DNA of 64,000 nucleotides from assembly GCA_948567375.1 (NCBI GenBank), contig OX419755.1:46766291-46830290 (forward strand), given 5' to 3'. The stretch comes from Lunularia cruciata. Its lineage: Eukaryota > Streptophyta > Marchantiopsida > Lunulariales > Lunulariaceae. The notes under the pieces are model-generated. The model saw only the letters and a program-made list of their open reading frames with translations. It did not search any database and had not been told where the DNA came from. Below, piece by piece: positions 1-64,000 of this stretch (positions are counted from its first letter, which is position 1; each line of letters starts with the position of its first letter). The translations under genes and the position numbers were made by a program.

Positions 1-546
1 TTTTGGAAATATGGATTCAATATGACACAAGAATCACCTAAATTTGGTCTCTTGGTGAAGAGAACTAGCCTTGCAAAGTTGGTTCTCCAAACACCATGAT
101 GCATGAGATGTGACAAAATGAGAATTGTCACCATTGCTTGCTTAGACCTCCATGTGTTGTAAAATTGGCCTTGAAAGAGAGCTTGTAAGTCTGATCTAGC
201 AATTTGCATTGGATTTGCACTAGTGACTGCAAGGCAATACCCCTCTAAATTCTTACACAATCACATAGATTGCTCAAAGCTTCTTCAGAATTCAAAAATC
301 CAGAACTGTTTGTGTATTGCTTCAAAATGCACACGCATTACCTTGAAAGAAAGTTCTAAGCATGGTGCTTCTAGTGAGACCCCAATCACTCCATTTGCTT
401 AGGTATTGGCATAGATACAATCACTTGAAATTGCACTTCAAACCCTAAAATTTGCCAAAGATGACAACATTCAAATCCTTGTAACCTTTTGCATAGATGT
501 GCTCTTTGAGCATGCTTAATATAGAAAATTGAAAGATTTGTTCAAG
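1..546 (-). repeat. LINE 5' UTR fragment
   Basis: This stretch has no convincing gene. It is similar on the same strand to about 57300-57900 and 59820-60430, where the same sequence lies upstream of (minus-strand) LINE ORF1. Shared landmarks are the 'accctaaaatttgccaaagatga' type block near 440-465 and the 'catgcttaatat' block near 510. The similarity stops at about 546, where the LTR sequence of element A begins, so this is the left flank of a truncated insertion. Orientation is inferred from the copies that still carry ORF1. Confidence 0.6.
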
Positions 547-616
547 TACAAAGAGAAGTGGCCACGCAAGAAGAAGTGACCCCGAGCAATGGAGTGGAGT
601 ATCTACGGAAGATCGT

Positions 617-1716
617 GTGCCGATTGTTGGTGAAGTTAGAGCACAAGTAAATGCAGTCGACATGTCCGAAGGTGAAGACTGTATTGCAGGTATTGACCAG
701 ATTAGAAGAAGAAAACTCAGAGTTGAAGAAGAGTATAACCCGAGGTGCGGAGGAAAGGGAAGTGCTGCGAGCGGAGGCAGTGGTGAGAAGTCAGGTAATT
801 GAAGACCTGAAGAGAGAAGTCAGTTATCGAGAGGATCTGGTGAAGAAGAGTGACATAGCAAGGGAGAGACAAGTAGTTGAGTATGAGATCTTGAAGCAGC
901 AGTTTGTTGATTCAAGAGTAGAGGTAATCCATGCTATGGCAAGAGTAGCTGCAAAGGATCAAGAGCTCGATAGGGTGATGGAGAGTGTTGAGGAGAAGAA
1001 GCAACTTTGGCAACGAGAGTTGGCAGCACAATACAGAGAAGAAGACCAATTACGAGAGTTACTTCGTAATCAGGAAGAGAAGGTTGTTCAGAAGGAGAAG
1101 GAGAAGGAGTCGGTGAAAAGCCGAGTTTGAGGCGGAGTTGGCAATGTACCGGGAGGATTGGCTTGCAGATCGTGAACGTGAGAGGAAGACCAGATTGGAG
1201 CCATTGAAGGAGATAGTCCTCCAAATGAACGCAATGTTAAGTACTGAGGCCAACATTCGAATTGAAGAGACGAGGCTGCACGAGTTGAAATTGTTGGTGC
1301 AAGAGACAAGGCAAAGACAAGCAAAGGATACAGATATGAATGCCTTGTTGATTAGTCTCAGAACTCATGTAGACAGGAAGATCTTAGAAGAAGAAGATAA
1401 TATTGCGATTAGATTAGACTTGGTGAAAAAAGAGATAAAAAAGCTTTGGAAAGATGTTAGAGCGAAACCCAAAGTAGATAACATAGCAGTACAAATGTCT
1501 TTGGAGTTACCAGTGGAGACATTAGAGAAGAGTGGGTCAAGAGATGAAGAGTTAGATAGATTACCCACTAGTGGAATTTTAGATCAAGAAAGAGAATTGC
1601 TGGATCCGGTAGAAGAAGTAGAAGATATGAAACCTAAGGAAAAAGTAGTAGGAAGTAAAGTTACTTCGGGTTCGGGTTTGAAAGCCGAGAACGAAGTAGA
1701 CATCGGATCGGATTAG
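617..1716 (+). pseudogene. LTR-encoded ORF, coiled-coil part (5' LTR copy of A)
   Basis: The frame is open from 651 to 1130 and then, shifted by one base, from 1138 to 1716. The two pieces together give about 350 residues rich in Glu, Lys, Arg, Gln and Leu with heptad spacing (for example LEEENSELKKSI, DLKREVSYREDLVKK, EYEILKQQF), so a long coiled coil is likely. The frameshift is a run of four A where the element C copies have three, and it is also present in the 3' LTR of A. The C-terminal part is acidic and ends IGSD. No known family is recognised. The N-terminal half of the ORF is missing here because the LTR is truncated. Confidence 0.7.
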
Positions 1717-1829
1717 TAACAGTTCTGAGATTTGAAGAGGCAGATATGAAGAGGTGCATTGTCATTTTGGATCTGCAGGTTAGAAGAGTTGTTGAACGGT
1801 ATAGTTGTTAGAACTGTCAATTGCTTCAC

Positions 1830-1836
1830 TATTTAA
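1830..1836 (+). promoter_or_regulatory. TATA-like box in 5' LTR of A
   Basis: TATTTAA lies in a block (ttcacTATTTAAgagtgg) that is kept in all four LTR copies (also 11766, 19131 and 36574). It lies about 115 bp after the end of the LTR ORF and about 670 bp before the LTR end. This is the plausible start region of the genomic transcript and places the ORF in U3. Function is inferred from position and conservation. Confidence 0.5.
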
Positions 1837-2513
1837 GAGTGGCATTTGCAGTCTTATGTTGCTCAGTGCTCATAATTTCTGAGAATAGATAAAGCAAAGT
1901 GCTGTGAAGCAGTGCTTGTTGCTTGAGCTTGATTCCGAGTATCAACTTTGTGTCTATGTTTGTGAGTGTTTGGAGAAATTCGAAGTGCAAGTCAGTGTGC
2001 TTATTGGATGTTGGATTCCAGAACCTTGATCTTCATTCGGTGTGTTTGATCTTGAGTGAAGTGCAATGAAAGCAATGCCTTGACAGATCTGAGAGGAATT
2101 GTAGTGTTGGTAGTATTCTGCATTTGTGAGTGCAGTGCGAAGTTGATGTGAAGCAATTTTGATCAAGGAAGTTGTGCCTTCAGTGGAGGGGTGGAACACA
2201 ATTATGAGGCAAAGTCATTTTGTAGTGAAGTGTCGTTTTTGGGAGAGCCTGAATCATCACAATCAAGATTGTTTGGAAAGAATTGAAGGATTTTTGATTA
2301 AGGAGTGTTACTTTGTGACAAGACTGCAAGTCAGTGCTTGTTACTCTCTTCTGGGTGTGGTTTCTACCTAAGAGACTAAAGAAGAACTCAAGAATAATTA
2401 AAATTGTTACTTTGCTTTGTATTTGACCAATTCTGACTCGTATCTTTGCGGGAACAAACTTTACTTACCCAATTACCGCAAAATTGATATTTTCCGGGTT
2501 GTCACATGATTTT

Positions 2514-2530
2514 TGGTGTTGTTGCCGGGG
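2514..2530 (+). promoter_or_regulatory. Primer-binding site (tRNA-Asp type)
   Basis: TGGTGTTGTTGCCGGGG lies seven bases after the LTR end. The element C copy reads TGGCGCCGCTGCCGGGG (minus strand, 35871-35887). Both resemble the complement of the 3' end of plant tRNA-Asp (TGGCGCCGTTGCCGGGG), used as primer by many plant Ty3/gypsy elements. The three differences in A are C-to-T changes, as expected from decay of methylated cytosines. Confidence 0.8.
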
Positions 2531-2708
2531 ATACAATCTTTGGAAGTGGAAGAATACGAAGCCAAATTCAAAACTGGGTATCAACGCAATATGAATGTCT
2601 ACATTGAGAGAACAACGAGAAGAGAGAGCTCAAAAATGAGCACTTCAGCGTGAAGAAGACAAACATCTGAACGTCCCATCCACTGTTGACAAAACTGAAT
2701 GAGAGGCA

Positions 2709-4105
2709 TTGGATTTTCAACTCCTTCACAAAGTGCAAGAAGCCCTGCGAGAACTTGACCACAAGAAACGCAAAGGTGGTTGGCAAGGCTACTTCGCATC
2801 TCCTTCTTCGTCCAAGAAGAAGAAAGAAACAAGTGGGCAAACATATGCATTGCGGCCTAGTACACCAACTTCCCCTAGAGCTGTAAAGGAAGTTGTGTCC
2901 TTGAAGAACTTTGTTCAAGAAAAGACAGCACGAACACTTACTGAAGACGAGTGTCAACATCTTCTACGAACAATTCCTCGGTTGTCCCGAAGGAATTTTG
3001 AAGAACCAATCGAAGGTGTTCATCCTGAATCTTCCACTTGGGTTGAAGTCGACACCCTCATAGCAGAAATTGTCGAAGAAGACCTTACCTTGAATTTGAC
3101 AAATTGGAACCCTTGGGCTGACAACACGGTGTCAATACCAGCCAATCCTTCAAGTTCAGCAGTACCTCAGCCGATCCCAGTGCATCGAACGATGACTTCC
3201 TTGCCTGTCATCCGACACATCTATTAGAAGTACAAGGGGATAGAACAAGACAAAGACCCCGATGAATTTATTGAATAATTTGAAGTTATCTCCTTTGCTA
3301 ACAAGGAGCATGACTCGGCGGATCGACTAAGAATTTTCCCAAGTTTGCTCCAAACAAAAGCTCGAAGCTGGTACACCCATGTGACTTAGAAGGGGTTCGT
3401 ACCAGCAGACTGGGCAGACTTGCGAAACAACTTCATGGAACAATTTCGGGAGGTTGATTACGACACGAGTGTCTTTGCGGCACTCAATGATTTAGACCAA
3501 TGCAAGAAGGAGAAGTTGAGAGACTACTCTGAGCGGTTCATGGCCCTATTGAACCGAGTTCCCAAGCAATCGGGGGTGGTGCGTTACTCCGATGCCCAAG
3601 CCATTACATAGTTCCTTGGAGGACTTTCACCAGAGATACAAATCTTTGCAAGGGAGAGGAATGTAACTTCCTTGGACAAAGTACTCAAACATGTCGCTCG
3701 TTACAAAGCGGCCCACTCTCACTCTGCCGATAACCGGAGAAATCGGGAGAAGAAAGGCAAGAAGCCCAGAAGGAGAGCTTTGCGCAGTACATCCCCTTCT
3801 TTGGACGAATCCTCTACGTCTTCGAGCTCTTCTTTGGAATCCGAAGAAGAATCAAAGCCAAGACAAGTCAAAAGACGTGGAGACAAGAAACCAATAACTC
3901 CTCCAACAAAGAGTGTAAATAAAGCGGATACCAAGCTGGATGCCCTCATCAAGGAGTTTTTGGATTTCAAGATCTAGATAATTGGGGCCAGAGATAAAAG
4001 GAAGGCCCCAGCATTTGGGAGATCGAATGTATGGTTCACCGCATGTGGCAAATCAGGCCATGCCAACACGAAATGCAATACTCGTAATGCATTCCCGGTG
4101 TAGCA
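2709..4105 (+). pseudogene. gag: gag of element A (broken)
   Basis: A single frame runs through 2709-3227, 3420-3611 and 3672-3977, interrupted by stops near 3225, 3279, 3388, 3609 and 3975. It encodes the virus-like particle protein. A capsid-type Retrotrans_gag region is recognisable around 3240-3660 (RIFPSLLQTKARSWY, WADLRNNFMEQF, YSERFMALLNRVPKQSG). A basic and serine-rich stretch follows (3720-3960). A first CCHC zinc knuckle lies at 4036-4077 and keeps C-G-K-S-G-H but has lost its first Cys; the element C copy is intact (CTTCGKSGHANTEC). The N-terminal 170 residues are not recognised. Confidence 0.8.
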
Positions 4106-4281
4106 AATTGATTGTGTTCTAGGATGGAACCAAGATGAGGATGACGAGGTTGTGTACCAACGCAAGAAGTACAGCCTCAAGCGAGCACATTGTATCAAGG
4201 TCCGAGGTTTGGACCAAGGGAGTATAACCCTAATGCTCCTCCACAAAGACCACCGATGTCAACCAAAATTGCCCTTAGAAT

Positions 4282-5523
4282 GTTGCACCCGGAGCTTGTT
4301 ATAATTGTGGCTCGATGGGACATTGGTCCCCAAACTGTCCCGAGCCAAGAAGGCAAATTGGGTATGTTCCCCTGTGAGGAAATTGTAAAGGATCGGGGCA
4401 CGGGCAACCAATGTCCTCACCCAGCAAACCCGAAGCCGCCTGTAAAGTATGTACAGACCCCGTTGAGCGTGCAGCACTTCAGCCAAAGGGGGATACTAAT
4501 GTAAATTGCATCACTCTTGAGGAAGAAAGACCTCAAGAAGGGAGTCTGGCCTCAGAAGGAGAATGGCCGGACCTTGATATTTTGAAAGTTGAGACACGCT
4601 CTAGCAAGAAGAAGCGTGATCCCAAAGAACTGAGTACAACCTCGTCGTCTTCTAGAAAGGCAAAGAGACTGCGCCCAAAGGCAATTCTTTCTACCAAGGA
4701 GGAAAAGATCCTCGCAAAAGCCAAAGCTAAAGCCTTGCAAAAAGAACTAAAGGAGGCATTACTCAGGACTCGGGAACTGAGTTTGGAAGAGGAGACGAAG
4801 ACAAAGTCTCCAGTTTTTCCGGCGGACATCCGATCCAAAGTAAAGGGTCTGATCCAAGCCGAGGTGGGCCAACCCGAGGAACCTTGGGTTAAGGCCATCA
4901 GCAAGCCCGTCACTATTTTGAAGCGTCTCGAAGTCAAGAGGGAACATGGAGAAACTTTGGACCCAAAGCCAAAGGCAAAGACGGTCAAATTGGGAGGAGT
5001 TCCCCAATATGATATTGTAGCAGATTTGGCAGCCACAAATGCCAACGTTACATTCAAGCATTTGTGGGAAGATAATAAGCTATACAAGAGGCAGCTGAAT
5101 TTGGCCCTCAAGAAGGTGAGGTTGATGTCAAAGAAAGACCTGCCTGCTATCTATCGTATTGAGCAAGAAGATTTAGGATCTCCCAAGGTAGACATGGAGA
5201 TTGCAGGGTGCATGATCACATCGATACCCATTGACTTTTGGTCCGGTGTGAATGTCATGACCAAAGATACTGCGAATCAACTCGGGTATCACACGTTTGA
5301 ACCAACCTCCCGAGTGTTGAAGTTTGCAGACCAAACTAGGAGATAGCCTTTGGGCATGCTATCAAACATCACCACGATCATTGAAGGGTACCCTTCAAGT
5401 TGAATTACATCGTGTTGTGACCAGTGACAAAGACTGGTTACCCTCTGTTGATTGGCAGACCTTGGTTGTATAGCGCCCAAGTTGTGGTGGATTGGCATCA
5501 GCAGAAGTTAAGATTCAAGAACA
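4282..5523 (+). pseudogene. gag C-terminus and aspartic protease of element A (broken)
   Basis: A second zinc knuckle, CYNCGSMGHWSPNC (4297-4338), has perfect CX2CX4HX4C spacing. A third, degraded one near 4372-4420 is better seen in element C. A long charged linker rich in Lys, Glu and Ser follows (open 4411-5346). The retropepsin region begins near 5190. Its active-site triplet, D-S-G in element C, is D-F-W here (about 5232), so this protease is inactive. The second half (LIGRPWLYSAQVVVDW, 5445-5493) is in another frame after a TGG-to-TAG stop at 5344 and a shift near 5400-5420. Confidence 0.75.
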
Positions 5524-6838
5524 TTTCATCCAAAGATCAGAAGCTGGTGACTATGAGTTGGATGAAGGTTCCCTATCTCGGGGAAACAAGTTCGTTGGAA
5601 GAGGAGGACGAATCCAAAGACTCATCGTCTTCGTCCTCAGGCAAATCCGAAGATGAAGTCCAAGTTAATTACTTGGAATGCTACGAGGTGGATGTTGAAG
5701 ACGAAGATCCATATGACCTTGCCTTGGGTGAGCCTGACTTGGAGAAAGGGGGTTTGATGGCAGCTCGCCTTGGATTAAGCCAAGTAAGCCACGTTGAAGG
5801 AGTCATCAACCCCAATGACTGTCAAGATGATTTATTAACTAAAGGAAAAATTTTAAAAATTTCAAAGATAGTTACTTCGGATGAGTTGGCAGGATACACT
5901 GCCCTGTTTATAGAATTCCAAGATGTATTTGCCTGGTCAATTGATCAAATGCTGGGTATTCCACAAGAATTTGGAGAACACCGGATTGATTTGATTGAAG
6001 GTGCAGTTCCGGTTTGGCAGCGACAATACCGCCTAAACCCAAAGTACTCTCTGTTGGTGAAAGATGAAATCGACAAGTACTTAGGGGCCGGAATCATCTT
6101 CCCTATCTTAAGCAATGAATGGGTTTCCCCCATTGTCATTGTCCCAAAGAAGAAAACAAGGAAGATCCGAGTGTGCCAAGCTTCCGGAAGTTGAATGCAA
6201 TCACAAGGAAAGATCATCATCCCTTGCCTTTTATCGATACAATTTTAGATCAGGTAGCTGGGCATCCTTGTTATAGTTTTCTCGATGGATTTTCAGGGTA
6301 CAATCAAGTATCCATTCAAGAAGAGGACAAGGATAAAACTACATTCACGACCAATTGGGGCACTTTCGCTCACAATCAAATGCCCTTTGGGTTGTGTAAT
6401 GCTCCCGCTACTTTCCAGCAGATGATGAATTCAATCTTCAAAGATTTCCTGCGCAAATTTGTGGAAGTTTTTATTGATGACTTTTGTGTGTTTGGGCAAA
6501 GAGATGTACATTTAGATTACCTTTGCCAAACGTTTGAAAGGTGTCGTTTTGCCGGCTTGTCATTACACCCGGAGAAATGCTTCTTCGCAATGAAGGAGGG
6601 AATTCTTCTAGGGCATAGGGTGTCAAGCCGAGGTATTGAAGTCAATGTTGAGAAGGTCAAGATAATTGCAGCTTTGGAATCCCCGAAGAACATCCGGGAG
6701 CTGAGAGCCTTCTTGGGACATGTCGGATATTACAGACGCTTCGTGTCAAACTATGCAATGCTTGTTGCACCACTTACAAATCTTCTGAAGAAATCCAAAG
6801 ACTATCTGTGGGAAGCAAATCAAAAAGAAGCTTTCTAG
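5424..6838 (+). pseudogene. pol: Reverse transcriptase of element A (one frameshift)
   Basis: This is the Ty3/gypsy RNA-dependent DNA polymerase. The frame opens at 5424 with a protease-RT linker carrying acidic serine-rich tracts. The RT fold starts near 5985 with the EHRIDL and RLNPKY blocks, then SNEWVSPIVIVPKKK, LPFIDTILDQVAG, FLDGFSGYNQVSI, the catalytic FIDD box (6470-6481) and the thumb (LRAFLGHVGYYRRFVSNY). One base is missing near 6179 compared with element C (CAAGCTTCC against CAAGACTTCC), which moves the frame; the second frame runs 6119-6838. It continues into RNase H after a CAG-to-TAG stop at 6836. Confidence 0.9.
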
Positions 6839-7336
6839 GTGTTGAAGAAGAAGTTGGTTGAAGCACCAGTTATGAGGGCCCCAAATTGGGACATCCCTTT
6901 TCATGTATTTGTGGACACTTTGTCCATGGCCATCGGAGTCGTCTTAAGTCAGAAGGACAAGAAGAAGAAGGACTACCCGGTATATTATGCCAGCCGACAA
7001 CTTTCAGTTTCTGAAAAGAACTATTCAACAACTGAAAGAGAAGCCCTCAGAATGGTGTATGCCTGCAAGAAATTTTGTCATTATTTGTTGGGGTATGAGT
7101 TTTTCTTCTATGTTGACCATTACGCATTGCAACATTTGGTCAAGAAGGCAGATTTATCTGGGCAAATTGCAAGATGGATCTTGTTGTTACAAGAGTTCAC
7201 GTATACTGTAAAAGTGAGGAAGGGAGCTTTGCATTCAAATGCGGACTTCCTGTCCAGGTTAGAAACTCAAGACCAGGAGTGGGAAATTGACGATCAGTTC
7301 CCTGATGAAGAGTTGTATCACTTATCAGCAATGTGA
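6839..7336 (+). pseudogene. pol: RNase H of element A
   Basis: This domain removes the RNA strand of the RNA-DNA hybrid. It is in the same frame as RT. Visible motifs are the first catalytic Asp in FHVFVDTLS (about 6905), PVYYASRQLS, the Glu in TTEREAL, the Asp in FYVDHYALQHL, and the last acidic motif in NADFLSR (about 7240). The domain is open throughout, with a stop at 7334 just beyond it. The spacing and the KKADLSGQIARWILLLQEF block are typical of plant Ty3/gypsy elements. Confidence 0.88.
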
Positions 7337-8650
7337 AGTACAAGGTATGCAGCTGAATATCATTATCTGAATACTCTCCATTGTCCTGAGGGGATGGACC
7401 CGGAACAGCGGGCAGTCTTTCTCAGGAAAATGGGGTCGTACCAGCTTAAACACAACATTTTATTTAAGATGGGCGAAGACAAAGTACTTCGGCGATGCTT
7501 GGAGTCATACGAAGTAGGAGGAGTGATTGAATCTTTACACTCTAAAGCATCGAGAGGACACTATGCTCTGAAGAATACTGTAAAGAAGATTCTTTTGGCA
7601 GGGTATTGGTGGCCTACAATGTACAAAGACGTGCATGCTCATATCCAAAGCTGTGATACTTGTCAGAGAATGGGGAAGCCGACGGCTACTTCTCAATGGC
7701 CTTTGAGACCAATTTTGCCTTTGGCCCCATTTGAGAAATAGGGGATTGATTGTGTGGGTCCCATTCAACCAGTGACCCGAGTCACAAGAAAGCGATACAT
7801 TTTGGTTTGCACTGACTATGCTACCAAGATGGTCGAAGCTGAAGCAACTCGCAGAGATGATGCTGAAACTGTGGTGGAATTCTTCTTCCAAAACATCATC
7901 TCCCAATATGGGTGTCCTTTGGAATTTGTTAGTGACCAAGGAACACATTTTTTGAACTCTGTAATGGAAGCATTAACCAAGTACTTTCAGATTAAACATC
8001 GGAAGACGACTCCTTATAACCCAAAAGCAAATGGCTTAACGGAAAAAGCGATTGGGTTACTTTGTAAAATTTTGAATAAGGTGACTGTCAATTATGCCTA
8101 TGATTGGGATACAAAATTACCAGCCGTGTTGTGGGCATATCGAACGACAGAAAAGATTACAACCAAACAAACTCCATACTTCTTGACATATGGCTTGCAT
8201 CCCATACTACCGATTGAATTTGAAGTACCGACATATCGGGTTCTTTGCAAAGAACAAATGTCGGAAGAGGAAAGTCAGGATCTTCAGATTCATCAACTGA
8301 TGTGGTTAGAAGAGAAATGAGACGATGCAATGCAAACCACGAAAGAAGTACAAGCACAAAGGAAAGTCAGGCACGATAAGAGAATCAAGCCTATAGTTGT
8401 ACGTGAAGGGGATTTGGTTTTGTTATATGATAATCGCCGAATACTTTTTCCAGGCAAGTTGCATTTATGATAGATGGGTCCCTATTGAGTTCTTCATCTT
8501 TACAAAAATGGGTCCATGCAGCTTGTAGACTTGGAAGGTAATCCTTTTGCCACTCGAGTAAATGGGTGGAGAGTTTGGAGATATTCGACCATAGACTCAA
8601 AAGTTTCTAAGACACCCGAGGTCTATGTTTGCGGGGACGCTCACATTTGA
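7337..8650 (+). pseudogene. pol: Integrase of element A
   Basis: This domain inserts the cDNA. It stays in the RT frame with point stops at 7334, 7739 (Trp to TAG in PFEKWGID), 8318, 8468 and 8486. The N-terminal zinc-binding domain has the GHYALKN and CDTCQRMG blocks. The DDE core shows the first Asp in VCTDYATK (7813), the second in FVSDQGTHF and the Glu in NGLTEKA. The C-terminal domain has GDLVLLYDN, WMGPY and NPFATRVNG. There is no chromodomain. The terminal TGA (8648-8650) overlaps the first bases of the polypurine tract, so the internal region ends ten bases before the LTR. Confidence 0.88.
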
Positions 8651-8660
8651 GGGAGGGGTA
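8649..8660 (+). promoter_or_regulatory. Polypurine tract of element A
   Basis: GAGGGAGGGGTA directly precedes the TG that opens the 3' LTR. A purine run here primes plus-strand cDNA synthesis, so it fixes the true LTR boundary at 8661, well before the LTR ORF. In element C the corresponding site has been deleted. Confidence 0.85.
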
Positions 8661-9020
8661 TGTGGTGCCCACATTGTTTTGTTTTTTTTCAAAATAAAAG
8701 AGAAGAAGTGTATAGAGAAGTCGGATTGCGCCTGTATGGCCGAAGAAGGCGAAGAAAAGACTCTTCAGGATGAAACCCAAAGTAAAGTGACTTTGGGTCA
8801 TAAGGCAAAGTACTCGGAAATGCCCTGTCAACATACAACCTGAAGTAAATTGTCTTCATATCAGGGGAGCTCAACCCGAGGCGAAGACAGTCTAACAACC
8901 TTTTGTTGGGGTGAGAAATTCAAGAAGGGACCGTTCAAAAACCGGCGGTCCATACGCACGAAGGTTGATTGACAGTGACAGGTGCATGAAGGAGGTGTGA
9001 TTTCTCGGTAGAAACTCAAA

Positions 9021-11649
9021 GTGATGAAAGACAAAGAAGCGCAACTCTATAAAAATCAAACTTGCAATGACAAAATGTCGAGTAATTTTCTTTTGCCATT
9101 GAGAAGTCGTCTTGTAGGTGATTGTGGGAAGAGAAATAGAGTTGGAATCGCGTTAGTGCGTAAGGGAGAAGTTGCAAGATTGAAATCAAGAGATAGTGAG
9201 AAGGCAAAAGAGATGGGAGAAGGAAAGAAGAACTCTGAATTCACAGTGAGAAATCATGCAATTCGGAGGTTAGATGTAATAGCAAGGATCAAAGTCTTGA
9301 GCCAACTTTGGATCACGTTTCTGGCATTGAACTGGAATGTGAGCTTTCCAGGTTTCATGATAGAAATCATCGAGAGCAAGTGTCTCGATGGACCCAAGGA
9401 AGAAGGGAAGAGAGGAAATCCGGCTCGCTGGACTGAGTCGGATTGGAGACTCGTACTCGGGAAGGAAGTAGGCTTGGAGCACGGGGTAACATTCTTGGGA
9501 AAGGGAGAGATAGCTCAATAGACCCAAGAGGTGAGAGATGCCTTCTCATCAAAGCGGACAAAGAATGGGTACAAGGTTGAGAGCTACAAAGACCCTGTGA
9601 AGAGAGGGATCATGAGTGCATTGATGGCTATCCTGAAGCCGGAGAGAACCACTTATGTGATGAAACACCAAGCCGTGTTCTTTCACAAGCTTTTTGCAGG
9701 AGAACCAATCAATTGAGCGAGGTGTTTTCACTGGAGAACGAGGCAAATGGAGTGGAATTTGCGGGATAAGTCACCTCTACACTACATCGTGCCGTTTGCA
9801 ACACACTTCTACCTCGGGCTCAATTTGCTGAACTTGGCGGAGTGGATTCGGATGGTGTCGCACTTCCATCCTGATTTGCAAAAGGAAGTCGACGTCAAGG
9901 AGCAGCAATACATCTTGCAGATTAGGAGCACCGACGACTTCTACACAAAGATAGGGAAGAATGTGGAGGTCGTAGTGAGTACCCCAACTACAAAGAAGAG
10001 GAGTCGGCAAGGTGACGCCAAAGACATGAAGAAACCTCGGAAGACATGGAGAGGCAACCCGAGGCGAGGTATGGTGGTAATCAAGTCGGAGGACAAAGAC
10101 TCAGAAGGAGATGCCGAGCTCAAGATTGAAGACTCGGAACACGAGGAGGAGCCTAAGCTAACGGTGCAGAGTGGAGATACAAGTAGCGATAGGGATGAAG
10201 GGGGAGAAATGACATCGGTGCTAGCGGTTGAAGAATACAAAGAAGAAGTGCAAGCAGAGATGGAAGCCAAAGACAATACACAGTTGGAAGATGAAGTAAC
10301 TGTGCCTGAAGAGAAGAAGATCATAGTGCAGCAAGGAGTTTGCTCGAGACATAAGGTGAAGTGTGAAGCGGAGCCAAGTAAGGCAAAAGAAGGGGTAAGT
10401 GAAAGCTCGGGAAGTGAGGCTTCGATTCCGATACAAAGACTGTAGAGAAGAAGGCGAGTATTGGATGAACACAAAGTATGAAGAGAAGTGGCCACGCAAG
10501 AAGAAGTGACCCCGAGCGATGGAGTGGAGTATCTACGGGAGATTGTGTGCCCATTGTTGGTGAAGTTGGAGCACAAGAAGAAGGAAATGCAGTTGACATG
10601 TCCGGAGGTGAAGACTGTATTGCAGGTATTGACCAGATTAGAAGAAGAAAACTTGGAATTGAAGAAGAGTATAACCCGAGGTGCAGAGGAAAGGGAAGTG
10701 CTGCGAGCGGAGGCAGTGGGGAGAAGTTAGGTAATTGAAGACCTGAAGAGAGAAGTCAGTTATCAAGAGGATCTGGTGAAGAAGAGTGACATAGCAAGGG
10801 AGAGACAAGTAGCTGAGTATGAGATCTTGAAGCAGCAGTTTGCTGATTCAAGAGTAGAGGTAATCCATGCTATGGCAAGAGTAGCTGCAAAGGATCAAGA
10901 GCTTGATAGGGTGATGGAGAGTGTCAAGGAGAAGAAGCAACTCTGGCAACAAGAGTTGGCGGCATGATACAGAGAAGAAGACCAATTACGAGAGTTACTT
11001 TGTAATCAGAAGAAGGTTGTTCAGAAGGAGAAGGAGAAGGAGTCGGTGAAAAGCCAAGTTTGAGGCGGAGTTGGCAATGTACCGGGAGGATTGGCTCGCA
11101 GATCGTGAACATGAGAGGAAGACCAGATTGGAGCCATTGAAGGAGATAGTCCTCCAAATGAATGCAATGTTAAGTACAGAGGCTAGCATTCAGATTGAGG
11201 AGACGAGGCTGCACGAGTTGAAGTTGTTGGTGCAGGAGATAAGGCAAAGGCAAGTGAAGGATACAGATATGAATGCCTTGTTGATTAGTCTCAGAACTCA
11301 TGTAGACAGGAAGATCTTAGAGGTAGAAGATAATATTGCGATTAGATTAGACTTGGTGAAAATAGAGATAGAAAAGCTTCGGAAATATGTTAGAGCAAAA
11401 CCCAAAGTAGATAACATAGGAGTACAAATGTCTTCGGAGTTACTAGTGGAGACATTAGAGAAGAGTGGGTCAAGAGATGAAGAGTTAGATAGATTACCCA
11501 CTAGTGGAATTTCAGATCAAGAAAGAGAATTGCTGGATCTGGTAGAAGAAGTAGAAGATATGAAACCCGAGGAAAAAGTAGTAGGAAGTAAAGTTACTTC
11601 GGGTTTGGGTTTGAAAGCCAAGGACGAAGTAGACATTGGATCGGATTAG
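9021..11649 (+). pseudogene. LTR-encoded additional ORF (aORF), most complete copy on + strand
   Basis: One frame runs 9021-10967 with isolated stops (9519, 9714, 10443, 10728, 10965), then shifts by one at about 11050 and runs 11071-11649. About 870 codons in all. An upstream piece (8736-8843) may or may not belong. The N-terminal part (residues about 70-290) looks globular, with blocks RRLDVIARIKVL, LNWNVSFPGFM, MSALMAILKPERTTYVMKHQ and VPFATHFYLGLNLLN. A basic then acidic low-complexity middle (10000-10440) follows, then a coiled coil of about 350 residues. It is in sense after integrase, inside U3. No family is recognised; a remote relation to the plant-transposon or plant-mobile domains often found in plant gypsy elements is only a guess. 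Confidence 0.75.
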
Positions 11650-11765
11650 TAACAGTTTTGAGATTTGAAGAGGCAGATATGAAGAGGTGCATTGTCATTT
11701 CGGATTTGCTAGTTAGAAGAGTTGTTGTTGAACGGTATAGTTGTTAGAACTGTCAATTGCTTCAC

Positions 11766-11772
11766 TATTTAA
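11766..11772 (+). promoter_or_regulatory. TATA-like box in 3' LTR of A
   Basis: TATTTAA lies about 115 bp past the aORF stop and 675 bp from the LTR end, in the same context as in the other three LTRs. It marks the probable U3/R region. Confidence 0.5.
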
Positions 11773-13316
11773 GAGTGGCATTTGCAGCCTTATGTTGTTC
11801 AGTGCTCATAATTTTTGAGAATAGATAATGCAAAGTATTGTGAAGTAGTGCTTGTCGCTTGAGCTTGATTTCGAGTATCAACTTCATGTCTATGTTTGTG
11901 AGTGTTTGGAGAAATTTGAAGTGCAAGTCAGTGTGCTTATTGGATGTTGAATTCCACAGCCTTGATCTTCATTCGGTGTGTTTGATCCTAAGTGAAGTGC
12001 AATCGAAGCAATGCCCTGACAGATCTGCGAAGAATTGTAGTGTTGGTAGTATTCTGCATTTGTGAGTGCAAAGTGCAAAGTTGATATGAAGCAATTTAGA
12101 TTGAGGAAGTTGTGCCTTCAGTGGAGGGGTGGAACAAAATTCTGAGGCGAAGTCGTTTTGTAGTGAAGTGTCATTTTTTGGGAGAGCCTGAATCATCACA
12201 ATCAAGATTGTTTGGAAAGAATTGAAGGATTTGTGATTAAGGAGTGTTACTTTGTGACAAGACTGCGAGTCAATGCTTGTTACTTGCTTTTGGGTGTGGT
12301 TTCTACCTGAGAGACTAAAGAAGAACTCAAGAAGAACTGAAATTGTTACTTTGCTTTGTACTTTGACCAATTCTGACTTGTATCTTTGCAGGAATGAACT
12401 TTACTTACCCAATTACCGCAAAAGTGATATTTGCCGGGTTGTCACAATAGTCCCAATTTCCTTTCTTGATGACCTTCTATGTTCCCAAGATGAATCTAAA
12501 CACTCAAACATGTTTTTTGTGGCTCTCAAACTCCTCATGCATGAGATCTCCACTTTGCAGAATTGACCCTTCCTCACAATGTCACTCAAATTTCCTAACC
12601 AGTATGTCACAATCCTCTGAAATTTTTCACACTTAATAACAACTCTAGGGTGTCTCCTCCTACAAAATTTTAGATCTTGTCATTTAGCCATTTGGCCAAA
12701 CACCTTTCTATTCAACAGACATATTTCAGATTTGGTCTGAAAACCACCCCTTCACTTCAAAAACTCATTTCTCCCTACTCAAGAATAATCTTTCTCTAAT
12801 TTTTGTGTCAAAAGGTAGGATATAACAAACTTAATTATCTTGAGAAGTTTCATATCAATTCACTAAAAATTGAAGAAATGGCAGACTCTGTACAATTTTC
12901 CCGAGAGCATGCAGTTGTAGGAGCAGTTTACCCTATCAACTTTCAAAAATTCTAGCCCAATGCTCATAATAGCTCTCACAATAATTCTAAGTGTGATAAC
13001 TAGAGGACAACCCAAGCTGTGATGTCTAGAAATTTCAAGTTAAAATCTCAAACTTGAGATTTTGCCCAAAATCACCTTAATCCCCAAAATATGCAATCCA
13101 CCTCACATAATCTCTCCAAATCCTCTCATGTGTACAAGATGTACAAAATCACTTTAAAGACATCATAATGAACTATACGGTATAAAAATGGATCTTGGTT
13201 CTCTAACATAACTTCAGCCCTCTCCTCTCTTAATGTTCTCTCCAAGTGAGCTCTCATAGCCTCCTTCTGCCTAATGTAAAATTGAACGCGGAACATTATC
13301 TTGTCTTCTAGAGAGA

Positions 13317-13333
13317 TCACAACAACAGAACCA
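13317..13333 (-). promoter_or_regulatory. Primer-binding site of element D (decayed)
   Basis: On the minus strand TGGTTCTGTTGTTGTGA follows the LTR by four bases. The element B site is TCGTTCCGTTGCCGGGA, so the shared ancestor was probably TGGTTCCGTTGCCGGGA. Differences in D are mainly C-to-T. I cannot name the tRNA with confidence. Confidence 0.6.
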
Positions 13334-13337
13334 AAAA

Positions 13338-14029
13338 TGTGAGCCGGCTTGTCTCTCACTCAAGATGAACCTTTGATGGCTATTATGGTAGCGTTCCATG
13401 GACTAAGAAAGCAAGGAACCCCAACTCCATCATACTCCTCCAAGGCTAACACTCCAAGACTCAAGACATTGCTCACTAGAGAACTCAATGAGAGAGAGAT
13501 AATTGCAAATAAAAGGATCATGATTACCTCCTCACCCCTTGTTTATATACTTGTGAAAGAGTTACACACCAAAGTTACTAATTATTGGAGTAACTCAATT
13601 TACTAGACTAAAAGTCAAGTAAAGTCAAAAAGTAGAAAGGAATATCCATTCACATGGGCATATTCCACTAGCATGTGATCTTATCTTGACCCAACCACTA
13701 AGTCAAGGATTCTTTCACATGGGCTATCCTTGGACTTTAGAAGAATCCAAAGAAAAAAAGGCTTGCGGGCCCAAGAGTTCTCAACTCTTTCCTCAAAGCC
13801 AAACACCTAGGAATAATATCGAGTCAACACACTGGAATCCAAAATAGTGGTGCTCATCTTTTCCACCTCCTCTAAAGTAAGGTCCACTCTATCTTAGATA
13901 TCACTTACTTTAGCTAATCATGACTAATGTAGAACCATCATTTATCTCTATATAAATAAAATCTCTAAAGTACTTGTAATACCAAGCTAAATATCACAAT
14001 ACCACACACATGCACAAATGGGTGTTACA
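13338..14029 (-). repeat. 5' LTR of element D
   Basis: On the minus strand it begins TGTAACACCC and ends CCGGCTCACA, about 690 bp. It is closely similar to the LTRs at 24769-25458, 27306-27998 and 34342-35020. A TATATAAAC box is shared with those copies. The short antisense ORF across it is present in all four copies only because the LTRs are repeats. Confidence 0.9.
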
Positions 14030-15715
14030 AACCAATCTGTAACGAATTGGTCTGTAAACTAATCTCCATCATATACTTCCCTAATGCTAAAGTTTCAATT
14101 TGTAAGAGAGTTGAGAAATCACTAGCCAAGAGATAATCTTGCTCACAATACACCAACATAGGATTCACAAACTACTGATAGAACACCATCTTGGTATTGG
14201 GTTGCTGCCATAAGTGAAGTTAGAACTATTCCTTGATCACTTCTTGTAGTGCAATAGGCCTCAATCTCCAATGTCGCTCAGAAACATTTTACCTTGTGGC
14301 CCATGCAATCAGATCTCTATACCAACCAATAGATAGAGTGGCACAAAAAGCTTAGTATGGAAGTCTCTCATGCTCCATGGACCTCACCTTAGTGGTATAT
14401 GTGAGAGCTAAGAACAAAGCTTTAGCCTCAAGACGCAAAAACCCTATTTCAGCAAGCAACAATACATAAGGAGTTTGAGTCCTCAACCCAAGTTCATCAC
14501 AAAAATTGTTTTTGGAACTTTCTCCACCTTTTGCCACCATGTCTTCTAAGTACCTAGACCCCAAATCTAAGCACCATAAAGAACCATTGGCTGCACAAGA
14601 GATCTGAACAGCACCTTCTTCAACTCCCATGTGGTAAGATGACCAAGTCTAGAGCGATTCATGAGTGAATGCAAAGCTCTTAATCCTGCATTGATTCTCA
14701 TCTTCACACTAGTAGACCAACTGTAGTCATGAGAAACTCAACACTCAAGTACTTATAAGAAGAAACCTGCTCCAATTGTTGTCCATAAAAAAAATGTGTG
14801 ACACCTTTAGAACCAACCACAATCACTTTGGACTTGTCAAGGTTCACCTCCATCTTTGTTTGATTGCAAAAGCAAAGAAGAGAATCCAACATCTTCTCTA
14901 AACTCTCTTCATTTGTAGAAAGGAGCACTACATCATCTGCATAAAGGAGTGCATGTATCATCAAAGAGCCAACCTGTACACCAGTAGCTCTAGCTTCCAT
15001 GAGTAGTCTCTTGAGATCATTGACGAAGATTCCAAACAAAGTTGGAGTTAGAGAGAAACCTTGAATCACACCCATTGTGCTAAGGACATCTTGAGAGGTC
15101 AAAGATGAAAGTCTCACAACCACTTTCTCATGTATTTTGGAGATAACACTAATCAGATCAGCTTAAACACCAACTTTAGTAAGTCTCTCACTTAGAGATT
15201 TCCAAAGCACCTTATCAAAGGCCTTCCTGAAATCAATAAATGCAACATAGAGAGCTCTCCCAACACCGTTAGATTTCCACCACAAAACATGGAGTACCAA
15301 TAGGTGGTCCAAAGTTCTAAAGCCTGATCTGAAACCAGCTTGACACTTAGCTCAAACTTTGTACTTTTCAGCCCAAGTACTCAACCTAGACTCCAAAATT
15401 TGACCATACAACTTGGCAAAGATACAACCAACTAGTATAATATGGTAATTGGTGACAACATCTCTTTGGCCAGACTTGTGGATAGGAACTGCCTTCTTGA
15501 AGCATCATCTATCAGGAAAGCAAAACTTGATTGCCTCATTCAAATGAGAAGTGAGTACTGCAATCAGATGGCTACCGCCCCACTTCAAAAGTTCAACACA
15601 TATTCCATCAAGGTCTTTAGCCTTACCATTGGCCAACTTCTTCAGCTGGTACTTGACATCAACTTTAGAGATAGTGAGAGCAGATCCAAGGCAAGGTGCC
15701 ATGCATGGAGGATGC
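14030..15715 (-). mobile_element. LINE copy 1: RT and 3' end
   Basis: This is a non-LTR retrotransposon on the minus strand, from the RT N-terminus (about 15700) to the 3' UTR (14030). RT blocks seen are YQLKKLANGKAKDLDG, DFRKAFDKVL, GVIQGFSLTPTLFGIF and the catalytic YADD (14932-14943), then the post-RT region with the LEAKALFLALTY block. There are stops and shifts near 14700, 15150 and 15360. A TAG at 14226-14228 interrupts the C-terminal region as in other copies. The 3' UTR is cut by element D. At 15715 it meets another LINE piece in opposite orientation. Confidence 0.85.
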
Positions 15716-16190
15716 TTTGATTTTGTTGGATCAAGCACTGTAGATTATATGCTCACCTCACCTAGTGATATACACTTTGTTTCAGATTTTGCTTTTTTAG
15801 ATCCTCAACCTAAATCTTACCATGCACTTCTATCTTGTACCATTCTTCTTCCTTGCCCTGATAAACCACATTACTTATTGAGCATGTCTTTAGAATGAAA
15901 TTTTGAAACTTTAGAACCCTAAACTCTGTATCACCAAATGATCCAAGAGAAATTGAGTTCTATGGAGTGGAGTTCTGATTTTCAACACTGTAGTGATCAA
16001 TTGGTTGAACTTCTTCAATCTACATCTACTACTATTTTTCCAAGAGGTTCTCACAAGAAAAGCCTTAGTCTCCCTTGCAATATGTGTTTGTTGATTGCCC
16101 TTGTTACATGCAAATTAGAGTTAGACATCAGATTACTTGTAGTGATTTCTCCACTCTCTTACAAATTGAAGCATTAGCGTTAGGGAAGTA
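15716..16190 (+). mobile_element. LINE copy 2: endonuclease end joined to 3' end
   Basis: The plus strand encodes the C-terminus of the LINE endonuclease (GSSTVDYMLTS, then LDPQPKSYHALLS with the usual catalytic SDH changed to SYH). Next comes the EN-RT linker (to about 16083), which jumps directly to the terminal C-x-C/H region and 3' UTR. The whole RT is missing, so this is an internally deleted copy. It lies head to head with LINE copy 1. Confidence 0.75.
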
Positions 16191-18467
16191 GTCAGCTACT
16201 GCATAGCAATTCAAGACCCTTAGAGTGTTGTTTTGGAATGTTCATGGTCTCACACATACCAAGTACTCCAGTGCTAAGCCTTTGTGGGATGATGCTGATT
16301 TGATCAATCTTGAGGAGACATGGGAACATTAAGGAAATACCATTCAACATATTGAAGGATTCACTCTTGTTGGTTTAACTTGGTTCAAGGGGAGCCAACA
16401 CAAAGGAAGGGACTTTGGAGGTATTGCTACTTATGTCAGATTTGGCTTTGAGAAACCAATCTCCTTGATAGGTCAAGATTCAACTGGACAATTCCAATGG
16501 CTGAGGATTGGAAGAGTTGCCACACCTTGCTTCCTTGTTGTTTATTACTTTGTCCCGTTGACATCACAAATCTATTCAAGTGGAGTTCTCAACACCATGC
16601 AGCCTTTCCACTCCTTGACAAAGGATGTCTTGGAGTTTCAAAGTAAAGGTGCAATACTTGTTCTTGGTGATTTCAATGCTAGGATCCAAGCCTCTCAGAT
16701 CCCTGAGTTGAGTGACCTTGAGAATGATCCTTTCCATAGCTTGATAGACCATTGTAGTGCTTGGTCCCGCTCTTCCAAAGATCTTATGTCCAACCCCATG
16801 AGTGAGCACTTTTTGAGCTTTGGTACAAATTGTAGCCTAAAGATCTTGAATGGCCTTTTTAAATTTCCAGAAACTTGTAAAAGCACATGCTTTGCCTTAG
16901 GTGGATTAAGCACCATAGATTATATGCTCACTTCAGCTAATGATATCCACCTTGTCTCAGATTTTGCTGTTTTAGATCCTCAACCAGAATCGGACCATGC
17001 ACCTCTATCTTGTACCATCCTTCTTCCTTGCCTCAATAGAACCACATAACCTATTAACCATGCCTTTAGAGAAAAAAATTGTCTAGATTTTCACAAGAGG
17101 GATTTGAACCAACAAGCTATCCAAGAGAATTGAGTTCTAAGGAGTAGAGTTTTGATTTTCAACAATGTAGTGATCAGTTGGTTGAACTTCTCCAGTCTAC
17201 ATCAACTACTTTGCTTCCAAGAGGTTCTTACAGGAAGAGACTTGGTCTCCCTTGCAATATATGGTATGATGTTGATTGCAAAATGGCAAGGATCAAGGCT
17301 TTGGATAGGTCTCTTGATCAGATTGCACAAAATCAGGCCTTTGTTTTGTATAGAAAGTTGGTGAAGTGCAAAAAGCGGGCATTTTTTAGACTCAAGGGGG
17401 TTGAGTTGAGCACTAAACTGAAGAGCAATCCCAAGGCTTTCTAGAAGAAGGTTACCATCAGATCCCCATCTCCATTGCTAGACCTGAATGAGCTTTGTGA
17501 CTATGCAAAAGATTTGTACTTTTTACCTGATGCTTAAAGCATAGCACCTTGCCTTGGATCTGCTCTCACTATCTCTAAAGCTAATGTCAAGTTACCAACT
17601 GAAGAAGTTGGCCAATGGTAAGGCTGAAGACCTTGATGGACTATGTGTTGAGCTTTTGAAGTGGGGCGGTAGCCATCTGATTTCAGTACTCACTTCTCAT
17701 TTGAATGAGGCAATCAAGTGTGACTTTCCTGATAGATGGTGCTTCAAGAAGGTAGTTCATATTCACAAGTCTTGCCAGAGAGATGGAATCACCAATTACC
17801 ATACTAGTTGGCAGAATCTTTGCCAAGTTGTATAGTCAAATTTTGGAGTCTAGGTTGAGTACTTGGGCTGAAAAGTACAGAGTTTGAGCTAAGTGCCAAG
17901 CTGGTTTCAGATCAGGCTTTAGTACTTTGGATCACCTATTGGTACTCCATGTTTTGTGGTGGAAATCTAAGGGTATTGGGAGAGCTCTCTATGTTATATT
18001 TATTGATTTCAGGAAAGCCTTTGATAAGGTGCTTAGGAAATCTCTAAGTGAGAGACTCATTGAAGTTGGTGTTTCAGCTGATCTGATTAATGCTATCTCT
18101 AGACTCTATGAGAAAGTGGTTGTGAGACTTTCATCTTTGACCCTAAACTGTTGGATTTTCTTGTTTGCTTTTGCAATCAAACAAAGATGGAGGTGACCCT
18201 TGACAAGTCCAAGGTGACTGTGGTGAGTTCTAAAGGTGTCACACCTTTCTTTTTTGATGGACAGCAATTGGAGCAGGGTTCTTCCAATAAGTCTTGGGCC
18301 TTGAGTTTTCTCATGACTATAGTTGGTCTTCTTGTGTGAAGATGAGAATCAATGTAGGGTTAAGAGCTTTGTAATCACTCATAAATTGCTTGAGACTTGC
18401 TCATCTTATCACATGGGAGTTGAAGAAGGTGTTGTTCAGATCTCTTGTGCAGCTAGTGGTTCTTTAT
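16191..18467 (+). mobile_element. LINE copy 3, 5' part: ORF1 end, endonuclease, RT start
   Basis: It opens with the last codons of ORF1, the conserved TAG at 16202-16204, and ORF2. The AP-like endonuclease spans 16216-17048: Asn in LFWNVHG, Glu in LEETWEH, GDFNAR (about 16669) and SDHAPLS (about 16990). The EN-RT linker follows (17170-17440). RT runs from 17560 with FIDFRKAFDKVL, but the part from GVIQGC to YADD is deleted (about 18145). The copy is split at 18467 by element C and resumes at 39681. Several stops and frameshifts are present. Confidence 0.88.
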
Positions 18468-19130
18468 TGTGACAACCCGGCAAATATCACTTTTGCGGTA
18501 ATCAGGTAAGTAAAGTTTGTTCCCGCGGAGATACAAGGCAGAAATGTCCAAATACAAAGTCAAAAAGTAACAATGTAGTTCTTCTTGAGTTCTTCTTTAG
18601 TCTCTCAGGTAGAAACCACACCCAAAAGAGAGTAACAAGCACTGATTTGTCACGAATTCACACTCCTTAATCACAACTCCATCAAATCTTTCCAAACAAT
18701 CTTGATTGTGATGATTTAGGCTCTCCAAAAAATGGCACTTCACTGCAAAACGACTTTGCCTCAGAATTGTGTTCCACCCCTCCACTGAAGGCACAACTTC
18801 CTTGATTGAAATTGCTTCACATCAACTTCGTGCTGCACTCACAATGTAGAATACTACCAACACTTCAATTCCTCTCAGATTTGTCAAGGCATTGCTTTGA
18901 TTGCACTTCACTCAGGATCAAACACACAGAGTGAAGACCAAGGCTGCGGAATCCAACATCCAACAAGCACATTGACTTGCATTTTGAATTTCTCCACACA
19001 CTCACAAACACAAACACAAAGTTGATACTCGAAATCAAGCTCAAGGGACGAGCACTGCTTCATAGCACTTTGCTTTATCTTTTCTCAGAAATTATGAGCA
19101 CTGAACAAAAATTTAGTGCAAATGCCACTC

Positions 19131-19137
19131 TTAAATA
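19131..19137 (-). promoter_or_regulatory. TATA-like box in 3' LTR of C
   Basis: TATTTAA on the minus strand in the same context as in the other three LTRs. Confidence 0.45.
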
Positions 19138-19385
19138 GTGAAGCTAACGATAGTTCTAACAAAAATACCATTTCCTAACAACTCTTCAAACCTACAGATC
19201 CAAAACGACAATGCACCTCTTCATATCTGCCTCTTCAAATCTTAATTTTGTTACTAATCCGATCCGATGTCTACTTCTCCTCGGCTTTCAAACCCAAACC
19301 CAAAGTAACTTCACTCACTACTACTCTATCCTTGGGTTTCACAACTCCTAATTCCTCTACTAAATCTAACAGTTCTCTTTCCTGA

Positions 19386-21041
19386 TCAATTTTTTTCACT
19401 AGTGGGTAATCTATGTAGCTCCTTATCTTCTGACCCACTCTTCTCTAATACCTCCAATGGTAATTCCAAAGACATCTGCACTCCTACTTCATCTACTTTG
19501 GGTTTTGCTCTCACATCCTTCCAAAGTTTATCTATCTCTAATTTGACTAAGTCTAATCTAATTGTGATATTGTCTTCTACTTCCAATATCTTCCTATCTA
19601 CACAAGTTCTTAGACTGATCAACAAAGCATTCAAGTCTTTGTCCTTTGCATTTCTCCTTCTCATCTCCTCCACCAACAACTCCAACTCGTGTTCCCTCGT
19701 CTCTTTGATGCGCATATTGGCCTCTGTACTAAGCATCACATTCATCTTGATCATGACCTCTTTTTATGGCTCCAATCTCATTTTCCTCTCTGGTTCTTGA
19801 TCTACAAGCCAATCTCCTCCGTACATTGCCAATTTTGCTTTGAACTTGGCTTTCACAGCTTCCTTCTCCTTCTCTTTCTACACAATATTTTCCTCCTAAT
19901 TGCAAAGTAACTCTCTCAACCTTTCTTCTTCTCTATACCGCACTATCAACTCTTGTTGCCACAACTGCTTCTTCTCCTCTACACTCTCCATCACCCTATC
20001 AAGCTCTTGTTCTTTCTTTGCTACTCTTGCCATAATATGGATAATTTCTAGTCTTGAATCATCAAACTACGGCTTCAAGATTTCATATTCAGCAATTTGT
20101 CTTTCCTTTTCTATAACACTCTGCGCTATCAGCTCCTCTCAATTCCTTGCTTCTCTCCTCAAATTTTCAATCTTTTGATTCTGCACTACTGCATCTACTC
20201 GTAGTACTTCCCTTTCCTCCTCACCTTGAATTATACTCTTCTTCAATTCCAACTTCTCTTCTTCTAATTGTGCTAACACCTGCAACACAATCTTCACCTC
20301 TAGATACTTTGACTACATCTCCTTCTTCTTGTGCTCTAACTTCACTAATAAGGGGCACACAATCTCCCACAGGTACTCCACTCCTTCACTCAGAGTTACC
20401 TCAACTTGCGGAGTGATCTCCTTCACCTCTTCTTCGCTCGACACTCGCCTTTTGAGCCGCAGTCGCCATATGGGAATGGATGCTTCACTCCCCAAACTTG
20501 CATTCTCCTCTTCTCTTACCTTATTGGGCCTCGCTTCACACTTTGCCTTTTTGCTAGAACAAACTCCTCATTGAATGGTAACTTTCCTTTCTTCTTGCTT
20601 TGGCACTTTGTCTTCCAACTTTGAGTTACCTTTCTCCTCCATCTCCATTGTGGCTTTTTCTTCCTTGGGTGCCAATCTCATCTCCCCTCCATCGTCGCTG
20701 TCACTACTTGTGTCTCCACTTTGTAGTGTGAGCTCAGGTTCTTCATCTCTTTCCAAGTCTGCGGACTTGCACTCGGCTTTGCCCTTTGATTCTTCCTCTG
20801 ACGATGTGTTTACCACCATACCTTTCCTTGGGTTTACTCTAGTCTTCTGAGGTCTGACTTTCTTGACATCTTCTCCTTCTCCTTGTTGACTCTTCTTCTT
20901 TGAGTTTGGAGTACTCACGTCCAACTGCACACTCTTCCCTATCTGCGTGTAGTACTCATCGTTGCTCCTGATCTGAAGAATGTATTGTTGTTCCTCTATG
21001 TCAACATCCTTTCTTATGTCGGGATGGAAATGAGACACCAT
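19386..21041 (-). pseudogene. aORF remnant in 3' LTR of C
   Basis: Read from right to left: the basic/acidic middle (open 21041-20568), a serine/glutamate-rich part (20495-20313) and the coiled coil with stops (20300-19386, last open piece 19754-19386 ending near the PTS block). The protein pieces match the copies at 9021-11649 and 36826-39252. The triple-A spelling near 19850 keeps the frame that is lost in element A. Function unknown. Confidence 0.7.
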
Positions 21042-21076
21042 CCTATTTCACTCTGCCGCATTGAGCAAGTTCAGCC

Positions 21077-21685
21077 CTAGATAGAAATGAGCTGCAAATG
21101 GCACAATGTAATGCGGAGGTGATTTATCCCACAAATTCCACACCATCTGTCTTGTTTGCCGATGAAATCACTTTGCCCAGTCACTCCTACAAACATCTTA
21201 TGGAAGAACACCGCTTGGTGCTTCATCACATAAGTCATTCTCTCCGGCTTCAAGATTGCCATTAGAGCACTCACAATCCCTTGCTTGACAGGATCCTTAT
21301 AACTCTCTACTTTGTATCCATTCTTCATGCACTTCAAAGAGAAAGCATCTCTCACCTCATAGACTTTGGGTGTCTTAGAGACTTCCAAATCTATGGTCCA
21401 ATATCTCCAAACTCTCCACCCATTTACTTGAGTGGCAAAAGGATTTCCTTCTAGGTTTGCAAGTTGAATGGATCTATTTTCATAAAGATGAAGAACTTGA
21501 TAAGGCCCCATCCATCTCAAATGCAACTTGCCTGGGAAAAATATTCGGCAATTGTTGTATAACAAAACCAAATCTCCTTTGTGCACAGCCACAGGCTTGA
21601 TATGCTTATCCTGCCTGACTTTCCTCTGCTCTTGTACTTCTTTTGTGGTTTGCATTGCATCATCTCTTTTCTCTTCTAACCACAT
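21077..21685 (-). pseudogene. Integrase C-terminus fused in frame to aORF by deletion
   Basis: An open frame of 202 codons. Its first half is the integrase C-terminal domain (HKGDLVLLYNN, FPGKLHLRWMGPYQVLHLY). At about 21358 it passes without a break into the aORF globular domain (YEVRDAFSLKCMKNGYKVES, MSALMAILKPER type block). In elements A and C 5' LTR these parts are separated by the polypurine tract and 0.87 kb of LTR. The joint is a simple deletion that happened to keep the frame. The end after about 21180 is frame-shifted. Confidence 0.8.
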
Positions 21686-21689
21686 TAGT

Positions 21690-22620
21690 TGTTGGATCCA
21701 AAGATCCTAGCTTTCTTCTTCCAACAATTGTTCTTCGCAAAGAATCCAATATATCGGTACAACTGGTAGTATGGGATGCAAGCTATATGTCAAGAAGTAT
21801 GGAGTTTTTCTGGTGTAATCTTTTCTGTTGTTTTATATGCCTACAACGTGGCTGGTAATTTCATATCCCAATCGTAGGCATAATTGATAGTCACCTTCTT
21901 TGAAATTTTGCAAAGTAACCCATTCGCCTTTTCCATTAAGCCATTTGCTTTTGGGTTATAAGGAGTTGTTTTTTGATGTTTAATCTAGAAGTACTTGGTT
22001 AACATCTCCATCACAGAGTTCAAAAAATGTGTCCCTCTGTCACTGACCAATTCTAGAGGACACCCATATTGGGAGATGATGTTTTGAAAGAAAAATTCCG
22101 CCACCATTTCAGCAACATCTCTACAAGTTGCTTTAGCTTTGACCATCTTGGTAGCATAGTCAGTGCAAACCAAAATGTATCTCTTCCTTGTGACTCGGGT
22201 CACTTGTTGAATGGGACCCACAAAATCAATTCCCCATTTCTCAAATGGTGCCAATGGCAAAATTGGTCTCAAAGGCCATTGAGAAGTAGCCGTCGGCTTC
22301 CCATTCTCTGACAAGCATCACAGCTTTGGATATGAGCATGCGTGTCTTTGTACATTGAAGGCCACCAATACTCCGAGGAAAGAATCTTCTTTATAGTATT
22401 GTTCAGAGCAAAGTGTCCTCTTGATGCTTTGGAGTGTAAAGACTTGATTACGCCTCCAACTTTGTATGATTCCAAGCATCGTCGAAGTACTTTGTCTTTG
22501 CACATCTTGAATAAAATGTTTTGTTTTAGCTGACACGACCTTATTTTCCTGAGAAAGACTGCTCTCTGCTCCGGGTCCAACCCTTCTGGACAATGGAGAG
22601 TATGCAGATAATGATATTTG
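21690..22620 (-). pseudogene. pol: Integrase core of element C
   Basis: The zinc-binding domain (GHFALNN, CDACQRMG; about 22460-22310) is followed in another frame by the DDE core (22314-21985): first Asp in VCTDYATK, second in LVSDRGTHF, and Glu in the NGLMEKA block near 21930. Stops follow at about 21984 and further left. PFEKWGIDFVGPI is intact here where element A has a stop. A frameshift near 22290 separates the two parts. Confidence 0.85.
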
Positions 22621-23150
22621 GCTGCATACCTCGTACTTCGCATTGCTGTTAATTGATATAATTCTTCATCATGGAACCAATCGTCAATTTCCCACTCTTG
22701 GTCTTGAGTTTCTAACGTGGATAGGAAGTCCACGTCTGAATGCAAAGCTCCCTTCCTTACTTGTACAATATATGTGAATTCTTGTAACAACAAGATCCAT
22801 CTTGCAATGTGCCCGGATGAATCTGCCTTTTTGACCAAATGTTGCAATGCATAATGGTCAACATAGAAGACAAACTCGTATCCCAGCAAGTAGTGGAGAA
22901 TATTTCTTGCAGGCACACACCATTCTGAGTGCTTCTCTTTCATTTGTGGAATAGTTCTTTTCAGAAACAGAAAGTTATCGGCTGGCATAATACACCGGGT
23001 AGTCCTTCTTCTTCTTGTCCTTTTGACTTAAGGCAACTCCAATGGCCATGGATGAAGTGTCCACATATACATGAAAAGGGATGTCCTAATTTGGGGCCCT
23101 CAAAACTGGTGTTTCCACTAATTTCTTCTTCAACACCTGGAAAGCTTCTT
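22621..23150 (-). pseudogene. pol: RNase H of element C
   Basis: This is the same domain as 6839-7336 of element A. The first part (VYVDTSSMAIG and the PVYYA block, about 23090-22990) and the second (22988-22660, YVDHYALQHL, LLQEFTYIVQV) are in different frames. The last acidic motif is altered (DVDFLSTL for NADFLSRL). Confidence 0.8.
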
Positions 23151-24453
23151 CTTGATCTGCTTCCCACATGTGTAGTCTTTGGATTTCTTCAAAAGCTTTG
23201 TAAGGGGTGCAGCAAGCACCGCATAGTTTGAAATGAAGCATCTGTAGTATCCGACATGTCCCAAGAAGGCTCTCAACTCCCAGATGTTCTTTGGGGATTC
23301 CAAAGCTGAGATTACTTTAACCTTCTTGACATCGACTTCAATACCTTGGCTTGACACCCAATGCCCTAGAAGAATTCCCTCCTTCATTGCAAAGAAGCAT
23401 TTCTCCGGGTGTAATGACAAACCAACAAAATGACACCTTTCAAAAGTTTGGAAAAAGTAATCCAAATGTACATCTCTTCGCCCAAACACACAAAAATCAT
23501 CATTGAACACTTCCACAAATTTGCGTAGGAAATCCTTGAAGATTGAATTCATCATCCGCTGGAAAGTAGCGGGAGCATTACACAACCCAAAGGGCATTTG
23601 ATTGTAAGCGAAAGTGCTCCAATTGATTGTGAATGTGGTTTTATCCTTGTCCTCTTCCTTGGATGGATACTTGATTGTACCCTAAGAATCCATCGAGAAA
23701 ACTATAACAAGGGTGACTAGCTACTTGGTCTAGAATTGTGTTGGTAAAAGGTAAGGGATGATGATCCTTCCTTGTGACTGCATTCAACTTACGGAAGTCT
23801 TGGCACACTCGGATCTTCCCTATTTTCTTCTTTGGGACAATGACAATGGGGGAGACCCACTCACTACTTAAGATAGGGAAGATGATTCCGGCCCCTAAGT
23901 ACTTGTTGATTTCATCTTTCACCAAAAGGGAGTACTTTGAGTTCAAACAATATTGTCTCTGCCAAATCGGAACTGCACCTTCAACCAAATCAATCCGGTG
24001 TTCTCCAAATTCTCATGGAATACATGACCTTTGATCGATAGACCAGGAAAATACATCCTGGAATTCTATAAACAGGGTAGTGTATCCTGCCAACTCCTCC
24101 AAAATGACTATCTTCAAAATTTTTACAATCTTCCCTTTAGTCAAAACAAACTCTTGACAGTCATCAGGGTTGATGACTTCTTCAATGTGGCTTACTTGGC
24201 TTAACCCAAGGCAAGTTGCCATCAAACCCCCTTCTTCTAAGTCAGGTTCACCCGAGGCAAGATCATATGGATCTTCGTCTTTGACATCCACCTTGTAGCA
24301 TTCCAAGTAATTTACTCGGACTTCGTCTTCGGATTTATCTGAGGACAAAGCCGATGAGTCTTTGGATTCATCCTCATCTTCTGACAAACTAGTTTCCCCG
24401 AGATGGGAAACCTTTGTCCAACTCACAGTCACCAGCTTCAAGTCTTCAGACAA
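23130..24453 (-). pseudogene. pol: Reverse transcriptase of element C
   Basis: The linker and N-terminal part are open 24453-24013, followed by 23988-23641 (EWVSPIVIVPKKK, VCQDFRKLNAVTRKDHH, SFLDGFLGYNQVSI) and 23597-23130 (MPFGLCNAPATFQRMM, thumb LRAFLGHVGYYR). The catalytic box reads FNDD instead of FIDD (about 23496-23507); both Asp remain. Frame changes occur near 24010 and 23640. The intact CQDFRKLN block shows that element A lost one base there. Confidence 0.88.
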
Positions 24454-24768
24454 AATGTCCTTGAACCATAGCTTTTGCTAGTGCCAATCCACCACAACTT
24501 GGGCACTGTACAACCAGGGTCTTCCGATCAACAGAGGGTAACCAGTCTTGGTCACTGGTCGCAACACAATGTAGTTCAACTTGAAGGGCACCCCTCCAAT
24601 GATTGTGGTAAAGTTTGACAGCATGCCCAAGAGCCATCTCTTGGTTTGGTCTGCAAATTTCAAGACTTGAGGTGTTGGCTCAAACGTATGATACCCCAAT
24701 TGATTTGCAGTATCTTTGGTCATGACATTCACACCAAAACCCGAATCAGTAGGTATCGATGTGTGATC
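24446..24768 (-). pseudogene. Aspartic protease of element C
   Basis: The retropepsin active site D-S-G (24739-24747) is intact in this copy, followed by VNVMTKDTANQLGYHTF and LIGRPWLYSAQVVVDWH. The frame is open 24732-24478. Just upstream (right of 24768) a second-family LTR has inserted, separating it from gag. Confidence 0.8.
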
Positions 24769-25458
24769 TGTGAGCCGGCCTGTCTCTCACTCAAGATGAA
24801 CCTCTGATGGCTATTATGGTAGCGCACCATGGACTAAGAAGGCAAGGAACCCCAACTCCATCATACTCCTCCAAGGCTAACACTCCAAGACTCAAGACAT
24901 TGCTCACTAGAGAACTCAATGAGAGAGAGATAGTTGCAAATGAAAAGATGATGAGTACTTCCTCACCTCTTGTTTATATACTTGTGAAATAGTTACGTAC
25001 CAAAGTTACTAATTACCGTAGTAACTCAAGTTACTAGACTAAAATTCAAGTAAAGTCAAAAAGTAGAAAGAAATATCCATTCACATGGGCATATTCCCCT
25101 AAGCATGTGGTCTTATCTTGACCCAACCACTAAGTCAAGGATTCCTTCACATGGGCTATCCTTGGACTAAAGAAGAATCCAAAACAAAAAGGATTGCGGG
25201 CCCAAGAGTTCTCAACTCTTCCTCCAAGACAAACACCTAGAATAATACAAAGTCAACACACTAAAATCCAAAATAGTGGTGCTCATCTTTTCTACTTCCT
25301 CTAAAGTAAGGTCCCCTCTATCTTAGCTATGACTAACTTTAGCTAATCATGACTAATATAGAACCATCCTTTATCTCTATATAAATAATATCTCTTAAGT
25401 ACTTGTAATACCAAGCTAAATATCACAATACCACACACATGCACAAATGGGTGTTACA
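24769..25458 (-). repeat. Solo LTR of the second gypsy family
   Basis: A 690-bp LTR (minus strand TGTAACACCC to CCGGCTCACA), flanked by GATC on both sides (24765-24768 and 25459-25462), with no internal region. It most likely remains after recombination between the two LTRs of a full element. Element C sequence reads on across it except for two extra bases. Confidence 0.9.
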
Positions 25459-27301
25459 GATCATGCACCCTGCAATCTCCGCGTTGACCTTGGGAGATCC
25501 TAGATCTTCTTGCTCAATACAATATATAGCGGGTAGGTCTTTCTTTGACATCAACCTTACTTTCTTGAGAGCCAAATTCAGCTGCCTCTTGTACAACTTG
25601 TTGTCTTCTCACAATTGCTTAAATGTGACATTGGCATTGTGGTTGCCAAATCTGCTACAATGTTGTATTGGGGTACTCCCCCCAATTTGACCATCTTAAC
25701 CTTTGGCTTTGGGTTTGAAATCTCTCCAAGTTTGATTTTGACTTTGGGACGCTTCAAAATGGTGATAGGATTGCTAGTGGTCTTGACTCCAGGTTCCTCG
25801 GGTTAGCCCACCTCGGCTTGGATCAGACCCTTTACTTTGGATCGGATGTCCGCCGGAAAAACTGGAGGCTTTGTCTTTGTCTCCTCCTCCAAACTCATTT
25901 CTTGAGTTTTGAGTATTGCTTCCTTTAGTTCTTTCTGTAAGGCTTTAGCTTTGGCTTTAGCGAGGATCTTTTCCTCCTTGGTAGAAAGGATTGCCTTTGG
26001 GCGCAATCTCTTTGCCTTTTTGGAAGACGACAAGGTCATACTCAGCTCTTCAGGGTCACGCTTCTTCTTACTTGTGCGTGTCTCAACCTTCAAAATTTCA
26101 AGGTCTGGCCATTCTCCTTCCGAGGCAGGACTCCCTTCATGAGGTCTCTCTTCCTCAAGTGTTATACAATTTACCATGGTATCACCCTTTGCTTGAAGCA
26201 CTACACGCTTAGTTGGACTCTGTACATACTTTATAGGCGGCTTTGGGTTCGGTGGGTGAGGGCATTGGTTGCCCGTATGAGCCAATCCTTTGTAATTTAC
26301 GCACAAGAGAACGTACCCAATTTGCCTTCTTGGCTCCAGATAGTTTGGAGACAAATGTCTTATCAAGCCACAATTGTAACATGACCCGAGTGCAACATTC
26401 TGAGGTCAATTTTGGTTGCTCATCAGTGGTCTTTGTGGAGGAGCATTGGGGTTATACTCCCTTGGTCCGTAGCTCGGACCTTGATACGATGTGCTTTCCT
26501 GAGGCTGTACCTCTTGTGTTTGGTACACCGCCTCTTCTTCCTCTTCCTGGTTACATCCTGGAACCCAATCAATCTGCTACACCGGGAATGCATTACAAGT
26601 ATTGCATTCCGTGTTTGCATGGCCTGACTTGCCACATGTGGTGCACCATAAATTAGTTCTGCCAAATGTTGGGGGCTTCCTTCTGTCCTTAGCGCCAATC
26701 ATTTGGATCTTGAAATCCAAAAACTCCTTGATGAGGGCGTCCAACTTAGTATCAGCCTTATGTACACTCTTTGTTGGGGGAGTCATTGGTTTCTAACCTC
26801 CACATCTTTGTACTTGTCTTGGCTTTGATTCTTCTTTGGATTCCAAAGAAGAGCTTGAAGACGTGGAGGATTCCTCCGAAGAAGAGGATGTACTGCGAGA
26901 AGCTCTCCTTCTAGGCTTCTTGCCTTTCTTCTCCCACTTCAATTGCCGGCAGAATGAGAGTGAGCCACCTCATAGCAGGCAACATGTTTGAGTACCTTGT
27001 CAAAGTAAGTTACGTTCCTCTCCCTTGTAAAGATCCAAATCTCTGGTGAAAGTCCTTTGAGGAACCAGGTAATGGCTTGGGCATCGGAGTAACCCATCAT
27101 ACCCGATTGCTTTGGGACTTGGTTCAAGAGCGCCATGAACCTCTTAGAGTAGTCTCTCAACTTCTCCTTCTTGCCTTGGTCTAAATTGTTGAGTGCCGCA
27201 AAGACACTTGTGTCGTAATCAACTTCCTTGAATCGTTCTAGGAAATTTTTTCTCAAATCCGCCCAATCTATCGGTACAAACTCCTTTTGGGTTACATGGA
27301 T
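25459..27301 (-). pseudogene. gag: gag of element C, C-terminal two thirds
   Basis: From right to left: capsid part (27256-26939, YDTSVFAALNNLDQGKKEK), serine-rich basic stretch, first zinc knuckle CTTCGKSGHANTEC (about 26632-26673), second knuckle region (about 26410-26350, with a shift) and a third knuckle-like motif C-V-N-Y then GLAHTGNQC (about 26290). A long Lys/Glu linker follows (26366-25803), then the region before the protease. There are several frame changes. The N-terminal third is at 35021-35870, on the other side of element B. Confidence 0.8.
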
Positions 27302-27305
27302 GTAC

Positions 27306-27998
27306 TATGAGCCGGCCTGTCTTTCACTCAGGATGAACCTCTGATGGCTATTATGGTAGTGCACCATGGACTAAGAAGGCAAGGAACCCCAACTCCATCA
27401 TACTCCTCCAAGGCTAACACTCCAAGACTCAAGACATTGCTCACTAGAGAACTCAATGAGAGAGAGATAGTTGCAAATGAAAGGATGATGAGTACCTCCT
27501 CACCCCTTGTTTATATACTTGTGAAATAATTACGTACAAAAGTTACTAATTACCATAGTAACTCAAGTTACTAGACTAAAAGTCAAGTCAAGTCAAAAAG
27601 TAGAAAGAAATATCCATTCACATGGGCATATTCCCCTAAGCATGTGGTCTTATCTTGACCCAACCACTAAGTCAAGGATTCCTTCACATGGGCTATCCTT
27701 GGACTAAAGAAGAATCCAAAGAAAAAAAGGCTTGCGGGCTCAAGAGTTCTCAACTCTTTCCTCAAAGCCAAACACCTAGGAATAATACCAAGTCAACACT
27801 CTAGAATCTAAAATTGTGGTGCTCATCTTTTCTACTTCCTCTAAAGTAAAGTCCTCTCTTTCTTAGTTATGACTAACTTTAGCTAACCATGACTAATATA
27901 GAACCATCCTTTATCTCTATATAAATAATATCTCTTAAGTACTTGTAATACCAAGCTAAATATCACAATACCACACACATGCACAAATGGGTGTTACA
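27306..27998 (-). repeat. 3' LTR of element B
   Basis: 693 bp, with TGTAACACCC at the right end and GGCTCATA at the left (last CACA changed to CATA). It contains a TATATAAAC box on the minus strand at 27509-27517. Confidence 0.92.
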
Positions 27999-28012
27999 TT
28001 TACCCCCGGACT
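27999..28012 (-). promoter_or_regulatory. Polypurine tract of element B
   Basis: AGTCCGGGGGTAAA on the minus strand lies directly before the TGTAACACCC that opens the 3' LTR. It is the expected plus-strand primer. Confidence 0.75.
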
Positions 28013-28029
28013 AAGTTTTCACTTCGTCC

Positions 28030-29140
28030 TCAAAGTGAAGGCCTCTCTACCTTCTATGGTACATCTTCAACTTATCATGGTTAATCCTATCAAAGTGTCT
28101 TCCTCCCAACTCCTTGAGATCATAGGTGTAATTGCCCCACACCTTCTCCACTATGAAAGGTCCAAAGTACTTAGGCAAAAACTTCTTTTGCACTCTCTTG
28201 AATCGAATGGAATCAAAAAAAATTACCCAATCACCTTCTTCTTGCCTTGCCTCTTGTCATAGCTCTCCTTTTGTTTCCTTTGGGCTTGCTCCACTCGAAC
28301 CATAGCAACTGCTCTTGCCTCTTCCAACTCCATGAGTTGATCCTTCCTTGACTTCTATGCATCACCTCCTTGTGCTTTCTTCAATCTCCTATGAATGCTT
28401 TGGAAGGTAGGAGGATCAAAGTGAATAGGTAAGGTAGACTCTATACCATACACCAATTGAAATGGAGAATATCTGGTGGAAGTCTTCATGGTTGTCCTAT
28501 ACTCCCACAAAATTGCATGAATTCTCTTGCCCCAATGATGTTTAGCAACCTCCATTTTTGCATCTTTGGCCAACATCATGCACAAGGTCTGATTGGTTCT
28601 CTCTGCCAAGCCATTAGAATTTGGCTTATAGGATGTAGTTACTCTATGTGTGATAGAGAAATGTCGTAGCATGGCTGTAGTAATGCTTCCTGTAAACTCT
28701 CCTCCTCTATCAGAAACCAACTCCAAAGGGCATCCAAACCTAGTGATATGCGTTCTTAAAGAAATCTACCCACTTCATCTTCATTCTTGTCCCTCATGGT
28801 CTAGCCTCAACCCACTTGATAAGGTAATTAGTAACTACCACAATGTACCAATTGTTCCTTAGGGTTCTATTGAGAGGACCTACAAAATCTATTCCCCACT
28901 TCTCAAAAGGTCCTAGCAATGGAATTGATCTAAGTGGTGGAGTGGATGTAGACTTTTTAGCAAAAGCTTGACAAACATGACAAGTTTTGCAATAATCAAG
29001 ACAATCCTTGAAAATCCCTCTCCAATGGTAACCTGCATCTAGAATCTTGAAAGCAGTCACCTTTCCTACAAAGTGTCCTCCACATACTAAACCTTCATGA
29101 AACTCCTTTATGAGAAGGATAGACTCTTCCTTACCCACTG
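28030..29140 (-). pseudogene. pol: Integrase of element B
   Basis: The open frame 29138-28794 has the zinc-binding domain (GGHFVGKVTAF, CKTCHVCQAF) and the start of the core (GPFEKWGIDFVGPL). The first catalytic Asp is replaced by Asn (VVTNYLIKW; AAT at 28829-28827), which would abolish activity. A shift near 28750 leads to the second open part, 28726-28355, with VSDRGGEF (Asp) and NGLAERTNQ (Glu). The C-terminal region (28260-28030) has GPFIVEKVWGNYTYDL and HDKLKMYH, which fits an integrase C-terminal domain without a chromodomain. Confidence 0.87.
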
Positions 29141-29144
29141 CTCT

Positions 29145-30932
29145 TCAAAGTAGACCATCTGCTCCTTGGTGAAAAAGAATATCCTCCACCATTGTGTAAG
29201 GTCTAGATCTTGCTGCAAGGGCCTTCCTCTCCCTAGCATGCATCCCTTTTGGATAGTTACCTCTTGTCACAAAATCCACAATCTCCTTGTACTCCATTGG
29301 AACCTCTTGAGTGACTGAGATTGTCATGAGCTCCTCATCCAGGAAGGAATCATCCACTGGCTCATCTCCATCATGATCATAGGCTCTAGATAACAAATCA
29401 GCATTTGCATGTTTCTTTCCTGGCCTATCCTCAATGGTGTAGTCATACCTTGCTAGTCTCCCTTCAACATTAGGCTTGTTGAAGATGTACTTCAAAGCCT
29501 TGTGATCCGTGACAATGGTGGCTTTCCTTCCAATCAAGTAGTGTCTAAACTTCTTGAGACCAAAGATCACTGCCAACCCTTCCGTGACAGAGTAGTTCTT
29601 CTTTATTGAAACCATCTGCCTACTAGCATAAGCTATTGGATGATCATGCCTATCTTGGTCTAATTGAATAAGAGTGCATCCTATAGCTACATTAGAAGCA
29701 GCAGTGTAGAGGATGAAAGGCTTACTCCAATCAGGTTTAGCAAGAATTGGAGCTACAACAAGGGATTGCTTGAGCTCTTCAAAAGCTTTGAGAGCTTCCT
29801 TGTCCTCCAAAATCACCATGTAATCTACACCCTTCTTCATGTAGATGGTCAATGCATAAGCCTTGTTGGAAAATGAGAAGATGAACCTCCTATAGTATCC
29901 AACCATCCCCAAGAATTGGCGTAACTTTGTCAAGCTTGAAGGGAATGGAAGGTCTGAGATTTTCCTCACCTTCTTAGGATCAACTACTATTCCATCCTTG
30001 GAGATGATGTGCCCCAAAAGTAGACCTTCTTCACATCCAAAAATGCACTTCTTTGGGTTGAGTGATGCATTTGCCTCATCCTAGTGTTGCAAGACTTTGA
30101 TTAGGTGTTCAAAGTGCTCCTCCTTGCTTCCATAGACACAAAAGTCATCAATGAAGTCTCTCACAAATTTCCCAATGAAAGGTTCAAATACCTTGTTCAT
30201 GAACCGTTGGAATGTGGCTAGAGCATTGCAAAGCCCAAAAGGCATGACCTTGAAAGCGTAAGTTCCCCAAGGTGTGGTGAATGTGGTGAGTTGTTGATGC
30301 TCTGGTGCAATCTTGATTTGGTTATATCCACTATAACCATCTCCAAAACTGTACCTCTCATGACGTGCAACCTCCTCCAAGATCTCATGAATGAATGGCA
30401 ATAGGTAGTAGTCCTTCTTGGTAACAACATTGAGCTTCTTGTAATCCATACATACCCGAAGCTTGCCATTCTTTTTCTTCACAATGACAATTGGAGACAT
30501 CCATTCTGAATTCTCTACCTCAAAGATAAATCCAAGCTCCTTGAGCTTGTCAATCTCCTCCTTCACAACCAAAGATATTGGTGGGCTAATGCAACGTTGT
30601 TTTTGGCGGATTGGTCTTGCATGTGACTCCACCTCTATCTTGTGCTCCTCCAAGGTAACTTCCTTCAAATCCGTGTAACTAAAAGCAAACACATGGATGA
30701 ACTTGCGGAAAATTGCCTCAAATCTCACCTTCTCCTCCTTGGTAACATTTGGGCCATACTTGAGGGTAGATAACCTTCTCTCTACCTCCTCAAGTGTCAA
30801 TGGTGATGTGTCTGGATCCTTCAAAACCTCTGGCTTAGGTGCAAATCCATAGCACACAAGGATACACATCTGAATCAGATTCAGATTCATCCTCCTCCAT
30901 GGAAGTCTCCTCTTCCATGCTTGTGTCCACAC
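29145..30932 (-). pseudogene. pol: Reverse transcriptase and RNase H of element B
   Basis: One frame with a single stop between 30081 and 30018. RT: EEHKIEVESHARPIRQKQR, EWMSPIVIVKKKNGKLRVC, FGDGYSGYNQIKIAP, MPFGLCNALATFQRF and the catalytic FIDD (30155-30144). The thumb is LRQFLGMVGYYRRF. RNase H: LYTAASNVAIGCTL (the first Asp appears as Thr or Ala here), IAYASRQM, VTEGLAVIF, VTDHKALKYIF and HANADLLSRAY. The acidic DDEPVDDSFLDEE-type tail follows. The frame ends at a TGA (29145) before the integrase. Confidence 0.9.
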
Positions 30933-31137
30933 CTGAAGCTCCTTCTTCAGAATCTGATTCCCAATAATCAGAAGATGGTGTATCTGAATGTGAAGTGTTG
31001 GTGGTATTAGTCATAGGAACTGTGACTCTATGGTTTGATGGCCCAATCCTCAAGTACCCTTTGTGCCATCGATCAGTTGTGCGTGCTGCTCTCAACCATG
31101 GCATCCCAAGAAGTAAGTCATAGCTTGAATCCTTCAA
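30835..31137 (-). pseudogene. Protease C-terminal part and acidic linker of element B
   Basis: This is in frame with the gag-protease segment to its right. It begins KDSSYDLLLGMPWLRAA, the conserved second half of plant retropepsins, and ends in a long Ser/Glu/Asp linker. RT starts in a different frame near 30840. Stops at 31138 and 31202 separate it from 31207-32577. Confidence 0.75.
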
Positions 31138-31206
31138 GACTTAGAAAGTCATGAGATTTTGAACTCCCATAACTGAAACTACCACTTTATCCATCACCCC
31201 TACTGG

Positions 31207-32795
31207 TCAAACTTGTTGCTTGTTTGCCATGCTCACCACAAATGTTGAAGGTCTTGAGGGTATCATACCCAACTTCTTCATCAACCTTTCTGACATGGCA
31301 TTTACAGCTGATCCTCCATCAACCAATGCATCCTTGATGTTGTGACCATTCACTCTCACATCAATCTTGGAGGCATATTCACAAGCCTCCCATGGTGCTG
31401 GCTTGGCATCCACCACCCCCATTGATACTGGAACTTTTGCTTTATTCTTCCTCTTGCTCCTTGTAGAACTCAAACCACCTCTAAGCTCCTTTCTCAAGGT
31501 AGGGTTCAAAGCAATTAATTGGCCCACTGTGATGGTAGCCTTGTGACTACCAACATCCTCCAACACATTGTAGTTCCATTGTTGCTTTGAGATCAAGAAG
31601 TCTTCCATCCCCAACTTCTTCCTTGGAGTCTTTGTTGTTGACGGTGTTGAGGTGCGAGTGCTCTTAGTAGACATAGGAGTATCCTTGCTTGGAGTAAATC
31701 CTTGAGAAGAGTGAACATCCTTTGCAAAACGAGCTCTCTTCTTCTCTTGTGCCAAAAGCTCCAAATTAAGACTCTTGGAGTTTGAGCACTCTATGGATGC
31801 TATCCCCTTACCTTTGTTTGGATTAGGAGCCACTTGGGTTTCACTACTACCCTCTTTCACTCTATTGACTCCCTCATGACCCCTTCCTCCATGGTAAGTG
31901 GAATTTGGGCAATTCCTTTGGATATGGCCTCTTCCTCCACAACCAAAACAATTTCTATCATTGAAATTGTTGGCTAGTTGAACTCCTCTATATGGATATT
32001 TTCCATAACTCCTAGGCCCTCTCCCTACATTCTGATCCATCTCTCTGTTCTCCCATAGTTGCACCACATAGATCTTGAGATTCGCAAGTTGTTCTGTGAT
32101 GGTTTGAAGTGGATCTTTTGGTGGAGGTGCAAGAACTGGAGCAACCACTTCTTGTGGTGCAACCCTTGCCACCAAAGTATCAGAAGTTCCACCATACTTG
32201 TAGCCTTGAGGAGGATGCACAACCTCCTTCACCACCAAATCACTCTCATCTCCTTCCAAACTCTCCTCCATACAAATTGCGATCTTGATAGCTTCAACCT
32301 TGGAAGAAGGTTTCTCATATCTCACCTTGCTTCTAATTTGTGGTCTCAACCCTCCCACAAAATTCTTGGTGAGCATGGCCCCTATGCCAATCATTTTAGT
32401 CTCCACATCATCCCCACCCTTCCTCAACACTATGCGAAATCTAGACTTTAACTTTTCCACTCTTTCCACATAGACTCTCACTTTCTCTCCTTCTCCTTGC
32501 TTGAGAAATGTAACCTCACTCATCAATCTCTCATAACTCTCATTAGGAAAAAAGTTCTCAATGAGTTTTGAAGTCAAAGTCTCCCAAGACTCCTCTTCCC
32601 CATCTCTCTTCTCTCTCTCTTTTGGTATTCTGACTCATACCATGTAAGTGTTGCATCCTCAAAGAAATCTGGTAATAATGAGGCCCACTCATTCTTCCTC
32701 CTCTCATTGTTTCCTATGCAAGCTCTCTTGAAGTCTCTCACAAAGGCCTCCACATCTTCTCCATCCTTGCCAAAGAAAATTGGAAGTTTCCTCAT
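31207..32795 (-). pseudogene. gag: gag and start of protease of element B
   Basis: The frame is open 32795-32574, then shifted 32577-31207 (456 codons). The capsid-like Retrotrans_gag domain is at the start (LLPDFFEDATLTWYESE; then ENFFPNESYERLMSEV, KNFVGGLRPQIRSKV). A zinc knuckle CFGCGGRGHIQRNC (about 31910-31951) follows. Near the end is the retropepsin motif LVDGGSAVNAMS (about 31316), in the D-G-G form common in plant gypsy elements. The middle is a Thr/Ser/Lys-rich linker. Confidence 0.85.
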
Positions 32796-33030
32796 CTTAA
32801 CCTCTCACTATCTTTCTTTCTCTCAAATTTTTTTTTCTCTTTTTTTTTTCTCTCACTCTATTACTAATAGAGTATATACATGACTAACATCATCTGAGAA
32901 TAATCCACTCAAGGGAACACAAAAGGTTCAGGCTGCTCCAAGATTTCTATAGCAACATCAAATCCTAGAGTGCATATTAATCTAACTCTCATGGATAGTT
33001 TATCCATAAGTTGAAAGATTATCTCCATCA

Positions 33031-33504
33031 CTAATCTTGAGAACTAGCTGATGAAGGTGGTAGTATTTCTATAGCTGTACTAAGACTCTCTCCAAGATCT
33101 TTCACCAAAGTCTCCAAAAGTGCTTTTACTCTACTACACTCATGTCCTTTTGGAAGTCCTTCCACTCCACAAACCTCACACAACTCCTTGGTCTTAGATC
33201 TTCTCCCTCCTAATCTTAGTGAAGAAGGTCCAACATGCAAACCCAAGTCAAGTAAGCCTCTCCTTTCCCTCAATCTCTTGCTCTCAAAGGTCAATGGACA
33301 TGAACTTGCCTTATGTCCCTTCTCTCCATATAGAAAACACTTAGACTCACTCTTTCCTTCAGGTGGTGTAGGTTTTTGGATCCTCTCAACACTCTCTTCA
33401 AATTCTATTTTTAACTCTCTTTTCCTCAAATTCACCCCTAAAATCACCTCAAACCCTTGGGGAACCTTGCATAATCTCAATTTCCACTCTTGATGACCCT
33501 CCAT
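33031..33504 (-). CDS. Upstream ORF of element B, Cys-rich, unknown
   Basis: 157 codons on the minus strand, beginning MEGHQEWKLRL about 0.8 kb after the primer-binding site. It has two knuckle-like Cys/His clusters: CFLYGEKGHKASSC (second Cys lost) and CEVCGVEGLPKGHEC. It lies before and apart from the capsid ORF (32795), separated by 230 bp of pyrimidine-rich and T-rich sequence. It may be an N-terminal gag segment or a small separate ORF. The same start region is present, mutated, at the cut end of element D. Confidence 0.55.
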   Translation of the reverse strand: MEGHQEWKLRLCKVPQGFEVILGVNLRKRELKIEFEESVERIQKPTPPEGKSESKCFLYGEKGHKASSCPLTFESKRLRERRGLLDLGLHVGPSSLRLGGRRSKTKELCEVCGVEGLPKGHECSRVKALLETLVKDLGESLSTAIEILPPSSASSQD

Positions 33505-34320
33505 GTTCCCAAGATGAATCTAAACACTCAAACTCCTCATGCATGAGATCTCCACTCTGTAGAATTGACCCTTCCTCACAATGTCACTCAAAGCTCCCAA
33601 CTAGTATGTCACAGTCCTCTGAAATTTTTTACACTTGATCACAACTCTAGGGCGTCCCTCCTTGCAAAATTCCAGATCTTTTCATTGAGCTATTTGGACT
33701 AGACACCTTTCTATTCAGCACACATATTTCAGATTTGGTCTCAAAACCACCCCCCTCACTTCAAAAACTTGTAACTCCTTGCGCAAGAATGATCTCTCTC
33801 TAATTTTTATAGCAGCAAGTAGAATACAATGCACTTAATTTTCTTGGAAATTTTCAAAACAATTCATTGAAAATTGAAGAAATTGCCGACTCTATACAAT
33901 TTTCCAGAGAGCATGCAGTTACGGGAGCACTTTACCTTATCAACTTTCAAAAATTCTAGCCCAGTGCGCATAGTAGCTCTCACAATAATTTCAAGTGTGC
34001 TAACTGAAAGATAACCCAAGCTATCATGTGTAGAAATTTCAAGTCCAAATCTCAAACTTGAGATTTTGCCCAAAATCACCTTAATCCCCAAAATCTGCAA
34101 TCCACCTCACACAATCTCTCCAATTCCTCTCATGTGTACAAGATGTACAAAATCACCTCAAAGACATCATAATGAACTACAGGTTATAAAAATGGATCTT
34201 GGTTCTCTAACATAAGTTCAGCCCTCTCCTCTCCTAATGTTCTCTCCAAGTGAGCTCTCATAGCCTCCTTCTACCTAATGTAGAATTGAACGCGGAACAT
34301 TATCTTACTTTCTAGAGAGG
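33505..34320 (-). other. Leader of element B
   Basis: No recognisable gene. It matches 12500-13316 of element D closely, so it is a normal 5' leader between primer-binding site and first ORF of this family. It is A/T-rich with several short ORFs on both strands that I do not consider coding. Confidence 0.6.
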
Positions 34321-34337
34321 TCCCGGCAACGGAACGA
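34321..34337 (-). promoter_or_regulatory. Primer-binding site of element B
   Basis: On the minus strand TCGTTCCGTTGCCGGGA lies four bases inside the 5' LTR. It equals the decayed site at 13317-13333. Its 3' part resembles the tRNA-Asp type site, but the first eight bases differ; the primer tRNA is not identified. Confidence 0.65.
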
Positions 34338-34341
34338 AAAA

Positions 34342-35020
34342 TGTGAGCCGGCATGTCTCTCACTCAGGATGAACCTCTGATGGCTATTATGGTAGCGCAC
34401 CATGGACTAAGAAGGCAAGGAACCCCAACTCCATCATACTCCTCCAAGGCTAACACTCCAAGACTCAAGACATTGCTCACTAGAGAACTCAATGAGAGAG
34501 AGATAGTTGCAAATGAAAGGATGATGAGTACCTCCTCACCCCTTGTTTATATACTTGTGAAATAATTATGTACCAAAGTTACCAATTACCGTAGTAACTC
34601 AAGTTACTAGACTAAAAGTCAAGTAGAAAGAAATATCCATTCACATGGGCATATTCCCCTAAGCATGTGGTCTTATCTTGACCCAACCACTAAGTCAAGG
34701 ATTCCTTCACATGGGCTATCCTTGGACTAAAGAAGAATCCAAAACAAAAAGGCTTGCGGGCTCAAGAGTTCTCAACTCTTTCCTCAAAGCCAAACACCTA
34801 GGAATAATACCAAGTCAACACACTAGAATCCAAAATAGTGGTGCTCATCTTTTCTACTTCCTCTAAAGTAAAGTCCCCTCTATCTTAGCTATGAGTAACT
34901 TTAGCTAACCATGACTAATATAGAACCATCCTTTATCTCTATATAAATAATATCTCTTAAGTACTTGTAATACCAAGCTAAATATCACAATACCACACAC
35001 ATGCACAAATGGGTGTTATA
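34342..35020 (-). repeat. 5' LTR of element B
   Basis: 679 bp. Compared with the 3' LTR it has a deletion of about 13 bp near 34625 and few substitutions. It ends with the primer-binding site on its left and the GTAC duplication on its right. Confidence 0.92.
34545..34553 (-). promoter_or_regulatory. TATA box in LTR of element B
   Basis: TATATAAAC on the minus strand, about 205 bp before the internal end of the LTR, shared by all four LTRs of this family (for example 27509-27517). The position suits a pol II start giving a leader of roughly 170 bp to the primer-binding site. Confidence 0.55.
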
Positions 35021-35870
35021 GTACTAGCTTTGGGCTTTCTTTCAGAGCAAACTTGGGAAAATGTGCAGTCGATCCACCAAGTCATGCTCCTTGTTAGCAA
35101 AGGAGATGACTTTGGATTCTTTGATGAATTCATTGGGATCTTCATCTTGTTCCGTCCCCTTGTATTTTTGATAGGCGTATTGGGTGACAGGCAGCAAAGT
35201 CATTGTTTGATTTGATAGGATCAGTTGGGGTAAGTTTGAACTCAAAAAAACCAAGGAGCTGGCTGGAATTGATGCCATGTTGACAGCCCAGGGGTTCCAA
35301 TTCATCAAATTCAAGTTAGGGTCTTCTTTGACAATCTCTTCTCTGAGGGTGTCGACTTCAACCCGTGTGGAAGAATCAGGCTCAACACCTTTGATGTGTT
35401 CATAAAAATTCCTTCAAGACAATCAAGGAATTGTTTGTAGAAGATGTTGCTACTCTTCTTCCGACAGCGTCCGTGCTATCTTTTCTCAAACAAAATTCTT
35501 AAGAGATGCGACTTCCTTTACAACTCTAGGAAAAGTCTGTGTAATAGGCCGTATTGAATATGTCTAGTTGCTTGAGTTTTTCTTCTTCTTGGAAGAGGGG
35601 GATGCAAAGTAGCCTTGCCAACCGCCTTTGTGTTTCATTTGGTCAAGTTCTCACAGGGCTTCTTGTACTTTGTGAAGGAGTTGAAAGTCCAATGCCTCTC
35701 GTTTGGTTTTGTCAAAAGTGGCTTGGATCTTTAGACATTTGTCTTCTTCACAATGCAACGCTCGTCTTCAAACTCTCTCTTCCTGTTGTTCTCCTAATGC
35801 AGACATTCATATTGCTTTGATACCCTATTTCAAATTTGGCTTCATATTCTTCCACTTCCGAGATTTGTAT
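35021..35870 (-). pseudogene. gag: gag of element C, N-terminal third
   Basis: On the minus strand this matches 2540-3380 of element A: the N-terminal unknown domain (KVQEALREL and EVGW type blocks, about 35700-35560), the SNF-type linker, and the start of the capsid part (YKGTEQDEDPNEFIKE, open 35314-35042). Stops and small deletions break it. The rest of gag continues at 27301 beyond element B. Confidence 0.75.
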
Positions 35871-35887
35871 CCCCGGCAGCGGCGCCA
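35871..35887 (-). promoter_or_regulatory. Primer-binding site of element C
   Basis: On the minus strand TGGCGCCGCTGCCGGGG, one base different from the tRNA-Asp type site. It lies seven bases inside the 5' LTR, the same spacing as in element A. Confidence 0.85.
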
Positions 35888-36573
35888 AAAATCATGTGAC
35901 AATCGGGCAAATTTCACTTTTGCGGTAATCAGGTAAGTAAAGTTTATTCCCGCAAAGATACAAGTCAAAAATGTCCAAATACAAAGTCAAATAGTAACAA
36001 TAGTTCTTCTTGAGTTCTTCTTGAGTTCTTCTTTAGTCTCTCAGGTAGAAACCACATTCAGAAGAGAGTAACAAGCATTGATTCGCAATCTTGTCACAAT
36101 TCACACTCCTTAATCACAACTCCATCAAATCTTTCCAAACAATCTTGATTGTGATGATTCGGGCTCTCCCAAAAATGGCACTTCACTGCAAAATGACTTT
36201 ACCTCAGAATTGTGTTCCACCCCTTCACTAAATGCACAAGTTCCTTGACCAAAATTGCTTCACATCAACTTTGCAATGCACTCACAAATGCAGAATACTA
36301 CCAACACTACAATTCCTCTTAGATCTGTCAAGGCATTGCTTTGATTGCACTTCACTCACGATCAAACACACAAAATGAAGACCAAGGCTGCGGAATCCAA
36401 CATCCAACAAGCACATTGACTTACACTTTGAATTTCTCCACACACTCACAAACATAAACACAAAGTTGATACTTGGAATCAAGCTCAAGCGACAAGCACT
36501 GCTTCACAACACTTTGCTTTATCTATTCTTAGAATTATGAGCACTAAACAACAATTTACTATGAATGCCACTC

Positions 36574-36580
36574 TTAAATA
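36574..36580 (-). promoter_or_regulatory. TATA-like box in 5' LTR of C
   Basis: TATTTAA on the minus strand, between the aORF end and the last 680 bp of the LTR, as in the other copies. Confidence 0.5.
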
Positions 36581-36825
36581 GTGAAGCAAATGATAATTCT
36601 AACAAAAATACCATTTCCTAACAACTCTACAAACCTGCAGATCCAAAATGACAATGCACCTCTTCATATCTACCTCTTCAAATCTTAATTTTGTTACTAA
36701 TCCAATCCCATGTCTACTTCTTCCTCCGCTTTCAAACCCAAACCCAAGGTAACTTCACTCACTACTACTCTGTCCTCGGGTTTCACAACTCCTAATTCCT
36801 CTACTAAATCTAACATTTCTCTTTC

Positions 36826-39252
36826 CTAATTTGAAATTCCACTAGTGGATAATCTACCTAACTCCTTATCTCTTGACCTACTCTTCTCTAATACCTCTGA
36901 TGGTAATTCTGAAGACATTTGCACTCCTACTTCATCTACTTCAGGTTTTGCTCTCACATCCTTCCAAAGTTTATCTATCTCTAATTTGACTAAGTCTAAT
37001 CTAATTGTGATATTGTCTTTTACTTCCAATATCTTCCTATCTACACAAGTTCTTAGACTGATCAACAAAGCATTCAAGTCTTTGTCCTTTGCATTTCTCC
37101 TTCTCGTCTCCTCTACCAACAACTTCAACTTGTGCAACCTCATCTCTTTGATGCGCACACTGGCCTCTGTACTCAACATCACATTCATCTTGATCACAAT
37201 CTCTTTTAATGGCTCCACTCTCTTTTTCCTCTCCGGTTCTTGATCTACAAGCCAATCTTCTCTATTCATTGCCAATTCTGCTTTGAACTCGGCTTTCACA
37301 ACTTCCTTCTCCTTCTCTTTTTGCACAATCTTTTCCTCCTGATTGCGAATTAACTCTCTCAACCTTTCTTCTTTCCTATACCGCACTGTCAACTCTCATT
37401 GCCACAACTGCTTCTTCTCTTCTATACTCTCCACCATCCTATCAAGCTCTTATTCTTTCTCTACTACTCTTGCCATAGCATGGATAATTTTTAGTCTTGA
37501 ATCAACAAATTGCGGCTTCAAGATTTCAAATTTAGCAATTTGTCTTTCCTTTGCTATAACACTTTGCTCTATCAGCTCCTCCCGATTCCTTGCTTCTCTC
37601 CTCAAATTTTCAATCATTTGATTCTGCACTATTGCATCTACTTGTAGTACTTCACTTTCCTCCTCACCTTGGATTATACTCTTCTTTAATTCCGAGTTCT
37701 CTTCTTCTTATTGTGCTAACATCTACAACATAGTCTTCACCTCTGGACACTTTGACTGCATCTCCTTCTTCTTGTGCTCCAACTTCACTTATAAGGTGCA
37801 CACAACCTCCCGCAAGTACTCCACTCCTTCACTCGGAGTTACCTCAACTTGCGGAGTGATCTCCTTCTTCACCTCTTCTTCACTCAACACTCGCCTTCCA
37901 AGCCGCAGTCGCCATATAGGAATGGATGCTTCACTCCCCAAAATTTCATTCTCCTCTTCTCTTACCTTACTCAGCCCCGCTTCACACTTCACCTTTTGCC
38001 TGGAGCAAACTCCTTGTTGAATGGTAGCTTTCCTTTCTTCTTGCTCTAGCACTTTGTCTCCCAACTTCGAGTTACCTTTCTCCTCCATCTCCATCATGGC
38101 TTTTTCTTCCTCGGGTACTGATGTCATCTCCCCTCCATTGTCGCTGTCACTACTCGTGTCTCCACTTTGTAGTGTGAGCTCAGGTTCTTCATCTCTTTCC
38201 AAGTCTTTGGACTTGCCCTCCAATTCTTCCTCTAACGATGCAATTACCACCATACCTTTCCTTGGGTTTACTCTTCTAGTCTTTTGAGATCTCACTTTCT
38301 TGACGTCTTCACCTTCTCCTTGTTGACTCCTCTTCTTTGACTTCAAAGTACTCACGTACAATTGCACACTCTTCCCCGTTTGCGTAGTACTCATTGTTGC
38401 TCCTGATCCGTATTGATGTTCCTCTGCGTCAACATCCTTTCTTAAGTCGGGATGGAAATGGGACACCATCCTATTGCGCTTTGCCGCATTGAGCAAGTTC
38501 AGCCCTAGATAGAAATGAGCTGCAAATGGCACAATGTAATGTGGAGGCAATTTATCCCGCAAATTCCACACCATCTCTCTTGTTCACCCATGAAAACACT
38601 TTGCCAAGTTAATCGGCTCTCCTGCAAACATCTTATGGAAGAACACCGCTTGGTGCTTCATCACATAAGTTGTTCTCTCTGGCTTCAAGATTGCCATTAG
38701 AGCACTCATGATCCCTTGCTTGACAGGATCCTTGTAACTCTCTACTTTGTATCCATTATTTGTGCACTTCAAAGAGAAAGCATCTCTCACCTCTTGGGTT
38801 TCTTTTGCTACTTCTCCCTTCCCCAAGAACGTGGCACCATGCTCCACGCTTGCTTCTCTTCCAAGTACTAAGCTCCAATCCTACTCCGTCCAACAAGCCG
38901 GATTACCACTCTTCCCCTCTTCCTTGGGACCATCTAGATATCTACTCTTGATTATCTCAGTCATGAACCTTGGAAAGCTTACATTCCAGTTCCATGCCAA
39001 GAATGTGATCTTAAGTCTGCTCAAGACTTCAAATCTTGCAATCACATCTAACCTCCAAATCGCATGATTTCTCACTACAAATTTGGAGTTCTTCTTCCCT
39101 CCTCCCATCTTTCTCTCTTCCACTCTAGGCTGGGGACTATTCTTCCTATTGATTCCCGTATTTGCTCTCTCAAATTCTCCTCTACACACCAACCCGTCTT
39201 CAACTCTACTGGCCTTCCCACGATCTCCTGCATGATGACTTCTTAACGGCAA
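36826..39252 (-). pseudogene. LTR-encoded aORF, best preserved copy
   Basis: The pieces 39252-38881, 38847-38584, 38574-37789 and 37392-36826 all share one frame, broken by only single stops (near 38878, 38581, 37787, and several in 37390-37760). About 800 codons. Order: globular N-terminus (RRLDVIARF-type, LAWNWNVSFPRFM, MSALMAILKPERTTYVM, VPFAAHFYLGLNLLN), a basic KKRSQQGEGEDVKK stretch, an acidic middle (SGDTSSDSDNGGEM) and a long coiled coil (LRELIRNQEEKIVQKEKEK, RIKEMRLHKLKLLVEE). The upstream ORF 39608-39264 is in another frame and may be leader. No match to a known family is claimed. Confidence 0.75.
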
Positions 39253-39680
39253 GGGAAAATTGCTTATCTTTGCTTTGTCTTTAGCCCAATTTTTATAGAG
39301 TCGTGTCTTCTTTGTCGCTCTTCAATTCGAGTTTCTACCAAGAAATCACACCTCCTGCATGCTCTTGTCACTGTCAAGTGTCCTTCACGCGTATGACCAC
39401 CATTTTTTAACGGTCCTTTCTTGAATCTCTCGCTCCAAAGGAAAGTTGTAACATTGTCCTTGCCTCGGGTTGAGCACCCCCGATGCGAAGAATCCTTACT
39501 TTGGGTTGTATGCTGATAGGGCAATTCCGAGTACTTTGCCTTATGACCCAAAGCCATGTTACCTTGGGTTTCATCCCGAAGACAATTTTCTTTGCCTTCT
39601 TTGGCCATATAAGCGCAATTTGACTTCTCTATACACTTCTTCTTCTACATTTAAAAAAAACAAAAAATGTGGGTACCATA

Positions 39681-40577
39681 TTTATGGTGCTGAAATTTGG
39701 GGTCCAGGTACTAATAAAACATGGTGACAAAATGTGGAGAAAGTTCTAAAATTGTTTTTGTGTGATGAACTTGGGGTGAGGACTCAAACTCCTTATGTAT
39801 TGCTACTTGCTGAAACTGGGTTTTTGCCTCTTGAGGCCGAAGCTTTGTTCTTAGCTCTCAAATATGCCACTAAGGTCAGTCCATGGAGCATGAGAGACTT
39901 CCCTACCAAGCTTTTTGTACCACTCTATCTATTGGTTGGTATACAGATCTGATTGCATGGGCCACAAAGTAGAATGTTTCTGAGCGACATTGGAGATTGG
40001 AGCCCATTGCACTACAAGAAGTGATCAAGGAGGAGTTCTTATTTTCTTCTTATTTCTTATATCTTTTTTCTTATGGCAGCAACCCGGTACCAAGATGGTG
40101 TTCTACCAGCAGTTTGTAAATCCTATGTTGGTGTATTCTGAGCAAGATTATCTCTTGGCTAGGATCTCTATTGCACTTAGACATGTTATTGCTCAATATA
40201 GAACTAGTTCTCATAGACTAGAAGTAGAACAAGGACGTTGGCAGCAGATAGAGCACTCCATGCGACTTCCCAAATTATGTACTATGAGTAAAGTTGAGGA
40301 TGAGCACCATGTGTTTGTTGATTGCCCTTGTTAAATGCAGATTAGAGTTAGACATCCAATTACTTGTAGTGATTTCTCAACCCTTTTACAAATTGAAGCT
40401 TAAGTGTTAGGGAAGTATATGATGGAGATTAGTTTACATCGGACCAATTTGTTACAGATTGGTCAGATGCCCTAGGCTCTTGCCTAGGCTCAAATTTCAT
40501 GTGTTTTGTATTTTGTTTCCAGCCTTTTGACACTCTGGGTCTTCCAAGCTTTATATTTCATTTTTTCATTATTTCAT
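39681..40577 (+). mobile_element. LINE copy 3, 3' part
   Basis: This continues the LINE cut at 18467. Post-RT region: LFLCDELGVRTQTPYVLLL (39734-39952) and the terminal zinc-like motif with C-x-M-S-K-V-E-D-E-H-H-V-F-V-D-C-P (open 39990-40334). The first Cys of the C-x2-C pair is replaced (PKLC). The 3' UTR has two hairpins (40442-40488) and ends in a T/A-rich tail rather than poly(A). Confidence 0.88.
40442..40488 (+). other. Two hairpins in LINE 3' UTR
   Basis: Hairpin 1: GACCAAT (40442-40448) with ATTGGTC (40458-40464). Hairpin 2: CCTAGGC (40471-40477), loop TCTT, GCCTAGG (40482-40488). Hairpin 2 recurs at 40630-40647 (one G-T wobble), 47555-47572, 56927-56944 (compensated A-T) and 60797-60814. 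Conserved 3' hairpins are known to be recognised by the RT of some LINEs. Confidence 0.7.
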
Positions 40578-40735
40578 ATGATGGAGATTAGTTTACATCG
40601 GACCAATTTGTTATAGACTGGTCAGATGCCCTAGGCCCTTGCTTAGGCTCACATTTCATGTGTTTTGTATTGTGTTTCCAGCCTTTTGACTCTTTGGGTC
40701 TTCCGGGCTTTATATTTCATTGTTCATCATCAATA
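40578..40735 (+). repeat. Second copy of LINE 3' UTR in tandem
   Basis: This repeats about 40423-40577, from the ATGATGGAGATTAG block to the terminal TTTATATTTCATTG. It starts directly at the tail of the preceding LINE, so it is either a very short 5'-truncated LINE insertion into the tail or a local duplication. Confidence 0.75.
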
Positions 40736-40985
40736 TGTAGTATGATGCTAATTATAAAATGGCGAGGACCAAAGCTGTGGATAGGTTTCTTGATCAAATT
40801 GCACAAAATCAGGGTTTTGTCTCTTATAGAAAGATGGTGAAATGCAAGAAGCAAGCATTTCTGTGACTCAGGAGGTTGAGTTGAGTAGTGAACTAAACAC
40901 CAATCCCAAGGCTTTTTGGAAGAAGGTAACAATCATATCTCTCTCTATTTTGTTGGACCTAAAAGAGCTTTGTAACTATGTGAAA
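40736..40985 (+). mobile_element. LINE fragment: EN-RT linker
   Basis: The plus strand resembles the linker after the endonuclease (MARTKAVDRFLDQIAQNQ). It ends in the block 'gagctttgtaactatgtgaa' and then flips to minus-strand LINE sequence. The same linker is present again, inverted, at 41270-41520. Confidence 0.65.
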
Positions 40986-42990
40986 GGATATGAGAGGCTT
41001 GGATCCTAGCATTGAAAAGAGAGGAGCCCTGAAAGCACCATCTATTGGGAAAGCCACACCTGATTGCCTCATTCAAGAGAGAAGTGATTATTGGAATCAG
41101 ATGGCTACCGCCCCACTTCAAAAGTTCAACACATAGTCCATCAAGGCCTTCAGCCTTACCATTGGCCAGCTTTGGGAGTTTGTACTTTGACATCAGCTTC
41201 GGAGATGGTGCGGGCAAATCCAAGGCTAGATGCCATGTTGGGAGCATCAAGGAAAAAGTATAGATCCTTCACATATTTACACAACTCCTTCAGGTCCAGC
41301 GATGGAGATGGAGATGGAGATCTGATGGTTACCTTCTTCTAAAAAGCCTTGGGATTGCTTTGTAGTTTAGTGCTCAATTCATCTCCCTTGAGTATTATAA
41401 ATGCTTACTTCTTGCATTTCGCCAACTTTCTATAAGAGACAAAAGCCTGATTTTGTGCAATCTGATCAAGAGATCTATCCATAGCTCTGATCCTTGCCAT
41501 TTAACAATCAACATCATACCTCCTATTGCAAGGGAGATTGAGTTTCTTCATATGAGAACCTCTTGGAAACAAAGAAGTTGATGTAGATTGAAGAAATTCA
41601 ACCAACTGATCACTAAGTTGTTGAAAATCAGACCTCCACTCCATATAGCTCAATTGCTCATGGATAGCTTGTTTGTATGGATCTTGCTTGTGAAAATCTA
41701 GATGGAGTTTCCCTATAAAGGCTTGGTCAGTAGGTAATGTGGTTCTATTGAGGCAAGAAAGAAGGATGGGTCAAGGTAGAGGTGCATGGTTAGATTTGGG
41801 TTGAGGATCTAAAACAACAAAACCTAAGAAAATGTGTATATCATTGGATGAGGTGAGCATATAATCTACGGTGCTTGATCCACCAAAAGCAAAGCATGTG
41901 CCCTGACAAGTTTCTGGAAATTGAGAAAGGCCATTCAAGATCTTCAAGCTGCAATTGGTACTAAAGCTCAAAAGTGCTCACTCATAGGGTTGGATAAGCG
42001 ATCTTTGGAAGAGCAAGACCAAGCACTAGAATGATCTATCAAGCTATAGAAAGGGTCATTTTCAAGGTCACTTAATTCAGGAATTTGACAAGCTTGGATC
42101 CTAGCATTGAAATCACCAAGAACAAGTATTGCACCTTTACTTTGAAATTCCAACACATCCTTTGTCAAACAATGGAAAGGCTGTATGGTATTGAACACTC
42201 CACTTGAATAGATTGGTGATGTGAATAGGGAAAAGTAACAAACAGCAAGGAAGCAAGGTGAAGCAACTCCTCCAATCCTCAACCATTGGTATTGTCCACT
42301 TGAATCTTGGCCTATTGAAGAGACTGATTTTTCAAAGCCAAATGTGACATAAGTAGCAATACTTCCAAAATGTTGCCTCTGCTTGTTCCAAGTTGAGCCA
42401 ACAAGAGTGAATCCTCCAATTTCTTGAATGGTATTTCCTTCATGTTCCCATGTCTCCACAAGATTGATCAAATCAGCACCATCCTACAAAGCTTAGCACT
42501 GGAGTACTTGGTATGTGTGAGGCCATGAACATACCAAAACAACACTCTATGGGTTTTGAATTGCTATGCATTAGTTGAAAATTTCTTTTGAGTAATCTCA
42601 GCTCTATTATCTCTCAAGAATGCAACAAAACCTGCTTTTTGAGCCTCCTTCACTTTTGCTTATTTTCCCTTCTTTGCTTGCCATTGGAGAGATGTGAGAT
42701 CCGGGTCCAACCAAATGCGCCATCCCTTGAGTATAGCTTTGTTTGCCATCATTGAATTCCTCTAAGTTTCAAAGCCAAACCCCACCAAAATGCTTCTTGG
42801 TTGTGCACCTTTTTATCCCAATCTACATGTTTGCACAATTTGAGGATCATGGACTCTCAAAGAATCAACAATAAACTCACACACTATAGCCTTGGTGTCT
42901 TCTTTCTGAATCTTTGGCAAACCTAAAATCCTCAAGTTCTTCATTCTGACCAATTGGTTCTCCTTCTCAACCTCATGCTCTTACAATTGG
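40986..42990 (-). mobile_element. LINE copy 4: ORF1 end, endonuclease, RT start
   Basis: Minus strand: ORF1 C-terminus (about 42990-42570), the conserved junction TAG followed by CAATTC (about 42562), and the endonuclease open 42471-41968 (VETWEHEGN, GDFNARIQ) and 41971-41771 (GGSSTVDYMLTS; SDH appears as SNH). The linker follows, with a short GATGGA repeat near 41299-41318, and the RT N-terminus is at 41250-41020 (PKLANGKAEGLDGLCVELL). A scrap of endonuclease (FNARIQAS) is attached at 41014-40985, so the left end is rearranged. Confidence 0.8.
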
Positions 42991-43075
42991 AGCATGTTTC
43001 TTCTTCTTATTTTTTCTATTCTTATATTTCTTAATGCTTCATGCAGTTGGCTCTTTGATGATACATGCACAGAGA
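42991..43075. other. Junction sequence between two LINE copies
   Basis: A T/C-rich stretch, then about 25 bases matching the RT block before YADD (VGSLMIHA, plus strand, 43047-43070). It looks like rearranged LINE debris and holds no gene. Confidence 0.4.
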
Positions 43076-44232
43076 GGATTTGCAAGTTCGAGAAGAGAGG
43101 AGTCCCAAAAGTTTAGCAAGCCATAGCTCACTACATATATGTCCAAACACTGTGATTGTGGTCTTGTTAGAATCACCTTGCCAAGAGCTTTCCATAGCTA
43201 CTAAGAGTGCATCGTTCTAAGCTCTTTACAAAAACTATGATTGATTGAAATTTTTATAGAGGATCCAGATTTGGGAGTTTGAAACTTCATCATATGGTGT
43301 CCAAATGGAGTGATTTCTATAGCATTGGAAGTGCCTTGGGAAGCTATTTTGATTGATGTCTACCACTCTAGAAGATCACATCTACACACAAAGTTATGAA
43401 GATTTGAATTTTGTCATCTTTGGCAAATTTTAGGGTTTGAGCTCAAATTTCAACATATTGTAATTTTTTGGTTCTATGTCCAAATGTTTCAATCTTAGGC
43501 TCATTGAGAAATTCTGTAAAAGGGCTTTCTTTTGAATCACTATTCGCTGAAGTTGGAGTTTTGTGGCAAGTATCAAGTTTCATCAATATGTGATCATGTG
43601 TTGTTTATGGTGCTAAAATCTGCAACCTTTAGAGTTTGGAACTTTGGACTCACATCTTCAAATCAAGTGATCTTGGTATCATGAGAAGCATCTTTTCAAG
43701 ACCTATTTATTGCAACTGTTTTTAAAGAATTTAAAGCTCTATGCTTGAAGTTTTAAGCATTTAAATTCTATGACTGAATGTGGGTTAGAAGTTAAGCATA
43801 GAAAACTCTAGAGGCCATAATCTATTTGCTCAAATGAGTTCATTTTTGATTCATTGAAAGAGGTACTCAAGAGCTTTTGATTAGGATCTCACTTGTAGAT
43901 TTTGAAGTATTGTGGCCAAGGTTATAAATTTTTGAAATCCGTAGGATTTCAAAATTTCCATGGAAGAAAGTGCAAATTCAAAAGTTTATAACTTTGATTT
44001 ACAAGTTCAAATGAGTAGATTTTTGGTTCATTAGAAGAAGTATCTATAGAGCTATTGGTGGATATAGATTCATGTAGAGTCTCACTATGTGAAACAAAAA
44101 CCATGGGAATTTGCAATCTGTAAAATTTCCTTAAGATTTTGCAAACCAAAATTCCAAATGTTCTCCAAGAATTCATAGAGTTTGAGTGAATTAGAGGATA
44201 TATTCTCATAGTAGCACTTTGGAGCTTCCAGA

Positions 44233-45060
44233 ATGGAAGCTTCCAATATGGTGCAAGACATTGCCAATACAGATTCAAAACAACAACTTGCTGAAATGTA
44301 TAGAAAAGTAAATTACTTCCACATGGAACTCAAGAGCTTTTTTGCCCCTATGTCTCAATGCATGAACACTCTTATGGTTTCCAAATCTGCAGATGTCATG
44401 ACTGTGAAAGAATCTCTAAATTCAATCACCCTAGTTATCCAAGAACTCAAAAAGAGTAGCAGTTTGATGTTAGACTCCACGGAGTGTATGGTGGATTCTA
44501 CTTAGAAGGTTGTTTCCTTGGGAGCACAAGCCACCAACATTGCTTCACAAAATGGAGGGCTACAAGAGATGGTTGACACATTTGAGGTCAAGGTGAAGTC
44601 ATATGTTGAAGCTACTAAGGTGGCTCAAATCTCTTACGTGCAAGAGCATGAGGTTGAGAAGGAGAACCAATTGGTGAGAATGAAGAACTTGAGGATTTCA
44701 GGTTTACCAAAGATAGAGAAGGAAGACATCAAGGCCATAGTGTGTGAGTTTATTGTTGATTCTTTGAGAGTCTATGATCCTCAAATTGTGCAAGCATATA
44801 CATTGGGATAGAAAGGTGCACAACAAAGAAGCATTTTGGTGAGGTTTGGCTCAGAAACTCAAAGGAATGTAGTGATGGAAAACAAGGTTATACTCAAGGG
44901 GCAGTGCATCTGGTTGGACCCGGATCTCACATCTCTCCAATGGCAAGCAAAGAAGGAAGAATTAGCAAAAGTGAAGGAGGCGCAACAAGCAGGTTTTGTT
45001 GCATTCTTGAGAGATAATAGAGCTCTGATTACTCAAAAGAAATTGTCAGCTACTGCATAG
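44233..45060 (+). pseudogene. LINE ORF1 protein (copy 5)
   Basis: About 275 codons with internal stops at 44503 and 44809. The N-terminal half is helical and likely a coiled coil (MVQDIA, KQQLAEMYRKV, LNSITLVIQELKKSSS). From residue about 150 there is an RRM-like segment (VRMKNLRISGLPKIEKED, IVCEFIVDSLRVYDPQIV, SILVRFGSETQRNVVM), followed by a C-terminal helical region rich in Lys and Glu. This coiled coil plus RRM plus C-terminal layout is that of L1-type ORF1 RNA chaperones and lacks the CCHC knuckle usual in angiosperm LINE ORF1. It ends at the TAG at 45058. Confidence 0.75.
45058..45060 (+). other. In-frame TAG between LINE ORF1 and ORF2
   Basis: The codons read GCA TAG CAA TTC CAG, and ORF2 continues in the same frame. 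The equivalent TAG is present at 16202-16204, about 42562 (minus), 50781-50779 (minus), 53719-53721 and 62035-62037, each followed by CAA. The context TAG-CAA-TTC is close to the known leaky context TAG-CAR-YYA of plant viral readthrough. No ATG lies between the TAG and the endonuclease Asn. Confidence 0.65.
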
Positions 45061-47465
45061 CAATTCCAGACCCTTAGAGTGTTGTTTTGGAATTTTCATG
45101 GCATCACACATACCAAGTACTCCAACGCTAAGCCTTTGTGGGATGATGCGGATCTGATCAATCTCGTGGAGACATGGGAACATGAAGGAACTATCATTCA
45201 AGACATTGAAGGTATCACTCTTGTCGGTTCAACTTGGAAGAGGCAGAGGCAACATAGAGGAATGGGCTTTGGAGGTATTGCTACTTATGTCACATTTGGC
45301 TTTGAAAAATCAATCTCTTTGATAGGCCAAGACTCAAGTGGACAATACCAATGGTTGGAGATTGGAGGAGGTGTTGCACCTTGCTTCCTTGTTGTTTGTT
45401 ACTTTGCTCCACTAACATCACCAATCTACTCAAGTGGAGCTCTCAACACCATGCAACCTTTCACTCCTTGACAAAGGATGTGTTGGAGTTTCAAAGTAAA
45501 GGTGCAGTACTTGTTCTTGGTGATTTCAATTCTAGGATCCAAGCCTCTCAAATCCTTGAGTTGAGTTACCTTGAGAATGATCCTTTCCATAGCTTGATAG
45601 ACCATTCTAGTGCTTGGTCCCACTTTTCCAAAGATCCTATGTCCAACCCCACGAGTGAGCCCTTTTGAGCTTTGGTACCAATTGTAGCTTGAAGATCTTG
45701 AATGGCCTTTCTCAATTTCCAAAAACTTATAAAAGCAAATGCTTTGCCTCAGGTGGATCAAGCACCATAGATTATATGCTCACTTTAGCTAATAATATCC
45801 ACCTTGTCTCAGATTTTGCTATTTTAGATCCTCAACCTGAATCTGACCATGCACCTCTATCTTGTACCATCCTTCTTCCTTGCCTCAATAGAACCACATA
45901 ACCTATTGACCATGCCTTTAGAGGGAAACTTTTGCTAGATTTTCACAAGAGAGATTTGTCCCAACAAGCTATCCAAGAGAAATTGAGTTCTATGGAGTGT
46001 AGTTCTGATTTTCAACAACATAGTGATCAATTGGGTGAACTTCTTCAATCTACATCAACTACTTTGTTTCCAAGAGGTTCTCACACAAAGAGACTTGGTC
46101 TCCCTTGTGATAGGTGGTATGACATTATTGAAAAATGGCAAGGATCAAAGCTATGGATAGATCTCTAGATCAGATTGCACAAAATCAGGCCTTTGTTTCA
46201 TATACAAAGTTAGTGGAGTGCAAAAAACATGCATTTTTGAGACTCAAGGGGGTTGAGTTGAGCACTTAGCTGAGGAGCAATCCCAAGGCTTTTTGGGAGA
46301 AGGTAACCATCAGATCCCCATATTCATTGCAGGACCTGAACAAGCTTTGTGACTATGTGAAGAATCTGTACGTTTTCCTTGATGCTACAAGCATCGCACC
46401 TTGCCTTGGATCTGCTCTCACCGTCTCTGAAGCTGATGTCAAGTACCAACTAAAGAATTTGGCCAATGGTTAAGCTAAAGACCTTGATGGACTATGTGTT
46501 GAACTTCTGAAGAAGGGCAGAAGCCATCTGATTGTAGTACTCACATCTCATTTGATTGAGGCAATCAAGTGTGGCTTTCTTGATAGATGGTGCTTGAAGA
46601 AGGAAGTTCCTATTCACAAGTCTGGCCAAAGAGATGTTGTCACCAATTACTGTACCATACTAGTTGGTAGTATCTTTGCTAAGTTGTATGGTCAAATTTT
46701 GGAGTTTAGGTTGAGTACTTGGGCTGAAAACTACAGAGTTTGAGCTAACTACCAAGTTGGTTTCATATCAAGCTTTAGTACTTTGGACCACCTATTGGTA
46801 CTCCATGTTTTGTGGTGGAAATCTTAGGGAGTTGGGAGAGCTCTCTATGTTGCATTTATTGATTTCAAGAAGCCCTTTGATAAGGTGCTTAGGGAATCTC
46901 TAAGTGAGAGACTTACTAAAGTTGGTGTTTCAGCTAATCTGATTGGTCCTATCTCCAGACTCTATGAGAAAGTGGTTATAAGACTCTGATCTTTGAGCTC
47001 TCAAGATGTCCTTTGCACAATGGGTGTGATTCAAGGCTGCTCTCTATCTCCAACTTTGTTTGGAATCTTCATCAATGATCTACAGAGACTACTCATGGAA
47101 GCTGGAACTAATGGTGTGTTTCTCATGACTATAGTTGTTCTACTTGTGTGAAGATGAGAATCAATGTAGGGTTTAGAGCTTTGTATTCACTCATGAATTG
47201 CTCTAGACTTGCTCATCTTACCACATGGGAGTTAAAGAAGGTGCTATTCAGATCTCTTGTGCAGCCGGTGGTTCCCTATGGTGCTCAGATTTGGGGTCTT
47301 TTTAATAAGAAGACATGGTGGCAAAAGGTGGAGAAAGTTCAAAAATTGTTTTTGTGTGATAAACTTGGGGTGATGACTCAAACTCCTTATGTATTGCTGC
47401 TTGCTGAAACAAGGTTTTTTCCTCTTGAGGCTGAAGCTTTGTTCTTAGCTCTCACATATACCACT
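45061..47465 (+). pseudogene. LINE ORF2 (endonuclease-RT), copy 5
   Basis: AP-like endonuclease: LFWNFHGITHTKY, LVETWEHEG, GDFNSRIQ, SDHAPLS (45079-45895, one shift near 45470). Linker 45930-46330. RT N-terminus from 46420 (YQLKNLANG), HKSGQRDVVTNY, FIDFKKPFDKVL, GVIQGCSLSPTLFGIF, then a deletion removes the YADD box (about 47115). Post-RT part 47148-47465 (LVQPVVPYGAQIWG, WWQKVEKVQKLFLC). Multiple stops; not functional. Confidence 0.85.
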
Positions 47466-47649
47466 AATGAGAAAATGAAACAATAAAATATAAAGCCCAA
47501 AAGACCCAAAGAGTTAAAAGGCTGGAAACACAATATAAAGTACATGAATTTGAGCCTAGGCAAGAGCCTAGGACATCTGACCAATCTGTATTAAATTGGT
47601 CTGATGTAAACTAATATTTGTCATATACTTCCCTAACGCTAAAGCTTCT

Positions 47650-50600
47650 CCTTATAAGAGAGTTGAAAAATCACTACAAGTAATCTGATGTCTAACTTTG
47701 ATTTGCATGTAACAAAGGCAATCAACAAACATATGGTGCTCATCCTCAACTTTGCTCATAGTACACAATTTGCAAAGTTTCATGGAGTGCTCTATCTGTT
47801 GCCAATGTCCTTGTTCTACTTCTAGTCTATGAGAACTAGTTCTATATTGAGCAATAATATGTCTAAGTGATGTAGAAATCCTAGCCAAGAGATAATCTTG
47901 CTCACAATACACCAAAATAGGATCCACAAACTACTAATAGAACACCATCTTGGTACTAGGTTGCTGCCATAAGCAAATTCAGAAGTGCTCCTTGATCACT
48001 TCTCATAGTGCAATAGGCTCCAATCTCCAATGTCACTCACAAACATTCCACCTTGTGGCCCATGCAATCAGATTTGTATACCAACCAATAGATAGAGTGG
48101 CACAAAAAGCTTGGTAGGGAAGTCTCTCATGCTCCATGGACCTCACCTTAGTGGCATATATGAGAGCTAAAAACAAAGCTTTAGCCTCAAGAGGCAAAAC
48201 CATGTTTCAACAAGCAGCAATACTATAATGAGTTTGAGTCCTCACTCCAAGTTCATCACACAAAAACAATTTCTGAACTTTCTCCACCTTTTGCCACCAT
48301 GTCTTCTTAGTACATGGACCCCAAATCTGAATGCCGTAGAGAACCACCGGCTGCACAAGAGATCTGAACAACACCTTCTTCAACTCCCTTGTGGTAAGAT
48401 GAGCAAGTCTAGAGCAATTCATGAGTGAATACAAAGCTCAAAACCCTACATTGATTCTCATCTTCACACAAGTAGACCAACTATACTCATGAGAAAACTC
48501 ATGGCCCGAGTACTTATAAGAGGAAACTTGTTCCAATTTCTGTCCATCAAAAAAGAAAGGTGTGACACCTTAAGAACCCACCACATTCACCTTGGACTTG
48601 TCAAGGTTCACCTCCATCTTTGTTTGATTGCAAAAGCAAAGAAGAGAATCCAAGAGCTTCTGTAAACTCTCTAGGAGCACTACATCATCTACATCAAGGA
48701 GTGCATGTATCGTCAAAGAGCCAACCTATACACCAGTAGCTCTAGCTTCCATAAGTAGTCTTTCTAGATCATCAGTAAAGATTCAAAACAAAGTTGGAGA
48801 GAGAAAGCAACCTTGAATCACACCTATTGTGCTAAGGACTTCTTGAGAGCTCAAAGATGAAAGTCTCATAACCACTTTCTCATAGAGTCTGGAGATAGCA
48901 CCATTCAAATCGACTAAAACACCAACTTGAGTGAATCTCTCACTTAGAGATTTCCTAAGCACCTTATCAAAGGCCTTCCTGAAATAAATAAATGCAACAT
49001 AGAGATCTCTCCCAACACCCTTAGATTTCCACCACAAAACATGGAGTACTAATAGGTGGTCCAAAGTACTAAAGCCTGATCTGAAACCAGCTTGGCACTT
49101 AGCTCAAAGTACTTTTTAGCCCAAGTACTCAACCTGGATTCCAAAATTTGACCATGCAACTTGGAAAAGACACTACCAACTAGTATGGTATGGTAATTGG
49201 TGACAACATCTCTCTGGCTAGACTTGTGAATAGGAACTACCTTCTTTAAGTACCATCTATCAAGAAACCCACACTTGATTGCCTCATTCAAATGAGAAGT
49301 GAGTACTGCAATAAGATGGCTACTGCCATACTTTAGAAGTTCAACACATAGTCCATCAAGGTCTTCAGCCTTACCATTGGCCAACTTCTTGAGTTGGAAC
49401 ATGACATCAGCTTCAGAGATGGTGAGAGCAGATCCAAGGCAAGGTGCCATGCTTGGAGCATCAGGGAAAAATTATAGATCCTTCACATAATCACAAATTT
49501 TGTTCAATTCTAGTGATGGAGATGGGGATCTGATGGTTACCTTCTTCCAACAAGTCTTGGGATTGCTACTCAATTCAATGCTCAACTCAACTCCCTTGAC
49601 TCTTAGAAATGATTCCCTCTTGTAGCTCACCAACTTTCCATAAGAGACAAAAGCCTGATTTTGAACAATCTGATCAAGAGATCTATCCATAGCTTTGATC
49701 CTTGCCATTTTACAATCAACATCATACCACCTATTGCAAGGGAGACCAAGTCTCTTCATATAAGGACCTCTTGGAAACAAAATAGTTGATGTAGATTGAA
49801 GAAGTTCAACCAACTGATAACTACATTGTTGAAAATCATAACTCCATTCCATGGAGCTAAATTTCTCATGGACAGCTTGTTGGTACAGATCTTGCTTGTG
49901 AAAATCTAGATGGAATTCCCCTCTAAAGGCATGGTCAATAGGTAATGTGGTTCTATTGAGGCAAGAAAGAAGGATGGCACAAGATAGAGGTGCATAGTCA
50001 GATTCAAGTTGAGGATCTAAAACAGCAAAATCTAAGACAAGGTGTACATCACTGGGTGAGGTGAGCATATAGTCTATGGTGCTTGATCCACCAAAAGCAA
50101 AGCATGTGCTCTTGCAAGTTTCATGAAATTGAGAAATGCCATTCAAGATTTTCACGTTACAACTGGTACCAAAGGTCAAAAAGTGCTCACTCATGGAGTT
50201 GCTAATGGAATCTAGGGAAGAGCAGGACCATGTACTAGAATCATCTATCAAGGTATAAATAGGGTCATTCTCAAGGTCACTCAACCCAGGCATTGGATAC
50301 TAGCATTGAAATCACCAAGAATGAGTACTGCACCTTTATTGTGAAACTCCAACACATCCTTTGTCAAGGAGTGGAAAGGTTGCATGGTGTTGAGAGCTCC
50401 ACTTGAATAGATTGGTGATGTCAATGGAGAAAAGTAACAAACAGCAAGGAAGCAAGGAAGCAAGGTGTAGCAACTCCTCCAATCTTCAACCATTGGTATA
50501 TCTTGAGTCTTGGCGTATCAATGAGACTGATTTCTCAAAGCCAAATCTCACGTAAATAGCAATACCTCCAAAGCCTCTTCATTTGTGTTGCCTCTGCTTG

Positions 50601-50778
50601 TTCCAGGTTGAACCGACAAGAGTGAAACCTTCAATGTCTTGACTGGTATTTCCTTCATGTTCCCATGTTTCCACAAGATTGATCTAATCAGTATCATCTC
50701 ACAAAGGCTTAGCGCTAGAGTACTTGGTATATATGAGCCCATGAACATTCCAAACAACACTCTAAGGGTCTGGAATTG
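47650..50778 (-). pseudogene. LINE ORF2 (copy 6)
   Basis: The endonuclease is split: 50760-50548, 50493-50281 (CYFSPLTSPIYSSG) and 50293-49472 (GSSTIDYMLTS; SDH altered to SDY), the last running unbroken through the linker. RT 49450-49049 (FQLKKLANGKAEDLDG) and 49064-48783 (AFIYFRKAFDKVL, GVIQGCFLSPTLF). The catalytic box reads DVDD in place of YADD (about 48690). The post-RT part is 48434-48207 and 47927-47652 with CKLCTMSKVEDEHHMFVDC. Confidence 0.83.
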
Positions 50779-51616
50779 CTATGCAGTAGCTGACAATTTC
50801 TTTTGAGTAATCACAGCTCTATTGTCTCTCAAGAATGCAACAAAACTTGCTTGTTGAGCCTCCTTCACTTTTGCTTATTTGCCCTTCTTTGCTTGCCATT
50901 GGAGAGATGTGAGATCCGGGTCCAACCAAATGTGCCACCCCTTGAATAGAGACTTGTTTTCCATCACTGAATTCCTCAGAGTTTCTGAGCCAAACCTCAC
51001 CAAAATACTTCTTGGTTGTGCACCTTTTTGTCCCAATCTATATATTTGCACAATTTGAGGATCATGGACTCTCAAAGAATCAACAATAAATTCACACTAT
51101 GGCCTTGGTGTCTTCTTTCTCAATCTCTTGCAAACCTGAAATCCTCAAGTTCTTCATTCTGACCAGTTGGTTCTCCTTCTCAACCTCATGCTCTTGCAAG
51201 TAAGACATTTGAGCCACCTTAGTAGCTTCAGCATAAGACCTCATCTTCACTTCTAATGTGTCCATAATCTGTTGGAGCCCTCCGCTTTGTGTAGTTATGT
51301 TGTTGGCTTGTGCTCCCAAAGAAGCAACTTTCTATGTAGCATCAACCATCCCCTTTGTTGATGTTAACAGCAAGATAGTACTCTTCTTGAGGTCTTGAAT
51401 CTCTTGGTTGACCAAATTCAATGACTCTTTGACAATGCTGATCTCAACCTTTAGAACTTCCATATCAGTCATGAGAGTACTCATGCACTAGGACATAGGT
51501 GCAAAGAAACTTCTAAGCTCTTTGTGGAAGTCACTAGATTTCCTATAAATTTCAGCTAATTGTTGCTTCAAAGCTATTTCAGCAATGTCTTTCACCATCT
51601 TGGACTCCTCCATAAT
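50779..51616 (-). pseudogene. LINE ORF1 (copy 6)
   Basis: N-terminus MEESKMVKDIAEIALKQQL type, coiled-coil region, then VRMKNLRISGLQEIEKED and SILVRFGSETLRNSVM (51319-50875). Stops near 51490, 51330 and 50875 and a small deletion near 51090. It ends in SATA-TAG as in the other copies. Confidence 0.7.
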
Positions 51617-51665
51617 GCCAATCACTAATCACTAAAGAGACACACAAATCACTTCATTTGGATCA

Positions 51666-51706
51666 TTGAGTATTCTCATTGATAGGCCAAGACTCAAGTG
51701 GACAAT
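51666..51706 (+). mobile_element. Scrap of LINE endonuclease
   Basis: About 35 bases match the endonuclease segment encoding LIGQDSSGQY (as at 45320-45350). It lies between LINE copies 6 and 7 and is probably debris of an older copy. Confidence 0.5.
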
Positions 51707-52883
51707 AGGTGAGGAGAGGATTCAAAAGTTTGAGAGGAGAGGAGTACCAAAAGTTTGGCAAGCCATATCTCACTACATACATGTCCAAACACCATGATTC
51801 TGATCTTGTGAGAAGCGCCCTGCCAAGAGATTTCCATAGCTACCAAGATTGCACCGTTTCAAGTTCTTTGCAAAATGTTGTGACTGATTGAAATTTCTGA
51901 TAGAGTATCCACATTTGTAAGTTTGAAACTTCATCATATGGTGTCCAAATGGAGTGATATTTTTGGCATTGGAAGTGCCTTGCGAGCTCTTTCCATTGCT
52001 CCTAAGCACACTAGGAGATCACATCTACACACAAAGTAATGAAGATTCAAATTTTGTCATCTTTGGCAAATTTTAGGGTTTGAGCTCAAATTTCAACACA
52101 TTGTAAATTTTTGGTTCCATGTCCAAATTTTTCAATCTTAGGCTCATCAGGAACATCTATTAAAGTGCTTTCTTTTGAATCACTTTGCTGAAGTTGGATT
52201 TTTTGGAGCAAGTTTTGAGTTTCATCAATATGTGATCATGTGCTATTGGTGGTGCTCAGATCTGTAAATTCCAGAGGCTGGAACTTTGGGCTCACATCTT
52301 CAAATAGGGTGATCTTGGTCTCACTAGAAGCATCTTGCAACGAGCTACTGATTGAAATTTGTTTCATAGAATTTGAAGCTTTTTTCTTGAAGTTATAAGC
52401 ATTTGAATTCTATGACTCAATGTGATTTAAAAGTTAAGCATAGAAAACTCTAGAGTCCACAACTCAATAACTAGTTGCTCAAATGAGTTCATTTTTTTAT
52501 CATTTGAAAGAGGTACTCAAGAGCTTTTGATTGAGATCTCACTTGTAGATTTTAAAGTATTGTGGCCAAGGTTATAAATTTTTGAATTCTGTAGGATTTC
52601 AAAATTTCCATGTAGGAAAGTGCAAATTCAAAAGTTTATCACTTTTGATTTACAAGTCCAAATGAGTAGATATTTGGTTCATTAGAACAAGTATTTGTAG
52701 ACTATTGGTGGATAAAGATTCATGTAGAGTCTCACTCTGTGAAACAAAAAAACATGGGAATTTGCAATCTGTAAAATTTCTTTAAGATTTTGCAAACCAA
52801 AATTCCATGAGTTCTCCAAAAACTAATAAAGCTTGAGTGAAGTAGAAGATATATTCTCATAGTAGCACTTTGGAGCTTCCAGA

Positions 52884-53721
52884 ATGGAAACTTCCAAGAT
52901 GGTGCAAGACATTGCTGATATTGCTTCAAAACAACATCTTGCTGAAATGTATAGAAAAGCAAATGATTTCCACAAAGAACTCAAGAGATTTTTTGCCCCT
53001 ATGTCTCAATGCATGAATGCTCTTATGGCAGATTTGGAAACCGTAAGAGCAGCTGTCATGATTGTGAAAGAATATCTGAATTCAATCACCCCTAGATATC
53101 CAAGAACTCAACAAGAGTAGCAGTCTGATGTTAGACTCCATGAAGGGTATGGTGGATGCTACTGAGAAGGTTGTTTCCTTGGGAGCACAAGCCACCAACA
53201 TTGCTTCACAAAATGGAGGGCTGCAAGAGATGGTTGATACATTAGAGGTCAAAATGAAGTCATATGTTGAAACTACTAAGGTGGCTCAAATCTCTTACTT
53301 GCAAGAGCATGAGGTTGAGAAGGAGAACCAATTGGTTAGAATGAAGAACTTGAGGATTTCAAGTTTACCAGAGATAGAGAAGGAAGACACCAAGACCATA
53401 GTGTGTAAGTTTATTGTTGATTCTTTGAGAGTCTATAATCCTCAAATTGTGCATGCATATAGATTGGGACGGAAAGGTGCACAACCAAGAAACATTTTGG
53501 TGAGGTTTGGCTCAGAAACTCAAAGGAATGTAGTGATGGCAAACAAGGCTATACTCAAGAGGCGGCGCATTTGGTTGGACCCTGATCTCACATCTCTCTA
53601 GTGGCAAGCAAAGAAGGCAGAATTAACAAAAGTGAAAGAGGCTCCACAAGTAAGTTTTGTTGCATTCTTGAGAGATAATAGAGCTATGATTTCTCAAAAG
53701 AAATTATCAACTACTGCATAG
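52884..53721 (+). pseudogene. LINE ORF1 (copy 7)
   Basis: The start METSKMVQDIADI is open to 53120, a shift follows, then 53128-53598 is open with the coiled coil, RMKNLRISSLPEIEKED and NILVRFGSETQRN. A CAA-to-TAG stop lies at 53599. It ends in TTA-TAG at 53719-53721. Same architecture as copy 5. Confidence 0.78.
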
Positions 53722-56700
53722 CAATAGAAAAAGATCCTTAGAGTGTTGTTTTGGAATATTCACGGCCTCACACATACCAAGTACTCCAACGCTAAGCCTT
53801 TGTGGGATGATGCGGATCTGATCAATCTTGTGGAGACATGGGAACATGAAGGAACTACCATTCAAGACATTGAAGGTTTCACTCTTGTTGACTCAACCTA
53901 GAACAAGTGGAGGCGACATAAAGGAAGGGGCTTTGGAGGTATTGCTATTTATGTCACATTTGGCTTTGAAAAATCAGTCGCTTTGATAGGCCAAGACTCA
54001 AGTGGAAAATACTAATGGTTGGAGATTGGAGGAGTTGTTACACCTTGCTTCCTTGTTGTTTGTTACTTTGCTCCATTGACATCACCAATCAATTCAAGTG
54101 GAGCTCTCAACACCATGCAGCCTTTCCACTTCTTGACAAAGGATGTGTTGGAGTTTCAAAGTAAAGGTGCCGTACTTGTTCTTGGTGATTTCAATTCTAG
54201 GATCCAAGCCTCTTAGATCCTTGAGTTGAGTGACCTTGAGAATGATCCTTTCCATAGCTTGATAGACCATTCTAGTGCTTGGTCCCGCTCTTCCAAAGAT
54301 CTTATGTCCAACCCCATGAGTGAACACTTTTTGAGCTTTGGTACCAATTGTAGCTTGAAGATCTTGAATGGCCTTTCTTAATTTCCAGAAACTTATAAAA
54401 GCACATGCTTTGCCTCAGGTGGATCAAGCACCATAAATTATATGCTCACTTCAGCTTATGATATCCACCTCATCTCAGATTTTGCTGTTTTAGATCCTCA
54501 ACCTGAATCTGACCATCCACCTCTATCTTGTACCATCCTTCTTCCTTGCCTCAATAGAACCACATAACCTTTTGACCATGCCTTTAGAAGGAAACTTCAT
54601 CTTGATTTTCACAAGAGAAATTTGTACCAACAAGCTATCCAAGAGAAATTGAGTTCTGATTTTCAACAACATAGTGATCAATTGGTGAACTTCTTCAATC
54701 TACATCAACTACTTTGTTTCCAAGAGGTTCTCATATGAAGAGACTTGGTCTCCCTTGAAATAGGTGGTATGATGCAGATTGCAAAATGGCAAGGATCAAA
54801 GCTATGGATAGGTCTCTTGATCAGACTGCACAAAATCAGGCCTTTGTTTTGTACAAAAAGTCGGTGAAGTGCAAAAAGCAAGCATTTTTTAGACTCAAGG
54901 AGGTTGAGTTGAGCACTAAACTGAGGAGCAATCCTAGGGCTTTTTGGAAGAAGGTAACCATCAGATCCCCATCTCCATTGCTGGACTTGAATGAGCTTTG
55001 TAATTGTGTGAAAGATCTATACTTTTTCTTATGCTCCAAGCATGGCACCTTGCCTTGGATCTACTCTCACTATCTCTGAAGTTGATGTCAAGAACCAACT
55101 CAAGAAGTTGGCCAATTTTAAGGCTGAAGACCTTGATAAACTATGTGTTGAACGTTTGAAGTGGAATGGTAGCCATCTGATTGCAATACTCACTTCTCAT
55201 TTGAATGAGGCAATCAAGGGTGGGTTTCCTTATAGATGGTGCTTGAAGAAGGTAGTTGCAATTCACAAGTCTGGCCAGAGAGATGTTAATACCAATTACC
55301 ATACCATACTAGTTGGTAGTATCTTTGCCAAGTTGTATGGTCAAATTTTGGATTCTAGGTTGAGTACTTGGGCTGAAAAGTACAAAATTTGAGCTACGTG
55401 CCAAGCTGGTTTTAGATCAAGCTTTAGAACTTTGGACCACCTATTGGTACTCCATGTTGTGTGGTAGAAATCTAACTGTGTTGGGAGAGCTCTCTATGTT
55501 GCATTTATTGATTTCAAGAAAGCCTTTGATAAGGTGCTTAGGAAATCTATAAGTGAGAGACTCATTGAAGTTGGTGTTTCAATTGATCTGATTGGTGTTA
55601 TCTCTAAACTATATGAGAAAGTTGTTATGAGACTTTCACCTTTGAGCTCTCAAGATGTCCTTAGCACAATGGGTGTGATTCAAGGTTGCTCTCTATCTCC
55701 AACTTTGTTTGGAATCTTCATTGATGATCTAGAGAGACTACTCATGGAAGTTGGAGCTACAGGTGTACAGGTTGGCTCTTTGATGATACATGCACTCCTT
55801 TATGCAGATGATATAGTGCTCCTTTCTAGCAATCCATAGACTTTACAAAAGTTGTGAGATTCTCTTCTTTGCTTTTGCAATCAAACAAAGATGGAGGTGA
55901 ACCTTGACAAGTCCAAGGTGATTGTGGTGGGTTCTAAAGGTATCACACCTTTCTTTTTTGATGGACAGCAATTGGAGAAGGTTTCTACTTACAAGTACCT
56001 GGGCGTTGAGTTTTCTCATGACTATAGTTGGTCTACTTGTGTAAAGATGAGAATCAATGCAGGGTTGAGAGCTTTGTATTCAGTCATGAATCGCTTTAGA
56101 CTTGCTCATCTTACCACATGGGAGTTGAAGAAGGTGTTGTTAAGATCTCTTGTGCAGCTAGTGGTTCTCTATGGTGTTTAGATCTATATACTAAGAAGAC
56201 ATGGTGGCAAAAGGTGGAGAAACTCCAGAAATTGTTTTTATGTGATGAACTTGGGGTGAGGACTCAAACTCCTTATGTATTGTTGCTTGCTGAAATAGGG
56301 TTTTTTCCTCTTGAGGCTGAAGCTTTGTTCTTAGCTCTCACATATGCCACTAAGGTGAGGTCCATGGAGCATGAGAGACTTCCCTACCAAGCATTTTGTG
56401 CCACTCTATCTATTGGTTGGTATAGAGATCTGATTGCATGGGCCACAAGGTGGAATGTTTCTGAGCAACATTGGAGATTGGAGCCTATTGCACTACAAGA
56501 AGTGATCAAGGAGTAGTTCTTACTTCACTTGGGCAGCAACCTGGTACCAAGATGGTGTTCTATTAGTAGTTTGTAAATCCTATGTTGGTGTATTGTGAGT
56601 GAGATTATCTCTTGACTAGGATTTCTACTTCACTTAGACATATTATTGCTCAATATAGAACTAGTTCTCATAGACTAGAAGTAGAACAAGGACGTTGGCA

Positions 56701-56860
56701 GCATATAGACCACTCCATGCAACTTTGCAAATTAAGTACTACGAGCAAAGTTGAGGATGAGCACCATGTGTTTGTTGATTGCCTTGTTACATGCAGATCA
56801 GAGTTACGCATCAAATTAGTTGTAGTAATTTCTCAACTCTCTTACAAGTTGAAGCTTTAG
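53722..56860 (+). pseudogene. LINE ORF2 (copy 7)
   Basis: Endonuclease 53740-54560 (LFWNIHGLTHTKY, LVETWEHEG, GDFNSRIQ; SDHAP altered to SDHPP). Linker 54786-55020. RT 55042-55839: NQLKKLANFKAEDLD, AFIDFKKAFDKVL, GVIQGCSLSPTLFGIFIDD and intact YADD (55801-55812). Then the 55891-56181 thumb-like region (YKYLGVEFSHDYSW) and post-RT 56118-56516 (WWQKVEKLQKLFLC, LEAEALFLALTYATKV). A TAG at 56514 occurs at the same site in two other copies. The terminal Cys/His motif is near 56720-56790. Several further stops. Confidence 0.85.
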
Positions 56861-56926
56861 CATTAGGGAAGAATATGATGGAGATTCGTTTACATCGGAC
56901 CAATTTGTTACAGATTTGTTAGATCT

Positions 56927-56944
56927 CCTAAGCTCTTGCTTAGG
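56927..56944 (+). other. LINE 3' UTR hairpin with compensatory change
   Basis: CCTAAGC-TCTT-GCTTAGG. Compared with CCTAGGC-TCTT-GCCTAGG at 40471-40488, the fifth base pair has changed from G-C to A-T on both arms, and 40630-40647 carries the G-T intermediate. Confidence 0.65.
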
Positions 56945-57035
56945 CTCACATTTCATATCTTTTGTATTGTGTTTTCAGCCTTTTGACTCTTTGGGTCTTT
57001 TAGGCTTTATATTTCATTTGTCCATTGTTTCAAAG

Positions 57036-58204
57036 ATACAATAGTTTGAATTTACACTTCACAATGAAGGAGTCTAAGATTTTAAACTATCACAACTTTC
57101 TTGTCTGACATCCAATTGCAACAAATCAGACCTCAATAGAAGCCTTGCACAATACTTGTTCTATTGCTATAAAAACCACTTGATTTGGACTTATCGGTAA
57201 AGAGCAATCCTACTTCACATGTACAGATTTTAACACCAAGTACTTGGAGGTGTCAGAGTGAAAAAAATGGTTATATCATCTTCCTTGGATATTCAAATTC
57301 TGCACATATGGATTCAATAGGAAGCTCAACACCATGTGGTTCTTATGACACAAGGAACAACTAGATTGGATCTTTGAGTGAAGAAAAATAGCCTTGCAAA
57401 ATTGGTAGTCCAAACAACAAGATGCACAAGATGTGACAGAATGAGAATTGTCACCACTGCTTGCTCAGACCTCCATATGCTGCAAGCTTGTCCTTGATAG
57501 AGAACTTGTAAGTCATAAATTTTTTGCAACAATTTTCATTGGATTTGCACTTGTAACCGCACAGAAATACCCCTCCAAATTCTTGCACAATCACATAGCT
57601 TGTTCAAAGCTTCTTCAAAATGCAAAAATTCAAAACTCTCTATGTATTGCTCCAAACTCCACAAGCTTTACCTTGAAAGAAAGCACTCAACATAGGACTT
57701 CCAATAATACTTGAATCACTCCATTTGCTAAAGTATTGAATGTTCATTCAAAATTGCATTTGCTAAAGTATTGAGTATTCATTCAAAATTGCAATTCAAA
57801 CCCTAAAATCTGCCAAAGATGATAAAATTGGAATCCTTGTAACTTGCTTCATAGATGTTTTGTTCAAGCATGCTTGCTATCAATGGAAAGGGCTCTTCAA
57901 GGCACATCCAATGCTTCAAAAAATCACTCAATTTGGACTCCAAATGATGACAAAATGAGCTCTCAAATATAGATCCTCTATCAGAAAATTCAATCACTCA
58001 TAACTTTGTGTGTGGGGCTCAAAATGGTGAAATCTTGGTGGTCATGAAGAGCTCTTGGCAAGGCGCTTCTAACAAGATCAAAATTGCAAGATTTGGACAA
58101 GTAGGGTACTTGTCCAAATCTTGAATTTGAGATATGACATGCCAAATTTTTGGAAAATCTCTCCTCTCAAATTTTTGAAATCTCTCCAAGTCCCCAAATA
58201 TAGA
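57036..58204 (-). repeat. LINE 5' UTR, inverted
   Basis: Reverse complement of the 5' UTR seen at 43076-44232, and colinear with 59560-60690 and 1-546. Landmarks are the CTTGCCAAGAGCT block (58050-58065) and the GATATGACATGCCAAATTTTTGG-like block (58130-58155). No ORF1 is attached on the left. No coding potential is seen. Confidence 0.7.
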
Positions 58205-58892
58205 GGGTCATCTAAGGTGAACTCCATGGAGCATGAGAGACTTCCCTACCAAACCTTTTGTGTCACTCTATCTATTGGTTGGTATATAGATCTGATTGCA
58301 TGGACCACAAGGTGGAATGTTTTTGAGCAACATTAGAGATTGGAGCACATTGCACTATGAGAAGTGATCAAGGAGTAGTTCTTACTTTGCTTATGGCAGC
58401 AACCAAATACCAATATGGTGTTCTATCAAAAGTTTGAAAATCCTATGTTGGTGTATTGTGAGCAAGATTATCTCTTGGCTAGGATTTCTACTTCACTTAG
58501 ACATGTTATTGCTCAGAATAGAACTAGTTCTCATAGACTAGAAGTAGAACATGGAAGTTTGCAGCAGAGAGAGCACTCCTTGCAACTTTGCAAATTGTGT
58601 ACTATGAGCAAAGTTGAGGATGAGCACCATGTGTTTGTTGATTGCCCTTGTTACATGCAGATCAGAGTTAGACATGAGATTACTTGTAGTGATTTCTCAA
58701 CTCTCTTACAAATTGAAGCTTTAGCATTAGGGAAGTATATGATGGAGATTAGTTTACATCAGACCAATATGTTATAGATTGGTCAGATGCCCTAGGCTCT
58801 GGCCAAGGCTCACATTTCATGTGTTTTGTATTTTGTTTTTAGCCTTTTGACTCTTTGGGTGTTCCGGGCTTTATATTTAATTGTTTCATTAT
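58205..58892 (+). mobile_element. LINE 3' end fragment
   Basis: Begins in the post-RT block (SMEHERLPYQTFCVTLSIGWY), has the recurrent TAG (58376-58378), then the terminal region open 58415-58777 with CKLCTMSKVEDEHHVFVDCPCY, an intact C-x2-C ... H-x-C arrangement. The 3' UTR hairpin 1 is intact, hairpin 2 decayed. Tail ends near 58892. Confidence 0.82.
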
Positions 58893-59335
58893 TTCATTGC
58901 AAGTAAGAAGTTTGAGCCACCTTAGTAGCTTAAGCATAAGACCTCGTCTTCACTTCTAATGTGTCCACAATCTGTTGGAGTCCTTTGCTTTGTGTAGATA
59001 TGTTGTTGGCTTGTGCTCCCAAAGAAGCAACTTTCTTGATAGCATCAACCATCCACTTTGTTGATGTTAACAATGAGATAGTACTCTTCTTTAGGTCTTG
59101 AATCTCTTGGTTGACCAAATTCAATGAATCTTTTATAGTGCTGATCTCAACCTTTACAACTTCCATATCAGTCATGAGAGTACTCATGCACTGAGACATA
59201 GGTGCAAAGAAACTTCTAAGCTTTTTGTGAAAGTCACTAGATTTCCTATACATTTTAGCTAATTGTTGTTGTTTCAAAGCTATATCAGCAATGTCTTTCA
59301 CCATCTTGGACTCCTCCATAATGCCAATCACTAAT
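58893..59335 (-). pseudogene. LINE ORF1 N-terminal half, inverted
   Basis: Open 59331-58930 on the minus strand: MEESKMVKDIADIALK, LRSFFAPMSQCMSTLM, VASLGAQANNIS, VDTLEVKTRSYA. It is the longest unbroken ORF1 N-terminus in the window. It stops at about 58893, where the plus-strand LINE 3' end is attached. Confidence 0.8.
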
Positions 59336-60689
59336 CACTAAAAAATTGGAGAAGTTGGTTCTAATGAGATAAGAATCACCTCATTTGGACATGTAAATGT
59401 AAAGATACTATATTCCAAATCTGTAGTGCACAAAGCTACAAAAGGCTGCAAAAATTGATGTACCTAAAGCTCCAAATCTGTTTTCTCAGCTCTGTCCAGA
59501 ATTCTTCAATATAAAGGTTTGAGTGAGCTGATTCTAATGACACAAAGATCACTCCATTTGGATCATTGAGTACAAAGATACAATAATTTGAATTTACACT
59601 TCACAATGAAGGAGGCTGAGATTTCAAACTATCACAACTTCTTTGTCTGACCTCCAATTGCAACAAATCAGACCTCAATAGAAGTCTTGGACAATACTTG
59701 TTCTATTGCCACAAGACCCACTTGATTTGGACCTATAGGCACAGAGCAATAGTACTTCATATGTATAGAATTTAACACCAAGTACTTGGAGGTGTTAGAG
59801 TGAAACAAATGGTCATATCATTTGCCTTGGATATTCAATTCTGCAAACATGGATTCAGTAGGAAGCTCAAGACTATTTGGTTCTTATGCGCAAGAATTAA
59901 CTAGATTGGATCTGTGAGTGAAGAGAAATGGCACTGCAAAGTTGGTAGTCCAAACACCAAGATGCACGAGATGTGACAGAATGAGAATTATCACCACTGC
60001 TTGGTCAGACCTCCATATGCTGCAAGCTTGGCCTTGAAAGAGAACTTGTAAGTCACAAATTCTATTGCAGAAATTTTTATTGGATTTGCAATTGTAACTA
60101 TAGAGCAATACCCCTCCAAATTCTTGCACAATCACATAGATTGTTCAAAGCTTCCTCAAAATGAAAAAAATCAGAATTCTTTGTGTACTACTCCAAACTC
60201 CACAAGCTCTACCTTGACAAAAAGCTCTTAGCATAGGACTTCCAATAAGACTTGAATCACTCCAGTTGCTAAAGTATTGGCAGAGATACATTCATTCAAA
60301 ATTGCAGTTCAAACCTTAAAATCTGCCAAAGATGACAGAATTGGAATCCTTTTTACTTTTTTCAAAGATGTGGTCTTCAACCATGCTTTCTATCAATTGA
60401 AATAGTTGTTCAAGCCGCATCCTGTGCCTTAGAAATCACTCAATTTGGACTCCAAATGATGGCAAAACTAGCTCTCAAATATTGATCCTATGTCAGAAAA
60501 TTCAATCACTCATAACTCTCTACTCAAAGCTCAAAATTATGTAATCTTGGTGCTCATAGAAAGCTCTTGGCAAGGCGCTTCTAACAAGACCAAAACTGTA
60601 AGGTTTGGACAAGTAGGGACTGAGATATGACATGCAAAATTTTTGGGAAATCTCTCCTCTTAAAATTTTGAAATCTCTCCAAGTCTCCC
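59336..60689 (-). repeat. LINE 5' UTR of the inverted ORF1 copy
   Basis: It is contiguous with ORF1 at 59335 and so shows that this repeat is the 5' UTR. It matches 57036-58204 and 1-546 on the same strand. The extra 59336-59560 segment next to ORF1 contains a short repeat of the 'caCTCcatttggA' motif. No genes. Confidence 0.72.
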
Positions 60690-61965
60690 TGACAATGAAC
60701 AATGAGCAATGAAATGCAACAATGAAGTATAAAGCCCAAAAGACCCAAAGAGTCAAAAGGCTAAAAAGAAAATACAAAACACACATGAATTGTGAGCCTA
60801 GGCAAGAGCCTAGGACATCAGACCAATTTGTAAAAAATTGGTCCAATGTTAATTGACCTCAGTCATATACTTCCCTAATTATAAAGCCTCAATTTGTAAG
60901 AGTGTTTAGAAATCACTACAATTAATCTGATGTTTGACTCTAATCTGATGGTAACAAGGGTAGTCAACAAAGACATGGTGCTCATCCTCAACTTTGCTCA
61001 TAATACACAATTTTCAAAGTCACATGGAGTGCTCTATTACACACAATCACCTTGGACTTGTCAAGCAAGGCTCACCTCTATCTTTGTTTGATTGCAAATG
61101 AAAAGTAGAGAATCCAACAACTTCTGTAAAATCTATGGATTAGTGGAGATGAGCACTACATCATCTGCATAAAGGAGTGCATGTATCATCAAAGAGCAAA
61201 CCTATACAATTGTAACTCCTAATTCCATGAGTAGTCTCTCTAGATCATCAATGAAGATTCCAAACAAAGTTGGAGATAGAGAACAACCTTGAATCATACC
61301 TATTGTGCTAAGGACATCTTGAGAGCTTAGAGATGAAAGTCTCACAACCACTTTCTCAAAGAGTCTAGAGATAGCACCAATCAAATCGGCTGAAACACCA
61401 ACTTGAGTGAGTATCTCACTTAGAGATTTCCTAAGCACCTTATCAAAGGCCTTGTTAAAATCAATAAATGCAACATAGAGAGCTCTCCTAACACCCTTTG
61501 ATTTCTACCACAAAACATGGAGTACCAATAGGTGGTCCAAGGTACTAAAGCTTGATCTAAAACCAGCTTGAAACTTAGCTCAAATTCTATACTTTTCAGC
61601 CCAAGTACTCAACCTAGACTCCAAAATTTGACCATATAACTTGTCAAAATACTACCAACTAGCATGGTATGGTAATTGGTGACAACATCTCTCTAGCCAA
61701 AGTTGTGAATATGAACTACCTACTTCAAGCACTTCCTATCATGAAAGCCACACCTGGTTGCCTTATTCAAGAGAGAAGTGAGTACTAGAATCAGATGGCT
61801 ACCACCCAACTTCAAAAGTTCAACACATAGTCAATCCAAGTCTTCAGCCTTACCATTTGTCAACTTCTTGAGTTGATACTTCACATTAACTTCAAAGATA
61901 GTAAGAGCAGATCCAAGGCTAGATGCCATGCTTGGATCATTAGGGAAAAAGTACAGAGCCTTCAC
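60690..61965 (-). mobile_element. LINE copy: RT and 3' end with internal deletion
   Basis: Minus strand: RT N-terminus (about 61940-61700), AFIDFNKAFDKVL, open 61438-61202 (GMIQGCSLSPTLFGIFIDD), intact YADD (61160-61171). The sequence then jumps at about 61040 from just after YADD to the terminal Cys/His region, then 3' UTR with hairpin 60797-60814 and tail at 60690. Confidence 0.82.
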
Positions 61966-62845
61966 ATAGTTAAAAAGCTAATTCTTGGGAGACAATAGAG
62001 TTGTGATTACTCAAAAGAAATTGTCAGCTACTACATAGCAATTCCATACCCTTAGAGTGTTGTTTTGGAATGTTCATGGGCTTACACATAGCAAGTACTA
62101 CAGACTGAGCCTTTGTGGGATGATGCTGATCTGATCAATCTTGTGGAGACATGTTGAGGCCTTTGTTTTCTATAAAAAGTTGGTGAAGTGCAAAAAGCGG
62201 GCAGTTTGAGACTCAAGGGGGTTGAGTTGAGCACTGAATTGAAGAGGAATCCCAAAGCTTTCTGGAAGAAGGTAACTATCAGATCTCCATCTCCATCACT
62301 AGACCTAAATGGGCTTTGTAACTATGTGAAGGATTATGTACTTTTTCCCTGATGTTGCCAACATGGCACCTAGCCTTGGATTTGCTCTCACCATCTTTGT
62401 AGCTGATGTCAAGTATAAACTCAAGAAGCTGGCCATGAGTAAGGCTAAAGACCTTGATGGACTATGTGTTGAACTTCTTAAGTGAGGCGGTAGCCATCTG
62501 TTTCCAATACTCACTTCTCTCTTGAATGAGGCAATCAAGTGTGGCTTTCCTAATAGATGGTGCTTCAAGAAGATAGTTCCTATTCACAAGTCTAGTCAGG
62601 GAGATATTGTCATCAATTATCATACCATCCTAGTGGGTACTATCTTTGCCAAGTTGTCTGCTCAAATTTTGGAGTCTAGGTTGAGTACTTGGGCTAAAAA
62701 GACAGAATTTGAGCTAAGTGCCAGTCTGGTTTCAAATCAGGCTTTAGTAATTTGGACTACCTATTGGTACTCCATGTTTTGTGGTGGAAATCTAAGGGTG
62801 TTGGGAGAGCTCTCTATGTTGCATTTATTGATTTCATGAAGGCCT
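61966..62845 (+). mobile_element. LINE copy: ORF1-ORF2 junction plus RT start, deleted
   Basis: Begins in the ORF1 end, junction TAG at 62035-62037, first codons of the endonuclease (LFWNVHGLTHSKY), then a deletion at about 62155 to the linker (62160-62330) and RT (62350-62845; VELL, NEAIKCGFPNRWCFKK, FIDFMKAFDKD). It is cut at 62845 inside the FDK block, where LTR-like sequence begins. Confidence 0.8.
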
Positions 62846-63557
62846 TTGATAAGGATAGATGGGAGTGTCTTCAAAGGAAATCTGAAGAAGCCGACTTTGG
62901 GTTGGAGAATGGACATACTCAGAAGGGGAGTACAAAGAACAAGTCCAAAGATCCTCGTCTTTGGATCAGGATGCAAAGGCCAATGCAAAGACCGTCTAAC
63001 AACCTTTCTACGTGGCAAGAAAGTACACTTCAAAAACAGCAAAGGAAGAAGAAGCATGTCTTGACAATGACAGGATAGCAACACGCAAGAAAGGGAAGTC
63101 TATTTTAAAATGGACTGAAGAATGACTGCAATTTGAGGTGATATAAAATTGCGATTGCAAAGGGGAAAGTTATATATGTCAAGTAGATTTCCTATACCTC
63201 TGGGTAGTTGTCCTACAGTAATGTGTGTCAAGAAGCCAATTGAGAGTGAAATTTTCCAAAATCCAGAAGGGGTTAGAGTGTCTTGTCCAGGAGAGTGAAT
63301 AGTCTTTTAGTGCCAAAGAATGAGAGAGCAGATCATGACAAAGATGGTCAATAACGCTTTGGCAGTATGAAGTTTTGCAATTCATAGGTTGGATGTTGTA
63401 GCAAGGATTGAGGTCTTGAATAGACTTTGTATTACTTTCTTAGCATGGAATTGGAATTTTAGTTTCCCATGAGTCATGGTAGAGATAGCTGCCAGTAATT
63501 GCGAAGAAGGCCCTAAGGTCAAAGGGAAGAGAGTGAATCCGGCTTGATGGACTGCAA
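62846..63557 (+). pseudogene. Diverged relative of the A/C LTR with aORF N-terminus
   Basis: The sequence corresponds to about 8760-9440 of element A. Clear blocks are GTCTAACAACC (62995) and, in one frame from about 63378, FAIHRLDVVARIEVLNRL, TFLAWNWNFSFP and the EGPKVKGKRVNPA block, which match the aORF. Differences from element A in this frame are largely synonymous. A TGA interrupts it after SFP. The end at 63557 meets gag-protease sequence of another element on the opposite strand. Confidence 0.7.
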
Positions 63558-64000
63558 CAGAGCGAGACAAGAAATTCTCTGTTGCTCCCGGATCTATTAA
63601 TACTCTCACTTGATTACCTTCTAGGATTCCATTCACAACAATCAATTGTGAGGTTGCCTTTCGGGATCTTTGCGCATTATTCTTCTTCCTTCCCTCGCTT
63701 CTCTGCTTCCTTATTGAGCCAGTAAGGCCGCGAGGTACATTTACTGGCAATCTTCATTTTCCGAAGTGGTTTCCACCTCCTCCTCTTCAATGTGCCTCTC
63801 CATGTTGTTCAAAGATCGCCTGTACGAAGGCCGAGGGCCTCTAGGGAAACGAGTGCGACAATTGGTAGATATGTGCCCAATACGGCCACAATTGTAACAA
63901 CGGCGTTGTTCTCCTCGAGTCCCTTCTCCTAGTGGGACTCCATCTCTTCGTTCTTCTACCCGTCCTCGCTCTCCTTGAAGCGGCCGTGCTCCTCGATCCC
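63558..64000 (-). pseudogene. gag zinc knuckle and protease of a third gypsy element (partial)
   Basis: Minus strand from 64000: an Arg/Gly-rich stretch, the zinc knuckle CYNCGRIGHISTNC (about 63900-63859), an acidic MERHIEEEEVE segment, a stop, and then in another frame a retropepsin start (VNGILEGNQVRVLIDPGATENFLSRSVAV, 63648-63562, with D-P-G for D-S-G). This differs from families A and B. The element continues beyond the window to the right and is cut at 63557 on the left. Confidence 0.75.

Follow-up and report, generated by a model that had tools for sequence, protein, structure and literature searches.

The window, a 64-kb stretch of the Lunularia cruciata genome, contains two members of one LTR retrotransposon family: element A, with all its parts on the forward strand, and element C, on the reverse strand. 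It also contains relic D (62880-63560, forward strand), a diverged fragment covering U3 sequence and the beginning of the ORF, in which TATAAAA occurs at 63142. Element A begins with a 5' LTR remnant (544-2506), the distal 1,963 bp of the repeat, in which the C-terminal portion of the ORF extends to about 1713. A decayed primer-binding site (PBS; TGGTGTTGTTGCCGGGGA, 2514-2531), which we take to match tRNA-Asp, lies in the internal region (2507-8660), which carries gag with a Retrotrans_gag domain at 3390-3608, RT, RNase H, and the zinc and core domains of integrase. The terminal TGA of the pol frame overlaps the polypurine tract (PPT; GAGGGAGGGG, 8649-8658), which lies directly 5' of the complete 3' LTR (8661-12446, 3,786 bp). 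This LTR contains a TATA-like block, TATA1 (ACTCTATAAAAAT, 9044-9056), whose TATAAA lies 165 bp 5' of the ORF start codon, then a copy of the 803-codon ORF (9213-11649) with six stops and one uncompensated frame-changing indel, and a second TATA-like block, TATA2 (TTGCTTCACTATTTAAGAGTGGCATT, 11757-11782), about 117 bp 3' of the ORF stop.

Element C is flanked by a TTTAT target-site duplication (TSD; 18463-18467 and 39681-39685). Its complete 5' LTR (35895-39680) again measures 3,786 bp and contains the TATA1 block (39289-39301), with TATAAA 189 bp 5' of the ATG, and an ORF copy of 803 codons plus stop (36697-39108) with eight in-frame stops. The PBS is TGGCGCCGCTGCCGGGGA (35870-35887), and the internal region (21358-35894) is split by other LTR-element insertions into three pieces (35021-35894, 25459-27305, and 21358-24763). 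The 3' LTR (18468-21358) is truncated, its first 887 bp being absent, and this junction has also lost the PPT together with the last 34 bp of internal sequence. The size and coordinates of the two full LTRs agree with the original prediction, as do its boundary signals, with the PPT seen in A and the PBS and TTTAT duplication in C. An opening TG had been claimed for both LTRs; A opens with TG, but C opens with TATGG.

The order gag, RT, RNase H, integrase between LTRs, with a PBS, a PPT, and a short TSD, identifies a Ty3/gypsy LTR retrotransposon. Pfam searches gave no protease match in A or C. A chromodomain after integrase was not found, the element C piece 21359-21706 giving only a weak SH3_Tf2-1 match; this result for the piece scanned, together with a pol frame that ends at the PPT, argues against a chromovirus. 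The open pieces scanned gave no second RNase H match, that is, no additional RNase H of the kind that marks Tat, and the pieces scanned gave no match to the Athila ORF-1 domain (PF03078), which, with pol running into the PPT, argues against Athila. The closest named RT relative among the 120 matches listed was from Marchantia polymorpha (59%), and the PBS of the family is presumably not of the tRNA-Met type. The layout corresponds to that of MMTV sag: a sense ORF lies in U3 of both LTRs, between the PPT and the inferred start of R.

We read the TSD, PBS, PPT, and LTR ends both in the window and in further copies from elsewhere in this 566-Mb genome. Since neither window element has two complete LTRs, the LTR might have been mis-delimited and the ORF might really be internal. 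This reading is practically untenable: it is refuted by an element on C7 with two full LTRs (3,787 and 3,784 bp), PBS, PPT, and GATTC at both sides, and it is also contradicted by two further LTR pairs with TSD on C8 and C12, both with internal deletions in the 3' LTR, and by solo LTRs with 5-bp duplications, which made up 10 of the 20 fetched copies. All 20 copies were full-span; they had been picked by likeness to the whole LTR and are thus biased against members with a short, ORF-less LTR such as the distal 0.8 kb alone. A PPT downstream of the ORF in other members of the family would have spoken against the proposed layout; the PPT lay 5' of the ORF in 7/7 readable PPT/LTR junctions (A, L028, L029, L030, the A-type and T-type LTRs of L033, and L036). 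Open frames of at least 878 aa were reported for 5 among the 150 genome matches listed. These findings indicate that the family is a high-copy Ty3/gypsy element with an LTR-borne 803-codon accessory gene in U3.

A sense ORF of 800-870 codons, ending 0.8 kb before the LTR end, had been predicted. The 803-codon frame is real and stops 797 bp short of the LTR end, but no open ORF of such length is present in the window, where the longest uninterrupted piece of the frame has 264 codons. Comparison of A with C over 800 codons showed a divergence of 19/16/40% at codon positions 1/2/3, and a third-position excess was not found outside the ORF frame. In one estimate dN/dS was 0.17 (bootstrap 0.136-0.209), compared with 0.89 and 1.11 in the shifted frames; a second, for the 803-codon frame, gave dN of 0.17 and dS of 1.16, which puts dN/dS at about 0.15-0.17 overall. 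The ATG and the terminal TAG were kept in 22/22 copies, and TAG TAA was common to all four window copies. In C, the two remaining sense frames contain 93 and 45 stops and the antisense frames 36, 15, and 29, so that these stop-rich frames and the clear selection place the 803-codon frame far from chance. What is conserved could instead be U3 DNA or RNA, with the reading frame as a by-product, and some non-ORF U3 blocks are indeed strongly conserved, such as 29 identical bases at 8791-8819. However, the third-position excess and the dN/dS of about 0.17 are confined to the ORF frame and the terminal stop is common to all copies compared, which makes this explanation highly improbable. These results show that purifying selection acted on the LTR ORF during the time in which the family was transposing.

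LTRs are usually seen as noncoding control regions and are used as neutral clocks. The two LTRs of one element here provide a natural test, in which neutral decay within an element can be set against selection between copies. Same-element LTR pairs from five elements showed an even divergence of 7.8/7.4/7.8% over codon positions 1/2/3.

Synonymous divergence was also uneven along the element. The dS of the ORF (1.16, down to 0.35 in its last 95 codons) exceeded that of pol (0.19-0.38 in seven 100-codon blocks and 0.53 in the last pol block of 24 codons), a step that became less pronounced once the comparison was restricted to codons whose first two bases agree. A mosaic origin, in which subfamilies swapped U3 segments, could account for this step.

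We also examined how the copies had decayed. The four window copies contain 24 internal stops, of which none is shared, and among six elements with both LTRs compared, only one of 50 stops was at a shared position, in the two LTRs of the C12 element. This near absence of shared stops indicates that the frame was largely open at insertion. The frame-changing indel of A is present in both A LTRs and, with the shared C12 stop, suggests that the frame may already have been broken when at least two of the elements inserted; in that case the protein would not be needed in cis, or else these errors may stem from the last reverse transcription. Every one of the 22 copies carries at least one stop, and 31 of the 67 stop positions in this set were recurrent. 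Copies with a stop in common were no closer than average (10.07 vs 10.20%), which favours recurrent C-to-T change without proving it. The eight stops of the element C 5' copy compare with 3.8 expected under neutral decay. Relative to this copy, at least two frame-changing indel clusters were first counted in each non-C copy; they reflect a compensating pair in 21/21, so the element C 5' copy is the odd one. Beyond this pair, an uncompensated frame change was found in 8 of the 21 copies and none in the other 13.

The ORF sits in U3 between the two TATA-like boxes, TATA1 5' of the ATG and TATA2 3' of the stop. TATAAA was found at TATA1, 165-189 bp 5' of the ATG, in 22/22 A-type and C-type copies, as well as in the two T copies and relic D, where its occurrence at the expected distance was equalled in 9 of 3000 shuffles. 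Around TATA1, the U3 sequence belongs to the most diverged noncoding parts of the LTR. TATA2 reads TATTTAA in 18/22 copies and has a changed form in 4/22; it is also altered in the 5' LTR of the C7 element. Neither full window LTR has any sense-strand occurrence of TATAAA, TATTTAA, or TATATA besides TATA1 and TATA2. Both boxes are short motifs. A block shared without change by A and C (11675-11700, AGATATGAAGAGGTGCATTGTCATTT) was considered as a relic PPT or old LTR start and set aside, promoter sequence being equally possible.

TATA2, from which the start of R was placed, is very probably the core promoter of the genomic RNA, and the ORF very probably lies in U3. The 5' ORF copy was predicted to sit upstream of the genomic promoter; this holds for TATA2, but with the conserved TATA1 on the 5' side of the ORF, both the 5' copy and the solo LTRs could be expressed independently. 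TATA1 is a reasonable candidate for the promoter of the ORF, and with the ORF between two TATA-like boxes, each LTR, solo LTRs included, may be a complete transcription unit. Alternatively, like MMTV sag or HIV nef, the ORF could be expressed from the 3' LTR only, by splicing or re-initiation, being the final frame of the genomic RNA; TATA1 would then be incidental and the 5' and solo copies silent. The 3' U3 copy does lie within the genomic RNA by topology, with the PPT before it and R after it. Set against this, TATAAA at TATA1 is kept in all the A-type, C-type, and T copies and in relic D within a diverged U3, and we regard 3'-LTR-only expression as somewhat unlikely.

No relative of the ORF was found at E<=0.001 in 5.8 billion proteins, for which scoring covered the 7,996 candidates with the most words in common, or at E<=1 in a second protein search with 863 candidates, and none was found in viral_contigs, genome_contigs (bacteria and archaea), or PDB; these searches are subject to length and word limits. 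Pfam gave no match to the ORF at E<=1, and nine pieces gave sub-threshold matches only. The C-terminal piece was predicted to form a single helix (residues 2-149 of 189, mean pLDDT 80.9), while prediction for the N-terminal 253 residues gave no usable fold (mean pLDDT 37). Residues 251-300 are net basic and residues 301-350 net acidic. The composition of the product would fit a nuclear accessory factor, an assignment that we make tentatively.

The gene might also be an ordinary 3' additional ORF, in an env-like position, that was absorbed into the LTR by a PPT shift and that encodes an env-like or particle protein. Its strand and its place after integrase are as in sense additional ORFs (PMC7264820), and pol now reads directly into the PPT, leaving no spare sequence between them. 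However, no membrane-spanning stretch is indicated by hydropathy (maximum 1.15 over 19 residues), a long helix is predicted in the product, and neither Athila nor any other Pfam domain matched above threshold, so that we consider an env-like or particle protein improbable. The PPT shift itself, to the 5' side of such an ORF, is also compatible with our preferred explanation and could have given rise to the present layout.

That preferred explanation, which combines the layout, the selection, and an own transcription unit, appears probable to us. With its gene placed 3' of the PPT, the element copies it into both LTRs at every reverse transcription, and the 3' ORF copy would in addition be the last frame of the genomic RNA. 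The product might be a nuclear, self-associating accessory protein that acts in trans on expression or replication of the element, most likely by opposing silencing or by regulating U3. More speculatively, each LTR could be an autonomous protein gene with promoter, 803-codon frame, and 3' end; solo LTRs would then keep the whole gene, and the genome would hold a reservoir of trans-acting genes partly uncoupled from gag-pol. If so, the dispersed LTR genes would support the family, for example by opposing its silencing. A plant LTR would be an unusual place for a large, selected accessory gene, whose presence there would make solo LTRs potential genes, and surveys limited to internal regions may miss additional ORFs after the PPT.

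Among known systems, the predicted comparison with MMTV sag fits in layout, since both have an accessory sense-strand ORF within the LTR. In MMTV, the 3' LTR contains the Sag ORF and encodes Rem as well (PMC3840357). MMTV, however, is an animal retrovirus with env, and Sag is a type 2 transmembrane glycoprotein, whereas the plant ORF has 803 codons, no membrane segment by hydropathy, and no match in the library searches. Very large LTRs occur in non-chromoviruses (PMC6317226). Non-chromovirus Ty3/gypsy lineages (the Athila/Tat superclade, Phygy, and Selgy) resemble the Lunularia element, in which no chromodomain was found, and the polyprotein fills the internal region in Phygy and Selgy as it does here; the tested pieces of the Lunularia element showed no additional RNase H. 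For these lineages, the portions of the literature compared make no mention of an LTR-encoded ORF, and none of the titles and abstract openings of the matches listed described a plant family whose LTR contains an ORF. Additional ORFs of plant elements are described from the internal region, for the most part after pol and ahead of the 3' LTR, and an own promoter and a nuclear product are described for gene23 of Grande (PMC7264820). Athila, Bagy2, SIRE, Grande, RIRE2, Retand, and Ogre are likewise gypsy or copia elements with an extra family-specific protein, often without relatives, but their additional ORFs are described as internal, whereas the Lunularia ORF lies in U3, after the PPT.

The window (G000:C1:46766291-46830290, within a 565.8-Mb assembly of 74 contigs) carries two related Ty3/gypsy elements. 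Element A lies on the plus strand. A 1,963-bp remnant of its 5' LTR (544-2506) is followed by an internal region matching gag, RT, RNase H and integrase, a PPT (GAGGGAGGGG) and, adjoining it, a complete 3' LTR of 3,786 bp (8661-12446). Element C lies on the minus strand and is flanked by TTTAT at both ends. Its 5' LTR is complete and likewise 3,786 bp long (35895-39680); it also has a PBS resembling the 3' end of tRNA-Asp, an internal region that other LTR elements interrupt, and a 3' LTR (18468-21358) whose first 887 bp are missing along with the PPT. The original prediction was right on the LTR size, but the C LTR starts with TATGG rather than TG. No chromodomain was found in the pieces scanned, nor an additional RNase H in the open pieces scanned, and among the matches listed the closest named RT relative was from Marchantia polymorpha (59% identity). 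Upstream of the gag match lies an open frame (A 2703-3224; C 35045-35413) with pN 0.154 vs pS 0.283 between A and C; its A piece had no Pfam match.

Inserted in element C are a second gypsy element with LTRs of about 690 bp (27308-35018, minus strand) and a solo LTR of the same element (24769-25458); the flanks of these insertions, read by eye, suggest the 4-bp duplications GTAC and GATC; a truncated copy follows element A (12525-14029). Many truncated, inverted and nested copies, apparently non-LTR (LINE-like), occupy 14114-18471 and 39681-62854. Exo_endo_phos matched two of the four pieces scanned, one above and one below the cut-off, and a piece near 62800 resembles a LINE reverse transcriptase.

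We searched the whole genome with the A LTR, scoring 34 of 14,320 candidates. The results showed at least 43 matches, of which 29 cover the LTR in full or to within a few bases. The 20 copies ranked next below the self-match of A were fetched, and ten proved to be solo LTRs of 3.78 kb directly flanked by identical 5-bp duplications, the kind of further copy that the original prediction had proposed to look for. A PBS follows the LTR in five copies (read by eye; a strict script motif flagged one), a PPT precedes it in one, and four (L009, L010, L014, L021) are of unclear class. Seven more stretches were then fetched, including one downstream of each of the five 5' LTRs. In three of these five, a PPT was found together with a paired 3' LTR that carries internal deletions; the target site duplications are ACAAT for the pair on contig C8 and CCAAG for that on C12, and the C6 pair is flanked by GAATA and TAATA (4 of 5 bases agree). 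No paired 3' LTR was found downstream in L031 (a reversed LTR fragment only) or L032 (no LTR match). The fetched ends of one element on C7 have LTRs of 3,787 and 3,784 bp, differing at 92 of 3,784 sites, with PBS, PPT and GATTC on either side. The PPT lies upstream of the ORF at all seven readable PPT/LTR junctions, one of them from a third LTR subfamily (T), and after the ORF at none. The proposed LTR limits are thus confirmed by genome-wide copies with duplications, PBS and PPT and by the solo LTRs.

The 803-codon sense frame inside each LTR was compared between A and C. Divergence at codon positions 1, 2 and 3 was 19.3, 15.5 and 39.9% (800 codons), and this third-position excess was absent from the noncoding parts of the LTR. 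In an NG86 run starting 71 codons before the ATG, dN/dS was 0.17 (bootstrap 0.136-0.209), and the shifted frames of that run gave 0.89 and 1.11. Within the 803-codon frame itself, 795 codons gave dS 1.16 and dN 0.17. The layout is well supported, and so is a selected gene in this frame despite its stops. The two LTRs of an element are identical at insertion; since same-element pairs differ evenly by codon position (7.8/7.4/7.8%, five elements pooled), post-insertion decay looks neutral and selection earlier. The ORF dS is about four times the pol dS of 0.29 for the same elements and falls over the final 95 codons; a possible cause is that subfamilies exchanged U3 segments.

The claim of a long sense ORF holds as to a real gene, judged by its coding pattern, but no copy in the window is open. 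The A ORF is interrupted by six in-frame stops and also by an uncompensated frame-changing indel, and the C ORF has eight stops, about twice the 3.8 expected for its 5' LTR copy (C5) under neutral decay. None of the 24 internal stops in the four window copies is common to two, whereas the terminal TAG TAA is common to all four; among 50 stops in six elements, one position is common to both LTRs of one element. All 22 A- and C-type copies, namely the 20 fetched plus A and C themselves, retain the ATG and the terminal TAG, and each is broken by 1 to 11 stops; among the 21 besides C5, 8 also have an uncompensated frame change. Because the A indel is common to both LTRs of A, and one stop to both LTRs of the C12 pair, some copies were inserted damaged or damaged in the last reverse transcription. 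In the 22-copy set, 31 of 67 stop positions recur in at least two copies. Among the 21 copies other than C5, stop-sharing pairs are no closer than average (10.07% vs 10.20%) and 84 of 115 stops involve a C-to-T change, so we read the recurring stops as independent, arising by recurrent C-to-T mutation, with shared descent possible for some. A search with the N-terminal 226 residues (22,259 candidates, 150 scored) matched at least 150 places at 81% identity or more; open frames of at least 878 aa were reported for 5 of the 150 listed matches, indicating that intact-looking copies exist.

On the sense strand of each complete window LTR, TATAAA, TATTTAA or TATATA is matched at exactly two sites. 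The ATG lies 165 bp (A) or 189 bp (C) downstream of TATA1 (TATAAAAA), and the coding pattern begins only past the ATG; TATA2 (TATTTAA) lies about 117 bp beyond the ORF stop, within 26 identical bases. All 22 copies have TATAAA at TATA1 (19 with full TATAAAAA) and 18 have TATTTAA at TATA2; the latter site is altered in the remaining four and in the C7 5' LTR. The T subfamily (L029:5598-9462, minus strand; L033:54-3250, with a PPT immediately before the LTR) shares about 72-74% identity with A and C across its main portion, and its ORF layout and third-position excess match theirs. Both copies have the ATG and TATA1; TATA2 and the same stop appear in the one covering those sites. A separate piece, L029:5082-5562, matches the ORF at just 47-49% identity. 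Relic D, a diverged fragment of U3 and ORF start (62880-63560, plus strand), is about 71% identical to A and has TATAAA at 63142; its distance to the first conserved codons, 246 bp, is like that in C (245 bp; A 221) and was reached by 9 of 3000 dinucleotide shuffles. Expression of the ORF from its own promoter is plausible from these sequences: TATA1 would drive the ORF and TATA2 the genomic RNA, in which case U3 would be about 3.1 kb with the ORF inside. The TATA1 RNA would share the 3' end of the genomic RNA within the LTR, so that any LTR, even a solo one, would form a complete transcription unit. In U3 upstream of TATA1, 29 bases (8791-8819) are identical between A and C, the longest such run outside R-U5 and a possible promoter element.

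The predicted product is conserved in its N-terminal part, with a dN of 0.07 around codons 101-200. A basic stretch (residues 251-300) is followed by an acidic one (301-350), and the C-terminal half is charged; for a 189-residue piece of that half the prediction is a single helix about 148 residues long. No strong membrane segment was found in the 803 residues of the product, and searches of protein sequences, Pfam, viral contigs, bacterial and archaeal contigs and the PDB found no relatives. Its composition, together with Grande gene23, which the available text of PMC7264820 describes as having a nuclear product and its own promoter, leads us to guess at a nuclear self-associating accessory factor as its likely role.

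According to the same text, plant additional ORFs belong to the internal region and are mostly found between pol and the 3' LTR. The available part of PMC6317226 describes non-chromoviruses whose LTRs reach about 5 kb and which have extra ORFs, and makes no mention of ORFs inside LTRs; the accessible parts of PMC11963269, PMC2633040, PMC3762812, PMC3601003 and PMC5408686 hold nothing on coding LTRs in plants. The literature searched, with subscription journals mostly outside it, yielded no plant case of an LTR-borne ORF, and a described case may exist. The MMTV case is documented in the available text of PMC3840357; although the ORF described here shows no sign of sequence relation to MMTV sag, the two are alike in arrangement, each being borne by the LTR.
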